Of a stretch of DNA of 64,000 nt, positions 1 to 64,000 are shown piece after piece. The stretch is from Zygnema cylindricum (Eukaryota > Streptophyta > Zygnematophyceae > Zygnematales > Zygnemataceae): the NCBI GenBank assembly GCA_037447655.1, contig JBBHKE010003486.1:91634-155633 (forward strand), written 5' to 3'. How positions within the stretch are numbered: the first letter of the stretch is position 1; each line of letters starts with the position of its first letter. The notes under the pieces were generated by a model. It was not told where the DNA came from, did not search any database, and worked only from the letters and a program-made list of their open reading frames with translations. The position numbers and the translations under genes are program-made.

Positions 1-55
1 TCCCAAAACTCTGTTCCAGAACCTCTATTCTCTTGAGTGACCCATGTTATTAAGT

Positions 56-784
56 CTAATGCTTCTCTAGGTTGCTATCTGTATGCAACTTTAAATGGTG
101 AGAATCCTGTACAGCATGTTTACATGAATTATATACAAATTCCATTGATGTCAGTTTAGATTCCCATGTGTTTTGAACTCCACTGCAAACAGTCCTAAGC
201 ATTTCCTCCAGTGTACGGTTCCTAAGCATTTCCTCCAGTGTACGGTTCATGTTTTGTGTCTGTCCATCTGTTTGAGGATGATAAGAGGATCTCATTTTCA
301 ATTCCGAGCATAAATTTTGATGTAATTCTTTCCAAAATACAGTCGTAAATTTAGAATCCCTATCACAGACTATAGAGAGAGGGACTCCATCATGTCTGAC
401 CACTTTGCCAAAATATAATTTTGCAATATCTACAACTGAATGAGTGGTTTTGCAAGGGATAAAGATTGCCATTTTACTTAACCTATCGACTACGACCATG
501 ATACTGTCATTTTTTTTAGATGTAGCAGGCAACTTGACAATAAAATCTATACTGACAGATTCCCACGGTCTCTTTCGAGGATATCCAACGGAGAGACCTC
601 TAGGTTTTTGGTTACTAGGTTTACTCTGTTGGCAAAAGACACAACTTTCCACGTGTTTTGACACCTCCCTTGCCATCCCAAGCCAAAACGATCTACTTTG
701 CAATCGACTAAGAGTTTTATCTCGATCTAGATGTCCTAAATGCTCATGAGTTTCTTGAAAAAGTTGATTTTTTAAGTCTCCCAC
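56..784 (-). pseudogene. Gypsy integrase (zinc finger plus DDE core), inactive
   Basis: The 242-residue frame starts with an HHCC zinc-binding module ending CVFCQQSK, then the catalytic core. The first Asp is in SIDFIVKLP and the second in IVCDRDSKF. The third acidic residue, normally Glu in DGQTE, is Gln here (TDGQTQNMNRTLEEML). Just after it a 27-bp direct duplication repeats RNRTLEEML. Loss of the third catalytic residue should abolish strand transfer. The frame ends at position 56 and the remainder is shifted or outside the window. Confidence 0.88.
191..245 (-). repeat. 27-bp tandem duplication inside integrase
   Basis: Two head-to-tail copies of a 27-bp unit starting CCTAAGCATTTCCTCCAG on the plus strand. 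Being a multiple of three it keeps the frame and adds nine residues beside the third catalytic position of integrase. It looks like slippage or unequal repair after the element died. Confidence 0.85.
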
Positions 785-903
785 TTCAGGAATGCATAAT
801 CTATCCCCTATTTGCAGATAAAAAAAACCGTCATCTAGTCAGAAGTTTTTGACATGCCTCTCATTCAATGGGTCAGAATTCCCTCCAAAAATGTTTTTGC
901 AAA

Positions 904-1641
904 TCACAGAAAAAAATATGGATCTTTATCATAACCATTTCTAACAACATCTAAAAACAAGTCATCTTGAACCATAACACTTATTTCAAAACATCTACTT
1001 AAAGGATCTGCGACTACATTTGTTTTCCCAGGAATATGTTTGACATTAAATTTGAAATATGCTAATTTTTGCATCCACCTAACCTGTCTGCCAGTCATAA
1101 TCTGTGCATCACCTAATCTTTGTATATAAGAGAGTGCCTTATTATCACAGTGAACGGTAAATTCTTTATTATGCAAATAACAACGCCATTTCACCAATGC
1201 ATGTACAATTGCAAGTAATTCTTTTTCTTGTGCTGGATAGTTCCGTTCGGCATCATTGAATTTTTTAGACTCAAAAGCAACCGGATGAAAGTGTTTACCA
1301 ACTTTTTGACTTATGATTGCACCTAGACCTTTATCAGATGCATATGTAGTGATCAGAACTTCAAATTCCCCAGCAGGATCAGGATACACCAATGTAGGGG
1401 CAGAGGTCAACTTCCCTTTTAGTTCCTTAAATTCTCTCTCCTGCTCAGCTCCCCACACAAACGTCTCCGTCTCCCGAAGTAAATCTGTCAAATGTGCGGT
1501 GATCATACTGAAGTTCCTGATAAATTTCCTGTAATAAGTGGCCAATCCCAAAAATGGATCTAACTTCCGTGACATTAGTAGGCTGCTTCCAATTTTGGAT
1601 TGCGATAATTTTGGATGGATTTGTTTTAACACCTTCCCCAC
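904..1641 (-). pseudogene. Gypsy RT connection and RNase H domain
   Basis: The frame covers the end of the RT (GLATYYRKFIRNFS, then the RT/RNase H tether with EREFKELKGKL) and an RNase H domain. RNase H landmarks are EKELLAIVHALVKWRCYL and FTVHCDNKALSYI, then the AD(P)LSR ending. The first catalytic Asp, usually TDAS, is Tyr (ITTYASDKGLGAI), so the nuclease is predicted dead. It overlaps the RT frame at 1445-1641 through a frameshift. Confidence 0.87.
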
Positions 1642-2302
1642 TAACTATGTGTCTCAAAAATAATTGTTCATTTTTAAGAAAGCTGGATATTGATATTTTT
1701 CCATATAATTTTCTTTCTCTTAACCTTTCCAACACTTTCTTTAAATGAATTAATTGTTGTTCTTTAGATTCACTGTAGATTAGAATATCATCTATAAACA
1801 CTTGAACAAACTCATCTATATAATCTGAAAAGGTTTGGTTCATTAATCTTTGGTAAGTAGACGGTGCATTTGTTAAGCCGAATGGCATCACTATCCATTC
1901 GAAATGACCCACCCTAGTCGTGAAAGTTGTTTTATCAACATCTTCAATTCTAATTGGCACCTGATTAGAGCCACTACGCAGGTCAATCAACAAAAATACT
2001 TTAGCACCTTTTAAACGATCTATCAAATCAGAAATTAAAGGTAACGGATACTTATCTTTCACTGTAATCTTGTTCAGACTACGATAATCGACACACATTC
2101 TCAACGTTTCCTCCTTTTTGACGAAAAGAACTAGTGCTCCGTACAATGATTTGTTGGGGTGAATATGTCTTTTCTCTAGAAGTTCCTTGGTCTGTTTCTT
2201 TAACTCCTGCTCAAAGAAACTATGTTTATAAAATCCTGTGACAACTATGTTTATAAAATCCTGTGACAGGGGGATTACATCCAGGTTCAAGTTTAATAAC
2301 AT
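1445..2302 (-). pseudogene. Gypsy reverse transcriptase
   Basis: Fingers and palm motifs are clear: RMCVDYRSLNKITVKDKYPLP, then VFLLIDLRSG with the first catalytic Asp, VMPFGLTNAPSTYQRLMN, and FIDDILIYS with the catalytic Asp pair. The last 70 residues are out of frame with the downstream RNase H. A tandem piece near the start (ITVVTGFYKHSFFE and TGFYKHSCHRIL in the neighbouring frame) shows a small duplication around 2215-2270. Confidence 0.9.
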
Positions 2303-2504
2303 GTTCTATATCTCGAGAAGGTGGCCTTCCCGAGGGTAAATCACTTCGGAAAACATCTTGAAATTCAAAAATAAAATCCTTAACAGCAACATCAGATGTA
2401 TTAATGTCAATTACAAAATCAGATTTTAGTTTTTTGAAAGTTTTAGTGGTGTTTGATTTAGTGATGACATCAATGTTAGTGTTTTCTCCCCCCCCTTTCA
2501 TCAA
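2226..2504 (-). pseudogene. Protease-to-RT linker of the gypsy element
   Basis: A 92-residue frame between protease and RT. It ends with RPPSRDIEHVIKLEPG, which matches the usual lead-in to gypsy RT (an Asp-His-x-Ile-type strand followed by PV..). The frame is separated from RT by a frameshift in a short duplicated segment and from protease by about 50 nt with stops. Confidence 0.7.
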
Positions 2505-2553
2505 TAACTGCCTCAGTTAATAATAACAAGAAAGCATGACTCGTTTTGTCTTT

Positions 2554-3162
2554 TTAGTGCTTTTTAAATTGCTTAGCAGAAATCAAACCCTCCACTCCCA
2601 ATCTGTTTATGTTATTTCTATGATTCCTACGCAATTTCTTAGATGCTATTGCTTTCAAAACCTTCCAACCATTTTCAGACTTCACTTTTAAAGTGTTAAT
2701 TTCCCAATTAATTTGAGGATTATGTTCAATTAACCAAAGCTTTCCCAGAACTAGCTCTTCACTTCCCAAATTCATTATTTCACACACAACTTTCATTTTA
2801 TGACCCTGAATATCCACTTCAATTGTGTCAGTTTGTAAGTCTAATGTGGACTTATTACCATTTGCCACTTGAACATGTAAAGGCTTTTCCCTTATAACAG
2901 TAGGAATTCTATTTTCCTCTACAAACTTATGTGAAATAAAATTATGTGTAGCACCTGAATCAACCATTACTCTTAATGGTTTTCCCTCCACTAAAGACTC
3001 GAATCTAATCAAACTGTGTCTGGTGTCATCATTATTTAACTGTCCTAACATAGGTCTGTTGTTGAGAATTTCTTCAGAAGGGTTTTTCAAACTATGCAGT
3101 GTAGTGAGAATCATAATGAATTCAGCTATCATAACCTTTCTATTCATTAATTTGCCCTCCAA
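2554..3162 (-). pseudogene. Gypsy retropepsin-like aspartic protease
   Basis: The 202-residue frame holds LRVMVDSGATHNFIS, the D-S-G-A-T active site of plant gypsy proteases, and later EELVLGKLWLIEH, the flap-end/LG motif. These proteases act as dimers to cut the Gag-Pol polyprotein. The N-terminal third resembles the gag-protease linker. Active-site residues look intact, though neighbouring domains are broken. Confidence 0.88.
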
Positions 3163-3294
3163 ATTTAACTCTTTAACATCTGGATCTAGTTGACTCAGCT
3201 GAGGACTTTCATTTAGTCCTTTCCGTTTCCCACCTTCGGGCTTCCTGCTCAGCTAGGTATAATGCAATATCTTCTTGGAGACCTTCATTTACAT

Positions 3295-3515
3295 CGATTG
3301 TTTTTAGAGAACCTTTATCTGTACAGTCCTTAGCGTAATGATCTAGACCTCCGCATTTGAGAAAAGTGACTTTCTTTTTGGATTTTGTGCACTGTCTATT
3401 GAAATGTCCCTCCTCTCCACAGTTATAACAGTCAATCTTTTTCAGTTGTGCACACTCAAATGCTCTATGACCCTTTTTCTGACAGATAGTGCACGTGGGA
3501 CTCTCGGTTTAGTGC
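3295..3515 (-). pseudogene. Nucleocapsid with tandem CCHC zinc knuckles
   Basis: Minus-strand translation gives CTICQKKGHRAFEC and CYNCGEEGHFNRQC, both CX2CX4HX4C zinc knuckles. A third, KCGGLDHYAKDC, has lost its first Cys spacing. Knuckles bind the genomic RNA during packaging. The segment is out of frame with the gag frame at 3442-3909. Confidence 0.8.
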
Positions 3516-3909
3516 ATGTGCTCGGTTTAGGACTCTCGATAAATCCCCCTATATTGTTAAATTTGTTTTTTGCATTAACACTCTGTCCAATTCTTTGATT
3601 TCCCCTGAAGATTATTTCCCTACTCACCAGACAAGCATTCGGACCCTCTTCAATAAATTCCTCCTCATCCCACTCTGATACTTCATTCAAATTACCCCTG
3701 AGTGATCGAGTTTCCCCATTATACCCCAACTGATCCTCTAATTCCAATGATTTATCTTGTAATTCCTTCAAATTATTAAATATTTTATGTTTCAATTCTG
3801 ATTTCAGTATAGGATTCAAATAATTCAAGAAATGCAACTTAGCCATTTCATCAGTCAAACTTATGACATAAATGCTGGATGAGTCAAATTCCACAATATA
3901 ATCTTTCAC
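3442..3909 (-). pseudogene. Gypsy gag, C-terminal capsid part
   Basis: A 155-residue frame with the pattern of a retrotransposon gag domain: IVEFDSSSIYVISLTDEMAK, then LNYLNPILKSELKHKIF, followed by an acidic linker (EWDEEEFIEEGPNA). It continues the gag frame at 3937-4302 after a stop at about 3936. Confidence 0.75.
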
Positions 3910-3936
3910 ATATCTTGTCTGCTTACAGTTCAGCCA

Positions 3937-4302
3937 CTATTCTTCCATTCTTGATTTAAAATCGACAGACAAGAAACGCGATTTGATCGCGGTTTTAAAA
4001 GTTTCCCAATCAGCATTATCAAGAATTAATTTAGACCTTCTCTGAGTGTAATACCAAATTTGAGCATCGCTTTTCAGACAGCTAACACCAAAAGAAGTGT
4101 AATCATCACGATCACAATTTCTAGATTCCAAATAATACTCCATATGTAAAATACAAGCATCCAACTTATCAATCTTCTTACCATCAAACAATGGCGCCTC
4201 ACTAATAGACAATTTCAAATCTCTTATCTTCTTAGGTCTTTCATGATCATCTTCCCTAAAACTAGCATTCCTTTTACTACTCTCACCCTTTTGGTCATTC
4301 AC
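3937..4302 (-). pseudogene. Gypsy gag, N-terminal capsid part
   Basis: Contains LFDGKKIDKLDACILHMEYYLE, similar to the F-G-x3-P-x3-W-x4-YF block that opens plant gypsy gag, then QIWYYTQRRS and WETFKTAIKSRF, matching the retrotransposon gag domain. Ends with a stop in RMEE*, which splits gag in two. Confidence 0.8.
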
Positions 4303-4314
4303 ATCATTCTTGGT

Positions 4315-4524
4315 CTAAATTAAGTTAATAAGTTCATCCAATTTCTCATTTGCAACATTTCCATTTTCTTTAACAACTTTCAATTCATTTTTCAATTCGG
4401 AAATGGTTTCATCCACAGCAGCAGCATGATTAATAAATCTTTTGACCAATTTTACATTACGCTTCTTCAACACATCCGAAGCATTCTCCATTTCACGTTT
4501 CCATGCAGAATTTGCTATTAACAC
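4315..4524 (-). pseudogene. Gag N-terminal coiled-coil segment
   Basis: A 69-residue frame with heptad-like spacing (ETISELKNELKVVKENGNV) just upstream of gag. It is likely the N-terminal extension of gag cut off by a stop. No independent function is suggested. Confidence 0.5.
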
Positions 4525-4837
4525 ACAATGAAATCAAGCAAAAAAAAAGAAAGAATATAATTTCCCAAATAAATTTGTTGCAGATTTGAAGTCCTCAGAT
4601 TGCTCCAATCCAAGACTTCTTTTCGTTAACAAATCCTTTAAAAAGATAAAAATCTGGGAAATCAAAAAGACATTGAAAGTAATTTAGTGCAATTCAATTT
4701 TCAATTTCCCAACATTGAAACAAAAATGTAAGAATTTCCCCACAAATTTTGCAATAACAAAATTGAAAGCTCACAAAGGTAAGATTCAACCATAAATTTT
4801 GAAACAACAAAAAATGAAAGAAATCATAGGTAACAGT

Positions 4838-5023
4838 TTAGGGTTTGAAAAGTTTTAAGTCATTTATGGACTCCTTTACTCTTGAAGAAGTGCTCCACTT
4901 TCCTCCTCCACCATTAGCAAATTTCCCATTTCCCACTACATCAGGATCTTTTGTTCTATAATCTTCACCCTTCATGGCTTCAAGCCCTTCCTCTACACAT
5001 GAATCATTGCTAGGAGAAGGCAA
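4838..5023 (-). other. Gypsy 5' leader with a short open frame
   Basis: Between primer site and gag, 4525-5268 holds a 61-codon frame (SNDSCVEEGLEAMKGEDY) of uncertain status and A/T-rich leader. No domain is recognised. Confidence 0.3.
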
Positions 5024-5268
5024 GTTTGTTTGTCCTCTAGGTAATTGGAGTGAGCTTCACCGCTGGCTACACTGTCCACCCCGCCTTAGTCTTTAGGACT
5101 TGAGCACGCCCCACATCTAACCAGCGGCTGCTGGCTGTGTGATCACTCAGTTTCCCTCCAATCCCCTACCACTTCACATTGTGGTTCTACGGACACAGGT
5201 TAGAGCACCCTCACCGGTCACGGTAGTCAATATTCGAGTGAGCAAACTTCTCTCTGGTTTCTAACCAA

Positions 5269-5280
5269 GCTTTGATACCA
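5269..5280 (-). other. Primer binding site for initiator tRNA-Met
   Basis: Minus strand reads TGGTATCAAAGC, one mismatch from the common plant primer site TGGTATCAGAGC, complementary to the 3' end of initiator tRNA-Met. It lies 2 nt inside the inferred LTR end, the normal spacing, and fixes the LTR boundary at 5283. Confidence 0.8.
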
Positions 5281-5282
5281 TA

Positions 5283-6157
5283 TGTAATAGGATCTAGTAC
5301 CTCTCAAAAAATCCCATTACTACCAACAATTCGAACCACACATTCCACACATTGGAAATTACACATCCACATTGGACAACACTCACATAAGGATAAACTT
5401 TAAATTAGAAGAAGCTTTTGTCCACATAACATTAGCTTGGTCTCTTGCCCTCGTGGCTCAACCCTTCTTATTAAAGTGTTTTCCACTACTCTCCACTCTT
5501 AATAATTCTATCTCTTAACTACTAAAACACTATTTAGTTAGTAAGAAATTTCAATGCGAAAATGCCTTTTCTCCAATTTCGTATTAATCGCTCAGGACCC
5601 AGATCAGTCGGACATCATCGCCCTGGACAGGCGTTTACTTGGGCCAATCATTGATCAGCAAGGACTCTGACTGACCAATACAAAAACGTGCGAAATCTCT
5701 TACTAACTACTTAGCACTTTACTACCCAATCAAACGTTACGTTTCACTACGTAACATTTACATGCAAAAGTGCACGCCAAACAAAACGCGACTTCGCACG
5801 ATAGTGCGTCACAAATTTCGCACGCAAAACTTCCTATGAAATTCCCTTAAGTGAAAGTGACGTTTCGTACTAAAAATTGTACAAAACGAAGCACCATGCA
5901 TACTAAACGTTTCATTAGAACTTTATGAAACGTACACGCAAAATTTCGGTACTAATTTGACCCTTAACCCGTTTCAATGATACTCACTTGTAATTTAGAC
6001 CCCACGTTGTTACCTAAATACACCCATCGCTATAACTTTTAAAATATAACTCCAAATAGCGTGATTCTTTCGCGGACGTCTACCAAATTTAGTACTCTAT
6101 AATCATAACACCTAAATAACCCTTTGTGAACAAGTTCGATCCGTTATGACTGTTACA
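5283..6157 (-). repeat. 5' LTR of the first gypsy element (inferred ends)
   Basis: On the minus strand the candidate LTR starts TGTAACAGTCATAACGG and ends CTATTACA, giving TG..CA termini and a short imperfect inverted repeat (TGTAA / TTACA). The inner end is supported by the primer site. The outer end is inferred only from termini because the partner LTR is outside the window. Confidence 0.55.
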
Positions 6158-7300
6158 ATTACCCATGTGAATCATGAGTAGTCATCCACCATTGTGAGCA
6201 TAAGAGGTTCACTGGAAATAGAAAAACAATGATAGTTAAACTTTTATTAACCGTTTCGTTGGTATAACAATTTAGTGTCTTTTATTTTATTTCTCCTTAG
6301 CGATGTCATTTCAATTTTTTTTTTCATCTTTCTAACTAGGTTCAACTGTCCAATTGATGATCAAAGAGTAGCTAGGATGTTTTTGTATAATCTTTTTCCA
6401 AACTTGGATATCCCTTTTGGCCCCCATGTCTTTCTTCTCTGATCTCAAAGGGTCTTCTCTTTGATTCGCAATTTTGTTTATCATTAACGGATTAAGAGCA
6501 CGTTGACATTCAATACAATTATTCTCGATAGCGCGTCGACGATGGGACTCTACAATTTCCGTGAAATTTGTGGTTTATGGCGGATTGTCTTACAAAATTT
6601 CTCCATCGGCCTCATTTTGAACAACATCCTTCTTCCTCTAGTCTTCAATCTCATTCTTCTCCTTGTATCTAAGATTACTCTTCTTTTCACTTACATCTTC
6701 TTCCTCGTTATGGCTTGAAAGGTGGTATTAAAAGTCATTGAGCATCGGTTTCCTCTCGTCTTTTCACTTCAATTGTCACGTCTCTATTTTATCTTTCAGT
6801 CCTCTTTATGTTTGTTCATTTCTTATTGGTATTTGTAAGTCCCACAATACATTTTTTTTTTTTGCTACTATACTGATCTATTTCATTAATGCCTTGTCTT
6901 CGATTACATCATTATATTAGATTCGGTTCACTTACCTTTGTGGTTTACCGCCTTGTTCAAAACCCATTAGAATCAAGTTAAGATCTTCCGGTTTAGTGCA
7001 CCGTAAGCGCATTTACGCTTCACGGTAATTCCCACTATGTGGCCTTTTATTTAACGACCACTTCACATTTGAAGTGACATCCCAAAAACTCAATATTTTT
7101 CATCAAATCCATGGACAACAAACGTAATTGCAAATTGACAGGAGTTACCACAAAATAAATTCGAAAAATCGTACAAAATTTTGTAGTATTGAGGGGGATG
7201 CAATCTAAGGTCTCTCCGTACAGAATGCCCAAAAAATGGATGACATCATTGTATCCCGTTTAGAGGTACTCTTTGACGTTGCCTAGAGGCAAGACACGTG
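6158..7300. other. AT-rich DNA without recognised gene
   Basis: Short frames at 6503-6718 and 6738-6920 are T-rich and hydrophobic by composition, and I see no domain, splice pattern or repeat match in them. Confidence 0.4.
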
Positions 7301-7317
7301 TCAAGCTCTAGTCAAAT

Positions 7318-7512
7318 ATGAAGGAGGAGAAGGAGGATTGGGAAAGGGGCTTTTGGAGTGAGGGGGAAGAAAAGGAGAGACGCGATGCTTGAGAAGGGAG
7401 AGAGAGGAAAAGAAGCGGGAAAGAATGAGGAGGGAGAGGGAGAGGGAAGGAGAGACTTGGTGGATGAGAGGATAAAAGAGAGGGGAGAAGAGAGAGGAAA
7501 GGAAAAAAATAC
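7318..7512. repeat. Purine-rich (GGAGA-type) tract
   Basis: About 190 nt of nearly pure A/G on the plus strand. Proline/serine-rich frames on the minus strand here are products of composition, not genes. Confidence 0.7.
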
Positions 7513-7562
7513 AAAAAATGAATAATGTTGTTGTGTATTTTTGCGCCAAGCAAATGCTTTGG

Positions 7563-7795
7563 TATTACACCGTGAGCAGAGGTCACAAAAGACAAAAATT
7601 TAAATAAAATTGAAACAAACAGTTTTTTTTTTCAAAATCTGAGTACCCGACGCCCAACCGGGTCACGTCACGCTCCTAAATAGTTAACCGTTACCAGAAA
7701 CGCGTTTACGAAAATAAAATTTAACCGAAACTAGATTTCTTGCGACTAACCGTACCCACCCGTACCCGAAAAAGTACAAAAATAGTGGTACATCT
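7563..7795 (-). repeat. Inverted fragment of repeat family R
   Basis: The reverse complement matches 14700-14870, including CGGGCGTCGGGTACTCAG and the GGTAATGGTTAAC-like block. It ends exactly where the copia LTR fragment at 7796 begins, so it may be the insertion site of that element. Confidence 0.6.
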
Positions 7796-7921
7796 TGTTG
7801 TTTTGACAAGTTTGTTTCGTGCGTACGCGACATTTAGTGCGCTTGCGACAGTTTGTGCGTAATGGAATTTAATGTGGTGCTTCCGAGAGTAATCCATGGC
7901 TGAAATACGCTATGGACAACA
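7796..7921 (+). repeat. Internally deleted 5' LTR of a copia-type element
   Basis: Starts TGTTGTTTTGACAAG and ends GGACAACA, matching both ends of the 1,077-bp LTR at 10858-11934, but only about 126 bp remain. The deletion joins the segment after AATGTGG to TGCTTCCGAGAG. A copia-style primer site follows at once. Confidence 0.65.
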
Positions 7922-7935
7922 GGTTATGGGCCCAC
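7922..7935 (+). other. Copia-type primer site (half tRNA-iMet) overlapping gag ATG
   Basis: GGTTATGGGCCCAC directly follows the LTR end ..GACAACA. It is complementary to the anticodon arm of initiator tRNA-Met, the internal site primed by a half-tRNA in Drosophila copia. The embedded ATG is in frame with the gag remnant. Confidence 0.7.
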
Positions 7936-8510
7936 ACCTATGGCTACCCATATTCGAATGATCTAAATATCACTACTGGAAGAGTGTGCTCGATAGCTAC
8001 TTCGAGATGATAGAGCTAATGGATGTGGTGGACGATACTTTGGCTGAAATATCAAATGGATGGAAAAAGAAAAACCATGAGTGTCTAAGGGTTATCAAGA
8101 ACTCCTTGACTGAGAATTTGGTAATGCCATACATAAGTTTTAAAAAGGCAACTGAATTATCGTAGTGCTTAGAATGTACGTATGCAAAGACGTCTTTATA
8201 TCATTGGCTTACTAGTGTTACCAAAATAGTTTAATACAAGTATGTAGGAGACAGTATGGAGAAACACTGTATTGACTTACAAGGTATTATTTGTAGAAAA
8301 TGACTTGGCAGGAGGAAACTTTACAGATGCTCAACAAGCTCTCTTGTTAATGAGAAGCCTACCTAAAGAATATAAGAGTGCATTGGATTGATTGACTTTA
8401 ATTGATAAAAAGGATCGGAGCTTAACTTTAGCAAGAAGATTTGTTCTAGATGAAGAGGCTAGTAGAAAGGTTTTATCAAGTGAGAGGAATATGAAAGAAT
8501 CTAAGTCTTA
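7928..8510 (+). pseudogene. Copia gag remnant (UBN2-like)
   Basis: Starts ATGGGCCCA inside the primer site. Conceptual frames give MGPHLWLPIFE, DSYFEMIELMDVVDD, LTSVTKIV, then LLMRSLPKEYKSALD and LTLARRFVLDEEASRK. These match the copia gag (UBN2) fold, which assembles the virus-like particle. Several stops and at least two frame changes show it is dead. Confidence 0.7.
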
Positions 8511-8535
8511 GTTTTAGAAAATTAAGAGTAATAGT

Positions 8536-9360
8536 TGTTGTCCATAGCCATTTCCATCCATAGATTTACCCTCGGAAGCACCAAAGACTACCCCAAAAAC
8601 AGTATGCTTTGAATTCACTCAGAATTCTACAAAATTAACAAAAAAATCTGAAACAACATTAACAAATAGTTACTAGGTCACTAAGTATCCCCACAAATAT
8701 TCATATACAAATACCAAACAAAATTATCACATCACCGAATCAAAGTTGCAAAAAAACAGTCTGTCAAAACTTTGATTGATTAGACCAACTTCACAATGAA
8801 GCCCCAAGCAAACCAGACACTCCCTAGTTGTGTAAATTTGACAGAATATAACCATATGCCAAAGATAACATATGCAAAATTTCACAAGGTTTTGGCCAAA
8901 GATCACAATGATCTTCCAATTTGAAAACTCCTAAAAACTGCTTTGCAATTTTTCCATACAAGGATTTCCTAACTCCAAAATATTCTAAGTCCTATATATA
9001 CAAGTGAGCCTGCAGCTGATCTACACCGTTGGTCAACCGGTATAGAACAAAAACTCGTCGTCAACAGTACAAAAATATTTACAACAAACATAAAACTACT
9101 AGCCGCTAAATTGAAGTAGTACGAGTCAAAGTTCGCCCACTGAAATGACAGCGTAGTCAATATTCTTCTTCCAAAAATGATGGGGGAATCCGTCCACCGT
9201 CCGCGCATTCTTTCACCAACAAAGGTGAACCTCCACGTGTAAACCCAGTCCCCAAATGAAACTGTACTTTTCATCATCCGGAACACACAATCTTGACTTC
9301 CCCACGGACCTACACGTGTGCCTTGAGTGTACTCAACCCGTGTACTCCCTTCAGACATAC
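8536..9360 (-). repeat. Copia LTR copy in opposite orientation
   Basis: The reverse complement ends GGTGCTTCCGAGGGTAAATC..GGCTATGGACAACA, like the LTR ends at 7921 and 11934. Its body (8740-9360) matches 13330-13945 on the plus strand. The upstream end is uncertain and may reach about 9582. A 129-residue minus frame at 8969-9358 lies wholly in the LTR and is not a gene. Confidence 0.6.
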
Positions 9361-9605
9361 ATACTACACTAAAAACCTTTCTACGATAAATCAGCCTGCA
9401 CCAAAAACAACTAAGTCCGGAATCTCTCTCTCACACACAAGATATAGAGAGGACTAATAGTGAGTTCGGAGATCGACATAAGAATTGTTTTTACCGTAAT
9501 GATTTAGAACATACCTTTAGGGTATGTCCATCCTATAAAAGTGCACGTGTTACAAGAAATTCCAGAAATAGATGGGACAACAACTGGGTTCAAGTGCTTT
9601 CATGA

Positions 9606-9971
9606 GTGAGAGACAAGACTCAACATGACAAAATGCATACAACTTTTGTTGACGAATTTATGTACTTACCGACCTTCTATATTGTTCGGAACGAGGAGAA
9701 AGAGGTGAAAAAAAAGGATTCGGATACTATCAATATTTCCTATGATAGATTGGTGAGTGACACAAACTTAATAAAGGACGAGGTAACTAAAAGAAGAGAA
9801 GTAGAAGGGATTGGAAAAATTATTGACACCGAAGATAGTGTGGAAAGAGAAGAGAGTGAAAAAGACTCGGGTTTTGTGACACTTTCTTGTGATAGATTGG
9901 TGTGTGAAAATGACTTACAAGGGGATGAGATTCTTGAAGAAAGGGAAGTAAAAGGAAGTGAAGTACAATAA
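9606..9971 (+). CDS. Uncertain acidic ORF with an internal duplication
   Basis: A 121-codon frame between copia pieces. Two related blocks are seen: SDTINISYDRLVSDTNLIKD followed by REVEG, and SGFVTLSCDRLVCENDLQGD followed by REVKG. This suggests a tandem duplication of about 38 residues. No domain recognised; it may be the 3' end of a retroelement pol or gag. The reverse-strand frame at 9740-10192 is a shadow. Confidence 0.3.
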   Translation: MRDKTQHDKMHTTFVDEFMYLPTFYIVRNEEKEVKKKDSDTINISYDRLVSDTNLIKDEVTKRREVEGIGKIIDTEDSVEREESEKDSGFVTLSCDRLVCENDLQGDEILEEREVKGSEVQ

Positions 9972-10848
9972 AAATTGGATGCAAAATGTTCTTTAGATAT
10001 ATAACTTACTGAACTGAAAACAAAAGCGAGAGAAGCGCCAAGAGAAGATGACAAAAAAATAGAGTAAAGGAGGAGAATGATGAGAGAGAAAATGGTGGAT
10101 TGGCACAAAATGGGAAAACAAAAAAGGAAAATAGAAAGAGAGTGCCGGAAGAGTGAGGAATGGATGGATATTAAAGGGGAATGAAAGATCAAAGAGGTGG
10201 AATGAAGGAAACAGAGGAGACCAGAATGTAGTAAGAGAACAAGAAGAAGATACAGATTAAGGAATACTAGTTGGAGAAGAGACCAGCTTCAAAGGCGACC
10301 ACACAAAAGACCGAAAAAGTCATTTTTGAAGTGGAAAAACATACACCTTCAATGGGAAAAATCATTGTCTAAACAGGAGAAATGTTGGGGCGGCTGGAAT
10401 GGTGATTATAAGTCTGAAAAAATCTTAGAATTTCCAGTATATGAATGCTTAATACTAAACGAGGAGTGTTGTTTGTGTTGAGTTTGAAAGCTTCAGTCCT
10501 CAGTAGATAAAGCTGTGAGGGGTGTTTTTTTTTTTGGACTTATAATATTTTTAGTATAAATCCTTGTAATACTAACCTTTAATAGTGTGAGAGTTACTGA
10601 AGTACAAAAAAGTGTAATGTACTTCTTTGAGACAATGCACCATAACAACGCAGCTAGAGCAGTGGTAAATCACCGGAAGCAGTTCGTTCCGCGACGTAGC
10701 ATAACAACGCACATGGAGCAATACTGAATCAGCGGAAGCAATTTGCGTCGCAACGCAGCAACGTAGCACAAAAATGCACCGGAAGCAGTGGTGACGTTTG
10801 ACACTTCACACGCTGCATGTTTTATTCTAAGTGCACGAAACTAAATTT
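9972..10848. other. Element interior without recognised gene
   Basis: Purine-rich DNA at 10020-10270, then a stretch at 10600-10790 with repeated short words such as GCAACGCAGC and AACAACGCA that resembles 13080-13250. No coding domain seen. Confidence 0.35.
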
Positions 10849-10857
10849 TCGGGGGAG
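10849..10857 (+). other. Polypurine tract of the copia-type element
   Basis: TCGGGGGAG lies immediately before the LTR start TGTTG. This is the expected plus-strand primer position and supports the 3' LTR boundary at 10858. Confidence 0.6.
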
Positions 10858-11934
10858 TGTTGTTTTGAAAACTTAGTTTCTTGCGTACGCGGCATTTTGT
10901 AGGCTTGCGATATTTTGTGCGTATATTATTAATGTGGAGGTTTGAATGGATCCACAAATTGGTGGAGTGAACGTACGGATAAAACTAAAGTGAAGTAAGG
11001 GACTTATTGAGTGGCGTGAACACGCAGTAAGAAATGGACGGCGATCGCGAAGCGATCAGATTTGAAATGAATGAAACTTTGAAATATGCGCCTCCGGTAC
11101 GGCGCATCTATTTGAGACAAGTGTAATTTAAATAGGACAATGCAGATGCGACGAAGCTGCGGTTATTTTTGGATATATCCAGGTATGTAAAGACGCAACT
11201 ACGACGAAGCTGACAACGCAGTTGATATGAATCAAATCGGTAGACGAGATTCATAACAAGATCACAAGAGACTAAGCAAGTTGACTTTGCAGAGGTGTCG
11301 GTGTAAATTTTCTATACAACAGAGGTTTGTCTTTTTGCTAATTAGTTTATCAGTGTAGACTTAGGCAGTCTGACATACCTCGAATTTTTCGGGTATACTC
11401 ACAAAAATTTACGTTGGTGGTAGATAACGTACGGTTGGTATGCCTCTGTAAATTCAGCAGTGAACTCTCTGAGTATAACTTATATGACTTATATTATTTT
11501 GATTATCACAGCTGAGTTTATTAAAGACACAGCAGACTGTTTTTTTGCAACTTTGACCTGTTATTCTGATCACTTAAGTTGTCACTTTGATGTGAAACTT
11601 TGTGAATATATTATATGTTCAAAAAACTATATGTGTCTATAGTTTCAGTCTGTTGTGTTGTTTCTGTAGAATTATGTGAGGAGTCTACCTGGTTAGTTTG
11701 GTAATCTGTTAGATGTTTTTGAGAAACTTTGAAGCTCATATCTTTTGGATGCCTTTGTGGATTTGGCTATAACTTTGGGAGGTTAGAGTGTCTAAGTTAT
11801 AGCGCATGTTAGTGGTGTTTAAAGTGGTTTTTTTTATTGTGAAGTAATATGTGTTGTCTAAAACACATCTGTTTTGGGGGTAGTCTATGGTGCTTCCGAG
11901 AGTAATCCATGGATAAAATAGGCTATAGACAACA
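10858..11934 (+). repeat. 3' LTR of the copia-type element
   Basis: A 1,077-bp segment from TGTTGTTTTGAAAAC to GGCTATAGACAACA. Both ends match the shortened 5' LTR at 7796-7921, and a polypurine tract precedes it. I see no clear target duplication (left flank catct, right flank atact). The 60-codon frame at 11460-11642 is inside the LTR. Confidence 0.65.
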
Positions 11935-12374
11935 ATACTTCTGGGTATGTTTTGTATGTTGGGAGTGGTGCTTGCTGTTGGAGCACTAAGCAACAAAAGT
12001 TGGTTGCTTAGTCCACTATGGAGGCTGAGTGCATGGCCTCTTGTTCTGATGTCAAAGAGTTAATGTGGGTGAAATCAGTGCTTTAAGAACTAGGGTTCAT
12101 GAAGGTTGGTATGCAAAAAGTGTTTTGTGGTAATCACGTTGCAATTGCAATTGCAGCTAATCCAAACCACCACTTTAAAGCAAAACATATGGACATAAGA
12201 CTCAACTTTGTGAGAGAGAAAGTTGAAAATAAATTTGTCGGCTTTGAGTATAGGCCAGATAGAGAGATGTTGGCAGACATGATGACAAAGCCAATCCCAT
12301 CTCCCAAACTTAAATTTTGCAGAGAACAGTGTGGTCTGAAACCAAAAGTGACTGGAAAAACAATGGAGTGTTGA
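11935..12374 (+). pseudogene. Copia RNase H C-terminal remnant
   Basis: Reading frames give SGYVLYVGSGACCWSTKQQ, TMEAECMASCSDVKELMWV, then an open stretch at 12099-12374 with KAKHMDIRLNFVREKV and REMLADMMTKPIPSPK. These are the diagnostic end of Ty1/copia pol (KHIDI..FIRE..ADMLTKPL). Stops break the first half. It abuts the LTR at 11934 without any other pol domain. Confidence 0.85.
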
Positions 12375-12990
12375 AATATGTGTATTTCTAATTGGTATAA
12401 TCTAGGTTGTTTTTGTATTATCTCTTATCATTTCTAAAGGAACAAAATAAAAAGGTCTTAGCTAGGCTCTAACCTCTTTCTCCTTGGTATTTATACTTGT
12501 TGTTATCACTAATGAACGGAGAGAGAGAGAGATAGATCCATGGCTGCCTAAGCAGCCAAGGAGGACTGTAGATTGTACCAAAAGATACGGAGCAGCAAGG
12601 AATTGATCTTGGTCCCTATGGATTGCCGAAATAGCCGTCAGCCTTGTCCTATATACAATTTTGTGTCCCCCATTAGACTATAGAATTGAAAAAGCCTCTA
12701 GATAGTTTTTTTATAACCCTTCTAAAGCTAGGATCACAACTACCCCAGTAGGCAAACAATCAATCTTATTGCACCCTTGTGCAATTTTGGCTCCCTTGAG
12801 TCCACTGCAAAAGAAATCACTGAAAACGCCTAACCATGCAATAAGTTATCAAGTGGCAAAGATGCCAAAATTTATACAAGCTCATAAGGAGAGAGGTGGC
12901 TACCTCCTCAATCTCCTAAGTCCTAAACCCCTCTCACAACCCCTAACTACTGATGTACAAACCAATCAGGGGAATCTAAATTACAGAAAT
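12369..12990 (+). repeat. Likely LTR start of the older copia element
   Basis: TGTTGAAATATGTG begins right after the RNase H stop and a GGAG purine stretch, the usual place for a copia 3' LTR. The far end cannot be placed. A (GA)n stretch and ATCCATGGCTGCC occur at 12520-12550, similar to 60718-60740. Nothing else recognised to 12990. Confidence 0.35.
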
Positions 12991-13079
12991 GTACTGTGGC
13001 CGGTGTACTTTCTATACAGTCTGTGTAGGACTTGTTGTTTTGGAAACCTTGAGTCCTCTCTATATCTCGTTGCTTTTAT

Positions 13080-13256
13080 GCCATGCTGCGCTAAGTTTAA
13101 CATCGCAGCAGGAAACCTTGAGCATTACACTTGTTGTAATACTGCGATGCTACGCTGATGTGACATCGCAGCTGCGCTGCTCTAATATCATAGCTGCGTT
13201 GACGGTCATAGCAGTCATAGCAGGGTCATAGCAGCAATAGCAGTCTGCGCAAAAAA
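13080..13256 (+). repeat. Short-word repeat block (GCAGC / CATAGCAG)
   Basis: Imperfect repeats of ATCGCAGC and TCATAGCAG, for example three CATAGCAG units near 13210-13240. Composition resembles 10620-10790. The overlapping frames at 12769-13231 are not supported as genes. Confidence 0.4.
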
Positions 13257-13329
13257 GCAGTTCCGAATATTAGTCAGTTTGTGTTAATATGAATTGACGA
13301 GGACATGATTTAGTGAGTATGTAACTCCA

Positions 13330-13945
13330 AAGGAAGTACACGAATTCGGTGCACTTCAAGCACACGTGTCGGTCCGTGAGAAAGTGAAGTTTGGTTTTTC
13401 CAGAAGAAGAAGTACAAGTTCGACTGAGGACCGAAGTTACACGTGGAGGTTCATCTTCAGTGATGAAAGAATACGCGGACGGCGGACGGAGCCCGCCGCC
13501 ATTTTTCGAAGAGAACTCTTGACTGCGGCATCATTTCGGCAGACAAACTTTGACCGCGCACTATTTTAGTTTAGCGGTTGTCTCATCCTAGATCGTTGTA
13601 AATATTTTATGTACGGCTGACGGTGAGGTTTTGTTTAATGAAGATTAGTGTACTGATCGACCATGGTAATTATGGTACGGCGTGTTCAGCTGTAGGCTCA
13701 GTTGTATATGCAGGACTTAGATTATTTTAGGAAGTAGGATTGTTGTGTAGAAAACTGCGAAGCAGTTTTTGGGTGTTTTTGAATTGTAAGATCATTGTGA
13801 TATGTTGGCAGAACCTTGTGAAATTTTGCATGTGTTTTCTTTGGTGTGTATTCTACATTGTGGCAAATTTGCAGACCTAGTGTGTGTCTGGTTTGCTTGG
13901 GGCTTCATTGTGAAGCTGGTCTTTTGTAGGATTTCGTGAGAGTAT
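13330..13945 (+). repeat. Copia-family LTR segment
   Basis: Matches the reverse complement of 8740-9360 over about 600 bp, with shared blocks such as TTACACGTGGAGGTTCA, GTGAAATTTTGCAT and GGTTTGCTTGGGGCTTCA. It is followed by a short gag-like start at 13968. The 67-codon frame inside it is an LTR frame. Confidence 0.65.
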
Positions 13946-13967
13946 CCTCTTTGCATAATTGATTGTT

Positions 13968-14030
13968 ATGGCAACTGTTGGTGCTTCTTCATCTTCTTCA
14001 GTGGCACCAGTTGCCTCAAATCAACAATAA
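13968..14030 (+). pseudogene. Gag start remnant after the LTR
   Basis: An ATG opens MATVGASSSSSVAPVASNQQ and stops. A Ser-rich N-terminus directly after an LTR is common in copia gag. Downstream similarity is lost, so it is at most a stump. Confidence 0.3.
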
Positions 14031-14129
14031 CCAATGCGTTTTACATTATACTTAGTAACTAATAAACATCGTTAATAGCAAAACCGGATCATTAAAAAAT
14101 GAGTCCAACGAGTAGACATATTGTAAAGC

Positions 14130-16335
14130 CGATTGGAACCCATTAATCGCATATGTTGAAGAATGCACTTGTCCTAATACTTGTCCTTGAATTAAGTTTC
14201 TTCTAAATCAAATCATTATTGATCTTGTTAGTAATAAAGTCGCGTCATTCAAATAAGGGGCAATGCTTAACATGTACTTAGTTTGTGTTTACTTGTACTT
14301 TCTTGTTTTGGCAAAACCGGTAGAACTTCATACGCCTAAATGAGCACTTGTATTCAAAAGACTATATATGCGTACTTTAAGATAAGCAATAAAGCAGTTC
14401 GTAACAAATTGTCAACATTAAGCGAACGGACGCCAGAGGTCGCAAACGGTTAACCGAAACCGTAACCGACCGTTAACGGACTGCCCGCGTCGGATCCGGA
14501 ACAGATTCGGTTGTCAAATTTTGGGGGCCGGACAGATTAGGGCGGGTGATTTCACGAAAAATGAAAAAAAAAATCGGTTGCCGTCGAGTAAGCAAAAAAC
14601 GAAAATAACTTAAGTTTTTGTACTGTCAATACTATCCAACATTATTCTACTTTGTACTCTTGGTATCGTGGAAGATATAAAGGAGATACACCACTACTTT
14701 TGTACTTATTCGGGTACGGGCGGGTACGGGTAGTCGCGAGAAATTGAGTTTCGGCTAACTTTTTTTTTTGTAAATGTGTTTCAGGTAATGGTTAACAATT
14801 TTGGAGCGTGATATAACGATCGGGCGTCGGGTACTCAGATTTTGAAAATAAAAACGGTCAGTTTCGGTTATCTAAAATTTAGACTTTTACGACCTTTGAC
14901 GGACGTACAAACGTTTTTATGTTCAAGCGAATCGATGAGAATTATCGGTTGTATCGGTTCACGGCATGGTCGATGGAAATTTTTATGTGCACGCCAACGT
15001 CTTTTTGGGGCTGTTTGTGTCCACGCTTCGCATATTCTACGCCGCCCAGGTTGGCGGAGGCTGTAGCGTGACGGGGCCTTGACACTACTGTACCGCACGT
15101 GACGTCACCGATGTGGCATGTGCACCTGACGAACTCAGCCCATGGAAAACTCGATACCGGAATGTCCCATGAATGTTTTGAACTGAACTGAGTCCATGGG
15201 ACACGTCATTGTTAGTGCATGTGCAACAATACCACCGAGTACATGGAACTCCAACCCGCGGAGCGGCGTCGGAGACCTCTGACCGTACAAGAGTTTGTCC
15301 TTTACCGGATGTGCATTTATTTCCTGTTTGGCGATTTCTTGTTCGTGCGAACAGCCGACTCTGGCACTCGGTTCGCAGGCTGCGTCGCATCGAAGCCGAA
15401 GTAAAGGCGTAAGGTAGAGGTCACAAAAGTCAAAATTTTACATAACCGAAAACGACCGTTTGAACATCAGGCGACAACGGAGGCATGCTGCAGAATGGTG
15501 TACCTGACCGTACTGCGCCGTACGATTACTAGCCGGAGTAAGAAATCTTTTAGGGTTGCGAGGATTGGCGAGGCGGAGGAGGAGCTAGAAGAAGGTTTGT
15601 TAGGGTTGGAAGGCGCAGGAAGGCAAAGGCAGGATGGGCGGCGATGGAGATAGGCGGGGAGGGCCTCTCGGGGGGACGAAAGCGCAAAATAGTAAGACAC
15701 TACCGCGACTAAAGCTGGTATCTTTTTTCCAATTCACTCTCCCTCTCTCTATCGCCATTTCTCTCTCTCTCCCCTTTCTTTTCCTTTCATTTTTCCTTTT
15801 CCTGTCCTTTTCTTTCTCTTTTCCATTCTTTTCCTTTCCGTTTCTCTCGTCCTTTCCATTTTTTCTCCCTTTCCTTTCTTTTCCATTCCTCCCCTTCCTT
15901 TTTCCTTTTCTTCTATTGCCTTGCCTTTCCTGTCTTTTCGTTTTCTCGTTCCTTTCCCCTCTCCTTTCATTTCGTCTTATCTCCTGTTTCCTTTCTCTTT
16001 CCCATTCCTTTTCATTCCTTATCTTTTGTCTTTTTCCTTTCCTCTTTGTCTTTCTATTTTTTTAACCTTTCCGCAGGTGCCAGTTGGCAGTTGGGCCTTT
16101 CCGGTAAGGTGGCGATTTGTGGCCGATTCCGTGTTTGGGTATTCCCTGCCCTTATTTCCTAGATAATATTATTATTTTCGCAGCGGGGAAGGAATCGCGC
16201 CGACTCTACCTCTCATACAAACTGAAGATGTTGGCAGTCTTTTTTTGGAAAAGAGATACAGGTTTTGGTGTTTTTGATCGCCTCCCTCTCCCTCCGAAAC
16301 CGGCCGACTTCCCTTTGTCACGTCACAGTTAGAGT
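14130..16335 (+). repeat. Repeat family R, copy 1
   Basis: Shares ordered blocks with copy 2 (32860-33362 plus 35323-36280): a GTTTGTGTTTACTTGTACTT-like start, GCCGCCCAGGTTG, GTGACGGGGCCTTGA, GAACTCAGCCCATGGAA, GTTGCGAGGATTGGCGAGG, GATAGGCGGGGAGGGCC, a long pyrimidine tract, then GCAGGTGCCAG. The segment 14136-14215 matches 32762-32850 in inverted orientation. No protein domain was recognised, so the unit may be a non-autonomous transposon or a mobilised gene leader. Confidence 0.6.
15720..16076. repeat. 350-nt pyrimidine tract of R copy 1
   Basis: Almost pure C/T (CCTTTTCC-type words) ending in CCGCAGGTGCCAG, like an intron polypyrimidine tract and 3' splice site. The Phe/Ser/Leu-rich frame read through it is compositional. 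Such tracts can form triplex DNA. Confidence 0.75.
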
Positions 16336-16585
16336 GAGTGTGAAAGCTGCAATAGGACAAAAAGTATTGTCACATTCACATCTTCAGCTGCACCAGCAGT
16401 GATTGGCCAAGGACAAGAGTTGACTGATTCTGACATGGAGTTGCAAGAGGACAGAAGGTGAAGGCTGGAATCAAAGTCTAGTCCATCATCTAAATCAGGC
16501 CACAAACGAGAGTATGAGCTAGCTCTGGCACAATTGCCCTTTGCCGATAATCGATATACTGGTACGATATATCGACATTGGTGTT

Positions 16586-16628
16586 ATTGCCGATAAGTAA
16601 CCGATAATATCGGTTACTTATCGGCAAT
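16586..16628. repeat. Perfect palindrome with 20-bp arms
   Basis: Arms ATTGCCGATAAGTAACCGAT and its exact complement are separated by 3 nt (AAT). The surrounding 16540-16660 is rich in CGATAT words, and 17800-17925 has related words (ACCGATA, GATAACCGATAAC). The two zones may be ends of one element that contains the MITE at 16991. Confidence 0.85.
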
Positions 16629-16990
16629 AAGATCGATATTGATAATTATCTGCGATAACTGTACAGACAGTACAGATAAATGTACGTGTTATTCCTCGAA
16701 CGCGCCGCGGACCCCCTTCCCCCCGATTTCGAAAAAAAATCGTGATATTTCCTTGATTTTTTATAATTTAAGGGAGTTTTACTTGGGTTCCACGCTCCCA
16801 TATCCTTCCAGTTTGTCTTCTTGAGTGTTATTTTTTTTTCAGAAGATGGTGTTATTTTTTTTTTCAGAAGATTGTGGTAGTAAATGGCAGAAGTCTAACA
16901 GATTTGTTCGTCTGCTCTGTTCGTTTGGTTTATGAAAAAGTTTGATTTTACAAATTTACAATGCAATTTAATTTTTTCGTTTCGGTACTA

Positions 16991-17610
16991 TACACCGCGG
17001 ATCGTAATTAGAGTAAATTACTCTACTTCGGTCGCTCAAAATTTTGACTGTATCACATCAAATAGAGTAATCGATTCTAATTTTTTCATTATTCTAATTT
17101 AGGTGAGGTTTAATTAGCGTAAAAGTTTTAATATAGGTTATTTTTAAATAGTGTGGAGTACGGACGTCGTCTGACCGTGCAAAATTGTGCTTTTAAAAGT
17201 AAAAAGGTACAAATAATGATTTAATATAATCGCGCTCGCACGTGAAATTGCACTAAAGAAAAAAATCAATCACATCGAAAAACAGTCGTCCGCATAACTC
17301 TCGTGCGTGGACATCATCGTCGTCAGTGTAAACATTAACTGACATCCAGTGCGACAAATAGTTCTAGCGTCATAATGGCGTCAATATTACACGGACTGAC
17401 AGATTTTGTCCATTTACGTAATTTAGTGTTCACAATTATCGCTCACATAATTATTGCCGACATAACCTAATATAGAATACTTAAATAAATTAGAGTAAAC
17501 TCCATGGTTTAAAAAGCTCTATCACATAAATTAGCATTCATTACTCTCACTATTATTTTTTATTTTTTTACTCTTATTTTTTCATTACTCTATTTACGAT
17601 TCGCGGTGTA
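16991..17610. mobile_element. MITE, long class, TACACCGCG termini
   Basis: Left end TACACCGCGGATCGTAATTAGAGTAA; right end, reverse complemented, TACACCGCGAATCGTAAATAGAGTAA. Both ends sit at TA, consistent with a TA target duplication. 620 bp, AT-rich, no transposase. It belongs with the family at 46267-46817 (long class). Confidence 0.8.
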
Positions 17611-18090
17611 GTTTTAGAACTATAAAGTATTGTTTTAAATTTGTCAACGTTTATGTGCTGCGCTATCCGTAACAAATTACAGTTAAATAGATACAGAACA
17701 GATTTGTATACGTGGCATGCCACGCTATATAAAGTCAATAATATAATACAGTATGATATAAAGTACTATTGAATGTATACTATATTTTTTTTAAGTTATC
17801 ACCGATATGGAATTTGTTGGTCTCGAACCGATATATCGGAACCTCTAACCGTTCGATAACCGATAACTAGCGGTATCAGTGTTATCACGATAATTTTTTT
17901 ACCGATACGAAACACTACAAAAAAGGCCTCAACTTTTGTTCATGTGTATGATGTTTGCGTCATTAGCATACAACCACATGAAAAAACAAGCTAAAATTTA
18001 AGCACTAAAGGTTATGAATCGAGTCATACAGGGGACATTATACTCCCCACATGTCCAACTTTACCTACCAACAACATAAATAAGAGTGCA
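17611..18090. other. AT-rich spacer with CGATA-rich patch
   Basis: No ORF or domain. 17800-17925 contains ACCGATAT-type words related to 16540-16660. Confidence 0.35.
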
Positions 18091-18094
18091 ATAA

Positions 18095-18855
18095 TTGAAC
18101 TGAGTCCATAAAACTTGTTATCGACATCGCGTGTGCAACTTTTGATTTGAGTCCATAAAATTCGTTAAGCATTGCGTCTGCAACTGAACAACCGAGTACG
18201 CGGAACTACCCCACTAAGCAGTGTTGGAGAAACCTTGACAATGCAAGAGTTTCCTTATCGAAGGTGGAATTGTTGTTTGTTTAACATTGGAGCAAATTAC
18301 TTTCCATTACATCTAATTTTGGCAATCGTTTTTCAGCGGAGGAACCAAAAAAAAATGTATCTCGACATCCTAACAAAGTTGAAGTGAGAATGTATTTAGG
18401 GTTTCGAGGATGGGCGAGGCGAAAAACGAGCTACAAGAAGAAAGTTTTTTAGGGTTCAAAGTCGTGGAAAGGTAATATGATGATAAGCGACTATAAATAT
18501 ATGTTGAGAGGGCCTTTCGAGAGGACGAAAGAGTAAGATAGGGCTTCAGTAGAGGAGATAAGGCTTTTACCTTCTTTCAAACTCTATCTCCCTCTCTCCG
18601 TCTTTAACTCTCCAACCCTCCATCCCTCTCACCTTCTCCCCCACTTATTTATTTTTCTTGTCCTTTTCGTTCTCTTCCCCATTACTTTCGTTTCTTTCCT
18701 TATCATCTAATTTCCACTCCTTTCCTTTCCTTTACCTTCCTTTACCTTCCTTTCGTCGCCTCTCTTTTCGATTATTTGCATTGCCCTTTTCATTTCATTT
18801 CCTTTCTTTATCCCCTTTTTTTTCTTTTTCTTGCCTTGTCTTGCCAAAAAAAAAA
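18095..18855 (+). repeat. Repeat family R, diverged copy 3
   Basis: Has the R blocks in order: TTGAACTGAGTCCATAAAA, CAACCGAGTACGCGGAAC, CAATGCAAGAGTTT, TTCGAGGATGGGCGAGGCG, GAGAGGGCCTTTCGAGAGGAC and a pyrimidine tract at 18570-18840. More diverged than copies 1 and 2. Confidence 0.6.
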
Positions 18856-19231
18856 ACAACAATAGGGTTGCACAATAAAACCCACGTTACAATAGTATTG
18901 ATAGTATTCGGATGGTGAAACAAACAGGTTGGTTGCTCCTATATGTTTTTGCAGCTCCAGTATTTTATATCCAATAACTCACAATAGGTGCAAGAATGTA
19001 AATTTACGTGGTCACTGTTACATACTCCCACTATTATTGGAATTTTGACCTAAGTATGGCAACCCTCTCTGTTGTGTAGTACAATGTGCCAAAAACATTT
19101 AGTTGTTCCATTTTAAGTTAGCGCTCAATCTTCAGCGATATCAATGCGATATAAACATATCAATTTGACTAAAAACACTTTCGAAGCGTTACGAAAAATG
19201 ACAATCGCTAGAAAGAGTTATAGAAAGAAAG

Positions 19232-19521
19232 TGTCGAGCGTGCCCGAGAAACACAAGGGAAGGGCCCGCTGCCCGGAATGGCCGGTCTCGGCGTCCTGCA
19301 AAGAACCCACCAATGCGAATGCTTCCCATTATAATGGTAATGCCCACTGCTGACCCCATCCCTCCCAATAGGCATGCATGATCAGATAGGAGAGGCACAA
19401 GGATATGGAATAGGGATGAGTGCATGGGAAGGCGAAAAGATCTCCCCTCCCCCTTACTTTCCCCATTAAGCCGGGGAAAGGGGTTGGGTTCTCGGTAATC
19501 GGGTAGGTACCCCAATTTCCA
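19232..19521 (-). repeat. 290-bp direct repeat A, outer copy
   Basis: Nearly identical to 20708-20996. On the minus strand it starts TGGAAATTGGGGTACC right after the LTR core and ends GGCACGCTCGACA next to the possible AAAG target duplication. It has TG..CA ends. There is no third copy at the right LTR. Confidence 0.85.
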
Positions 19522-20705
19522 TGTGCTTATTCCACAGGAAATCTATAGCATTCGTCCCCTCAAAACCCACTATTTCGATGCCAGGAAATTGCAGTTTTTA
19601 CTCCGGGAAGTACCCGCCAAAGCAAAAGAGACTACAAGTGAAGACACAATTGCACTACCACGTGGACATATAAAAAAAAAAAATAGGAATGGCTGTTTCA
19701 GATTTAACAATATCACCTTGACCACAAAAATAAAATAGAAGATGGAAGATATAAAAGATGGCGAAGCAAGCTTAACATACCCCGACAATTTACGATGACA
19801 ACGGGAGAAAGGCGAAATATCTCCTGATGGCAGCGTAAATAGGTATGGTACTCCTTCAACCCTCGGTGTCCGCAGCTCAGAACCGACTAGACTCTTCTCA
19901 GTTTCAAGCAGCGAAAAATCCAAAAATCACCCAAAGGAACGGAAGTGCCAACCGCCAACCCGAACTATGATTTCCAAAATGGACAAATCCAAAACAGAGA
20001 TGGCAATAGAGTCAAAGAACACAAAGATTCTTCAAAAGAAGGTTTGTTGGAATTTCTGAGGGTTTTCACAGGAGACAGTACTGAAAAGCAACCTGTCTCC
20101 TTCGGCCCGAAGCGCCTTATACATCAAAGTTTGTCCAAAATATGGTTCAAAAGTCAGAACTATGCTATGAACCAATGAGCGGCAAGCAAGAGCAATCGAA
20201 CGAACAGAGGACCAACTTGTCCGTACTACGCTTGGGGCAAAAAGTTAAACATCTGACTACGGCGAGATCCGCGGCCGGAAGTTATTATTAGATCCGCAGT
20301 AATAAGCCAAACCACAAAGAAAATGACACTGAAGTGCCAAGCTTTGACTTAATGTAATTAATTAACCAGTGGTCAGCTGAATCTAAACTGAATTGCTACA
20401 GACAGCTAACAGCAAAATCTAGATGACAATCCAGAAGTCTACGTGGCAATCCACAATGTACCCTCCACTAGGGCTGGTGGAAGCTAGTACTAGGTGACGG
20501 AACTGCGATCTTTAAGACGGTAGAACTTTGTCGTCAAGCCTCCGTTATGCACGAAACAAAGTGCGTCTTGTTCAGTAAAGGAAATACCATAATCCTTCCG
20601 GCTGGTTGCGCTCACTCTTCCGTACTCTGAGAACAGTACGGGTAGGAAGGGTACGGAAATCCTCGGTAATATAGAACTGTGCCTGAAAAGCACTCGAGCT
20701 TGACA
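19522..20705 (-). repeat. 3' LTR core of the methyltransferase element
   Basis: 1,184 bp, nearly identical to 30826-32004. On the minus strand it runs TGTCAAGCTCGAGTGC.. to ..GCACA. The 77- to 117-codon frames inside are not genes. High similarity to the other LTR suggests a fairly recent insertion. Confidence 0.9.
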
Positions 20706-20707
20706 GC

Positions 20708-20996
20708 TGTCGAGCGTGCCCGAGAAACACAAGGGAAGGGCCCGCTGCCCGGAATGGCCGGTCTCGGCGTCCTGCAAAGAACCCACCAATGCGAATGCTT
20801 CCCATAATAATGGTAATGCCCACTGCTGACCCCATCCCTCCCAATAGGCATGCATGATCAGATAGGAGAGGCACAAGGATAGGGAATAGGGATGAGTGCA
20901 TGGGAAGGCGAAAAGATCTCCCCTCCCCCTTACTTTCCCCATTAAGTCGGGGAAAGGGGTTAGGTTCTCGGTTATTGGGTAGGTACCCGAATTTCC
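20708..20996 (-). repeat. 290-bp direct repeat A, inner copy
   Basis: Lies between a run of G (minus strand, 20994-21004) and the 3' LTR core, separated from the core by two bases, GC. The junction CTCGACA-GC-TGTCAAG looks like two LTR ends joined with 2 nt between. Minus-strand frames through it are duplicated in copy A. Confidence 0.85.
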
Positions 20997-21005
20997 CCCC
21001 CCCCT
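20994..21005 (-). other. G-run, candidate polypurine tract
   Basis: On the minus strand AGGGGGGGGGG precedes the inner A copy. In an intact element the polypurine tract touches the 3' LTR, so its position implies that A belongs to the LTR or that part of an LTR was lost here. Confidence 0.5.
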
Positions 21006-21025
21006 CTTAGTCAGCCGTGACTAAG
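21006..21025. repeat. Small hairpin (8-bp stem, 4-nt loop)
   Basis: CTTAGTCA GCCG TGACTAAG is a perfect inverted repeat just inside the G-run, at the 3' end of the internal region. Confidence 0.75.
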
Positions 21026-21187
21026 AAAAAAAAATAGTTACCCGCCCAATTCAAATTTCTCGCAGAACCATGGACTAGGGGATGGAGGGCATGGTTCCCA
21101 TGAGGAGGGGAGACAAGAGGGATGCCAGCACTGCCCGCACTGATGGCAAACCAAGATGTCTTGCTGCTGGGAGGACAGGTGGCAGGA

Positions 21188-21552
21188 TTATGAACAGGAA
21201 GGAGGATCGGCAAAGTAAGTCAAGTGGAAAGTCGGTTCGTCTTCTAATCCTCGGAGGTGACAAGGGGCCACATTGATTTGATTCTCTTTAATTCTTTGCC
21301 CATCTTTCCCCTCGAAAGTCAGAACTCCCTTATTTGAAACTTCCACCACTTTCAAGATCACCCGCCTGGCAGAAATGTCAAGCGTGTCCTTTTTCTGTTG
21401 CATGCGATACACAAAGTCTCCCGGCATAAATCATCGTTGTCGGGGCACATAATCTCCGCTCCGGCGCTGGGAATACCACAATTGATCCCGGTGTTGTGCC
21501 GCCTGTAAATTCCCCATGGCGAGAGGCATCTCCCGGTGGAAAATTTTGGCAC
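21188..21552 (-). pseudogene. Integrase C-terminal module
   Basis: Frames give ADCAKIFHREMPLAMGNLQ and then MPGDFVYRMQQKKDTLDISA..VILKVVEVSNKGVLTFEGKDGQ, matching the GDxV-type C-terminal DNA-binding part that follows gypsy integrase cores. Split by frameshifts. Confidence 0.7.
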
Positions 21553-21561
21553 AGTCGGCGA

Positions 21562-22401
21562 TCAGTTTTTCGACAGTTCCCTTGTCATCCATGCCGGGAG
21601 GACCACCGCTTGGGTAGAGGCAGCCCCGGGCAGAATGGGATGACTTCCGAATAAAATAAAGTAAGGGCTGTAGGAGTGAAGAGAAGCCTGTCTGCTGAAT
21701 CTGTATCCCATGGCAATCCAAGGCACCCTTCTGTCCCACTCTCCCAAGTCCTCTTCAACTGCATATTTCCGTAGTGACCGCTTCACTGTCTGTACGCACC
21801 TTTCGGCCAAACCGTCGGCTTGGGGGTGGTCACAACTGGTAAGTCGATGGTCGATGAGGCATTTCTCCAAAAGATTGGTAAATTCTCCGGCGAATTTCGA
21901 TCCCTGGTCTGTCAGAACCTCTGCAGGCGCCCCAAACTGTGACAGGACTCTTTGCAGAAAGGCGTTGGCAATGGACTTGGACTCCTTTCGGGGCAGGACC
22001 ACAAGCTCTATCCATTTTGAAAAATGTTCAATCATGACCAAAACGAAACGATTCCCACGTTTGCTGGTCGGAAGAGGACCCAAAAGATCCAAAGACCACC
22101 GATAAAACATTCCTCTGATGGGAAGAGAATGGAGCTCAGTTTCGCCCTTTTTGTCAAAAGGTGCCTTAACTCGATCGTAGGAAGAGCAAGTCTGCACAAT
22201 TCGGTTGACTTGGGCCCGCAACCTGTGCCACCAGTAAGAGCCGGTAACCAAGGAAGTGGTTCGCTTCTGTCCGAAGTGTCCGCATTGGTTATGGAGATTG
22301 GTAATCAGAGTTTCTCGATCTGAGGGAGGAGGAACCACTTTCCTAGTACCGTCTGTCCATTTCCGGAGGAGCACTCCTCGGTCCCATTCATATGCCGCCA
22401 T
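21562..22401 (-). pseudogene. Gypsy integrase core of the methyltransferase element
   Basis: 279 residues. Zinc-binding region CGHFGQKRTTSLV..YWWHRL..VQTCSSYDRVK, where the last Cys of the HHCC motif is Tyr. DDE residues appear intact: WSLDLLGPLP, VLTDQGSKFAGEF and HPQADGLAERCVQTV. In frame with the upstream RNase H across a TGA at 22414-22416. The C-terminus is shifted into the next frame. Confidence 0.9.
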
Positions 22402-22413
22402 CGTGGTCTGAAC

Positions 22414-23370
22414 TCAGGATAATTGTATTCCAGCCAAGTGGGAAAGAGGGGATCCCTGCTGAATAGATTGGAGAGCTTCGGAGTCATTCCAGATGTCTTT
22501 TCGTCCGGCTCCTATGGGTGCTTGCCCCTCAACATCTGCTGCAAAAGTTGACGATTCCCCCCCAGATGGAAGAAGCCAAATGAAGGCGGAGGATGATCGA
22601 ATGAGTCCCAAACTGATTTCCAGATCCTCGTCGTGCCGAGCCCCGGTGGAATCCAGGGTAGAAGGATCGGGGTTTCGGCTCATCCCGTCGGCATTCCCAT
22701 GAATTTCCCCTGCCCGGTGGACAATGCTGAAATCATATTCCTGCAGGATAAGAACCCATCTGGCGAGTTTGCCGGTAAACTTACTATTTTCCATAATCCA
22801 CTTCAAGGGTTGGTGATCGGTGATTAATGTGAAATGGACCCCGTACAAATAAGGTCTGAAATGATGGATGGCCCAAACCGTGGCAAGAAGCTCCCCATGA
22901 TAACTGCTATAATTTCCCTCAGCTCGGTTATTGCTCCGGCTGGCGTAAGCCACCACATACTCGGCACCTGCGTCGTCAACTTGAGCCAAAACAGCTCCCA
23001 ATCCAAACCTTCTCCAATCAGTGTAAAGGAGGAAAGGCCTCTGGTGATCAGGCATCCAGAGCACTGGGTGCTGCTTCAGGGCATCCTTCAAGAACTGGAA
23101 AGCGACCTGCTGTTCCTCGGCCCACAGCCATTCTTGATCTTTCCGCAATAGCTTATTGAGGGGCTGGGCGTGACTACTGAACTCGGGAATAAACCTGCGA
23201 TAGTAGTTAGCAAGACCGAGAAAGGTGCGCAAGGCAGAAATGTCTTGCGGGGGAGGAAGAGCGTCGAGGGCCGCAACCTTCACCATATGGGGACCCACTG
23301 TTCCCGGAGTTACCTCATGTCCGAGGTAAATGATTTTCTGCACCCCAAAAATACCCTTGCCGGGTGACAT
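22414..23370 (-). pseudogene. RT thumb and RNase H
   Basis: Begins with the RT end (IIYLGHEVTPGTVGPH, then LRTFLGLANYYRRFIPEF), tether EQQVAFQFLKDALKQHPVL, and RNase H with LLYTDWRRFGLGAVLAQ, GELLATVWAIHHFRPYLYG, LITDHQPLKW and HGNADGMSR. The catalytic DAS-type motif is DWR here. A frameshift near 23340 separates it from the RT palm. Confidence 0.9.
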
Positions 23371-24290
23371 TTCAAGCCCGCTGCTTGAAGAGCCCGGAGA
23401 ACGATCTGGATATGCTCCAGGTGTTCTTCAGAGGTCTTGGAAAATATTATCACATCGTCGATGTAGCACCTGGCACAATCGATTCCTCGGAACGCTTCGT
23501 CCATGGCCCGTTGGAACTTTGCAGGTGCATTCTTCAGTCCGAAAGGCATGTAAATCCACTCATAAAGTCTGGATCCAGCCCAGAATGCCGTTCTCTCTCG
23601 GTGTTTTGGTTCCATAGCAATCTGGTGGAAACCATTCTTCATGTCCAGTGTGGAGAAAATAGTGGATCCAGCAAGAGAGTCGAATATCTCTTCCGGAGTT
23701 GGCATTGGGTACCGGTCAAGAATGGTGGTCGTGTTCAACATGCGGTAGTCCCCACACATTCGGAAGTCCACAGTTTTCCCGGATGAATCCTTCTTAGGGG
23801 GAAGAACTGTGGGGGAAGCAAACCCATGGAGTCCGGTACTTTCCTGAACCAACCCTGCTTCGACCAAAGGTTGAACCTTTGCAGTAATAAACTCTTTCTC
23901 TTTGAAGCTGAGAGGATATTGTTTCTGCCAAACCGTTGCGGTTTCGTCGATCAAATCTATCGGAAAGGGGGTTCCTGTGTAGATTCCGACATCTGTTTCG
24001 GACCACGAGAAAACCTGAGTGTTTCTGGCCAAGAGTTCTGTGAGCTGTTCTTTCTGCTGAGGGTCCAGCTGCTCCCCCAGAGTCCAGTCCATTTTTCCCG
24101 GCTCAACCGCAGCCCAAGCTTCCCGTGGTCTTCCCCAGAGGTTGATGTCGAATTCTAGCCCAACCTGTGGATCAGCCTCTATTCCTCCGGATAATACTTT
24201 ACTGCTGACAACTTCCGCTAAGCTGTCTCCTTCTGAGCTCCCGTTCCCCCCCACTGAAGGAACTCTCGGATGTAGAATTTTTCTCTTTTC
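23310..24290 (-). pseudogene. Gypsy reverse transcriptase fused behind the methyltransferase
   Basis: RT occupies about residues 170-493 of a 493-codon frame starting at 24791. Landmarks: PFPIDLIDETATVWQKQYPL, FRMCGDYRMLNTTTILDRYP, FSTLDMKNGFHQIAME, YMPFGLKNAPAKFQRAMDE and CYIDDVIIFSK with the catalytic Asp pair. There is no stop between methyltransferase motif X and the RT, so both were one polyprotein. Confidence 0.95.
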
Positions 24291-24369
24291 TCTCCCCCCC
24301 TCAAGCTGCAAAGTTGCTTGCATGGACAGTAACTGTGGAGCTTGAAGGTAATGTCTACATGAATCTGGA

Positions 24370-25345
24370 GTGTGGATATTGGAATAGGCAAGAGCATGCT
24401 TCACAACCCATGTAATGGCATTTAAATCCATGCTTTGCCCTATGAGGCTGCACCGCTTTAGTTCTGAGATACCTGGTGCTGCCGTCGTTTCCGGAAGAAA
24501 TCCCATTGCCTGTTCTCGTTCCGTTATTGTCGGTGCTGTCCAAAGTCTTTCCTTGCTGTCAAAAATCATTCCAGCAGCTCCTTTCCGGTAGGCATGACTG
24601 TGAGGAAAAGATACCAACGTGGGCAGTGCTCGACGTGGGAATCCGGGGATATTGCATTTGAAGAAAGGTGGCCGATTCGGTTTCGGTACAGGTGTCGCCA
24701 TTCTCCCTTTTCCAAGTATCTGCTTCACTGAAATCTGGGGGTCGGGGGACTGTGTTTTTAACAATTGCCGGAGGACTGGAAGAGGGGTCATATTCGTCCA
24801 ATATGCCCGGAGTCTGTGCGCTCAAGATCCCACTTGAGCAGCGTCAAAAACGAAGGGATCTCCCAGAATACGGGTTACCTGATTCCAACTGTCTGCAACC
24901 TGCTGTCGTTTATCATCCCCCGGGTGGACATTCTCCAGAATGTACCCCACTGGGTGCTCTGGAGCTGCTGAATCCACGATATCAATGTAATCATCTGATA
25001 GAAGGTTCCACTTCGGTGGTCCTAATGCCCTCTTCCTTGTCCTGCCAGGGAGTATCCCTGACAAGGCCATCCCGCCACCACCAGATCTACTCTCCCCAGA
25101 TTAGCTAAATGAGGGGCCATTATATTTTCCACGTTGTGGGGAAGACTCCGGTGAGCCTTGGAAATGGAAGACACTGGAAGCTGTTGTGGATATAAGCGGT
25201 GCAGTTGATGGAGGCGGTGTTCGCTGACAGCTCGCGCTTCCGGTGAAATTTCCACTGCTGTGTAGGACTCCACTCGATACCCTGCTTTTAAAACTGCCTC
25301 CAAATCAGAACTGATTCCTGAAAATAAAGAGAAAATCCGAAGTCC
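24370..25345 (-). pseudogene. Cytosine-5 DNA methyltransferase domain in pol
   Basis: Motifs run in canonical order. I: LRIFSLFSGISSDLEAVLKAG (S-adenosylmethionine binding, about 25342-25280). IV: VDLVVAGWPCQGYSLAG, with the catalytic Cys at 25061-25063. VI: GYILENVHPGDD (24935). VIII: FVFDAAQVGS*AHRLRAYWTN. IX: APTITEREQAMGFLPE. X: CSLIGQSMDLNAI. Between VIII and IX lies a target-recognition-like stretch of about 70 residues. Motifs VIII and X look closer to DNMT3/DRM than DNMT1, but the order is not rearranged as in plant DRM. Broken by TAG at 25022-25024, a frameshift near 24950 and TGA at 24822-24824. The family transfers methyl from S-adenosylmethionine to cytosine C5. Confidence 0.93.
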
Positions 25346-25918
25346 GGAGTCTGGGAGTATCAATGACACCACTTGTCGATTGAAATCCTCGCTCCCAGTC
25401 TGGGGTTTGAAAACATCTGACGGGATCGTCGAATCTGTTTTTGGTAATAGTAAGGCCAAGAAGGTTTGATCCACTCCCCGTCGGAGTTTCGCCACCTGCA
25501 ATAATCGGTCTTTGTATTCCCTTTCCCACCGCTTGGAAATCGGGAATTGCTAGATGTCTTCGGCAATATCTGTGGAGCTGTCAAACAGCTCCGCCGGAGA
25601 GGTGGTAGAATACACGGGGTAACAGCCAGACACCGGAACATTTGTCTTTCCCCGGTTCCATAAATCCAAAGGAACCACAACTTTGGTCCCTTCGGGATTT
25701 CCTGGGTCCCGAACTGTACATTGCTCTTTCCAAACACTCAAGCTCATATTCATGCGGGTCCAAGTTGCCATTCCCAACAGAATTTCAAACTGATTCCCTT
25801 CAACCACTAAGAAAGGAAGCCCAATTTTCACCTTCTGTCCCGCATCATCTGAGAATTCAATGTCCATGGCTTTGATGATCCCATGGACGGGCTGATTGTC
25901 GCTGCTGACTGTGCTCAA
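25346..25918 (-). pseudogene. Protease C-terminal half and linker to methyltransferase
   Basis: Contains GLPFLVVEGNQFEILLGMAT, the ILLG-type second motif of retropepsins, then a linker (PVSGCYPVYSTTSPAELFD). One TAG at 25550-25552 interrupts it; the same frame then runs through QFPISKRWERE into methyltransferase motif I, showing that protease and methyltransferase were continuous. Confidence 0.8.
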
Positions 25919-25966
25919 ACAGATGTTACTAGGGCAGATCTAGGGTCTAAATTCTTCCGACATTTT

Positions 25967-26554
25967 CTACAATGCAGAAGTAGTGATGAGGTTGGGGAGT
26001 GCTCCGGTATCCACCACAGCGTCTTGATAACCGCCGTACCCGTTCAGTTTGAAATTCCCGGTCCGGTTTAGAATAAGTGCCACGGACAAAGCTTTGTAAT
26101 CCCTATCCGCCATAGGGGTCTTAGGATCTGAAGACAAGTATACCGCCGGGGATGGTGTCACCCTGTCGACTTTGTCTTTTCCAGCATGGATCTCTTCTCC
26201 CAGGGCCTGAATGAGGATCTCTTTGGGCAGATTATTGTAGGAAGCAAGTGTCTTGACATGGGTCAAGGCATAAGGCATCAAATGCTGGACCAGCATAGCA
26301 GCAGGCTTGGATGAATGGAACGGAGCTTTCGGGGAACACGTTGTCGGATCTGCTACCTGTTCCTGTTCGTTACCCTCCTTGTCTTCACTGTCAGAACCGG
26401 AATCGGGCATTGGCGGAGTTTGGGGTGCCTTCTCGTCCGGGCGTTCCGCCATGAATCGTTCAAACCAATCTTGATCACTCTGTTGGTCCCCTTCCAGTGA
26501 TTTCTCTTCCCGCGGTTGGCTCTTCTTTCGGTAGTTTTCGAACCCGGGAGGCAA
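25967..26554 (-). pseudogene. Gag-protease linker and protease active site
   Basis: An acidic, Pro-rich stretch (PDSGSDSEDKEGNEQEQV) leads to ALILNRTGNFKLNGYGGYQ and DAVVDTGALPNLITTSAL, the D-T-G-A aspartic protease active site. Ends with TAG at 25967-25969, with a second TAG at 25940-25942 before the rest of the protease in the same frame. Confidence 0.82.
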
Positions 26555-26857
26555 TTTAGGTTGAGGAGGAAAAGGAGGGGCTTGAGTGGGCTTGATCCCA
26601 AGTCCTATGTCACTGTTCAGAATGACTGCCCTGGCGTGAAAGACAAAGGCCCGGTGGCCTTCCGGTTGTGGTTCTTTTGGCCCATTCTCTGCCTGTCTCT
26701 CCTCTGATCCGAGGTTGAGGAGCGGAGTTGTCTACGACCATCTCCCACTCCAACATTCCATGCTCCGTGCAGAAAACTGTTTGCATGGTGGGCATTTGGA
26801 GTTTCCAAATCCCAGCCCATCAAATCATCGTCATTAACACCCGATGTGCTTTGAAGC

Positions 26858-27245
26858 TCAAGCTCCGCTAGCTTTTGTAATAACTCCCTGCTTCTGCCTT
26901 TGGAGTCGTTGCGCTGCAGTAAGAGGAGCAGGCCGGTAAGGAGACCCCATACGGAGGGCAGCCAATTCTGCAGCCATGGCAGCCATCTGCTGACTCTGCT
27001 GCTGGATTATTATCTCTGGTGTAAGTCTTGCGGGATTAGTCGTAAATGGTTGAGGCATCACGGGGGTAGGCAGCACTGGGCGCTCCCAAGGATAAAGGAG
27101 TTGTAGGGGAAGAGGGTTAACGGCAGTCTCTCCTTCTCTCATGAACAAAGCGAATTGCATCATTTCTTTAGGGATCCCGTTCTTCCGGAAACATTGTCCC
27201 TCCTTGTGCCCCATAAAACCACAAGCTTCGCATTTGTGACCCTTA
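26858..27245 (-). pseudogene. Second zinc knuckle and Gln/Pro-rich spacer
   Basis: Reads HKCEACGFMGHKEGQCFRK, a CX2CX4HX4C knuckle, followed by a Gln/Ala/Met-rich helix (IIQQQSQQMAAMAAELAALR). Probably part of the nucleocapsid-protease region of Gag-Pol. 26558-26857 holds further linker frames with no domain. Confidence 0.7.
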
Positions 27246-27312
27246 GTGGTATACTTGCTTTGAATCTCGTTGGAGATCTGAGCATCGTCAAACTTTGGCA
27301 GTTTGATTTGTC

Positions 27313-27852
27313 TCAGTTGGGTCGGTAATTGTTCTTGGTGACCAGTGTTCTCTCCCCCCCCCCTGCTTTAAGCTTTTCTTCATGCTGCTTCTGGTTCCTT
27401 TCTGAACGCTCTACCTCCCATTCTTTCAACTTGAGGGCTAGCTCCGGTTTGAGTTTCCTGCTGCAGCGTTTCCATCCATGTCCAGGTTGTTGACAATTTA
27501 GGCAGTTGTACAGAATTACCCAATCGTCAGCCCCCATTGCCTGTTCTGGCCCGCTGTCCACCACTTGCTTCCCTTTTAGCTTCCGCAAAGCTTGGAGTTC
27601 AGCTTGCTTTTCCCCACTTAAGGAAGTTTCCCCGGTGAATCCTGTAAAATTTGCTCTTGCCTTGCCGGTCACGGCTTTTTCTCTCGCCTCACTGTGAACG
27701 AAGTGGTCGTATAACTTCATGGCCACCAGTGATATGTCCTTAGAAGAGGGATTTATATCATGGATGGCCTGTCCCGCGATCCAGTTATCTAAAGCAATCT
27801 TCCCTGTTGGTCCGAAAGAATTTCGGACAGCTATGAAATATTTAGTCGCCAT
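27313..27852 (-). pseudogene. Gag capsid end and first zinc knuckle
   Basis: MATKYFIAVRNSFGPTGKIA leads to a capsid-like helical segment, then CLNCQQPGHGWKRC, a CX2CX4HX4C knuckle, and a charged tail (EWEVERSERNQKQHEEKLK). Continues the frame from 27919-28119 after a break. Confidence 0.8.
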
Positions 27853-27918
27853 TGCGGGAAGGTCAATGGTGGACAGTTTAGTCTTCTGACAAAGACTAGA
27901 GAGGCGGTTAAAGAGTGT

Positions 27919-28119
27919 CTAAGGCGTCTCATTCTTCAAACACCGGAATTGCGTGAATTCCTTGATGGCTGATTCGTTCCTCTCGGTGTAGAGGAGTCTC
28001 CAGATGTTTAGAAGAGTGGTGCAAGGGGTAGGATTCGCCACCATACGAGTTGCAGCCCGAGCTGCCTGCATTGCTTGTAGCTGGTTAACGTAGGCCCTCC
28101 CTTGGGCCTGCAGCTTCAT
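27919..28119 (-). pseudogene. Gag capsid middle segment
   Basis: MKLQAQGRAYVNQLQAMQAA..NIWRLLYTERNESAIKEFTQF resembles the helical capsid region. It follows the 28140 stop by a frameshift (the same region reads IATFTDD into this frame). Confidence 0.65.
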
Positions 28120-28139
28120 ATCATCGGTGAAGGTAGCTA

Positions 28140-29336
28140 TTACAGGGTAGCTGCGGCGGCCGCCAACTCTGCCTCCGCTTGTAGAACTCCTGCATCCAGG
28201 ACCGGATCGGAGATTTTGATGCTTGGAGCCATCAAGAGAGGTTGACGCTCCTTATAATCTGCCAACGCCCCTCCAGAGAGGTAGTTGACCATCATGGGAA
28301 AGAGAGTTGTTTCGAAGTCGTCCGGAATAGCTCCTCCCCTGTACTTATTGATTTCCGATTGAGTGAAAGATTTCCACAACAACTCGAAATCTGAGAAAGC
28401 GATCCCTGAGCTGTCCCCTGTAAATATTCGAATATCCCCCATTTCTTTCTCTTCTTCCGCTGGTTGGGTGAACTGGGAAAAGGAAAGGCCGGTGGGACTA
28501 ACGAACTGTGCCGGCGAAGTAACCCCTTTGTCCTCTTCTTCGGGACCGGAACCGCCTTCTCCTCCGGTAGGAGATGCTGTTCCGCTAGGCGCGGATACTC
28601 CTCTCGCAGAGGAAGTACCAACCCCTGAAAGGATGGCTGGAGGCAGGGTATTCCTCACGGGAAGAATTCCTAGCCCCCGGTGAGCAGAGAGTATCTGCGT
28701 TTGAAGACTTGTCTGGCCTGTTGTCGCAGAAGGAAGGGCCCACTCCTCTTCGTCCACTCCTCGATATCCACGGGAATACCTTTCGTCCTGACGAACTGTC
28801 TCCTCTGAAGGGATGTGGATCCGAGGTCTGTTCAAAGGTTTATCTCCGGGCAGAGGTGGAGACGAAGACGACGAAGGCCCGTTCTGAGGAGAAGGAGTTT
28901 GTCTTCGGAAAGGAGTCTGTTTCCAGGGCCGTCTTCGGGAGGTTTCAAGAGGTGGAGTTCCGGAACTGGAGGAGGGGGGACGCCTGTGAGGAGGGGAGTA
29001 TACGTCGTACTTATAGGGTAAATTCAGCGGACCTGGGGACCCACGGTCGGCTCCTGTAAGAGAAACGGAAGGAGATGGAGAGGAGATGGGATTGTCCCGG
29101 GGTTCTGTGGCCGGAGCCGGGGAGTGGGAAGTAGGAGGACGAGGAGGGAAAGGAAGAGGATCAGGGGACAGTCTGGGTGGAGAAGAAGGAGGTGTAGACG
29201 GTCTCAAAGCGATGTGAATTCTTTCGTCCGGTTTTAACTCCACTAAGGCCTCAACAGCCTCAAAAACCTCCACCGAAACAAAAGTAGGCTCTTCCCGCGG
29301 AGCCGCTTCGAGTTCGAACGGTAAATCTGCACCCAA
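28140..29336 (-). pseudogene. Gag, Pro/Ser-rich region leading into capsid
   Basis: 398 residues, mostly disordered and rich in Pro, Ser and Arg, then MGDIRIFTGDSSGIAFSDFE and LLWKSFTQSEINKYRGG at the start of a capsid-like fold. Reached from the upstream gag frame by a frameshift in 29243-29336. Confidence 0.7.
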
Positions 29337-30742
29337 ACCCCCAATATTAGGTCTTGTGTCTGCCCCCTCTTCCCGCTGAAGAGGAGGTTCCCGACCAATC
29401 TCCGAAGGATGAGCCTGGGGTGGAGCTCCGACGTTGTTTCTGCTACTGGTGTTGGAGGGATCCGCCCACTGAGGATCCCACTGGTCCTCCGCCTAGCTTC
29501 CCGGATGAGATTCAATTCCTGCTCCCACAACTTTCTCCGTTCTTCCTCCAATGCTTCCCAATCCACTATAACGGGTCCAGTCCCCGCCGTAGCCGAGCCC
29601 TGAGATTTTAAAATTTCCACTAGTTCCTTAGCCCTTTCCACGACTCCGGTCAGATCAGCTATCCCTGCTCCTAGAATTTCTGGATCTGTAGGCCTGGCTC
29701 GAAACAATCCCTCGGAAAACTCTTCTGGTTCGGTTTCCGGAACCTCTGGGTCAGTGGGTTCGGGTCGCCAGAACCCTCCATCAGGGCGGACCCGGGGTGC
29801 TGGAGGGGTAGATCTCTCGGTGGAGACTGGCACTGGCGTTGGGGAAGGTTCTTCCTTGGGAATAGGTGCAAATCTACCCTTGCTATCCCTGTGGTCAAAC
29901 TTCTTCCCCCTCCCCGGCTCTGGAGCCCCGCTATCGCTGCCATCTGCTCTCCTACGAGACCTCGAAGTTGGGCGCCCTCGGGACGGTCGGCTTGCTGCAG
30001 TGTCTTGGGAAGAAGATGGAGGAGGGCGAGAAGGAGGAGCCCTCCTAGGCCTTCCCTGCAAGGACTGTGAGGAACCACTCTCTGAAGAGCTGCTTAGAAT
30101 CTCCACTACCCCTCCCACTGGTTTAACCACCCGAGGTCGATCCGACCGAGACACTCTTTGCACCAACTCCTGCTTAACCTTCAGTTCATGAAGATCATGA
30201 AGAGCAAGGAGTTCCTTTCGACCAGGGCGGCTGGGATCCGTCAAAACCGCAGGGTCAATCTGAATTTCGGCCCTGGGAATATTTGATCTGGTGTGAAGCC
30301 CGACCTCCGGAAGGGGACCCAAAAGGGGCTCCCGCTGAGCTTGCCTCTTTGGCCTAGCCCGGGGTAACACTTGGTTTCTTTCTTGAGCCTGTGCTCTGGA
30401 CTCCTTTCTTTCCTCGGTAAAGGTTCTGGAGGCCTCCGCCAAGGAGGGAAAATGTTCGGGAGTGAGGCTAGGAGGAGATGGGGGCGAAGTTTGTGGTTCG
30501 GGTGGTTTCGGAGGAGTCTCAACCCTAACACGCTCAGGCATCATCCCCTGGAGAAACCGCTCTATGTTGGCAGGCGAGGTGAAGGGGACGGATTCTTCGA
30601 GAACCTGTGACTCTTCTTCTGATACCACCGCTTCTTGATTCGCCCGTTCTTCCGGCCTGGCACCGGAGAGATTCTTATCTTGAGCTTCACCCCCCCCCAT
30701 GATGACGAAGGTCTCGAAAGAAGAATCAACGACAGGAAACAA
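29243..30742 (-). pseudogene. Gag, long disordered N-terminal region
   Basis: 499 residues from an ATG 84 nt inside the 5' LTR core. Acidic start, then Pro-rich (RVETPPKPPEPQTSPPSPPS) and Arg/Ser-rich blocks. A GADLTGVVERAKELVEILK-like helix occurs near residue 385. With the next frame the pre-capsid part is about 800 residues, very long for gypsy gag. No domain recognised; it may be a separate protein. Confidence 0.65.
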
Positions 30743-30825
30743 ATCTCGCTTCCGCCAAGAGAGCTTCTAAAGTCAAAAAGCTCCTATCCCCTCTAATCCG
30801 AAAGAGACAGGTGGCTTTTCAGTAC
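30743..30825 (-). other. 5' leader of the methyltransferase element
   Basis: Only 83 nt between LTR core and gag ATG. No TGG-type primer site is seen beside the LTR. Instead 30798-30825 is an inverted 27/28 match to an LTR-internal segment (31377-31404), which suggests rearrangement of the primer region. Confidence 0.6.
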
Positions 30826-32004
30826 TGTGCTTTATCCACAGGAAGTCTATAGCATCCGTTCCCTCAAAACCCACTGTTTCGATGCCAGGAAATTGCAGTT
30901 TTACTCCGGGAAGTCCCCGCCAAAGCAAAAGAGACTACAAGTGAAGACACAGATGCACTACCACGTGGACATATAAAAATAAATAGGAATGGCTGTTTCA
31001 GATTTAACAATATCACCTTGACCACAGAAATATAATAGAAGATGGAGATATAAAAGATGGCGAAGCAAGCTTAACATACCCCGGCAATTTACGATGACAA
31101 TGGGAGAAAGGCGAAATATCTCCTGATGGCAGCGTAAATAGGTATGGTACTCCTTCAACCCTCGGTGTCCGCAGCTCAGAACCGACTAGACTCTTCTCAA
31201 TTTCAAGCAGCGAAAAATCAAAAAATCACCCAAAGGAACGGCAGTGCCAACCGCCAACCCGAACTATGATTTCCAAAATGGACAAATCCAAAACAGAGAT
31301 GGCAATAGAGTCAAACAACACAAAGATTCTCCAAAAGAAGGTTTGCTGGAATTTTTGAGGGTTTTCACAGGAGACAGTACTGAAAAGCAACCTGTCTCTT
31401 TCGGCCCCAAGCACCTTATACATCAAAGTTTGTCCAAAATATGGTTCAAAAGTCAGATATATGCTATGAACCAATGAGCGGCAAGCAAGAGCAATCGAAC
31501 GAACAGAGGACCAACTTGTCCGTACTACGCTTGGGGCAAAAAGTTAAACATCTGACTACGGCGAGATCCGCGGCCGGAAGTTATTATTAGATCCGCAGTT
31601 ATAAGCCAAACCACAAAGAAAAGGACACTGAAGTGCCAAGCTTTGACTTAATGTAATTAATTAACCACTGGTCAGCTGAATCTAAACTGAATTGCTACAG
31701 ACAGCTAACAGCAAAATCTAGATGACAATCCGGAAGTCTACGTGGCAATCCACAATGTACCCTCCACTAGGGCTGGTGGAAGCTAGTACTAGGTGACGGA
31801 ACTGCGATCTTTAAGACGTTAGAACTTTGCCGTCAAGCCTCCGTTATGCACGAAACAAAGTGCGTCTTGTTCAGTAGAGGAAATACCATAATCCTTCCGG
31901 CTGGTTGCGCTCACTCTTCCGTACTCTGAGAACAGTACGGGTAGGAAGGGTACGGAAATCCTCGGTAATATAGAAGTGTGCCTGAAAAGCACTCGAGCTT
32001 GACA
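30826..32004 (-). repeat. 5' LTR core of the methyltransferase element
   Basis: 1,179 bp, nearly identical to 19522-20705 with a few substitutions and small indels. Minus strand starts TGTCAAGCTCGAGTGC and ends GCACA. Lacks the adjoining A segment found on both sides of the other core. Confidence 0.9.
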
Positions 32005-32700
32005 AAAGGCTATATATTTATTTAGACTTTAAAACATGTTACTTGTAGAAACTGATCTTGCATAACATGTTCAAATTTTTTCGTGTACCTTGAGTTTCGT
32101 TTGCCTATCATCGTTAAAGTTGAAACCGTTTTGTATTTTCTTTTGTGGTATAAACTTTTCATACGAAAAAGACCTAAATCTATAACAAACCATATCAATT
32201 GCGAAAGGTTGTTTGAAGCAATAACTTTGAATGTGTGTATATATTAGAAATTCATATTAATCGTAGTAAGTTGTCATAAAAACAAGATCGTCGTGTACTC
32301 TAGTTTGTACTATTCACGAAAGCATTAAAACAAAATATCCTATAAAGTGCAAGTATTTGAAGACCTCACGAACATATTTATAAAACAACTACAAACATGT
32401 AAAATTAAAGTGAAACGCTTAAGCCGCCACATGTAGATTAAAAAAAAAGGACCACTTATCAAGACCGGTCTATTTTACAATATTTTGAAATGTTGCGCAT
32501 ATGGCTTTTGAATCCTATTTTGCTTGTACTTATACATCAAGATCAATTTTTGATGATAGGTTTTCTCCATTGACTTGGTTTGTAATAAACTAGCATGTGG
32601 AAAGCGTGTGTTTAGGACTTCTTCTCAACGCCAAAGTGTTGTCAAATATATTCACTGAAGAAGAGTGTAACATACCAATGAGTTTTACACTATACTTACC
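32005..32700. other. AT-rich spacer
   Basis: No domain, splice pattern or repeat match seen between the LTR end and the R copy. Confidence 0.4.
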
Positions 32701-33764
32701 CGTTTTTGAATGACGAGTCTTTATTGCTAATCAGATTAACAACAACTTGATTTGAAAGAAGCTAAATTCGAGGACCAAGTATCAATACAAGTGCATTCTT
32801 CAACATATGAGCTTAATTATATTAAAGGGTTCCAATCGGTCTCACGGTATTTCTACACGATTAACGATGTTTATGTTCTATTTTTTAGCATGTAGTAAGC
32901 TTGTGTTTGCTTGTACTTTTTTGTTTCGGCAAACTGGTAGAACTTCGCACACCTAAATGAGCACACGCAATCGAAAGATTTTGTATGCGCAAGGTTGGAG
33001 ACAAGCAATGATGCAGGTTCGTAACGAATTGTGAAGTTTAAGCGAAAAAAAAAATCGAATCGATAAAAAATTATCGGTTCGTTTTGTTCACGGGAATGGT
33101 TGCCGGAAGCTCGAATGTGAACGCGAAGGTCGTCTTGCGGCTGTTTCTGTTGCCGCCCATCGCGTATTCTCCGCCGCCCAGGTTGTGCTGCAATCATGGC
33201 AACACGAACGTGACAGCGACGGCGACGGACGGCTGGAGTGTGACGGGGCCTTGAAATGGCCTAAAGTATTAGATGGAACGCCTTTTGCGGTGACGTAACT
33301 GGAATTGCGTGTGCACATGACGAGCTGAGCCCATGGAACTCGTCACCAGAATCTCCTCTTGTGAAAGTAGGGAATTGCTAATCGTAGAGACAATTTTTGC
33401 TACGCGTAAGTAGTTGCGTCAGCTTGTCAAAAATTTTACTTTTGAAGTACAGTTTACTACAAGTTACGTACCTTTGAGTTCAGATTTGATGGTCAATCCG
33501 TCGAACAGCTTTGACTTGCGAAATTGTAACAACCGGTTAAAAAAGTACTGCGTTTGCGAACGTTGATCGTCATAAAAAAAACAATAATTCACACGGCCGG
33601 CCAAGGTTTACTATAACAAAACTGCGGTAACAACATGTAAATAAAATTGTTGCGCGCATGTACTCACTTCACTTGAGCTCCACTGTAAGAGCACACATTG
33701 GTATTTAAGTGCGTACATTATTTTTCCTTTATGTGCTCATTTTACTTTTTTCGTCGTATTTACC

Positions 33765-34064
33765 ATGGCGGCAAAGTCGCTAACCGCAGATCTCAAATCT
33801 AAGGCGCAGAATCAAGCCGTACAAATCCGTGTGCGTTTAGTACGGATTAACACGGCAAAAACGCCGCACAAAAGTTCGCAAAGCGTAGAACACAAAGCGT
33901 TTGCAATTAATAGTATGAACCCGTTTGTCCCCATTCCTAACTTAGTGCACCGACAACAGGATAGGTGCACCGACAACAGGATAGGTGCACCGACATCAAC
34001 CGAAGAACAATTTTTTCTGTACGGTGGCCAAACGTTATTAGCACATCCGAGATTTATCAAGTGA
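33765..34064 (+). CDS. Small ORF in the foldback loop, unknown
   Basis: 99 codons from an ATG in good context (ACCATGG). Basic N-terminal half, then a duplicated HRQQDRCTDN-type stretch created by a 20-bp tandem repeat that shifts frame between copies. A TATTTAAG sequence occurs about 60 nt upstream. No domain recognised; coding status doubtful. Confidence 0.3.
   Translation: MAAKSLTADLKSKAQNQAVQIRVRLVRINTAKTPHKSSQSVEHKAFAINSMNPFVPIPNLVHRQQDRCTDNRIGAPTSTEEQFFLYGGQTLLAHPRFIK
33945..33998 (+). repeat. 20-bp tandem repeat, 2.7 copies
   Basis: GTGCACCGACAACAGGATAG twice, then GTGCACCGACA. Unit length is not a multiple of three, so it would disturb any reading frame. Confidence 0.85.
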
Positions 34065-34284
34065 AGAAAGTGAAGTGAGAAAGGATCTGCGCGCAACAAT
34101 TTCATTTACATGTGGTTGCCGCAGTTTTGTTACCCGTAAACCTGCCGGCCGTGTGAATTGCTTTTTTATTTTATGAGGGTCGACGTTCGCAAGCGCGACA
34201 CTTTTTTAACCAGTCGTTACAATATTTCGCAAGTCAAAGTTGTTCGACGGATTGACCGTCAAGCATAAACTCAAAGGTACGTAA

Positions 34285-35240
34285 GGGTACGTCCCCGTGT
34301 ATTGAAGTATCTTCTTTTCTCTGTCCTTTTGCCCTAAAGTTCAGGGAACTTTGACAAAAACTTTAGCTGTACGAGAAAATCATTTTTACCAAAGTAGAGT
34401 GAGCGTCAATTCATACTTTGGATGTACGGCGTGTTTGTCGTCATGTGAACGCATTTTGGCGTTTTCCCCTTTTCGACCCCCGGGCAAGCGAATCCAGCCC
34501 AACAAAAAACTTCATCCAAAATCACCTCGAGGGGGTGATTTTAGTTCAAGTACCGCCCAAACATCGAATGAAAAACGAACCACGCATGCGCCACAAGCGT
34601 GCAACAATTTTAGGACGAGGGAGAGTCCTCGCTATTTTTCTTCGTGCCCGTCACGCGGATGTACGGAAAAAAATCTGCAGGGGTCTCGGACCTCCACTTT
34701 CATTCACGGGGTCCTTTGCATAATTTTGCGCCGTCGTCGCCTCTCTCCTCTCCCTCTCACACTATCGCTTTTATCTCACACTTTCTAGAATGAGACAACA
34801 ATATTGGTATAAAATGAGATATCTTTTAAATATGTTATTTTTGAAATTTTTTAGGTTTTTTTTAATGGCAAGTCGAATGAGAAAAGTAGAAAAAACGAAA
34901 TCGGGAAACCATGGGGGAAAGTTATTGAACCAGTGACGTCGACTTTGTCACAAGTGAGCATGACGTCACAATGTCACCAAACCCTAAACATCTACAATTT
35001 CACAAAAATCTAGACGTCTACAACTGTTGCTGTTTTTGTTGGAGTCACTAATCGTTGGAAGTTTAGTAGTCGGCTTCAATCGTCACAAGTTGTACCTACG
35101 TCTACAACTGTCACATTTCAAAGTTCAGATTTCATTTTCGCACATTGGGACGCTCTTCAAAGTTGTACGGAGAATCTTTAATATAGTCCAAAATACTTTA
35201 TCAAAGTACCGATTACATGGGGACTTACCCTAACTTTGTA
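34285..35240. other. Right part of the TIR transposon
   Basis: Short frames at 34351-34788 and 34418-34723 overlap in different phases and show no domain. 34920-35260 contains repeated CTACAACTGT words. Confidence 0.35.
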
Positions 35241-36285
35241 CTAATCTTTAAGTACAATATTTGACTAGATGACGCAACTACTTGCGCGCAGCAAAAATTG
35301 TCCGCGCGATTAGCAATTCCCTGAAAGTATTGAGCTGAGTCCATAGGACACGTCGTTGTAAGTGCATGTGCAACTGACCGACGGAGTACATGGAACTCCT
35401 CCACCCGACGAAGCGGCGTCGGAAGAACTCTGACCGTACAGAAGTTTGTCTTTTACCTGACGTGGATTCGCTCTCTGTTTAGTGATTCTGTTCGTTGTAA
35501 CTAGATCCTCTGGTAATCGATTGGTAGGTTACATCCGGTCGAAGCCGAAGTAAAAACGTTTTTAGGGTTGCGAGGATTGGCGAGGCGGAGGAGCTGTTGT
35601 CGAGTGAGGAGTTTTAGGGTTCGAAGGCGCGGGAAGGCAAAGGAAGGATGGGCGGCGAGGGAGATAGGCGGGGAGGGCCTACCGGGAGGACGAAACCGCA
35701 GAATAGGGCGACAGTACAGGAGCTAAAGCTGGTATCTTTTTTCTAATTCTCTCTCCCTCTCTCTGTCTCTCCATCTCTCCCCTTTCTTTTCCTTTTTTTT
35801 TTTTCTTTTCCTGTCCTTTTCTTTCTCTTCTCCATTCTTTTCCTTTCTATTTCTCTCCTTTCCTTTCCTTTCCTTTCCTCTCGTCCTTTCCGTTTTTTTT
35901 CTTCCCTGTTTTCCTTTCCTTTCCTTTCTTTTCCATTCCTCCCCTTCCTTTTTCCTTTCCTTACGTTTCCCTTGCCTTTCCTGTCCCTTTCCTACCTTTC
36001 CTTTTGTCCTTTCTTTCCTTTCCACCTTCCTTTCATTTCCTTTCCTGTCCTTGTTTCCCTTCCTCTCCTTTCCCTTCCTTACATTTTTCCTTGTTTTCCA
36101 CCTTTCTGCAGGTGCCAGCTGGCAGTACGTCCTTTCCTGGCAGTCGGCGATTTCCTTAGATTCCGTGTCTGGCGCTTTCCTCCTTCCTGGTTGAAAGGTT
36201 TGGGCGCAAGCGCGTGGCAGGAGTCGCTCCCTCGGACTCGCGAGCTATGATGCCTCAAGCCGAGGATGGGGGGAGTGTGTTTTGG

Positions 36286-36330
36286 AAGATACATATACAT
36301 ATACATATATATATATAATATATACAAATA
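36286..36330. repeat. TA/CATA microsatellite
   Basis: (ACATAT)n followed by (TA)n. Frames read through it are meaningless. Confidence 0.8.
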
Positions 36331-36373
36331 TTTGGGAGTGTGCTTTGGAAGATGAGATACGGAGGTATCTCAG

Positions 36374-36515
36374 CGGGGGGGGGGGGGGGGGGGGGGGGTA
36401 CCCTGGCAGTATGTCTTGCCTGTGTCTGGCGATTGGGAGGGAGGGTGCGAGGGGGGGGGGAGGGCGTGCGTTGGCAGCGGGGGGGGGGGGGGGGGGGGGG
36501 GCGTTGGCAGGGGGG
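36374..36515 (+). repeat. Poly-G runs
   Basis: Two G homopolymers of more than 20 nt plus shorter runs. Strong G-quadruplex potential, and length is likely unreliable in any assembly. Confidence 0.85.
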
Positions 36516-36727
36516 TCAACGCCTTAATCATGAAGGCACATGAATCAGACTAGATGATGAGTACTATATGTATAGTGTGGTACTATTCTTGCACGGCGCA
36601 AAATCTTTGTTTGTAACCCTTCAGTGAATGGAAGTGGAGGCTTTTTTGCACTGCAATTGTTCACTGTTTGTACGGTTTTAGTCCATAATCGCTTTTAAAA
36701 GGAAGAGTGAGAGAGAAGAAGAGCTGG

Positions 36728-36732
<5 letters not shown>

Positions 36733-36788
<56 letters not shown>

Positions 36789-36789
36789 C
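36733..36789. repeat. (CT)n microsatellite
   Basis: About 57 nt of CT repeats with one CC interruption, directly followed by CAGG, a splice-acceptor-like end. No attached exon could be supported. Confidence 0.85.
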
Positions 36790-37615
36790 AGGTTTTTTTT
36801 TTTTAACAAAACCTTTTTTTTGTTTTCTGTTTTCGTTTTGATCGGCAGGGATTGCTCCAATTTGTGGAACATACGGCTGAGCCTTGTGAACCTGAATACT
36901 AAGTGGTGAGGAACTTTTGACATTTTATGAAAGACATTTTGGGATTTTTTGGGGGCAAATCTCATTGTTATGCTGGTTTACAAGCAGCTCTCCCATTGGC
37001 TCCATCTATGTTTCTTCGCAACCTTAGGTTCTTTTTGTTTTTCTGTTTTTTTGTGAACCTTTGGTTAACTTTTTCGGTTACTAGCTTATTTTTGTGATTT
37101 TTTTCTGTTTCTCGGTGCGTTCTTGTAAACTATTTTTGTATTTTTTCATCCACTATTTCAAGTGTTGTTTCGAAACGCTTGAGGGTTTTTTAACCTTCTC
37201 AGGGTTTTTTAGTATCTCCTTATTCGGGGTGGCACATTTTCCTAAAAACTCGAGTTTTGAATTTAAAAATTGTGTATTTATTTTTTCCGTGTTTTGGTTA
37301 GAGGCAGTCAGGAAAGAATGTTCTACTTTTTTATTTTTAGCATTTACACGGGCTGTAGAGAATGGAGCCTCCATATTTTACCCTCTTCACCCTAAAGCAA
37401 AAGTGTAAATGAAAACCAACGCAATTGCATAATTGTTATATACGAATTGAATTTTATTTAAACGAATGCTACTTTTCCTTTCCCTCGTCAATTTTCACAT
37501 GTCTTAGTAAAAACTGGTCTTAAGGAAAACTGATGCCTTTTTTGCAGATTTTCTGATCCGTTTACCGTCGAACAGACGTCAGAATGTCCTTGTAGGAGGA
37601 AACGTTCTTCTGAGG

Positions 37616-37715
37616 GTGCTCCTCCTCCTCCCCCCCCCTCCTCCTCCTCCTCCTCCACCTCCCCCTCCTCCTCTTTCTCCCCTTCCTCCTCGTCCTCCTC
37701 TTCCTCTTTCTCCAT
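37616..37715. repeat. CTC/CCT microsatellite
   Basis: Triplet-like CTC and CCT repeats. The Glu/Gly-rich and Pro-rich frames over it (37488-37939) are compositional. An ATG at 37762 follows but its frame has no recognisable domain. Confidence 0.75.
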
Positions 37716-38179
37716 TGCCATCGTCTCTCCCTCGCTTGGCTCTTAACCCTAATTCTGGATCTATGGCCTCCGTTTTTTGTCTTTTCACTGAATCAGAAGG
37801 TTCCATGGAAAATTCTGGCTTAAAAATAAAAATAGTATTAATAATTTGGTTTTATGTGGTTCGTTTGTTTTGTAAAGCTTGTTCACTTTTAGGGTTTATT
37901 TGCTTTCAATTATTTGCTTGTTTTTTAGGATTTGCTTGATCGTTGTGGTTTTGTTAGTTATATATGTACTGTTTTTTCATGGTTTTTTTTCTTTGTTAGG
38001 GTTTCTTCTCTTTTAGGGTTTCTTTTGTTTTTTAGGGTTTTTTCTGCTTTTCACGGTTTATTTTATAAAATAATTAAACCTGTCATAATTTTTCAGTCGG
38101 AAGACCAAATTCCGGATTAATATTAGGGTTCAGTTAAGTTCAATTCTTAAAAAACGGAACTTGATTAGCAGTAATTCGA

Positions 38180-38935
38180 AAGAAATTAAAATTAGGGTAA
38201 AGATTTAGGTCAAAATTTGATTAGGGCTTTCGAAGCTCATGTCTTATTCACACGTAGAGTTCCGCGAAGTTTTCTAGCGACCGTACAGGACGCATTAGTA
38301 CGGACAACCATTACGAAAAATATTTTATTTTTTCGTTGTTCCCAGAAGTTCCCCAGAAGCACCTTACAGCATAGATGTCCCGTGCGCATATTACGCACGG
38401 TATAAACTAACGAATACTGGTACTCATCAAACGCTTTTGAAAAGCTAATAGAATGCGTACCTTGCCTTTTACCCGTACATTATTTTTACACTTACGTATA
38501 GTGTCCGTCTATGTTCGTACATGTTAGGGTTATTCTAGGAGATTTTTAGGGTTTTCAAGGTACATTGCCGTACGTTCCATTATATTTCAGTACGGTTGCC
38601 GTGGATATTTCGTACTCTTAGACTTTTTAGGGTACACTTTCCTACAACATCGTACATTTCAGTTAAATTTTCGTACTTTTAAAGATTTTAAGGATTTTCT
38701 AAGATTACGCTTTTCGTACGTTTTTGTACATGGCCGTACAGATAAGTTTACACGAATTTTACGAAAAGTATGAAAAAGACGAATACTACATAGTTTTCGT
38801 ACAAAATTTGAAATCCGTACGAATTGGACATCAACGCCTTACAAGATTACGGTGTACGGGATCCGATAAAACGTACGGACATAAAATTTACGATGCCCGG
38901 AATCGTCGGGCACCCAAAAAATAATGTATTGACAA
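38180..38935. other. GTAC-rich DNA without supported gene
   Basis: By eye about 17 GTAC tetramers fall in 38450-38900, many as CGTACG, CCGTAC or GTACGG. The frame at 38724-38924 is not supported by any domain. Confidence 0.5.
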
Positions 38936-39002
38936 TTTTATACCAGCCGTCTCTTCATTGTTTTTCTTCTAAAATCATTTCTTTTCCTTTCAAAGACAAC
39001 CA

Positions 39003-39470
39003 TGGAAGACACTATGGATCTCGATGACATCCAAGCATAGCCGGTTCGACGGTCAGATCGAACGAGAGGAGATCTTGAACAAGAGATGAGTCACGTGGTG
39101 AATAGGGGGGAAGAGAGATATAAAGTGTAGTAAAAATCGATCAACTCGTGGAAGCGTGGGCGACAACTTAAGAATGTAGAGTGAGGAACCTAACCAAGTT
39201 AGATTGGGATTACTACGTTGTTGAAAAAGTAAATGTAATTCTTGGATAAGAAGAAGAACGTGTTAAAAAGAAAAATGGACAGGTTAGAGAAGGTTTATAT
39301 GAGGTTTAAAAATTTAGAAAGAGACCAACATAGCAAGAGGAATGAATTGCAAATACTAGGAACTACTCACACGTCTATAACAACTCGCACAAAGTCCATT
39401 GGACTCGTTGCGATCGGTTAAACCAGATGAAATCTATAATCCGGGGCCGAAAAAAAACGAATAGGAGAAA
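39003..39470 (+). other. Possible gag-like remnant
   Basis: Frames read MEDTMDLDDIQA, then RSDRTRGDLEQEMSH and MDRLEKVYMRFKNLERDQH, a charged helical pattern seen in retroelement gag N-termini. Many stops. Weak. Confidence 0.2.
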
Positions 39471-39954
39471 AAGATGATGATATAGAGTTCTATGGAGGAT
39501 CTTCCCTACCAGAAATAATACCAAAAGTTGGCATCACTTTGGATATTTTTTTTCATCTTATAAAGGTACTCCCAACCACTTAAACGGCATGTAATATTGA
39601 TAAAAAAAGGGAAAAAATTAAAACCATTGTTCCTCCACTTCCACCTCCTTATTTGACTTGTAGGCTTTTTTCAAGGCACTCCCCATCCTTTACCGTCTCC
39701 CCTCCCAAATTTGTTTTCCTCTTCCTCCTCTTCTCTGTTCTCTCATTCATTTCCTGCCTCCTCCTCCGCCGCCTACTCATTTTTTTTTTCAATTTAGGCT
39801 TTTTTAGGGATTTTCCGTTCCTTCTCCCTCACTTCTTCTTAGCTAATTGTCCTCCTCCACCTCCCTATCCTCCCTCTCTTCCCTCTCCTTCTCTTCCACC
39901 TTTATTTATTTTTTCATTTAACGAGTTGTTTAAGGTTTGTAAAAATAAAAAATA

Positions 39955-40270
39955 GGGTGGAGCGAGGAGGCGACGGTGGTGAAGGAGAGAGGAGAGAGGG
40001 AAGAGGAGGGAGGGAGAGGGAGGAGGAGAGAGAGGAGGGGTTGGGAGGAGAAAGGGGGAGAGGAGGAGGGTGAGGATTGCAGGAGGATGAGGGATAGGAG
40101 GAGGAGGAAGATACGGAGGAGAAACATGACGGGTGTAAGGAGGGGCAGGAACGGAAGATACTTGGAGGACAAAGAAAGGGAGAAGCGGGAAGAGGAGGGG
40201 AAGAGGAGGGCGTGGAGGAGGAAGAGGAGGAGAGGGGGTAGTAAGGGGTGGAGGAGGGGGAGGAAGAGTT
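39955..40270 (+). repeat. Purine-rich (GGAGGA) tract
   Basis: About 310 nt of nearly pure purine, preceded by pyrimidine-rich DNA (39650-39900). Charged frames here are compositional. Confidence 0.75.
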
Positions 40271-40279
40271 TAATTACCT

Positions 40280-41368
40280 TTATGATAGTTTCATTATGCG
40301 TTGAATATACCCCAACTCATTTTTCTAGCTTTGGTGTTCTCTTTCTAGTTCTTGAAGCTCATATTAACATTATTTAAACCGCCCAATTTGATATTCACGT
40401 CCCCTAATGTTTTTTTATTTCCACGTAGTTCATTTAGCTTTTCAACAACATCGTAATCCTACCTGAATCGGTTAGGTTCCTTTCCTCAAATTCTTAGGCT
40501 GATGGCTTTCTACCCTCCACTTCCCCTTTTTGCCATTCACCATAGAATTCCCCTCTTGTTGGGTTTGATTGTCTAACTGGTTATTCTCAATGTCACACTA
40601 TTCTTGGTAGTGTTCACAATGGTGCATTTATGGGTAGGTAATATGCATAATCTCGCAAGGCTCTTCCAATGGTTTTTTGGGCATAGGAAAAGTGAAATAG
40701 TTTTTGCAACAATTGTTTGTACAGCCACCTAGAAGTGTAACTATAGGGCTCAATAAAATGTACAACATTACAAAACACAAAAGTACGTATAACATCTATA
40801 GATTGTAAAACTTAAAATTATTGCATGAACTCTTGAACGCTCGATAGCTTAAATCTTCTTATTACCCTCCAAAAAAACTTTGTAGTGTGACGTACGATCG
40901 CCAATTCAATAGTGTAAGTACATCAAATGTGGAAATATATATTGGAATTGAACGGTTTCTTTCAATAGAGATGCGCAAATCCGACGACTGTATTTAACAA
41001 CAGGCTTTTGAAAAGGATGAAAACTAAAAAAAACACTGAAACACGAATCGCGCAAGCGCGTGGACAAGTGAACGTGTAAACGCGTAAACGCGGAAACGTG
41101 AAAACAATGAAGAGAGACCATGGCAAGGGGAGCACTTTTCGCAAACACGATTTTTGCTACGCACAAGTGTACGGCAGCAAGTACAAATTCGTATAAACTT
41201 GCGCGGAGAAGAAATCCTGTCTGCGAAAAGTGTTTCCATGGAATCAAAAACGTCTACCGTAAAAGTTTTTAAAACGCGAAAGCGTAAATAGTTACCGTGA
41301 GCTCTAACAGGAATGGAACGGCCGCTTAAATTGTCAACTTCTGAGCTCTGGCCGTCTGCAGAGTACGG
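40280..41368. other. Spacer without recognised gene
   Basis: Overlapping minus-strand frames at 40906-41410 conflict in phase and carry no domain. 41040-41100 has short GCGTAAACGCG-type repeats. Confidence 0.35.
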
Positions 41369-41589
41369 TACACCGTGTATCGCTATTAGTGTTAATATTT
41401 TTTTCGCCACCTAAAACATCTTTTTACGTACATACCTGTCCTTTTTCCACATGGAGACCGCCAATTAGAAGGTGAGAATCGTGGATTTCAATCCCAACCG
41501 TCAGATCCATATTCCGAAAATTATGTACGGAGAAAAGATGCATTAAGTGGCAAAAAAAACATTAACACTAATAGCGATTCACGGTGTAC
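41369..41589. mobile_element. MITE, short class, TACACCGTG termini
   Basis: 221 bp. Left TACACCGTGTATCGCTATTAG; right end, reverse complemented, TACACCGTGAATCGCTATTAG. Inner blocks TCGCCAC(C/T)TAAAACAT and CCGTACATA..GGAGACCGCCAATTAGAAGG are shared with 46821-47039 and 57776-58002. Ends at TA. Confidence 0.85.
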
Positions 41590-41822
41590 TGTACACTAAA
41601 GTGTTCGATGACGTCATAGTATCGTACGATAAATATCTCCAGGCAAAAGTAAACGTGGATGATTGACATTGGCGGAAGTACAGTAGACGATCTTGACATT
41701 AATATTTTCAATTTTTCGTACGAAATAAAGTACAGAAAAGTGTACAATGATTCGTACGGATTTTTTTCAAAGATAAAGTTGAGAGAGGTACATGTGAGGG
41801 AGGTTCGTGTGGTTTTGAAATA

Positions 41823-41994
<172 letters not shown>

Positions 41995-41996
41995 CT

Positions 41997-44549
41997 ATGT
42001 CAGCCACACTCAGCTCTCGAATTTTAGATCGAGGAAGAGAATCTCTTCTTCACGGAGGATTCCCTAACTGTGATCCACATGGAACTAGGCTTTCCGTTAG
42101 GGATTCCGTTAGGGTTTCCGCCAAACCTAACGGCCGGCACCGCCTCCGTACGGTCCGAGTGCATGCCGGCCAATCAGAAGACGACACGTGGCGGCGGAAA
42201 AGTCTCTCGCAGCTCGAGAAGGAGCTTCTCGGAATCGATACTTCGCCGGAGGAGGAAAAAAAATCGGAAAAAAACCCTAAAAAGCCTCCGAAAAAGGAAC
42301 CAGAAAGGAGGTAAAAACGGGCATTTAAAGCGTTTTAATTGGGTTTTATAAGGGATTTTGTGGGGTTTTAAAGGGGTTTAAAGGGGTTTAAAGGGGTTTA
42401 AAGGGGGGTTAGAGGGTAAAAATAAAGAGTCTCAGAGGGAGGAACACGGGTACTAAAAAAATAATGGGTGAAAAAAAGGGGGTATAATTTAATGTTCATT
42501 TCTAAAACCCTAATTAAGCATTAAATTTCACCCCTTTAAAATTATTGGGTGACAATTCAGACTGTTAACCCTAAATAATCCCAAAGTACCCCTTTTGGAG
42601 ACTCTGATAAAGTCAAAAAGGACAAACCATAAAAAAAATTCAAGATGTCCCCAAAAAAACCCTAATTATGTCTCTTAGGACAAATCTATGGAAAAGTAAG
42701 CTTTTCTAGATCACTATGATTATAGTATTATATTTAGTACCATAATTAATACACACAGTTAGTAATTGTTACCATATTTAGTACTATTATATATTTAGTA
42801 CCGTAATTATTACCGTAAATAGTGCCGTAATGAATAATTATCACCACAATTATTACCACAAATATAACCATAACTAGTGCTGTTACTATAATTGGTACCA
42901 TTATTAATACCCACAGTTTGATAATTTTTACCATGATTTACCATAAAAATTTATGCTATTAGGACCATAATCATTACCATAATTAGTACCATAATCACTA
43001 TCATAATTATTACCATAATTGCTATCATAAGGAATACCATCATAAATCATTATTACCAGGACCATAACGTAATCATTTCTGTAATTACTACGACAATTAG
43101 TAATTATCACCATAGTTTTGAACAAAATTATTACCATCATTATCCTCAGTACCATAATTATTACTGCCATCTTTAGTACTATCATCAATACCATAATTAG
43201 TACAATAATTGTTACTATAATTAATACCTTTAATTTGGTACTTAGTACCATGATTCGTGCCATATCTACTGTTTCCATGATTAGAATGGATTTTTTTTGT
43301 AAAAAAAAATTGTTTGTAAAGTTAATTCATGTATCCAATAATAAATCCACATTAGCTCATGTTTGATAATTGTACCAAATTTTTTTGATTCAAGTTTTGA
43401 ACGGTTTGATTGCTTAAAAATATTGCTTATTTCAAATTATACGCTTTTTTAATTAGAATTATGTGTCTTACTGCGATGTTTTTTTTTTGATTAGGATTTT
43501 TTCCTATCGGTTGTTTTTTAAACAATATATCTTGTGTCTCTTTTTTTTTTTTTTGAAGTATAGTGTGTATTTTTAAGATTTTAGTTATTTATCGGCCTAT
43601 TTTTTGACTTGGTTATCTATGTATTATTTACTGAATTATCAATTTGTTCCGCTCTTAAATACCTAATGGTTATTTTTATATTTATTATTCATTTTATATA
43701 ATATATATATATTTTTTCTTTTTTTCAGAAATGCGGATGGTTCCGAATGGTCGCTTTTGGACGAAGTCGAGTCAAATTTGAATTTTTCGTTTCCGATTTT
43801 CGACGAATCACCAATCGCGAAAAATTTACAAAGTGCTGGAGAGTGGTTGGAGGAAAAGACAATAACAAAAGACAAAGATTCGAGTATGTTTTTTGGACCT
43901 TTCATCTATATTTTGTTCTTAGTTTAGTATTTTTGTTTGTTTTTTTCTTTTCTTTTTTCTTATTCTTTTTTTTGCGTTTTTTTTATTTTTATTGGGACTC
44001 TCTTCCGTGTTTTTTATTCTGATTATACCTTTTCTTTTTTTTCTTGGCTTAAAAGGTTGTAAGAACATACAAAAAATTGTACTTTTTTCTGTCATTTTTT
44101 GTGTTTTTTTGTTTTTTTTGTTCTTAGTGTTTTCCCTTTCTGAATTTGTTTTTTTTTCCTCTCTTCTTCCTCTCCCTTCTCCCCCTCCCCCCCTCCCCTC
44201 TCCCCTCTCCCCCTCTTTCATCTCTCCCTTTATTTTGAGAAGAAAAAGAACACCGCTTCACGGAAAAAGCACAAAAACATTTTTTTGTACTTGGTTTTGT
44301 TTCCTTTTTTTTCCTCTCTCTCTCTTTCTCCTTTTTTTCCCTTTTTTGTCCTTTTTCTATCTCCTTTTTAATCAAATTATTCCCTCCCCCTCCCCCTCTT
44401 TTTTCTATTTTTGCAGATACCGGATTGTACATTCTTTTTGGAATTTTCCCTGTTTGGCTTTTTCTGGTTCTTGTCTCTTTTGGAGTCGTCCATCTTCCCG
44501 AATCTTTGTCTTCTTTTGAAAAGTTTTTTACTGAAGTTCCCGATAGACC
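41997..44549 (+). CDS. Spliced gene, probable plastid-targeted membrane protein (3' end open)
   Basis: Exons 41997-42310, 43729-43883 and 44417-44549 join in phase with GT-AG borders (GGAG|gtaaaa, ttcag|AAAT, TCGA|gtatgt, tgcag|ATAC, ACC|gtaagt). The product starts with a Ser/Arg-rich, acid-poor leader of about 60 residues (MSATLSSRILDRGRESLL), typical of plastid transit peptides. A charged part (LSQLEKELLGIDTSPEEEKK), then EWSLLDEVESNLNFSFPIFD and a membrane segment GLYILFGIFPVWLFLVLVSF follow. A last exon 44720-44849 would fit the phase and end at TAA after another hydrophobic stretch, but its T-rich composition makes this weak. Family not recognised. Confidence 0.65.
42362..42406 (+). repeat. 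10-bp tandem repeat in intron 1
   Basis: Four head-to-tail TTTAAAGGGG units, just after the donor site. Confidence 0.85.
42715..43275. repeat. ATTAxTACCATA degenerate minisatellite in intron 1
   Basis: About 550 nt built from 6-12 nt words such as TAGTACCATAAT, ATTATTACCATA and ACTATCATAATT. The minus-strand frames rich in Ile, Met and Val come from this repeat. The intron carries no other feature. Confidence 0.8.
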
Positions 44550-45310
44550 GTAAGTTATGAATAGTAAATTTTTTAAAAAATAATAAAAGGAAAAAAAAAT
44601 GGAAAAGAAAAGAGAGAAAGAAAAAAATTGGGAAAAAAAAAAAAGGAAAAAAGGGGAAAAGGAAGGAGATTGTTTCGCAAGTTTGGTATTTTTTGTTTCT
44701 TCTCCTTCTACTTTTTTAGTTTCTTTCTCTTTCCTCAATGTGATTTATTAATTTGGTTAATATATATATTTTCAATCCTTTTTTATTCTGACGTCCTCGC
44801 AAGTTTTGTGTTGTCACGTCACTTCTTTTCCATCTTTTTTTGTCTTTAAACATTTAAAAGCAAAAAAAAATAGAAATAGAAATAACATCGTAATGTTTAT
44901 CGAGGACAAGTTCTCGATACACAATACCATGTATACTTTATTAACCTCTCAAATATATATTTTTTTACTTTTTTTTTTGATACATTGGTAAAAAAATAAA
45001 CTTGTTTATACCCCGACAAACTTTTCAACTACAAAAACAACAACAACTAAAAAAAGGGAAAACAAGTGAAAATAAAAAGAAAAAGACAGGGGCAAAATCT
45101 AACTTAAGTAGCTCTGATTGGCTAGTGAGAAATTATAAAAAACAAAGGTATCTGATTGTGCATAGAAAATATTTGGGTAAAATTTCCCCTAATCTTTGTT
45201 ACTATGAATAAATCTGATTGAGCTTTTGCGTGTCGAGGCCGTTATCTGACACTTTTTATATTTTTTCGTACGAAATAAAATTAACGTATGAATTGGCACA
45301 TTTCACATGG

Positions 45311-45473
45311 TACACTATTCAAATGCCTGGGGAATTAGAGTAATTGACACTAATTCAATCGTACCTATACAAAAGAAAAGGGAAATTAGTTTTTTTGATT
45401 TTTTTAGGTTCGAGGGTAGTAATTTACGGCCGAAAAATTAGTGTTATCACCTTTAATAGCGATTTTCGGTGTA
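45311..45473. mobile_element. Degenerate MITE of the TACACCGTG family
   Basis: Right end, reverse complemented, reads TACACCGAAAATCGCTATTA; the left end (TACACTATTC) is weak. Internal GTGTTA and TAGAGTAATTGACACTAA words fit the family. Confidence 0.4.
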
Positions 45474-45897
45474 CTTTCTCTTAGCTTACAATCATAAAAT
45501 AGTGTTGAGAACACTATGTGAGGGAGTGGAGTGGACTACAACTTGCCACGTTTCTTAACACTAAATTAGTATTTATATATTTGTTTTAATAAATCCTTAA
45601 TGCAAATGAGTGTAAAATCTTTGCCGAAAAGAAATACGGTTTTTTCCTGAAAGTCAGCAGAGTGAAGGAGATCTCTGAGGTACATTGACGCGGTACACTT
45701 GCGAAGTACACGTACATAAAACGCAAGTACGGATTTCCGTACTAAAATGGTTGGATTCCAAATCTTTGACGATTTTAGAGATTTGATCGTTAGCTTACGT
45801 GGAAGCACTCAAATCAGAACACGTATGTAAAAACTTATTTACAGACGTTACGCGATGTAACCGAGGCCTCTGTAATACAGAAATTTTGGTTTCACTG

Positions 45898-46129
45898 TAC
45901 CGTGTATCGTTAATTTGAGTTAAATGTTATGTTTAAGTAGTAAAGATTTTATATTTACACTTAAAACATCTTTTCGCTGTGAACACTTTGTCAGATTGTT
46001 AATCCGACGATCGCGATTGAAAGTTAAGCTTCTTACCTTTCGATTGGCGGACTCCAATCGAATATTCAACACGTGTACACGGAGAAAAATTGTAAGAAAA
46101 ACATTAGCACTATAGCGAATCACGGTGTA
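45898..46129. mobile_element. MITE, short class
   Basis: Left TACCGTGTATCGTTAATT (two bases shorter than consensus); right end, reverse complemented, TACACCGTGATTCGCTATAG. Contains the family inner blocks TTAAAACATCTTTTC and CGGAGAAAA, about 232 bp. Confidence 0.7.
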
Positions 46130-46266
46130 CATGAGGAAGAGTTTTAAATTTTGTACGGATGAAAAAGGCGACGGCTGGAACAGAACTGTAACTTTACAGA
46201 ATTGTAAAAGTTTGAAAAAAATATCGTATTAATATTCGTATTTTATTTGCATCGCCTCCCATCTGC

Positions 46267-46817
46267 TACACCGTCAATCGCTATTAGAGTAAAGGAATAC
46301 AGGTAAAAAAAAAATTAGTGTTATTAACACTAATCGGGATTTTTTTTTTTCTGAAAAAAATATATATACTAATTAATCCCTAACTGTAATTTGGGTTGTC
46401 CTGAATAATAAATACCTGCCCTTTCGATGTCTACAGTAATCTGTATAGCCGTACAAAATCTGACAATTCGTACGCCGTCCCGCTGTTCACACGGTCGACG
46501 GACGAACATATGAGAACGTGATTTTTGTCGACGAGTTTGCATCTCTTTCTTCCAGTGCACATTCACATGTGTGCGCAATAATGTTAAGTGTCTTTTTATG
46601 CCTTTGTAATTCAAAAAGTACCATTTCGTACGGAGATTCCCTGTTCGTACGCCATACTATTTCCATCGCAGTGTACTTTCCTTATTAACGCTAATTGAAA
46701 AAAAAACCTAATTAGAATAATGGAAAAAATAAAATTATTGATTGTATTTCGGGTTTTTTTTTTTGAAAAAAGGGCACCGAATTGGCGTTATATACTCTAA
46801 TAGCGATTGACGGAGTA
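46267..46817. mobile_element. MITE, long class
   Basis: Left TACACCGTCAATCGCTATTA; right end, reverse complemented, TACTCCGTCAATCGCTATTA. 551 bp with AGAGTA after the terminus as in 16991-17610. It lies three bases from the next MITE, so the two inserted side by side or one into the other's edge. Confidence 0.8.
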
Positions 46818-46820
46818 CTG

Positions 46821-47039
46821 TACACCGTGAATCGCTTTTAGTGTTAATAAAAGTTTCGCCACTCAAAACAAATTTTCTCCGTACATACCTCACTTTGAGA
46901 CCACCAATTGGAAGGTGGGAAGCTTGGATTTCAATCGCAACCGTTAGATCCATAATCGGACAAGCATGTACGGAGAAAAGAGGTTTTAAGTGGCAAAAAA
47001 ATCATTAACAGTTTAACACTAATAGCGATACACGGTGTA
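46821..47039. mobile_element. MITE, short class
   Basis: 219 bp. Left TACACCGTGAATCGCTTTTA; right end, reverse complemented, TACACCGTGTATCGCTATTA. Inner blocks as in 41369-41589 (GAGACCACCAATTGGAAGG). Confidence 0.85.
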
Positions 47040-47689
47040 CATTACTGTACTGTAGATTCTGTGTTGATACATATCGGGAATCGGGGAAAGCAGATTTCGA
47101 GAGATGAGATGAAATCGAAGCCCTTTTGTTAAGTTAAAATTTGAAAATCCAGATTGTTCGCCTTTTGTAATAAGAAGTTAAGAAACTTTTTCGAATATTA
47201 CTCCACGTGGAAAACGTACGGAGTTCGTTTCTCTAGGTGAGAGTAGACTGCCACGTGGCGTGACATTGGTTATTTTCTTACATTGAAATTTTAGGGTTTT
47301 GGAATTTTCAAGCTGTAGAAAGAAAAGAATATGGAGTTTGATGTTATTTGACAGGTCTTTTTTTGAGAGAGTGTGAAAGAAAAAAGTAGGAGGAAAAGAA
47401 AAGGAAATAGAAAATCATGTGTGCCCTTTAAATTGACTCCTTGGAACAATAATTTTAGTATGAAGCTTTATTATATAATTAAAACCTAAAAAAACCTACA
47501 AATCAATGTCTTTTTCTTTGGTTGTTTGTTTCTAAAATTTTTCGTTTTTGGTGACAGGAGGAACATTTCAATACTTGAATTTGTCTACACCAATATTTAT
47601 GCTCTTAAAAAATAATAAATCCAAAAGAAAAGAAACACCAAAAACTTATTTCTTTTTCAGTTTTCCAAATCTCAGGCTTTTTATTACAT

Positions 47690-47905
47690 TTCCCAACAAC
47701 AATTTGCTTTCCAATTTCCAATTCCCAATTCCCAATTTCTAATTTCCAATTCGAAATTTTCAGTTCCTAGTGTTCAATTCTCAATTTCCTTTCATTTTCC
47801 AATTTTCATTTTCAATTTCATTTCCCATTTCCCATTTTCCATCTTCAATTTCCCATTTTTAATGTTCGATGTCCAAACTTCAATCCCCAATTTCCGAGTT
47901 CTCAT
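47690..47905. repeat. CAATTTCC-type repeat block
   Basis: Imperfect repeats of CAATTTCC and CCATTTTC directly upstream of the 309-codon ORF; possibly part of its 5' region. Confidence 0.65.
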
Positions 47906-47947
47906 GGCCATATTTCAACTTTTTAAATCTTCCTAACTTTCCAAACT

Positions 47948-48877
47948 ATGTCTACTTCGACAAAAAAACCTCCGTTTGTTCAAATTGAATGGGATCTCAC
48001 CGATTGGATTCCCCCGATTCAAAACGCTTTAATAAACACAAACGGCGTCTTTTTCATTTCCGGATTATCTCCGAGTACATATTTTTTTACCGATGATTCC
48101 AAAAGAGCTATTCGCAAATTTTGTAAACTGTCACGCCGCATTTGTAAGGCGTATATGATGGTTGCCCAACATGAGCCTTATGAAATCCATTATGGCTTAG
48201 ATTATGGAAAAAATGGATGTGGTTTTAAACCATGGACCTCGATTCCACAAGATTTGACCATCGACAAAGGGCTTTTTACCATCGTTTTTGCGAAAAAAGT
48301 CGATTTAAATGGTTTTGAGCTTATGTTGAACGGAGTGTTTTTCGATGTGGGAGACCATTCTAATAAAGTAAATGAAGAATTTTTGTGTTTTGTACTTCCC
48401 GGATTCTCTCTCCAAGCTTTCGATAATTGTTTTCAAGCGGTACAATATCGTGTGAATAAACCGAATGAAGATTTAATCGTCAATCTGGACGAAGTTATTA
48501 AACCAATTGTTATTTGTTTTCAATCCACTTTAAAACCGTCTTTTAAATTGTTGTCGGGATTGACGGTCGAAGAAACTCAAATGATTAATTTTGACCAGAA
48601 AAGACGAGGAAAAAATGTCGTAGTCGATATTAAGTCTTTTTGTGGATCCTATCGTAGTTTAATTAACGCAAATTCTTCGACATCGGCGATAAATTTGAAA
48701 AATAGTTTTATCGAAAATACGAAATGGGCGGTCAAGCCAAACGATTTAGTTTTAATTTGCAAAAATAAAGGGGGTTTCTTTTTTGAAGGAAACACATTGG
48801 GGGATTTGGTCGAGATGTGTGGAGGAAAAACAAATTTAGAGTTTACAACATATGTTAGTACAAAGCGTTTGGATTGA
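47948..48877 (+). CDS. Intact single-exon ORF, 309 residues, unknown protein
   Basis: Opens MSTSTKKPPFVQIEWDLTDW and ends TTYVSTKRLD without break. This is far longer than chance at this A/T content, and codon use is balanced rather than repetitive. No signal peptide or membrane helix. Hydrophobic patches suggest a folded globular protein (GLFTIVFAKKVDLNGFELML, EEFLCFVLPGFSLQAFDNCF). Near the end a block KPNDLVLICKNKGGFFFEG leads to a Cys/Gly turn. It lies between a pyrimidine-rich and a purine-rich simple repeat. I do not recognise the family; it could be a lineage-specific gene or cargo of an unrecognised element. Confidence 0.65.
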   Translation: MSTSTKKPPFVQIEWDLTDWIPPIQNALINTNGVFFISGLSPSTYFFTDDSKRAIRKFCKLSRRICKAYMMVAQHEPYEIHYGLDYGKNGCGFKPWTSIPQDLTIDKGLFTIVFAKKVDLNGFELMLNGVFFDVGDHSNKVNEEFLCFVLPGFSLQAFDNCFQAVQYRVNKPNEDLIVNLDEVIKPIVICFQSTLKPSFKLLSGLTVEETQMINFDQKRRGKNVVVDIKSFCGSYRSLINANSSTSAINLKNSFIENTKWAVKPNDLVLICKNKGGFFFEGNTLGDLVEMCGGKTNLEFTTYVSTKRLD

Positions 48878-49180
48878 GAGAGAGGGAGGGAGAGGGAAAG
48901 GTAGAAAGAGAGGGCGGGGGAGAGGGAGAGGGAGAGGGGGAAGGAGGGAGAGAGGGAGAGGAAGAGGGAGAGGGATAGGGAGAGAGAGGGGGAGAATACT
49001 AAAAGTTTGGATTGAAGGAGAGGGAAAGGGGGAAGGAATTATGGAGTTTAGTGTAGAGAATGTGGAAAAAATGGAAGAGTAGGGAGAGAGAGGGGGGGGG
49101 GAGGAAGAGAGCGAGAGAGAGGGGCTGAGAAAGAGAGAGGGAAAGAGAGGAGAGACAGGGGAGGGGAGAAATAAGGGAGG
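48872..49180 (+). repeat. Purine-rich GGGAGA tract
   Basis: About 300 nt of GA-rich repeats starting at the stop codon of the 309-codon ORF. The Arg/Gly-rich frame at 48852-49082 is compositional. Confidence 0.8.
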
Positions 49181-50640
49181 AGTTAAATGTTAGTGTCTAG
49201 TTTTTAGTCTAGATGGATGAAATATCTTTTTTTTAGTTTTTTGTCGAGTTTAAATTTACAAATTCCTAAATTTTGGCATTTTTAAGTTTAAATTTTGTGA
49301 AATTTGGTTTTGTGAAATTCTTTCCAAAATAAAAATTAATCGTCAATTATTCGAAAAGTGAATTAGTAATGAATTTTGGGTTTTTCTTTCTTTCATGGTT
49401 TTGGGATTTTACAATTTTTAAGGTTTTTTTTTAAAAGAAATGTACCCAAAAATGATTTGAAAGAGTTTAAGTTTTTTTTAAAGGAAATGTTTATAACATT
49501 TATTTGAATATTTCCAATTTTTAAGGAAAATAGTATACAAATGTGAAACTCTAGATTGTTTAAAACCCTAAAAGTAAAATCACTTTAATTTTTGTTTGTT
49601 TACCGGACCATGTTTTTTTTCAAGTTTAAAATTTTATTTATTCATTATTGTTATTATTTTTATTATATTTATTATATTTTATTATTTTTATATATAATTG
49701 GCCTTGTTAGTTATTATTTTTTCCTACCACTTTGTTAGTTAAAGGTACTAACCAATTAAAAACTTTATGTACAATAAAGCATGTATGGAATTATAGAACA
49801 ATATATGGTTTTTACGTGTACCTTTTAGATGTACTCTCTTATTTTTTGATATACTTTTAAGACTTTCATATGTACTTTTCTGACTTATTCACTCAACATT
49901 TTTAGTAACTTAAATAAAAAATCAAAATCGATGTTTATTCGTAATCTTGGAGACAAAAAAAAACGTAAGAAAATGAAAAAAAAAACAATATTTCTTTTTA
50001 GTTTTCCACGGGATTTTTATATCCCACGTTAGTATGTTTCGTGATCTCAAAGATCGAGTTAAAGTTACGAAATTCCCAAAGACACTTGTATCTCGGTTTC
50101 TTTAAAGAGTAAAATTTTATGAGTAAATTTGGGTAAAGCGTAGTCATTGACAAAGTACTCAACCACTTAAATTCTTAAAACATATAATTATACCAATAAA
50201 ACGTTGGTCAATGATTTGTTGACAATAGTTTTAGATTGCTAATAGAGGTATAGGTGTCGATTATATTTCTAGGGGACTTTATTACTGCATCTCCCATGCG
50301 ATCGCTATAGGTTCTGGATACCCGTGCAACGAACTTGTAGCTCAAGATATTTCAAAACATTTTGACCATAACATATTTGGGAATTCAATACATACGTATT
50401 TCAATTCCAAATCATTTAGTATTTTACAAAGTGGGAACCGACAATGCCTTAGGTGGCGATCACAAACGTCCTTAGGCCCGACGAAATCCTATCATACGAA
50501 TCATATCGTACGACAGCATGTTGTACTTTCAGTTATGCATTATTGGTGTACAGAGGCAAGACACCCGAATTCTAAACCGTGCGGTTTAGCAATCGGCACA
50601 TTTGAATGCGTACGATCACGATGAACCATTTTTGCCGTCC
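49181..50640. other. AT-rich spacer without recognised gene
   Basis: No ORF, domain or repeat match supported. 49610-49700 is a low-complexity T/A stretch. Confidence 0.45.
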
Positions 50641-50761
50641 AGTCCATAACTAGAACCGTGACAAAATGTCCCAAACGTGAAGGAGGAATGGATGGTAAAA
50701 TCCATAATAAAACCATGTGCTTTTACTGCCACATAGTGACATGTAAATTTTGTAACAATTA

Positions 50762-51480
50762 GGGGGGCCTTCCATTAGAGGAAAAGTGGGGTTGTTTACT
50801 AGACGCCGCACGTTTTCTTACAAGTTCCTACCATTTATTTTTTTGTCAGACGAAACATGTTTACTGAATACCTATTAGAATACTCCAAGCGCATAGGCAT
50901 AAAGCATGTTTAATGGTTACCTGTTAGGATAAAGCATATAAGCATAAAGCTTGACTGTTAGATCTCTTTTTCAGATCTGCGGAGCATTCACGCAAATCAC
51001 CCAATGTGTGGATAGTCTACTCAAGAGGACACTTGCTTCATAATGGACGTGTGCCATTGGTACACGTGAAAAGGCAAGATATCCACAACGAACACGCGAT
51101 AACAAGCCTACACGTCGCACATGCCATGTGCCTTTTGCCACGGTGGATGCAAGTCCACCGAAAGTATCCTCGCACGCTCCTTCGGACATCCAATGACCTT
51201 CAAAGTTTGTTGCGCCTTTTTCCCATTCCATTTTTAAATTTTGATTTCCATTTTCAAGATGAAAATTTGGCCGCAAATGTATGAATCATAAATTACTTTC
51301 GTTGGTATAGGTATTACGCTCAAGTTTTCTGCTTGAATAGTATTTTTAGGTACCAACCAAAATGAGCCAGCATAGGAGAGAGGTTGTTTACTGGCCCGAC
51401 ATAATAGAAGACCCTGACAGTAAACCTTGCCAGAATACGTGTCCGTACGTTTAATGAGATTGCCTAATGGAATAAAGGCC
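50762..51480. mobile_element. PIF/Harbinger-like (Tourist-type) MITE
   Basis: Ends GGGGGGCCTTCCATTAG and, reverse complemented, GGCCTTTATTCCATTAGG. TTA flanks both sides (50759-50761, 51481-51483), the usual target of this superfamily. The downstream duplicate (near 57572) lacks it, giving an empty-site comparison. 719 bp, no transposase; the frames inside are not genes. Confidence 0.75.
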
Positions 51481-52477
51481 TTAGTGTTTTCTCCAAATTT
51501 GTGGGTTTTTAGCATTGACAAGTAGTACACTTACAAGCTGCTTGACTTACTTTCTAGAGTTGACATACAAACATTGAACAACTACATGAACAAACGTTGT
51601 AGATATGTCTTGCAAGGTGGCTTGTTTTGTGGCTAATTACTTACATAGTGTTGTCTACACTAATTTATGATTTAGGGTTAAGATATTAACTACCTGGAGA
51701 GAGTGATGGATTCCATAGTTGTTCACACCGTTTAGTGCGAACGATTCAATCGCAACAAATTATACGTAACGAACGCATTGAACGTTTTGAAAAAATAGTA
51801 AAAATCGTAAAAATCGTTAATGAATTTTCGTCCGTACTATTCCGTACATGTAAACAAAATTGAATTTTACATATACCGCAGTTTGTACATTTTCCATACA
51901 ATTCCTGTCACTTTTCGTCATAGTCCTTACATTTTCGGTACAATTCCGTACGTTTCCCGTAAAATTTCTGTTCAGTTTACCGGACAGAAAGTTCTACGAA
52001 GTGCAACGTATCTTTTTGTCAAAGTCCGTGTTTTTTTCGTACAAAACCGTACATTTACCGTAAAATACCGTACAGTTTCCGTAAATTGCCCGTTCAGTTT
52101 ACGAGACAGAAAGTATATCGCGATTTTTTACGATTTTTTCAGCAGTCACGAATTATAAGCAGCAATCGGAAAAAAGGAAAAAATCGTACGATTTGAACAA
52201 CAACAATCGATTCTCATAGCGATCGGGCGGCGTATTGCACATAATGTGGTCGCACTAAAGAGCACTATTTTCGCGTATAGTATGGGCAGAATAAATGGCA
52301 CATTTAAACTATGCGTGTGAAATGGTTGACGAAAGAGACCGTGACCGTACATAAAAGACAAACATTGACTTTCGTGAACAAGATCGGGAGCATATTGACT
52401 TTTAACGACAAGACCGCCACCATTGGAAAATCTACTTTTACACGCAGTTCGACCGAGTCCACGCTGCCATAGTCAAC

Positions 52478-52499
52478 CGTCAACCGTCAACCGGAATAC
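52478..52499 (+). repeat. CCGTCAA short tandem repeat upstream of the COBRA-like gene
   Basis: Three consecutive GTCAACC units within 22 nt, about 400 nt before the TATA box. The word resembles GTCAA-type transcription-factor sites, but function is only a guess. Confidence 0.45.
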
Positions 52500-52878
52500 A
52501 AGTCGGCTGTACTTTGCTGTAACTGTACGGCGTTTCCTGTAAAGAATCTGACTGAATATTGCCGATACTCGTCGCTATTCACTCCAAACAACCCGTCGGA
52601 CGCCTCATTCCGACCGGCGAGCCGATGTCAGACACGGCTTACTACTGTACTGTCCTGAACCGAGCAATTTTCGCGCTACGGACAAACGGTGAGAGGATGC
52701 GGCGCACGAGTCCACGTCGCCCCCCTTTCATTCCGCTTTACGACGCGTTGCGCCGCGCGGACGTCGTGTGTATAAATATGTACTGTATCGGACGCGTCGT
52801 ACGGACAACCCGCGTCGCGGGAGGGCATTCACGTTGACCGACGGACTTCCGTACAGAGCCAAATCCGCATCGTCACGA

Positions 52879-52888
52879 CTATAAATAG
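52879..52888 (+). promoter_or_regulatory. TATA box of the COBRA-like gene
   Basis: CTATAAATAG lies about 240 nt before the ATG and would start transcription near 52915. A second candidate, GTATAAATATG at 52769-52781, is shared with the downstream duplicate at 58136-58147. Confidence 0.6.
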
Positions 52889-53052
52889 CGCCAATCCCTC
52901 CAATTCGGAGAGTCACAGAAGATCACGCGGCAATACAGAGAGCAAAAAGCGAACTGCTAAGGAAATCCTTAACCCTAAAAAAGATAAAAGGAGAAACGAC
53001 GTTTTCAAAGACACCAGAAAAATCCAAACGTAGACCGACGAAAGGAGATAAG

Positions 53053-53057
<5 letters not shown>

Positions 53058-53118
<61 letters not shown>
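53058..53118 (+). repeat. (GA)n microsatellite adjoining the start codon
   Basis: About 60 nt of GA repeats end directly at the ATG at 53119, so they form the end of the 5' UTR. Confidence 0.9.
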
Positions 53119-53123
<5 letters not shown>

Positions 53124-56104
53124 TCGTAATCATGTTTCACACGTGGCAGCGGCAATAGTTGCCCTGGTATTGCTGACGTCATCATCGGCCGGCGGGTCCT
53201 CTCTTCCACGGGATCCCAACGGCCATGTGGTGGTGACGTGGGACGTGCTGTCGTGGACAACCGACGGCTACGTGGCAGAAGTACGGCTGGAGAACAGACA
53301 GGCGTACCGTGCACTGTACGGATGGTATCTCGGCTTCGAGTGGACCGACGGCGAGATGATTTCCACTGCTCTGGTAGGCTGACGTCATCATGTAAAACAC
53401 TCTCCCGTGAAAAGCCGCGTAGAACGGAAAGTGAAAACTGGAAATGTTTAGTTACGTTTCACTGTTTCTTCATGGAGAGTCTCTACTGTACTGTACCTCT
53501 TCGCTGACCGGTCGGCCAATGGCGTTGCAGGGCGCGCAAGCGGTATTTCAGGGCGACTGCGCCAATCTGACAGAGCCTGGAGCCGACGCGCCGCACTGGT
53601 GAGCAGGAACCGACAAAAAAAATAGGACTACAGTACAGTAGAATTACACCGCAGAGAAATAGTACCAGAATTTGTGAATTACACTGCTGTCTGGTAATGT
53701 AATGTATGTACGAATTATATACGGATTACGTACTCAATCAACGAATTCTCGGGAAGTACAGAATAGACTAGTTCTGAACTGTACTGTACTGTACTGTACT
53801 GTAGAGCTTAAACGTTTTTAGGTCGAGGTTTTCACGAGTTTGCAGTTTCGTAGGAGGCAGGAAATAAAGCTTCGCGTTTTTAGGGTTTGCTTGAAATAAA
53901 ACTGCAGTGTTTTCCACACAAAGTGCTGAAGCTCTGCGTTTCGCCATGGCAGCTGCTCGCCCTTCCCGGTCATGGTGGACCTCCTCTCCACCGCCGACTC
54001 CACTCTGCAGGTCGCTAACTGCTGCCGCGACGGCGTGCTTCTAACGGCCACGCAGGAAGTCAACTTGACGGCCGCTAGGTTCCAGGTAACACCTTCCCCA
54101 GATGCTGCCAACCAGGAACTGCAAGTCGTTGTTCATCGCTTGCAGGCTGTTTCTTGGGAAGAGCAAACACTCGCACGCTCTGTCTAAAGCAGGACTGACT
54201 GAGTGGTGTCCGTACACGTGTCCTTTTTTTGTCCTTTCTTATTGCAGATGAGCATCATCAATGCCGCTAACAATCTCAGCGCTCTCGTCCCTCCGGCTAA
54301 CTTCACGTGAGCATCCTTACACTCTTATCTCCTTCTCCCACTCTACCTCTCGCACAGCTTTCTCTCTCTCCTTCTCCCTCTTCTTAAGTACTAGCTCCTC
54401 TCTCCTTCTTAACCTTCTCCCTCTTCTTAAGTACTAGCTTCTCTCTGCAGCTTCACCTCTCTCCTTCTCCCTCTTCTGAAGTACTGTCTCCCTCTTTTGA
54501 TTCGTCTGCAGTCTTATGGGCGATGACTACGTCTGCACAGCCCCGGCTATCGTGAACAACTCCCTCTATACTGCCGATTCGGGCCGCCGATACACTCAGG
54601 CCTTCCGTACCTTCCAGGTGAACTGTACTTATGCCCAGGCCGCGGCGGAGCCAACCCCCGGCTGCTGTGTGTCACTGTCGACGTTCTACAACTCCTCCGT
54701 CGCGCCGTGCGCCGCCTGCGCGTGTGCGTGCGGCAGCTTCAGCGAATCGGATTCGCTCTGCGACGTCACATCGCCGCTGGCGTACCTCCTGCCTGCGCCG
54801 GCGGACGTAAATTCGACGTATTCTCCGTACGCGCGAGAATGTTCCGCGGACGGATGCCCAGTCAGTGTGCACTGGCACGTGCAGGTGGGTGCCTTACAGC
54901 TGGAATGAATCAGTTTTGCGCGTTTTCCACTTTTAACGCTCCTCATTCGTCAAATTATGACTGTGAATGCTCCTCATTTATTCATTTTAACATATGAGTT
55001 CTCCTCATTTATCTAACCTACGAATGCTTTCATTTATGCATTTTAACCTATGAATTCTCCTCATTTATGCATTCTAACCTACGAATGCTTTCATTTATGC
55101 ATTTTAACCTATGAATTCTCCTCATTTATGCATTCTAACCTACGAATGCTTTCATTTATGCATTTTAACCTGTGAATTCTCCTCATCTATGCATTCTAAC
55201 CTACAAATGCTCCTCATTATGCATTCTCACATACGACTGCTTTGTTTGATTCTCCAGGCGAACTACCAAGGCTACTTTGAGGTTCTTTTGACCATCACCA
55301 ACCGCATGCTCTTCCAATCGTACGGCAATTGGACATTGACTTTGGAGCATCCCGACCTCGACAACATCACCTCCATCGACTACTTTGGCATGAGCTCCAT
55401 TCTGCCGTACGGAGTGAATGATACCGCCGTACTATTTGGACTGCCGTACGTGAGCACCAGTTTGGTGGTAGCTCCAGGATACGTGCAGGCGACGCTGTTG
55501 ATTGGGAAGGACGAGCTGTTCACATTGGAGAACGGATACGCATTTCCGAAGGTACGGACGGGAACTTGCATCCGTACAAAGGTCGTTTTGGTTTCGTAAT
55601 TTGAACTTTCCAATTTTTTAAGTGCGGTAGTGCGGTATATGAGCCAAGATTGTATTTTTTTAGTACATTTCTTGATGAGAAGGTCGCATTCTTGGTGAGA
55701 ACGCCGCATAGAAGGATTGGACAAGTATGCAGTACGGAAAGAATATTTTAAAGATAAGCACATTTTTCTCATTTTTGTATTGCCTTGTGGATTGATACGG
55801 CTAAGTATACTTCCTATCGAGGGTTATATTGCATCATGTCGATGGAGGAGATTTATTGATGAGGATGATTAATTATTTCTCTTTTTGTCTAAAATGTATA
55901 ATGTGCCGGCAAGGAAATCTGACGCTTTGTATTTCTCTATTTCTTTTTTTTGCTACTCAGAGCGTGATGTTCAACGGACAAACATGTGTCATGCCGACTT
56001 GGTATCCGACATTGCCAAGTGGCGCGTTCAGATTTGCTCAACCATCTTATGTTCTTATGGCAATGGCAACACTTCTATTGTCCATCGTCTTCACCTGGTA
56101 TTAG
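53119..56104 (+). CDS. COBRA-like GPI-anchored protein, seven exons
   Basis: Exons 53119-53373, 53531-53598, 53953-54085, 54248-54306, 54512-54884, 55258-55551 and 55961-56104 join in phase with GT-AG borders to give 441 residues, the usual COBRA length. N-terminal signal peptide (AAAIVALVLLTSSSAG), then DPNGHVVVTWDVLSWTTDGY, the COBRA-domain opening. Conserved Cys-rich PHCC and VANCC blocks follow, then PGCCVSLSTFYN (CCVS about residue 223) and a Cys-rich CAACACAC linker. The second half has MCPV-like DGCPVSVHWHVQ, LTITNRMLFQSYGNWTL and CVMPTWYP. A hydrophobic tail (YVLMAMATLLLSIVFTWY) fits a GPI signal. COBRA proteins act at the cell surface in cellulose microfibril deposition and oriented expansion. 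Function here is by family. Confidence 0.93.
54340..54505. repeat. Tandem repeat in COBRA-like intron 4
   Basis: Units of about 50 nt containing CTCCTTCTCCCTCTTCTTAA and AGTACTAGCT, repeated about three times, filling the intron before the acceptor. Confidence 0.7.
54930..55240. repeat. 30-31-nt minisatellite in COBRA-like intron 5
   Basis: Alternating units of the form CTCCTCATTTATGCATTCTA-ACCTACGAATG and CTTTCATTTATGCATTTTA-ACCTATGAATT, about ten in all, making a 61-nt higher-order repeat. Fills most of the intron. Confidence 0.85.
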
Positions 56105-57460
56105 CATAAAGCTTATAGTTACAGGGTAATTAAAGGTAATTAAAAGGTAACAAGATGTTTAGGGTGGCGGGTTTGTATATTTTAAGGAGAAACCTCCAAT
56201 TTTATTCATGTGTATATTTCTTAAAAGGCTCATAAAGAGAGCTTTAGTTATAAGTTTTAGTGAAACTTAAGGTCAAGACGGGAACATTTTTGGAGGAACA
56301 TAAAGTTAGAATCGACACATTCTTTCAATAAGATTCACATCAAGAATAAAACCACACATATTTTTCGATTTTTTTTAGAATTAGTCACACAATTTTGACC
56401 ACGTAAAAAAGGATCCACCTATGTAACTACAAGGTTGGAGGGATCCTAAATCTACAAATGTCTAGGCAATGATTGATGGTTAACCTTTTGTAAATAATAA
56501 AATCGACAACGATATCTCCCCTTCAAATTATTCGTAAGAGATGGGTGCGATTGTGTATGAGTTTTGTTTTGTACCATAGTGATCAATTCATGACTTCTCT
56601 TATAAGGTATCGTTCGTTATGTTGTGTTCTTTTTTTTCTTTTTTTTTGGTCCAAATTCTTTGACCATTATTAATCATTAATATATCAAGTGAAATGTTTT
56701 AGTCATATGATTGGACGTTGACTTTTTTCAACCATTGTCATCGTTGATTTTTGGACGGAACATGTCTAGTTTAGAAAATTCGGCGGAACTGAACGGCATC
56801 ATCATAGAAAAAGTCTGAAAGTGGAATTTCACCATAAATGGGTTTTGACCAAGTAAATGAAAATAAAGGCATACGTAATGTTCTTAAATTAAAATTTATG
56901 TTCATATTAAGTACATTAGGTACTACTCTGAGTCCAAAGTCAGTTGGAGTCAAAATGAATGGGCTAATTGATTCTTCGTAAAAAAATCATTCATATGATA
57001 ATAATAATAAAAAAAAATCAGCAAAACAAATTGCATATTCATGGACTCATTCTCAACAAGGTAAATTTGACTAGTCCACTTGCTAAATTCAACGATTGTA
57101 ATGTCGGCGTAACAATATCAAAAATAAAATCGCTTATTAGAACTTTCATTCTATTATTTTCCACACTAAACGAAGAACATCAGGAATCGCTATTACTGCA
57201 AAAAAAAATTATTAGTGTAAGGGAAAAAAATATTATTAATGCTACTTTGGATTCAAACTTAACAAAACATTAACGCTAAGTAATAGACATCATACTAATT
57301 TTCCTACCTACTCCTATAGGGATATCTTTTACAATGTGAATAATGTGGATATCTTTTACCATGGGAATACGACTAACAATATATATTCCATAAGATAAAC
57401 AGACACCTCATATACAGGTGCGTTTTTTCAACAAATGTATATCAAAAACCAAGTTTTATA
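56105..57460. other. Spacer downstream of the COBRA-like gene
   Basis: AT-rich. Short frames (56771-56953, 56968-57273) have no domain. 57210-57290 has GTGTAAG and TTAACGCTAA words reminiscent of MITE ends but no clear pair. Confidence 0.4.
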
Positions 57461-58720
57461 TACTCTTATGAACTAGAAGCGTGGCAAAATATACCAAACG
57501 TAAATTCGGTTACTGCATGATATAATCAATGCCCACTGCCATGTAGTGTGACCCGTAAACATTGTAACCATCAAGGTTTTGCCAAATTTGTGGGTTTTTA
57601 GCATTGGCAAGTACAGTACTGTAGTGCACTTACTTACAAGTTGCTTGATTTACTTCCTAGAGTTGGCCACATGAACAAACTTTGTATATATGTCTTGAGA
57701 GGTGGCTTGTTTTGGAGCCACTTACAGATATAGTGTTGTTTACACTAACTTATGATTTTGGGTAAAAAAATAAGCTACACAGTGTATCGCTATCAGTGTT
57801 AATAAATTTTTCGCCACTTAAAACATCTTTTCTCCGTACACACTTGTCCGATTTTCACATGGAGACCGCCAATCGTAAGGTGAGAATCTTACCTTTCAAT
57901 CGAAACCGTCAGATCCACAATCCTAATCCGACAAATGTGTACGGAGAAAAATGTTTTTAACGGACAAAAAAATCATTAACCCTAATAGCAATTCACGGTG
58001 TACTGTACAGTACTGAACCGAGCAATTTTCCCGCTACGGACAAACGGTGGGAGCGGTGAGAGGTTGCGGCGCACGCGTCCACGTCGCCCCCCTTTCATTC
58101 CGTTTTACGACGCGCCGCGCCGCGCGGACGTCGTGTGTATAAATATGTTCAGGGTTTTATTCTCATTCGTGTTTTTTTTTATTAAAAAAAAAACACCACC
58201 ACCCAAAAACCCTAAGGTTAAATGTAAGGTACCCGGGCGGTATCTTGCGATCGGTGAGAATAACGCCTTTTTTGGGTGTAAAATACGAATCTCACCACTC
58301 CCACCAGCCGGGCCAACTCGTAAGAAACCTAGACTGTACCTGGAGAGTGATTGACTCTCATAGCGATGGGGTGGCGTAGTGCACATAATGTGGTCGCACT
58401 AAAAAACACTATTTTGCGTATAGTACGAGCTCAAGAAAACGCACATTCAAACTTTGCGTGTGAATGGTTGACGAAAAAGACCAAGACCGTACATAAAAGA
58501 CAAATATTGACTTTCATGAAAAGGAATAAAGGATCGCGAGAGAAATAATGACTTTAACAAGACCGCTATCATTGGAACATCTTCTGTCACAAGCTGTTCG
58601 GTCCACGCTGTCATAATCAACCGGAGTTCAAAATTTCTAACTGTACGGCGTTTCCTGTATAGAATCTGACTGAATTTCGCCGATATTCATCGTTATTCAC
58701 TCCAAACTACACCGCGAATC
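57460..58720 (+). repeat. Downstream copy of the gene-flank segment
   Basis: Diverged copy of 50640-52800. 58010-58150 matches the COBRA-side promoter block including TATAAATATG, but no COBRA exon follows. The order of blocks is changed: the TATA block precedes the CATAATGTGGTCGCACTAAA block here. A MITE (57776-58002) interrupts it. Confidence 0.7.
57776..58002. mobile_element. MITE, short class
   Basis: Left TACACAGTGTATCGCTATCA; right end, reverse complemented, TACACCGTGAATTGCTATTA. About 227 bp with GGAGACCGCCAATCGTAAGG inside. Lies at a break in the duplicated segment. Confidence 0.85.
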
Positions 58721-58733
58721 GTTATTAGTGTCA
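58708..58733 (+). mobile_element. Single MITE terminus
   Basis: TACACCGCGAATCGTTATTA matches the family terminus. No partner end was found downstream, so the copy is truncated or too diverged. It falls at the end of the duplicated segment. Confidence 0.5.
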
Positions 58734-59284
58734 AAGTTTAAATAGTGTTGAAGAAATTTTACCGTAATTGATGCTAATTAAGAATTTATTTTTTTTCAAA
58801 AAAAAGGTGTATTCTAATTTCGGCGTTTATGCTAATTTGGGAACAACAAAAATGGAATATTCGCCGTACGATTATATACATTAATATATGTATCCGTACA
58901 AAATATTAGAAATCGTACACCGTCGCGAATTTAAAATATCCGTACATGCTATACTAATTTGCGTGTTAGACTAATCCCGTTTTTTTGAGCGCACGTTCCT
59001 GTGCGTGCGCGTCTGATTTAATTCATTTTTTGTAACTTTTCACTTGAAAAGGTACAGTTATGTACGGTTTGACATCGACCTTACTCCACACTATTTATAT
59101 TTTATTGTACTTTCGGGCTTTACTTTATTTTTGTACGGTACCTTAATTAACGTCAAGGAAAAATAAAAATCATGTATCCTATCAGTATATAAATAAGGGA
59201 AGGTTGTTCGCCCCTCTGCATACCTTTTATAGGCGGTAGGCGGCGTGTCTGTCTTCGATTTTTTCCGTCCGTCCGCAGTACAAA
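58734..59284. other. GTAC-rich spacer
   Basis: No gene seen. Several CCGTAC and GTACGG words. Confidence 0.35.
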
Positions 59285-60012
59285 CATGTGTACGGCTGGC
59301 ACAATGAAACGCTCCCGTGCGACTGTCCGCAATACGGACCTCCGTACCCCTGGCACAATGTAACGGTGCCGCCCGTACCGCCGTACGGATGGCGTAATCT
59401 TACATTGCCAGTTGTCGGTGTGCAGACCACCGTACGGCTGGCATACTCCAACATTGCCAACCGTCGGTGTGCAGAGCGTTGTACAGTTGGCAAAACCTAA
59501 CATTGCCAACCGTCGGTGTGCAGACCGCCGTACGGCTGGCGTAATCTAACATTGCCAACCGTCGGTGTGCAAGCTGGCACAATGCAGCGTTGTCGTGCGT
59601 CGCAGTACAGACCACCGTACGGCTAGCATGATGTAGCGTTGCCGTGAGTTGTGTTACAGACCGCCGAACGGCTGGCATGATGTAGTGTTGCTGTGCGTCG
59701 CGGTACAGACCACCGTACGGATGGCATGATTTACACCTTTAAATCGTTATTAGCGTATAGAAATTATTAGTGTAAAGAAAAAATTAGCGTCATTCATTTT
59801 AATTTAGTGCCAGAAGACGTGGCAGATTATGGTCCACGTCCTTAAATAGTGTAATTTATTATATTCAAGGTATTAATGTCAAAATTTTGGGGTGCCGATA
59901 CATCGTACATAAGGCTACTAACGATTCACGGTGTAGCGTTGTCGTGCGTAACGGTACAGGCCGCCGTACTGCTAGCACAATCTAAAGTTACCAACAGTCC
60001 CCAGTACAGACT
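59285..60012. repeat. GC-richer minisatellite, split by a MITE
   Basis: Roughly 47-60-nt units around CCGTACGGCTGGCATAATG and CATTGCCAACCGTCGGTGTG, about nine before and one or two after the MITE at 59732-59935. Frames on both strands (for example 59153-59678 minus) repeat the same peptides and are not genes. Confidence 0.75.
59732..59935. mobile_element. MITE inserted in the minisatellite
   Basis: Left TACACCTTTAAATCGTTATTA; right end, reverse complemented, TACACCGTGAATCGTTAGTA. 204 bp, with minisatellite sequence on both sides (ATGGCATGAT.. and ..GCGTTGTCGTGCGT), which defines its limits. Confidence 0.7.
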
Positions 60013-60201
60013 AGCGGCCGCACCGGCCCCTAAAAAAGCGTCGTTAAAAGCATAGAGGTACCTAGCGTACGGATTTTCACTTTTTTACGAAAATGCGTTG
60101 ATTTTTAAAGATTTTGAAATTTTTTGTTAAATTCGTATACTTTTTTGTGTACGGAAATAAGTACGAAAAAATGTACGGAGGTATAAAAAAAAGGTTGAAA
60201 G

Positions 60202-60225
60202 TACACCATGAATCGCTATTAAAGT
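60202..60225 (+). mobile_element. Single MITE terminus
   Basis: TACACCATGAATCGCTATTA matches the family end; no partner end was found. Confidence 0.4.
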
Positions 60226-60794
60226 TAAGAAATTAATACACATTCACATTTTTTAGGGTAGCCATGAAAGTCTATGTTCACATGTACGACGCCTAAATAT
60301 GTGAGAACAGGTTAGCGCTATTTTCTTTCGTCTTTATGACTTTGAATCAAATCTGATACAATTTTCCGTCTGGCGCACTCAGTTTCCACTGTTGACGCCC
60401 TCATTTGACACTCACTCAATTTCCACAGTCCACGCCCTCATTTGTCACTTATTTTTTACGTCTGTATAAAATAATTACAAGATTTAGTACGGACTGACAT
60501 TTTGTACGCTACAATATCTAAAACCATTCAAATTAGTAACTAACGCTATTTAAACAATACGAATATATAAGTACGATTTTCCGTGCAACACATGTAGAAA
60601 TAAAAGGTTATTTTATTATTTTATAGGTTTTGTAAAATGCAGAAAGAAGCAGAGGGAGTCTGCCTCTCACTCCTCTCTCCAGCTCCCACACTTGTCGCAG
60701 TCACTGAAAGTTGGAGAGGGAGATAGAGCCATGGCCGCCTATGCTATCTCGACGGGGACAGATATTAGGTTGGTAGATATTACCAAAATGAACT

Positions 60795-60872
60795 TGGCGG
60801 ACCCAGGATTTGAACTTGGTACCTGCCGTCCGTCAAGGCAGCCGGTAGCCGGTAGCCTTAGCCATCTAGTCT
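60795..60872 (-). other. tRNA-like sequence, possible SINE head
   Basis: The minus strand has an A-box-like TGGCTAAGGC and a B-box-like AGTTCAAATCC at tRNA spacing, a TTCAAAT T-loop and a CTGCC/GGCAG anticodon stem. The 5' acceptor arm does not pair with GTCCGCC and the anticodon loop is 9 nt, so it is not a functional tRNA. Confidence 0.4.
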
Positions 60873-61581
60873 AAACCGAAGATATATGATATATGGTTTG
60901 GTAGTTATTTAAATGTTAACACGTAGGCTATTTCATTCAACGGGATATTTCAACATAGATACAATTTGTAATGTACGGCGTACGGAAAATCCGAAACGAA
61001 TATCGCGCATTTTGTTTCGAAGGCGAAACAAATATTGCGCAAGTATTTATGACGGCCACGATTGTAATCTGGCTTAATCGGACGACCACGAAGCATGCCG
61101 AGATCGCGAAATGGGTTTTCGGTGGTTTGCGGACGACATCACATCAATCGCCACGTGTCACAATCACATTTGATTACGGCATCTACGAGGATTCCAGGAA
61201 CGAATCTAAAAATGACATGTGTCGACTTATTGGCCATGTCGTACAATGGTCGTACAAAAAGTACACCGGCCCTTGTACCTTTATGTACGATACACTATTA
61301 TGATTGGTGCCGTACCTCAGTAGATAGAGTTTTAAAGAGAGATAGGACTTAGAATTTTTTTATAGATTGGACCCTCTCTCCCAGTGAGCTTCTGTACAAA
61401 AGGTCAACTTTGACCCTACATAACTTACTGCTCAAGGGAGCAAATTCACAAATTCTTTTTGCTATCGACTCAGGGGAGTCTTGCCTTCACAAGGGTGAAG
61501 GTAGTCAGAGTTTTTGTCTACCAGGGTGGCAGTTATTCTTGTTGAAACACAAAGGGGTCAGGGTTATCCTATAGGCTTCGT
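60873..61581. other. Region before the copia primer site, probable LTR
   Basis: By position this should hold the 5' LTR of the copia element, ending at about 61625 (..GAGTTACA). The LTR start could not be found without its partner. The 110-codon frame at 60971-61303 has no domain. Confidence 0.4.
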
Positions 61582-61626
61582 GTGAGCTGCCTACTCGGAG
61601 GTCCTATGGAGGTCTTAGAGTTACAC

Positions 61627-61641
61627 GTTATGGGCCCACCA
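61627..61641 (+). other. Copia primer site (half tRNA-iMet) overlapping gag ATG
   Basis: GTTATGGGCCCACCA is complementary to the initiator tRNA-Met anticodon arm over 15 nt. Its ATG (61630), complement of the CAU anticodon, is in frame with gag (MGPPSKVPIFNGVGF). Confidence 0.75.
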
Positions 61642-62616
61642 TCTAAGGTGCCCATATTCAATGGAGTTGGCTTCATATACTGGGAAAGTATGATGACAAG
61701 AGCTCTATGTGAGAAACGGTTTTGGGGAATAGTGAGTGGACGGGTGAGGCGTCCATCCAGTCTTGGGATACCTCTAGGGTTTACAAGAGGCAGATTCACT
61801 AGAGATGCAGATCCATCTTCAACGGAGGAGAAAAAGGAAAGAGAGGTGGTGGACAAAGGAAAGGAGAAGGAGACGACCACACCAATAGCAACTGGTTCGG
61901 CATTCATGTCACCTATTCCGAGGAACGAGGAGAATGATACTGATACATGGGAATTCAACAATATGGCGGCAAAGCACTTCATCCTCCGCCATCTTACTCA
62001 AGGACTTGTATTTCCTCATTTGCAGGTAGAAAGGGCATCCGATCTTTGGATGGCTCTCATAGAGGTGTTCTGAAGTGGTACGATTTAGCAACAACAGTTG
62101 GCTAATCAGAAAGTTAAGGAGTATGTATACAAAGGGGGAAAGATGTTGGATTTTTGCAATGAGCTTGCTACACTTTTCATGGAACTAGAGAGTGCTGGAA
62201 AAGTATTTAGTGAAAAGGAAAAAGTCAACTGTTTACTGATGAAGTTGCCCGATGAGTTCAAGAACATAGTCAACAGTGCGAAGGACTTGGCGGACTCAAG
62301 GTGGATTTGGAATTCAGTGGTAGGGATGATTCTCGTTTGGGAGAATACAATTGAGATCCGAAGGGGAGGAAAGTGTGGGCAAGCTTTGGCAGCTGGGACC
62401 GATTGGAGAAACAATGATTCCAGAAATCAGGCTGAAAATTATCGAGGGGAGGAGCAGAAAAATCAGACCGAGGAGTTTGGACCAAGGACTCCCAAGGGTT
62501 TGTGCCATTTTTGTAAGAAACCGGGGCACTATATGGCTGAATGCACTAAGTTAACCAAGCTGTGGTTAAAGGTGGGGCAGACCGGTGGATCCTCGAGAGG
62601 AAAGAAAAAGGCCCTT
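61630..62616 (+). pseudogene. Copia gag with zinc knuckle
   Basis: Starts MGPPSKVPIFNGVGFIYWES, the KVPIFNG..YWxxxM opening of copia gag, then the UBN2-like MLDFCNELATLFMELESAGK and VNCLLMKLPDEFKNIV. The knuckle CHFCKKPGHYMAEC (62503-62544) is CX2CX4HX4C. Two stops (62071, 62086) lie in the middle; an in-frame start upstream at 61582 is also open. Confidence 0.88.
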
Positions 62617-63330
62617 GTGACACAGGTACATGAGGCGGAATCCGAGGACGAGGACGATGAACTCCTATTGGATGAGGAGTTAGAAGCGAAAAACGAGGTC
62701 GAAATTCCACGAAAGCAAAAATGTGCTTTCGGTGGATTGAAAGGTGAAGCAGGCTGGATTGTAGATTCAGGTGCATCCATGCACATGTGTAAAGATAAAC
62801 ACCTGTTCACTAAGATAAGAAAGATTCCCAGCGTAGAGGTAGAGTACGGGGATGGGAGGATAGTCACTACTACTCTTGTAGGATCGGTAGATCTAAAAGT
62901 GTTAGTAGAAGGAAAGACATCTATAGTTACATTCTCCAATGTATTGTTTATTCCGGAGCTGAACAAAAACCTCATCTCTACGTCTGTATTAGATGATAAG
63001 GGTTTTGATACTAGCACTAAGAAAAGAATCCTTACTGCTAGTTTTGAGGAGGAAGTTTTTGAGGAGGAAGTTTATTTCACTGCTGAAAAAGGTAGCCAAG
63101 GGATGTTTAGGCTGATTTTAAGCTATGAAAAGAAGAAACTTTATTATGTTGGTGTTCATGATATAATGTTGTGGCATAAGAGGCTTGGGCATGTGAATCT
63201 AGATAAGTTAAGATAGATGAAAAAGATGGGAGTAGTGGAAGGGATTTAGTTCGGTGAAAGTGAGAATCTAAGTGATTGTAGTGGATGTGCTCAAGGTAAA
63301 GCACACAGGTTACTCTTCCCAAAAATTGCC
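62617..63330 (+). pseudogene. Copia protease and pre-integrase zinc region
   Basis: GWIVDSGASMHMCKD is the copia aspartic protease site (DSGAS.H), with ILTASFEEEV and a tandem EEEVFEEEVY duplication later. MLWHKRLGHVNLDKLR and CSGCAQGKAHR form the HHCC pre-integrase motif. TAG codons at 63214 and 63247 interrupt it. Confidence 0.87.
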
Positions 63331-63933
63331 ACCTATAAAGGAGAAAAGATTCTAGATTTAGTACACACAGATATTTGGGGGCCGGCCAGAGTGCCTTCAC
63401 CCGGGGGGAAGAGATTTATAATGACTATCACCAATGATTGGTCTCGGTATTCCAGCGTGTATTTTTTGAAAAATAAGTCAGAGGCTCAGGAATGTTTTAA
63501 ACAATATAAAGCATGGAGTGAAAAACTCCATGAAACCTCAATCAAGAGAGTAAGGAGTGATAATGGTGGAGAGTATACCTCTAACCAGTTTGAGGATTTT
63601 CTGAGAGAAGATGGAGTGCAACACCAAAAGACAGTTTCTGAAAATCCTGAGCAGAACGGTGTAGCTGAAAGATTAAATGGAACACTGAGTGATAGTGCTA
63701 GGAGTATGCTGTCAGATAAGGAGATAGGAAAGAAGTTTTGGGCCGAAGCAATGAACTGTGCAAATTATCTCAAGAATAGAGTTCTTACTTCAGCAGTAAA
63801 AGGCCAAACACCTTATGAGAGATGGACATGCCGAAAACCTGATGTTTTAGACTTAAAGGTTTTCGGTAGTCAAGTGTTCAGTTTAGACACAGATCGGTCA
63901 AACTGGAAGTTAGATCCAAAAGGAAAACCATGA
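63331..63933 (+). pseudogene. Copia integrase core
   Basis: Catalytic residues are seen in LVHTDIWGPARVPS, RVRSDNGGEYTSNQF and EQNGVAERLNGTLSDSAR (D, D, E all present). Then WAEAMNCANYLKNRVLT and PYERWTCRKPDVLDLKVFG. A TGA at 63931 interrupts the frame before YLLGYDEDVKGYRVYD, which continues to the window edge. Confidence 0.9.
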
Positions 63934-64000
63934 TATCTACTAGGATATGATGAAGATGTAAAAGGATACAGAGTCTATGATCTCAAAAGAGAGGATATTA

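Follow-up and report, generated by a model that had tools for sequence, protein, structure and literature searches.

Is the cytosine-5 DNA methyltransferase (DNMT) found in a Ty3/Gypsy retrotransposon of the alga Zygnema cylindricum a lasting part of that element or a host gene caught in a single copy, and what might a retrotransposon do with such an enzyme? The window analysed here is the whole stretch of 64,000 nucleotides (contig JBBHKE010003486.1, positions 91,634 to 155,633), and the element lies on its minus strand at 19232-32004 (Table 1). Gypsy-borne DNMTs have been known since 2018 from Klebsormidium nitens (de Mendoza et al., 2018). As far as searched, what is new are relatives in Closterium, Marchantia and metagenomes, trees of the DNMT and of the reverse transcriptase (RT), RNase H (RH) and integrase (IN) with common main clades, the domain order RT-RH-DNMT-IN-PHD, and a life cycle that can be provisionally read from the repeats.

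Table 1. Mapped parts of the Ty3/Gypsy element in the window, from its 5' to its 3' end (TSD, target-site duplication).
Feature	Position	Strand	Basis
TSD CTTT, 5' side	32005..32008	-	end reading
Repeat B1, element 5' end, begins TGTCAAGC	30826..32004	-	blastn, 96.7% identity to B2
Putative transcription start/self-priming segment within B1	31374..31404	-	30/31 nt complementary to stretch at/after B1 end
Putative primer-binding site at and directly past B1 end	30798..30828	-	score 28 vs <=11 in 100 shuffles
Gag region, several broken ORFs, zinc-knuckle-like motifs by eye	26858..30766	-	ORF list
Aspartic protease region, stop-broken, approximate limits	25553..26120	-	DTG motif by eye: DTGALPNLI in ORF 25967-26731
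Conserved UAG (TAG CAA TTC), protease/DNMT boundary	25550..25552	-	TAG in 8/8 genomic copies with site found
DNMT3-class C5 methyltransferase	24333..25357	-	tblastn with intact copy, Pfam; class taken from intact copies
Reverse transcriptase	23358..23798	-	Pfam RVT_1 2e-26
ORF with RNase H	22414..23427	-	Pfam RT_RNaseH 6.7e-35
ORF with DDE integrase (H2C2 zinc binding, rve)	21562..22413	-	Pfam 2.9e-14, 1.9e-12; D, D, E by eye
C-terminal PHD finger remnant	21040..21165	-	by eye
Polypurine tract	20997..21011	-	G-rich run directly before A1 in 6/6 copies examined
Repeat A1, ends GCTCGACA	20708..20996	-	97.6% identity to A2
GC spacer of palindromic A1/B2 junction CGACA-GC-TGTCA	20706..20707	-	GC in 7/7 copies with readable junction
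Repeat B2	19522..20705	-	comparison with B1
Repeat A2, element 3' end	19232..19520	-	comparison with A1
TSD CTTT, 3' side	19228..19231	-	end reading

The methyltransferase domain and its family in the host genome

A sequence-only reading of this locus had proposed a C5 methyltransferase on the minus strand, with motifs I, IV, VI, VIII, IX and X in canonical order, between the protease and RT of a Gypsy polyprotein. All of this was borne out: tblastn with the domain of an intact copy recovered it in two pieces (E 1e-101 and 2e-62), Pfam DNA_methylase matched the first piece only and just below the cut-off (1.6e-4, 21.7 bits; cut-off 22), and the motif order was read from the ORFs and an alignment. 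The proposed continuity with the neighbouring domains holds in part. The TAG at 25552-25550 is in frame with the protease upstream and with motifs I-IV downstream, and motifs VIII-X share one ORF with RT (23310-24821), the sole parts to do so; the DNMT as a whole is not one continuous frame. Motifs I-IV (PCQ) lie in ORF 25022-25549 and motif VI (ENV) in a separate frame (24822-25100), the frame change falling between motifs IV and VI, and a stop separates motifs VI and VIII. Since further stops and frame changes interrupt the protease and the joints between RT, RNase H and integrase, the window copy is defective. Pfam found no match in the one gag ORF scanned (27313-27918).

The genome around the element holds many better preserved copies. 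A DNA_methylase profile search of 352.8 Mb in 2689 contigs gave at least 123 matches over the family cut-off elsewhere than the window copy, which is itself not in the table, and by our own count from that table 85 of the 123 have no internal stop. Two families were found among the copies fetched, namely PCQ, which includes the window copy, and ECQ, in which Glu replaces Pro in motif IV and the catalytic Cys is retained. ECQ was also seen for PCQ in motif IV of conserved domains at loci L004, L005 and L015 and in many metagenome relatives. One ECQ copy, C1344, is a single uninterrupted frame of 2395 aa with Pfam domains for methyltransferase, RT, RNase H, integrase and PHD finger; its zinc knuckle and protease gave Pfam matches only below the cut-offs. 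The PHD finger of intact copies matched Pfam PHD at 2e-10 in C1344 and at 6.6e-4, below the cut-off, in the PCQ copy C1374. Fusion to RT, which the earlier reading had put up for checking along with the existence of further copies, is thus seen in one frame in C1344, and RT is also present in 24 of 47 related proteins (the 43 relatives described below and the first six of an earlier search). A host gene captured in the window copy alone is refuted by the further genomic copies and by these RT-bearing relatives; no point was found in its favour, and it can be put aside as having next to no probability.

Judged by its nearest structural relatives, the domain is of the DNMT3 class with an unrearranged motif order. 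The best PDB relatives were DNMT3A for both types (2.7e-14 for PCQ, 1.4e-10 for ECQ), far weaker matches were bacterial enzymes, plus DRM for the PCQ type, and no DNMT1 or CMT was listed among the PDB matches of the PCQ and ECQ domains at E 0.01. An initial description as DNMT3/DRM-like in unrearranged order is therefore kept in its DNMT3 and unrearranged parts, whereas DRM methyltransferases have a rearranged motif order and the elements here the canonical one. A scan of viral contigs with the domain found no relative that would point to a viral origin.

Pairwise dN/dS of the DNMT domain was 0.06-0.26 where dS was usable, with three comparisons dS-saturated and the lowest values coming from high dS, and RT gave 0.035-0.117; one near-identical pair gave a DNMT value of 0.34 from almost no changes. 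The dN of the domain was 1.4 to 7 times that of RT. On these substitution rates the domain is evolving faster than RT yet is maintained under purifying selection. The catalytic Cys, the Glu-Asn of motif VI and the R.R of motif VIII are invariant across nine aligned sequences. CpG depletion was considered as a sign of methylation and proved uninformative, the observed/expected ratio of four elements (0.68-1.0) overlapping that found elsewhere (0.62-1.26).

A conserved UAG and the relatives of the element

The TAG between protease and DNMT is a conserved feature and no lesion. All eight PCQ copies where this site could be located have it at the same place (C633, C1042, C412, C1374, C507, C544, C1662 and the window), followed by CAATTC in seven copies and by TAATTC in C1662; the search pattern was [Q/E/stop]FPIS, so that copies diverged there would escape. 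Given this conservation, the DNMT-Pol product is probably made by readthrough, and programmed UAG readthrough is probably the best reading for the PCQ family. The frame downstream of the UAG is under selection, as the dN/dS of the domain indicates. With readthrough, the rarer Pol product would begin with the DNMT. No UAG separates protease and DNMT in the ECQ copy C1344. A hairpin follows the UAG in C1374-like copies and in the window; because it differs in C412, it is not used as proof of readthrough.

When the domain was used as a protein query (Pol residues 60-420 of 1520 aa), 43 proteins were retrieved. The named relatives were KFL_009030040 of K. nitens, proteins of Closterium NIES-53 and NIES-54, four of Marchantia polymorpha and one EukProt gene, and the remainder were metagenomic or unnamed. 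KFL_009030040 has the order PR-DNMT-RT-RH-IN (PR, protease), as in the window, and its domain shows 42% identity over 68% of the query. It seems to belong to the kind described in 2018, and since it has the same order, neither the lineage nor the PR-DNMT-RT arrangement is new in kind. Domain mapping of the 47 proteins gave three layouts: PR-DNMT-RT-RH-IN(-PHD), the layout of K. nitens and the window copy; RT-RH-DNMT-IN-PHD, where the DNMT separates RNase H from integrase; and PR-DNMT in proteins that end there. The Marchantia proteins and similar metagenome proteins end shortly past the DNMT; of the four Marchantia records, three carry the label partial. The dose of DNMT relative to Gag may be different in the Marchantia proteins from that in the readthrough elements. 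Marchantia proteins P0134, P0136, P0144 and P0147 are PR-DNMT proteins in a land plant.

Main clades are common to the tree of the DNMT (54 rows) and that of RT+RH+IN (28 rows): the second layout forms one, and the others pair PCQ with P0132, ECQ with P0139 and K. nitens with P0142; the placement of Closterium differs in resolution between the two. The 28 DNMT-bearing rows, K. nitens included, form one clade against five DNMT-less Gypsy proteins (support 100/98). From these trees a single acquisition of the DNMT appears likely among relatives in which close DNMT-less elements are hardly sampled, and the DNMT3-class domain would have been in the polyprotein since before the subfamilies of the host, K. 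nitens and Closterium split. The association thus looks old on phylogenetic grounds. Fusions in Klebsormidium, Closterium, Marchantia and metagenomes, together with the common clades, mean that selection seems to keep the DNMT and Gypsy together, and the association is not the curiosity of one alga.

Split repeats and a proposed route of insertion

Conventional Ty3/Gypsy elements carry one direct LTR at each end; the order here is B1-coding-A1-GC-B2-A2 instead, although the DDE integrase, the short TSD (exact in 6 of 12 copies) and the TG..CA ends are alike. The same A1/B2 junction with split repeats was found in seven copies. The outer ends, TGTCA[A/T]GC and GC[A/T]CGACA, match as inverted repeats over 8 bp, save for one mismatch. 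At the cut site, a CpG is present in the 3' end of the copies read (complementary strand TGTCG) and absent from their 5' end (TGTCA).

Ends were sought in 29 copies (11 whole and 18 by end windows) and both were read in 12. The exact 4-bp TSDs are CTTT in the window, TTGG in C1344, CCCC in C2602, AAGG in C829, CCCT in C1915 and ACGT in C507, with B2 not read whole in C829 and C1915. Flanks agree at three of four positions in C449 and C2458 and do not match at C1374, C1870, C1965 and C1042. Two copies were left out of the count, C544 (start and A1 end, no second repeat, GAAC/AGCT) and C2577 (end perhaps A1). In a permutation test on 11 copies, omitting C1042 with its first two bases changed, none of 100000 permutations reached six exact TSDs.

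The stretch past B1, at the primer position after the 5' repeat, is complementary to a mid-B segment in all five copies compared (window 30/31 nt, C1344 18/18, C2602 16/16, C1374 18/19, C449 15/15), against a best background score of 10-12 in 100 shuffles per copy. These sequences fall into three groups (window and C1374; C2602 and C449; C1344), the pairing being kept though the sequence differs. A TATA-like box was noted by eye upstream of the segment within B1. The repeat form was compared with one control element, a DNMT-less Ty3/Gypsy at the left edge of the window (59-6153, minus strand, and L086) with protease, RT, RNase H and integrase, whose RT is 36% identical to the RTs of the DNMT elements. 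It has ordinary LTRs (approximately 6153-5283 and past the window edge, 94% alike), the target duplication GTAAT on both sides, and a primer site, TGGTATCAAAGC, of the Met-tRNA type.

The B2|A2 junction is exact to 0-1 nt in five copies (window, C1344, C2602, C1374, C449) and shifted in four. B2 of C507 continues about 325 nt into the leader/gag start (by eye), and A2 starts near its nt 28; in C1965, B2 ends at 822 of 1186 and is followed by a stretch beginning about 530 nt before A; in C1042, B2 ends at 806 and A2 begins at 11; and in C1407, B2 ends at 705 of 931 and A2 begins at 6. The shifts in C1042 and C1407 could come from later deletion, and those in C507 and C1965 from recombination between copies.

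From these repeats a life cycle open to testing can be read, with a circle as the proposed substrate of a DDE integrase. Gag-PR would be made first, UAG readthrough adding DNMT-RT-RNaseH-integrase-PHD. By its complementarity, the 5' end of the RNA could fold onto the site after B1 and prime reverse transcription, and priming at the B1 end with a plus-strand start at the polypurine tract would give a cDNA of the form A-GC-B-coding-A-GC-B, that is, with LTRs of the form A-GC-B. The cDNA ends would then be joined into a circle, the B2|A2 junction representing the joined ends, and the DDE integrase would open the circle at the internal CGACA-GC-TGTCA palindrome. Insertion with a 4-bp TSD would leave B-coding-A-B-A, a circular permutation of the cDNA. 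The repeats, ends, TSDs and junctions are the grounds from which we infer the circle and its opening by integrase, and because the B|A junctions vary as end joining leaves them, a DDE integrase acting on an end-joined circle is proposed. A circle is the end-joined intermediate we would suppose from the junctions, and a concatemer could serve as an alternative. Two structures are unexplained by the circle, an A-like end and GT ahead of B1 in C1965 and a second A in C1374 with 3.8 kb between. An unusual product of the circle, or else a rearrangement, may account for the C1965 structure; this locus (G000:C1965 424255-429455: L079, L075, L050; 439555-441955: L084, L051) was also seen to have a pol-end stretch between B2 and A2. 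Taken whole, a model of an old DNMT3-bearing Gypsy family with UAG readthrough, self-priming, a circle, DDE insertion and de novo CG methylation seems moderately probable.

Two other origins of the repeat structure have been weighed. DIRS elements are not known to have target duplications. The split repeats might nevertheless reflect DIRS-type insertion, with a tyrosine recombinase supplied in trans, for the repeat order is that of DIRS, as a legend of the 2018 paper states for K. nitens (PMC5890265); the integrase is however DDE (rve) in both host families, no tyrosine recombinase was present in the ORFs scanned, and six of 12 copies have exact 4-bp TSDs, leaving this very improbable. It is about as improbable that nested, tandem or recombined LTR copies gave rise to the A-B-A end secondarily, the inserted form being a different one. 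Clear rearrangements in C1374 and C1965 would suit such an origin, but the same junctions recur in diverged subfamilies, the TSDs lie exactly at the outer B and A ends, and the B repeats of C1344 are fully identical over 931 nt.

Function, precedents and neighbouring features

On the circle model, the most likely role of the DNMT would be de novo CG methylation of the newly made cDNA or of the circle, ahead of insertion. As to what the METHYLTRANSFERASE does, self-methylation of the cDNA is held to be the likeliest function with about even confidence, and action on host chromatin is its main rival. Such action in trans, by silencing or at the insertion site, with the PHD finger as chromatin recruiter, would suit the position of that finger at the end of the polyprotein, and effects on the insertion site and the host methylome are raised in PMC5890265; on the other side, a DNMT within Pol would be expected at a low level and inside the particle, and we consider this action unlikely. 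It is improbable that the domain has lost catalysis and persists as a DNA-binding part or passenger. ECQ for PCQ in one host family and many relatives, and the raised dN of the domain, could be taken that way, but the invariant catalytic residues and the purifying selection described above argue against it.

Several known systems share parts of this arrangement. Tf1/sushi LTR elements are self-primed, the RNA 5' end being complementary to a primer site next to the 5' repeat; the complementarity is alike here (with a putative RNA 5' end), whereas the split repeats differ, and the likeness is one of arrangement. DIRS/PAT/Ngaro elements have split direct repeats and a circular intermediate, so that the repeat order is alike, while the DDE integrase and 4-bp TSDs found here differ. 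In IS3-family circles a DDE enzyme acts on abutted ends with a short spacer, which is a mechanistic likeness only, IS3 not being a retroelement. In retroviruses, 2-LTR-type circles are known as dead ends. Tentatively, and at somewhat less than even confidence, it may be supposed that a DDE-integrase retrotransposon inserts from an end-joined circle of 2-LTR type cut at an internal palindrome, and that split-repeat elements (DIRS with an adenine methylase, SymbioDIRS, and Gypsy here) repeatedly gain DNMTs because their nuclear circle has to be methylated, whether to conceal it or to gate the integrase. This idea draws on the cut-site CpG seen in the 3' end and lacking in the 5' end. If true, the circle would explain the DIRS-like repeats of these Gypsy elements, and it offers a reason for methyltransferases gathering in split-repeat elements.

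The closest precedent is KnitGypsy-Dnmt3 of K. nitens, which is reported to have a DNMT3-class domain in the Gypsy Pol under purifying selection and a DIRS-like repeat order (de Mendoza et al., 2018; PMC5890265). These features and a common RT/RNaseH/IN clade are likenesses to the elements described here; the host differs, as does the domain, to the extent given above. According to the same paper, no methylation was seen when the K. nitens domain was put into yeast, a result the authors called inconclusive because human DNMT3B failed there too, whereas SymbioDIRS DNMT3 domains produced CG methylation in yeast; adenine methyltransferases were known in DIRS-class elements, and self-methylation of cDNA had already been proposed (PMC5890265). 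SymbioDIRS-Dnmt3 and SymbioLINE-Dnmt of Symbiodinium are likewise retrotransposons bearing C5 methyltransferases, SymbioDIRS with split repeats, and differ in having tyrosine recombinase or LINE machinery and a distant RT class (PMC5890265). Readthrough, protease, PHD, target site, Marchantia and Closterium are absent from the main text of PMC5890265. With reference to the 2018 paper, a later article speaks of DNMT3 members within "LTR Copia and DIRS" elements (PMC12344493). Among the open-access matches listed, by title and abstract, there were no other reports of split repeats with Gypsy and a methyltransferase or integrase, or of DNMT-bearing elements.

The window also contains a Copia-type retrotransposon (62098-63930, plus strand) with gag, Pol_BBD and integrase, and pieces of a COBRA-like host gene (54516-55596, plus strand) with a COB_C domain, which are probably exons. 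An inverted repeat of about 210 nt (33464-33674 and 34068-34284, 84% identity by blastn, about 400 nt apart) is possibly a foldback or MITE-like element. Elsewhere in the host, a RuBisCO large-subunit search found no match, and for an LHCII protein the nearest full-length relatives among the best 120 of 4563 matches were metagenome proteins (81%, 80%, 78%), followed at 77% by the EukProt entry Mesen1 (Mesotaenium by its code), which points to a probable streptophyte. On contigs C519 and C2590 (L032, L033), many similar LHCII genes sit in clusters and alternate in orientation.
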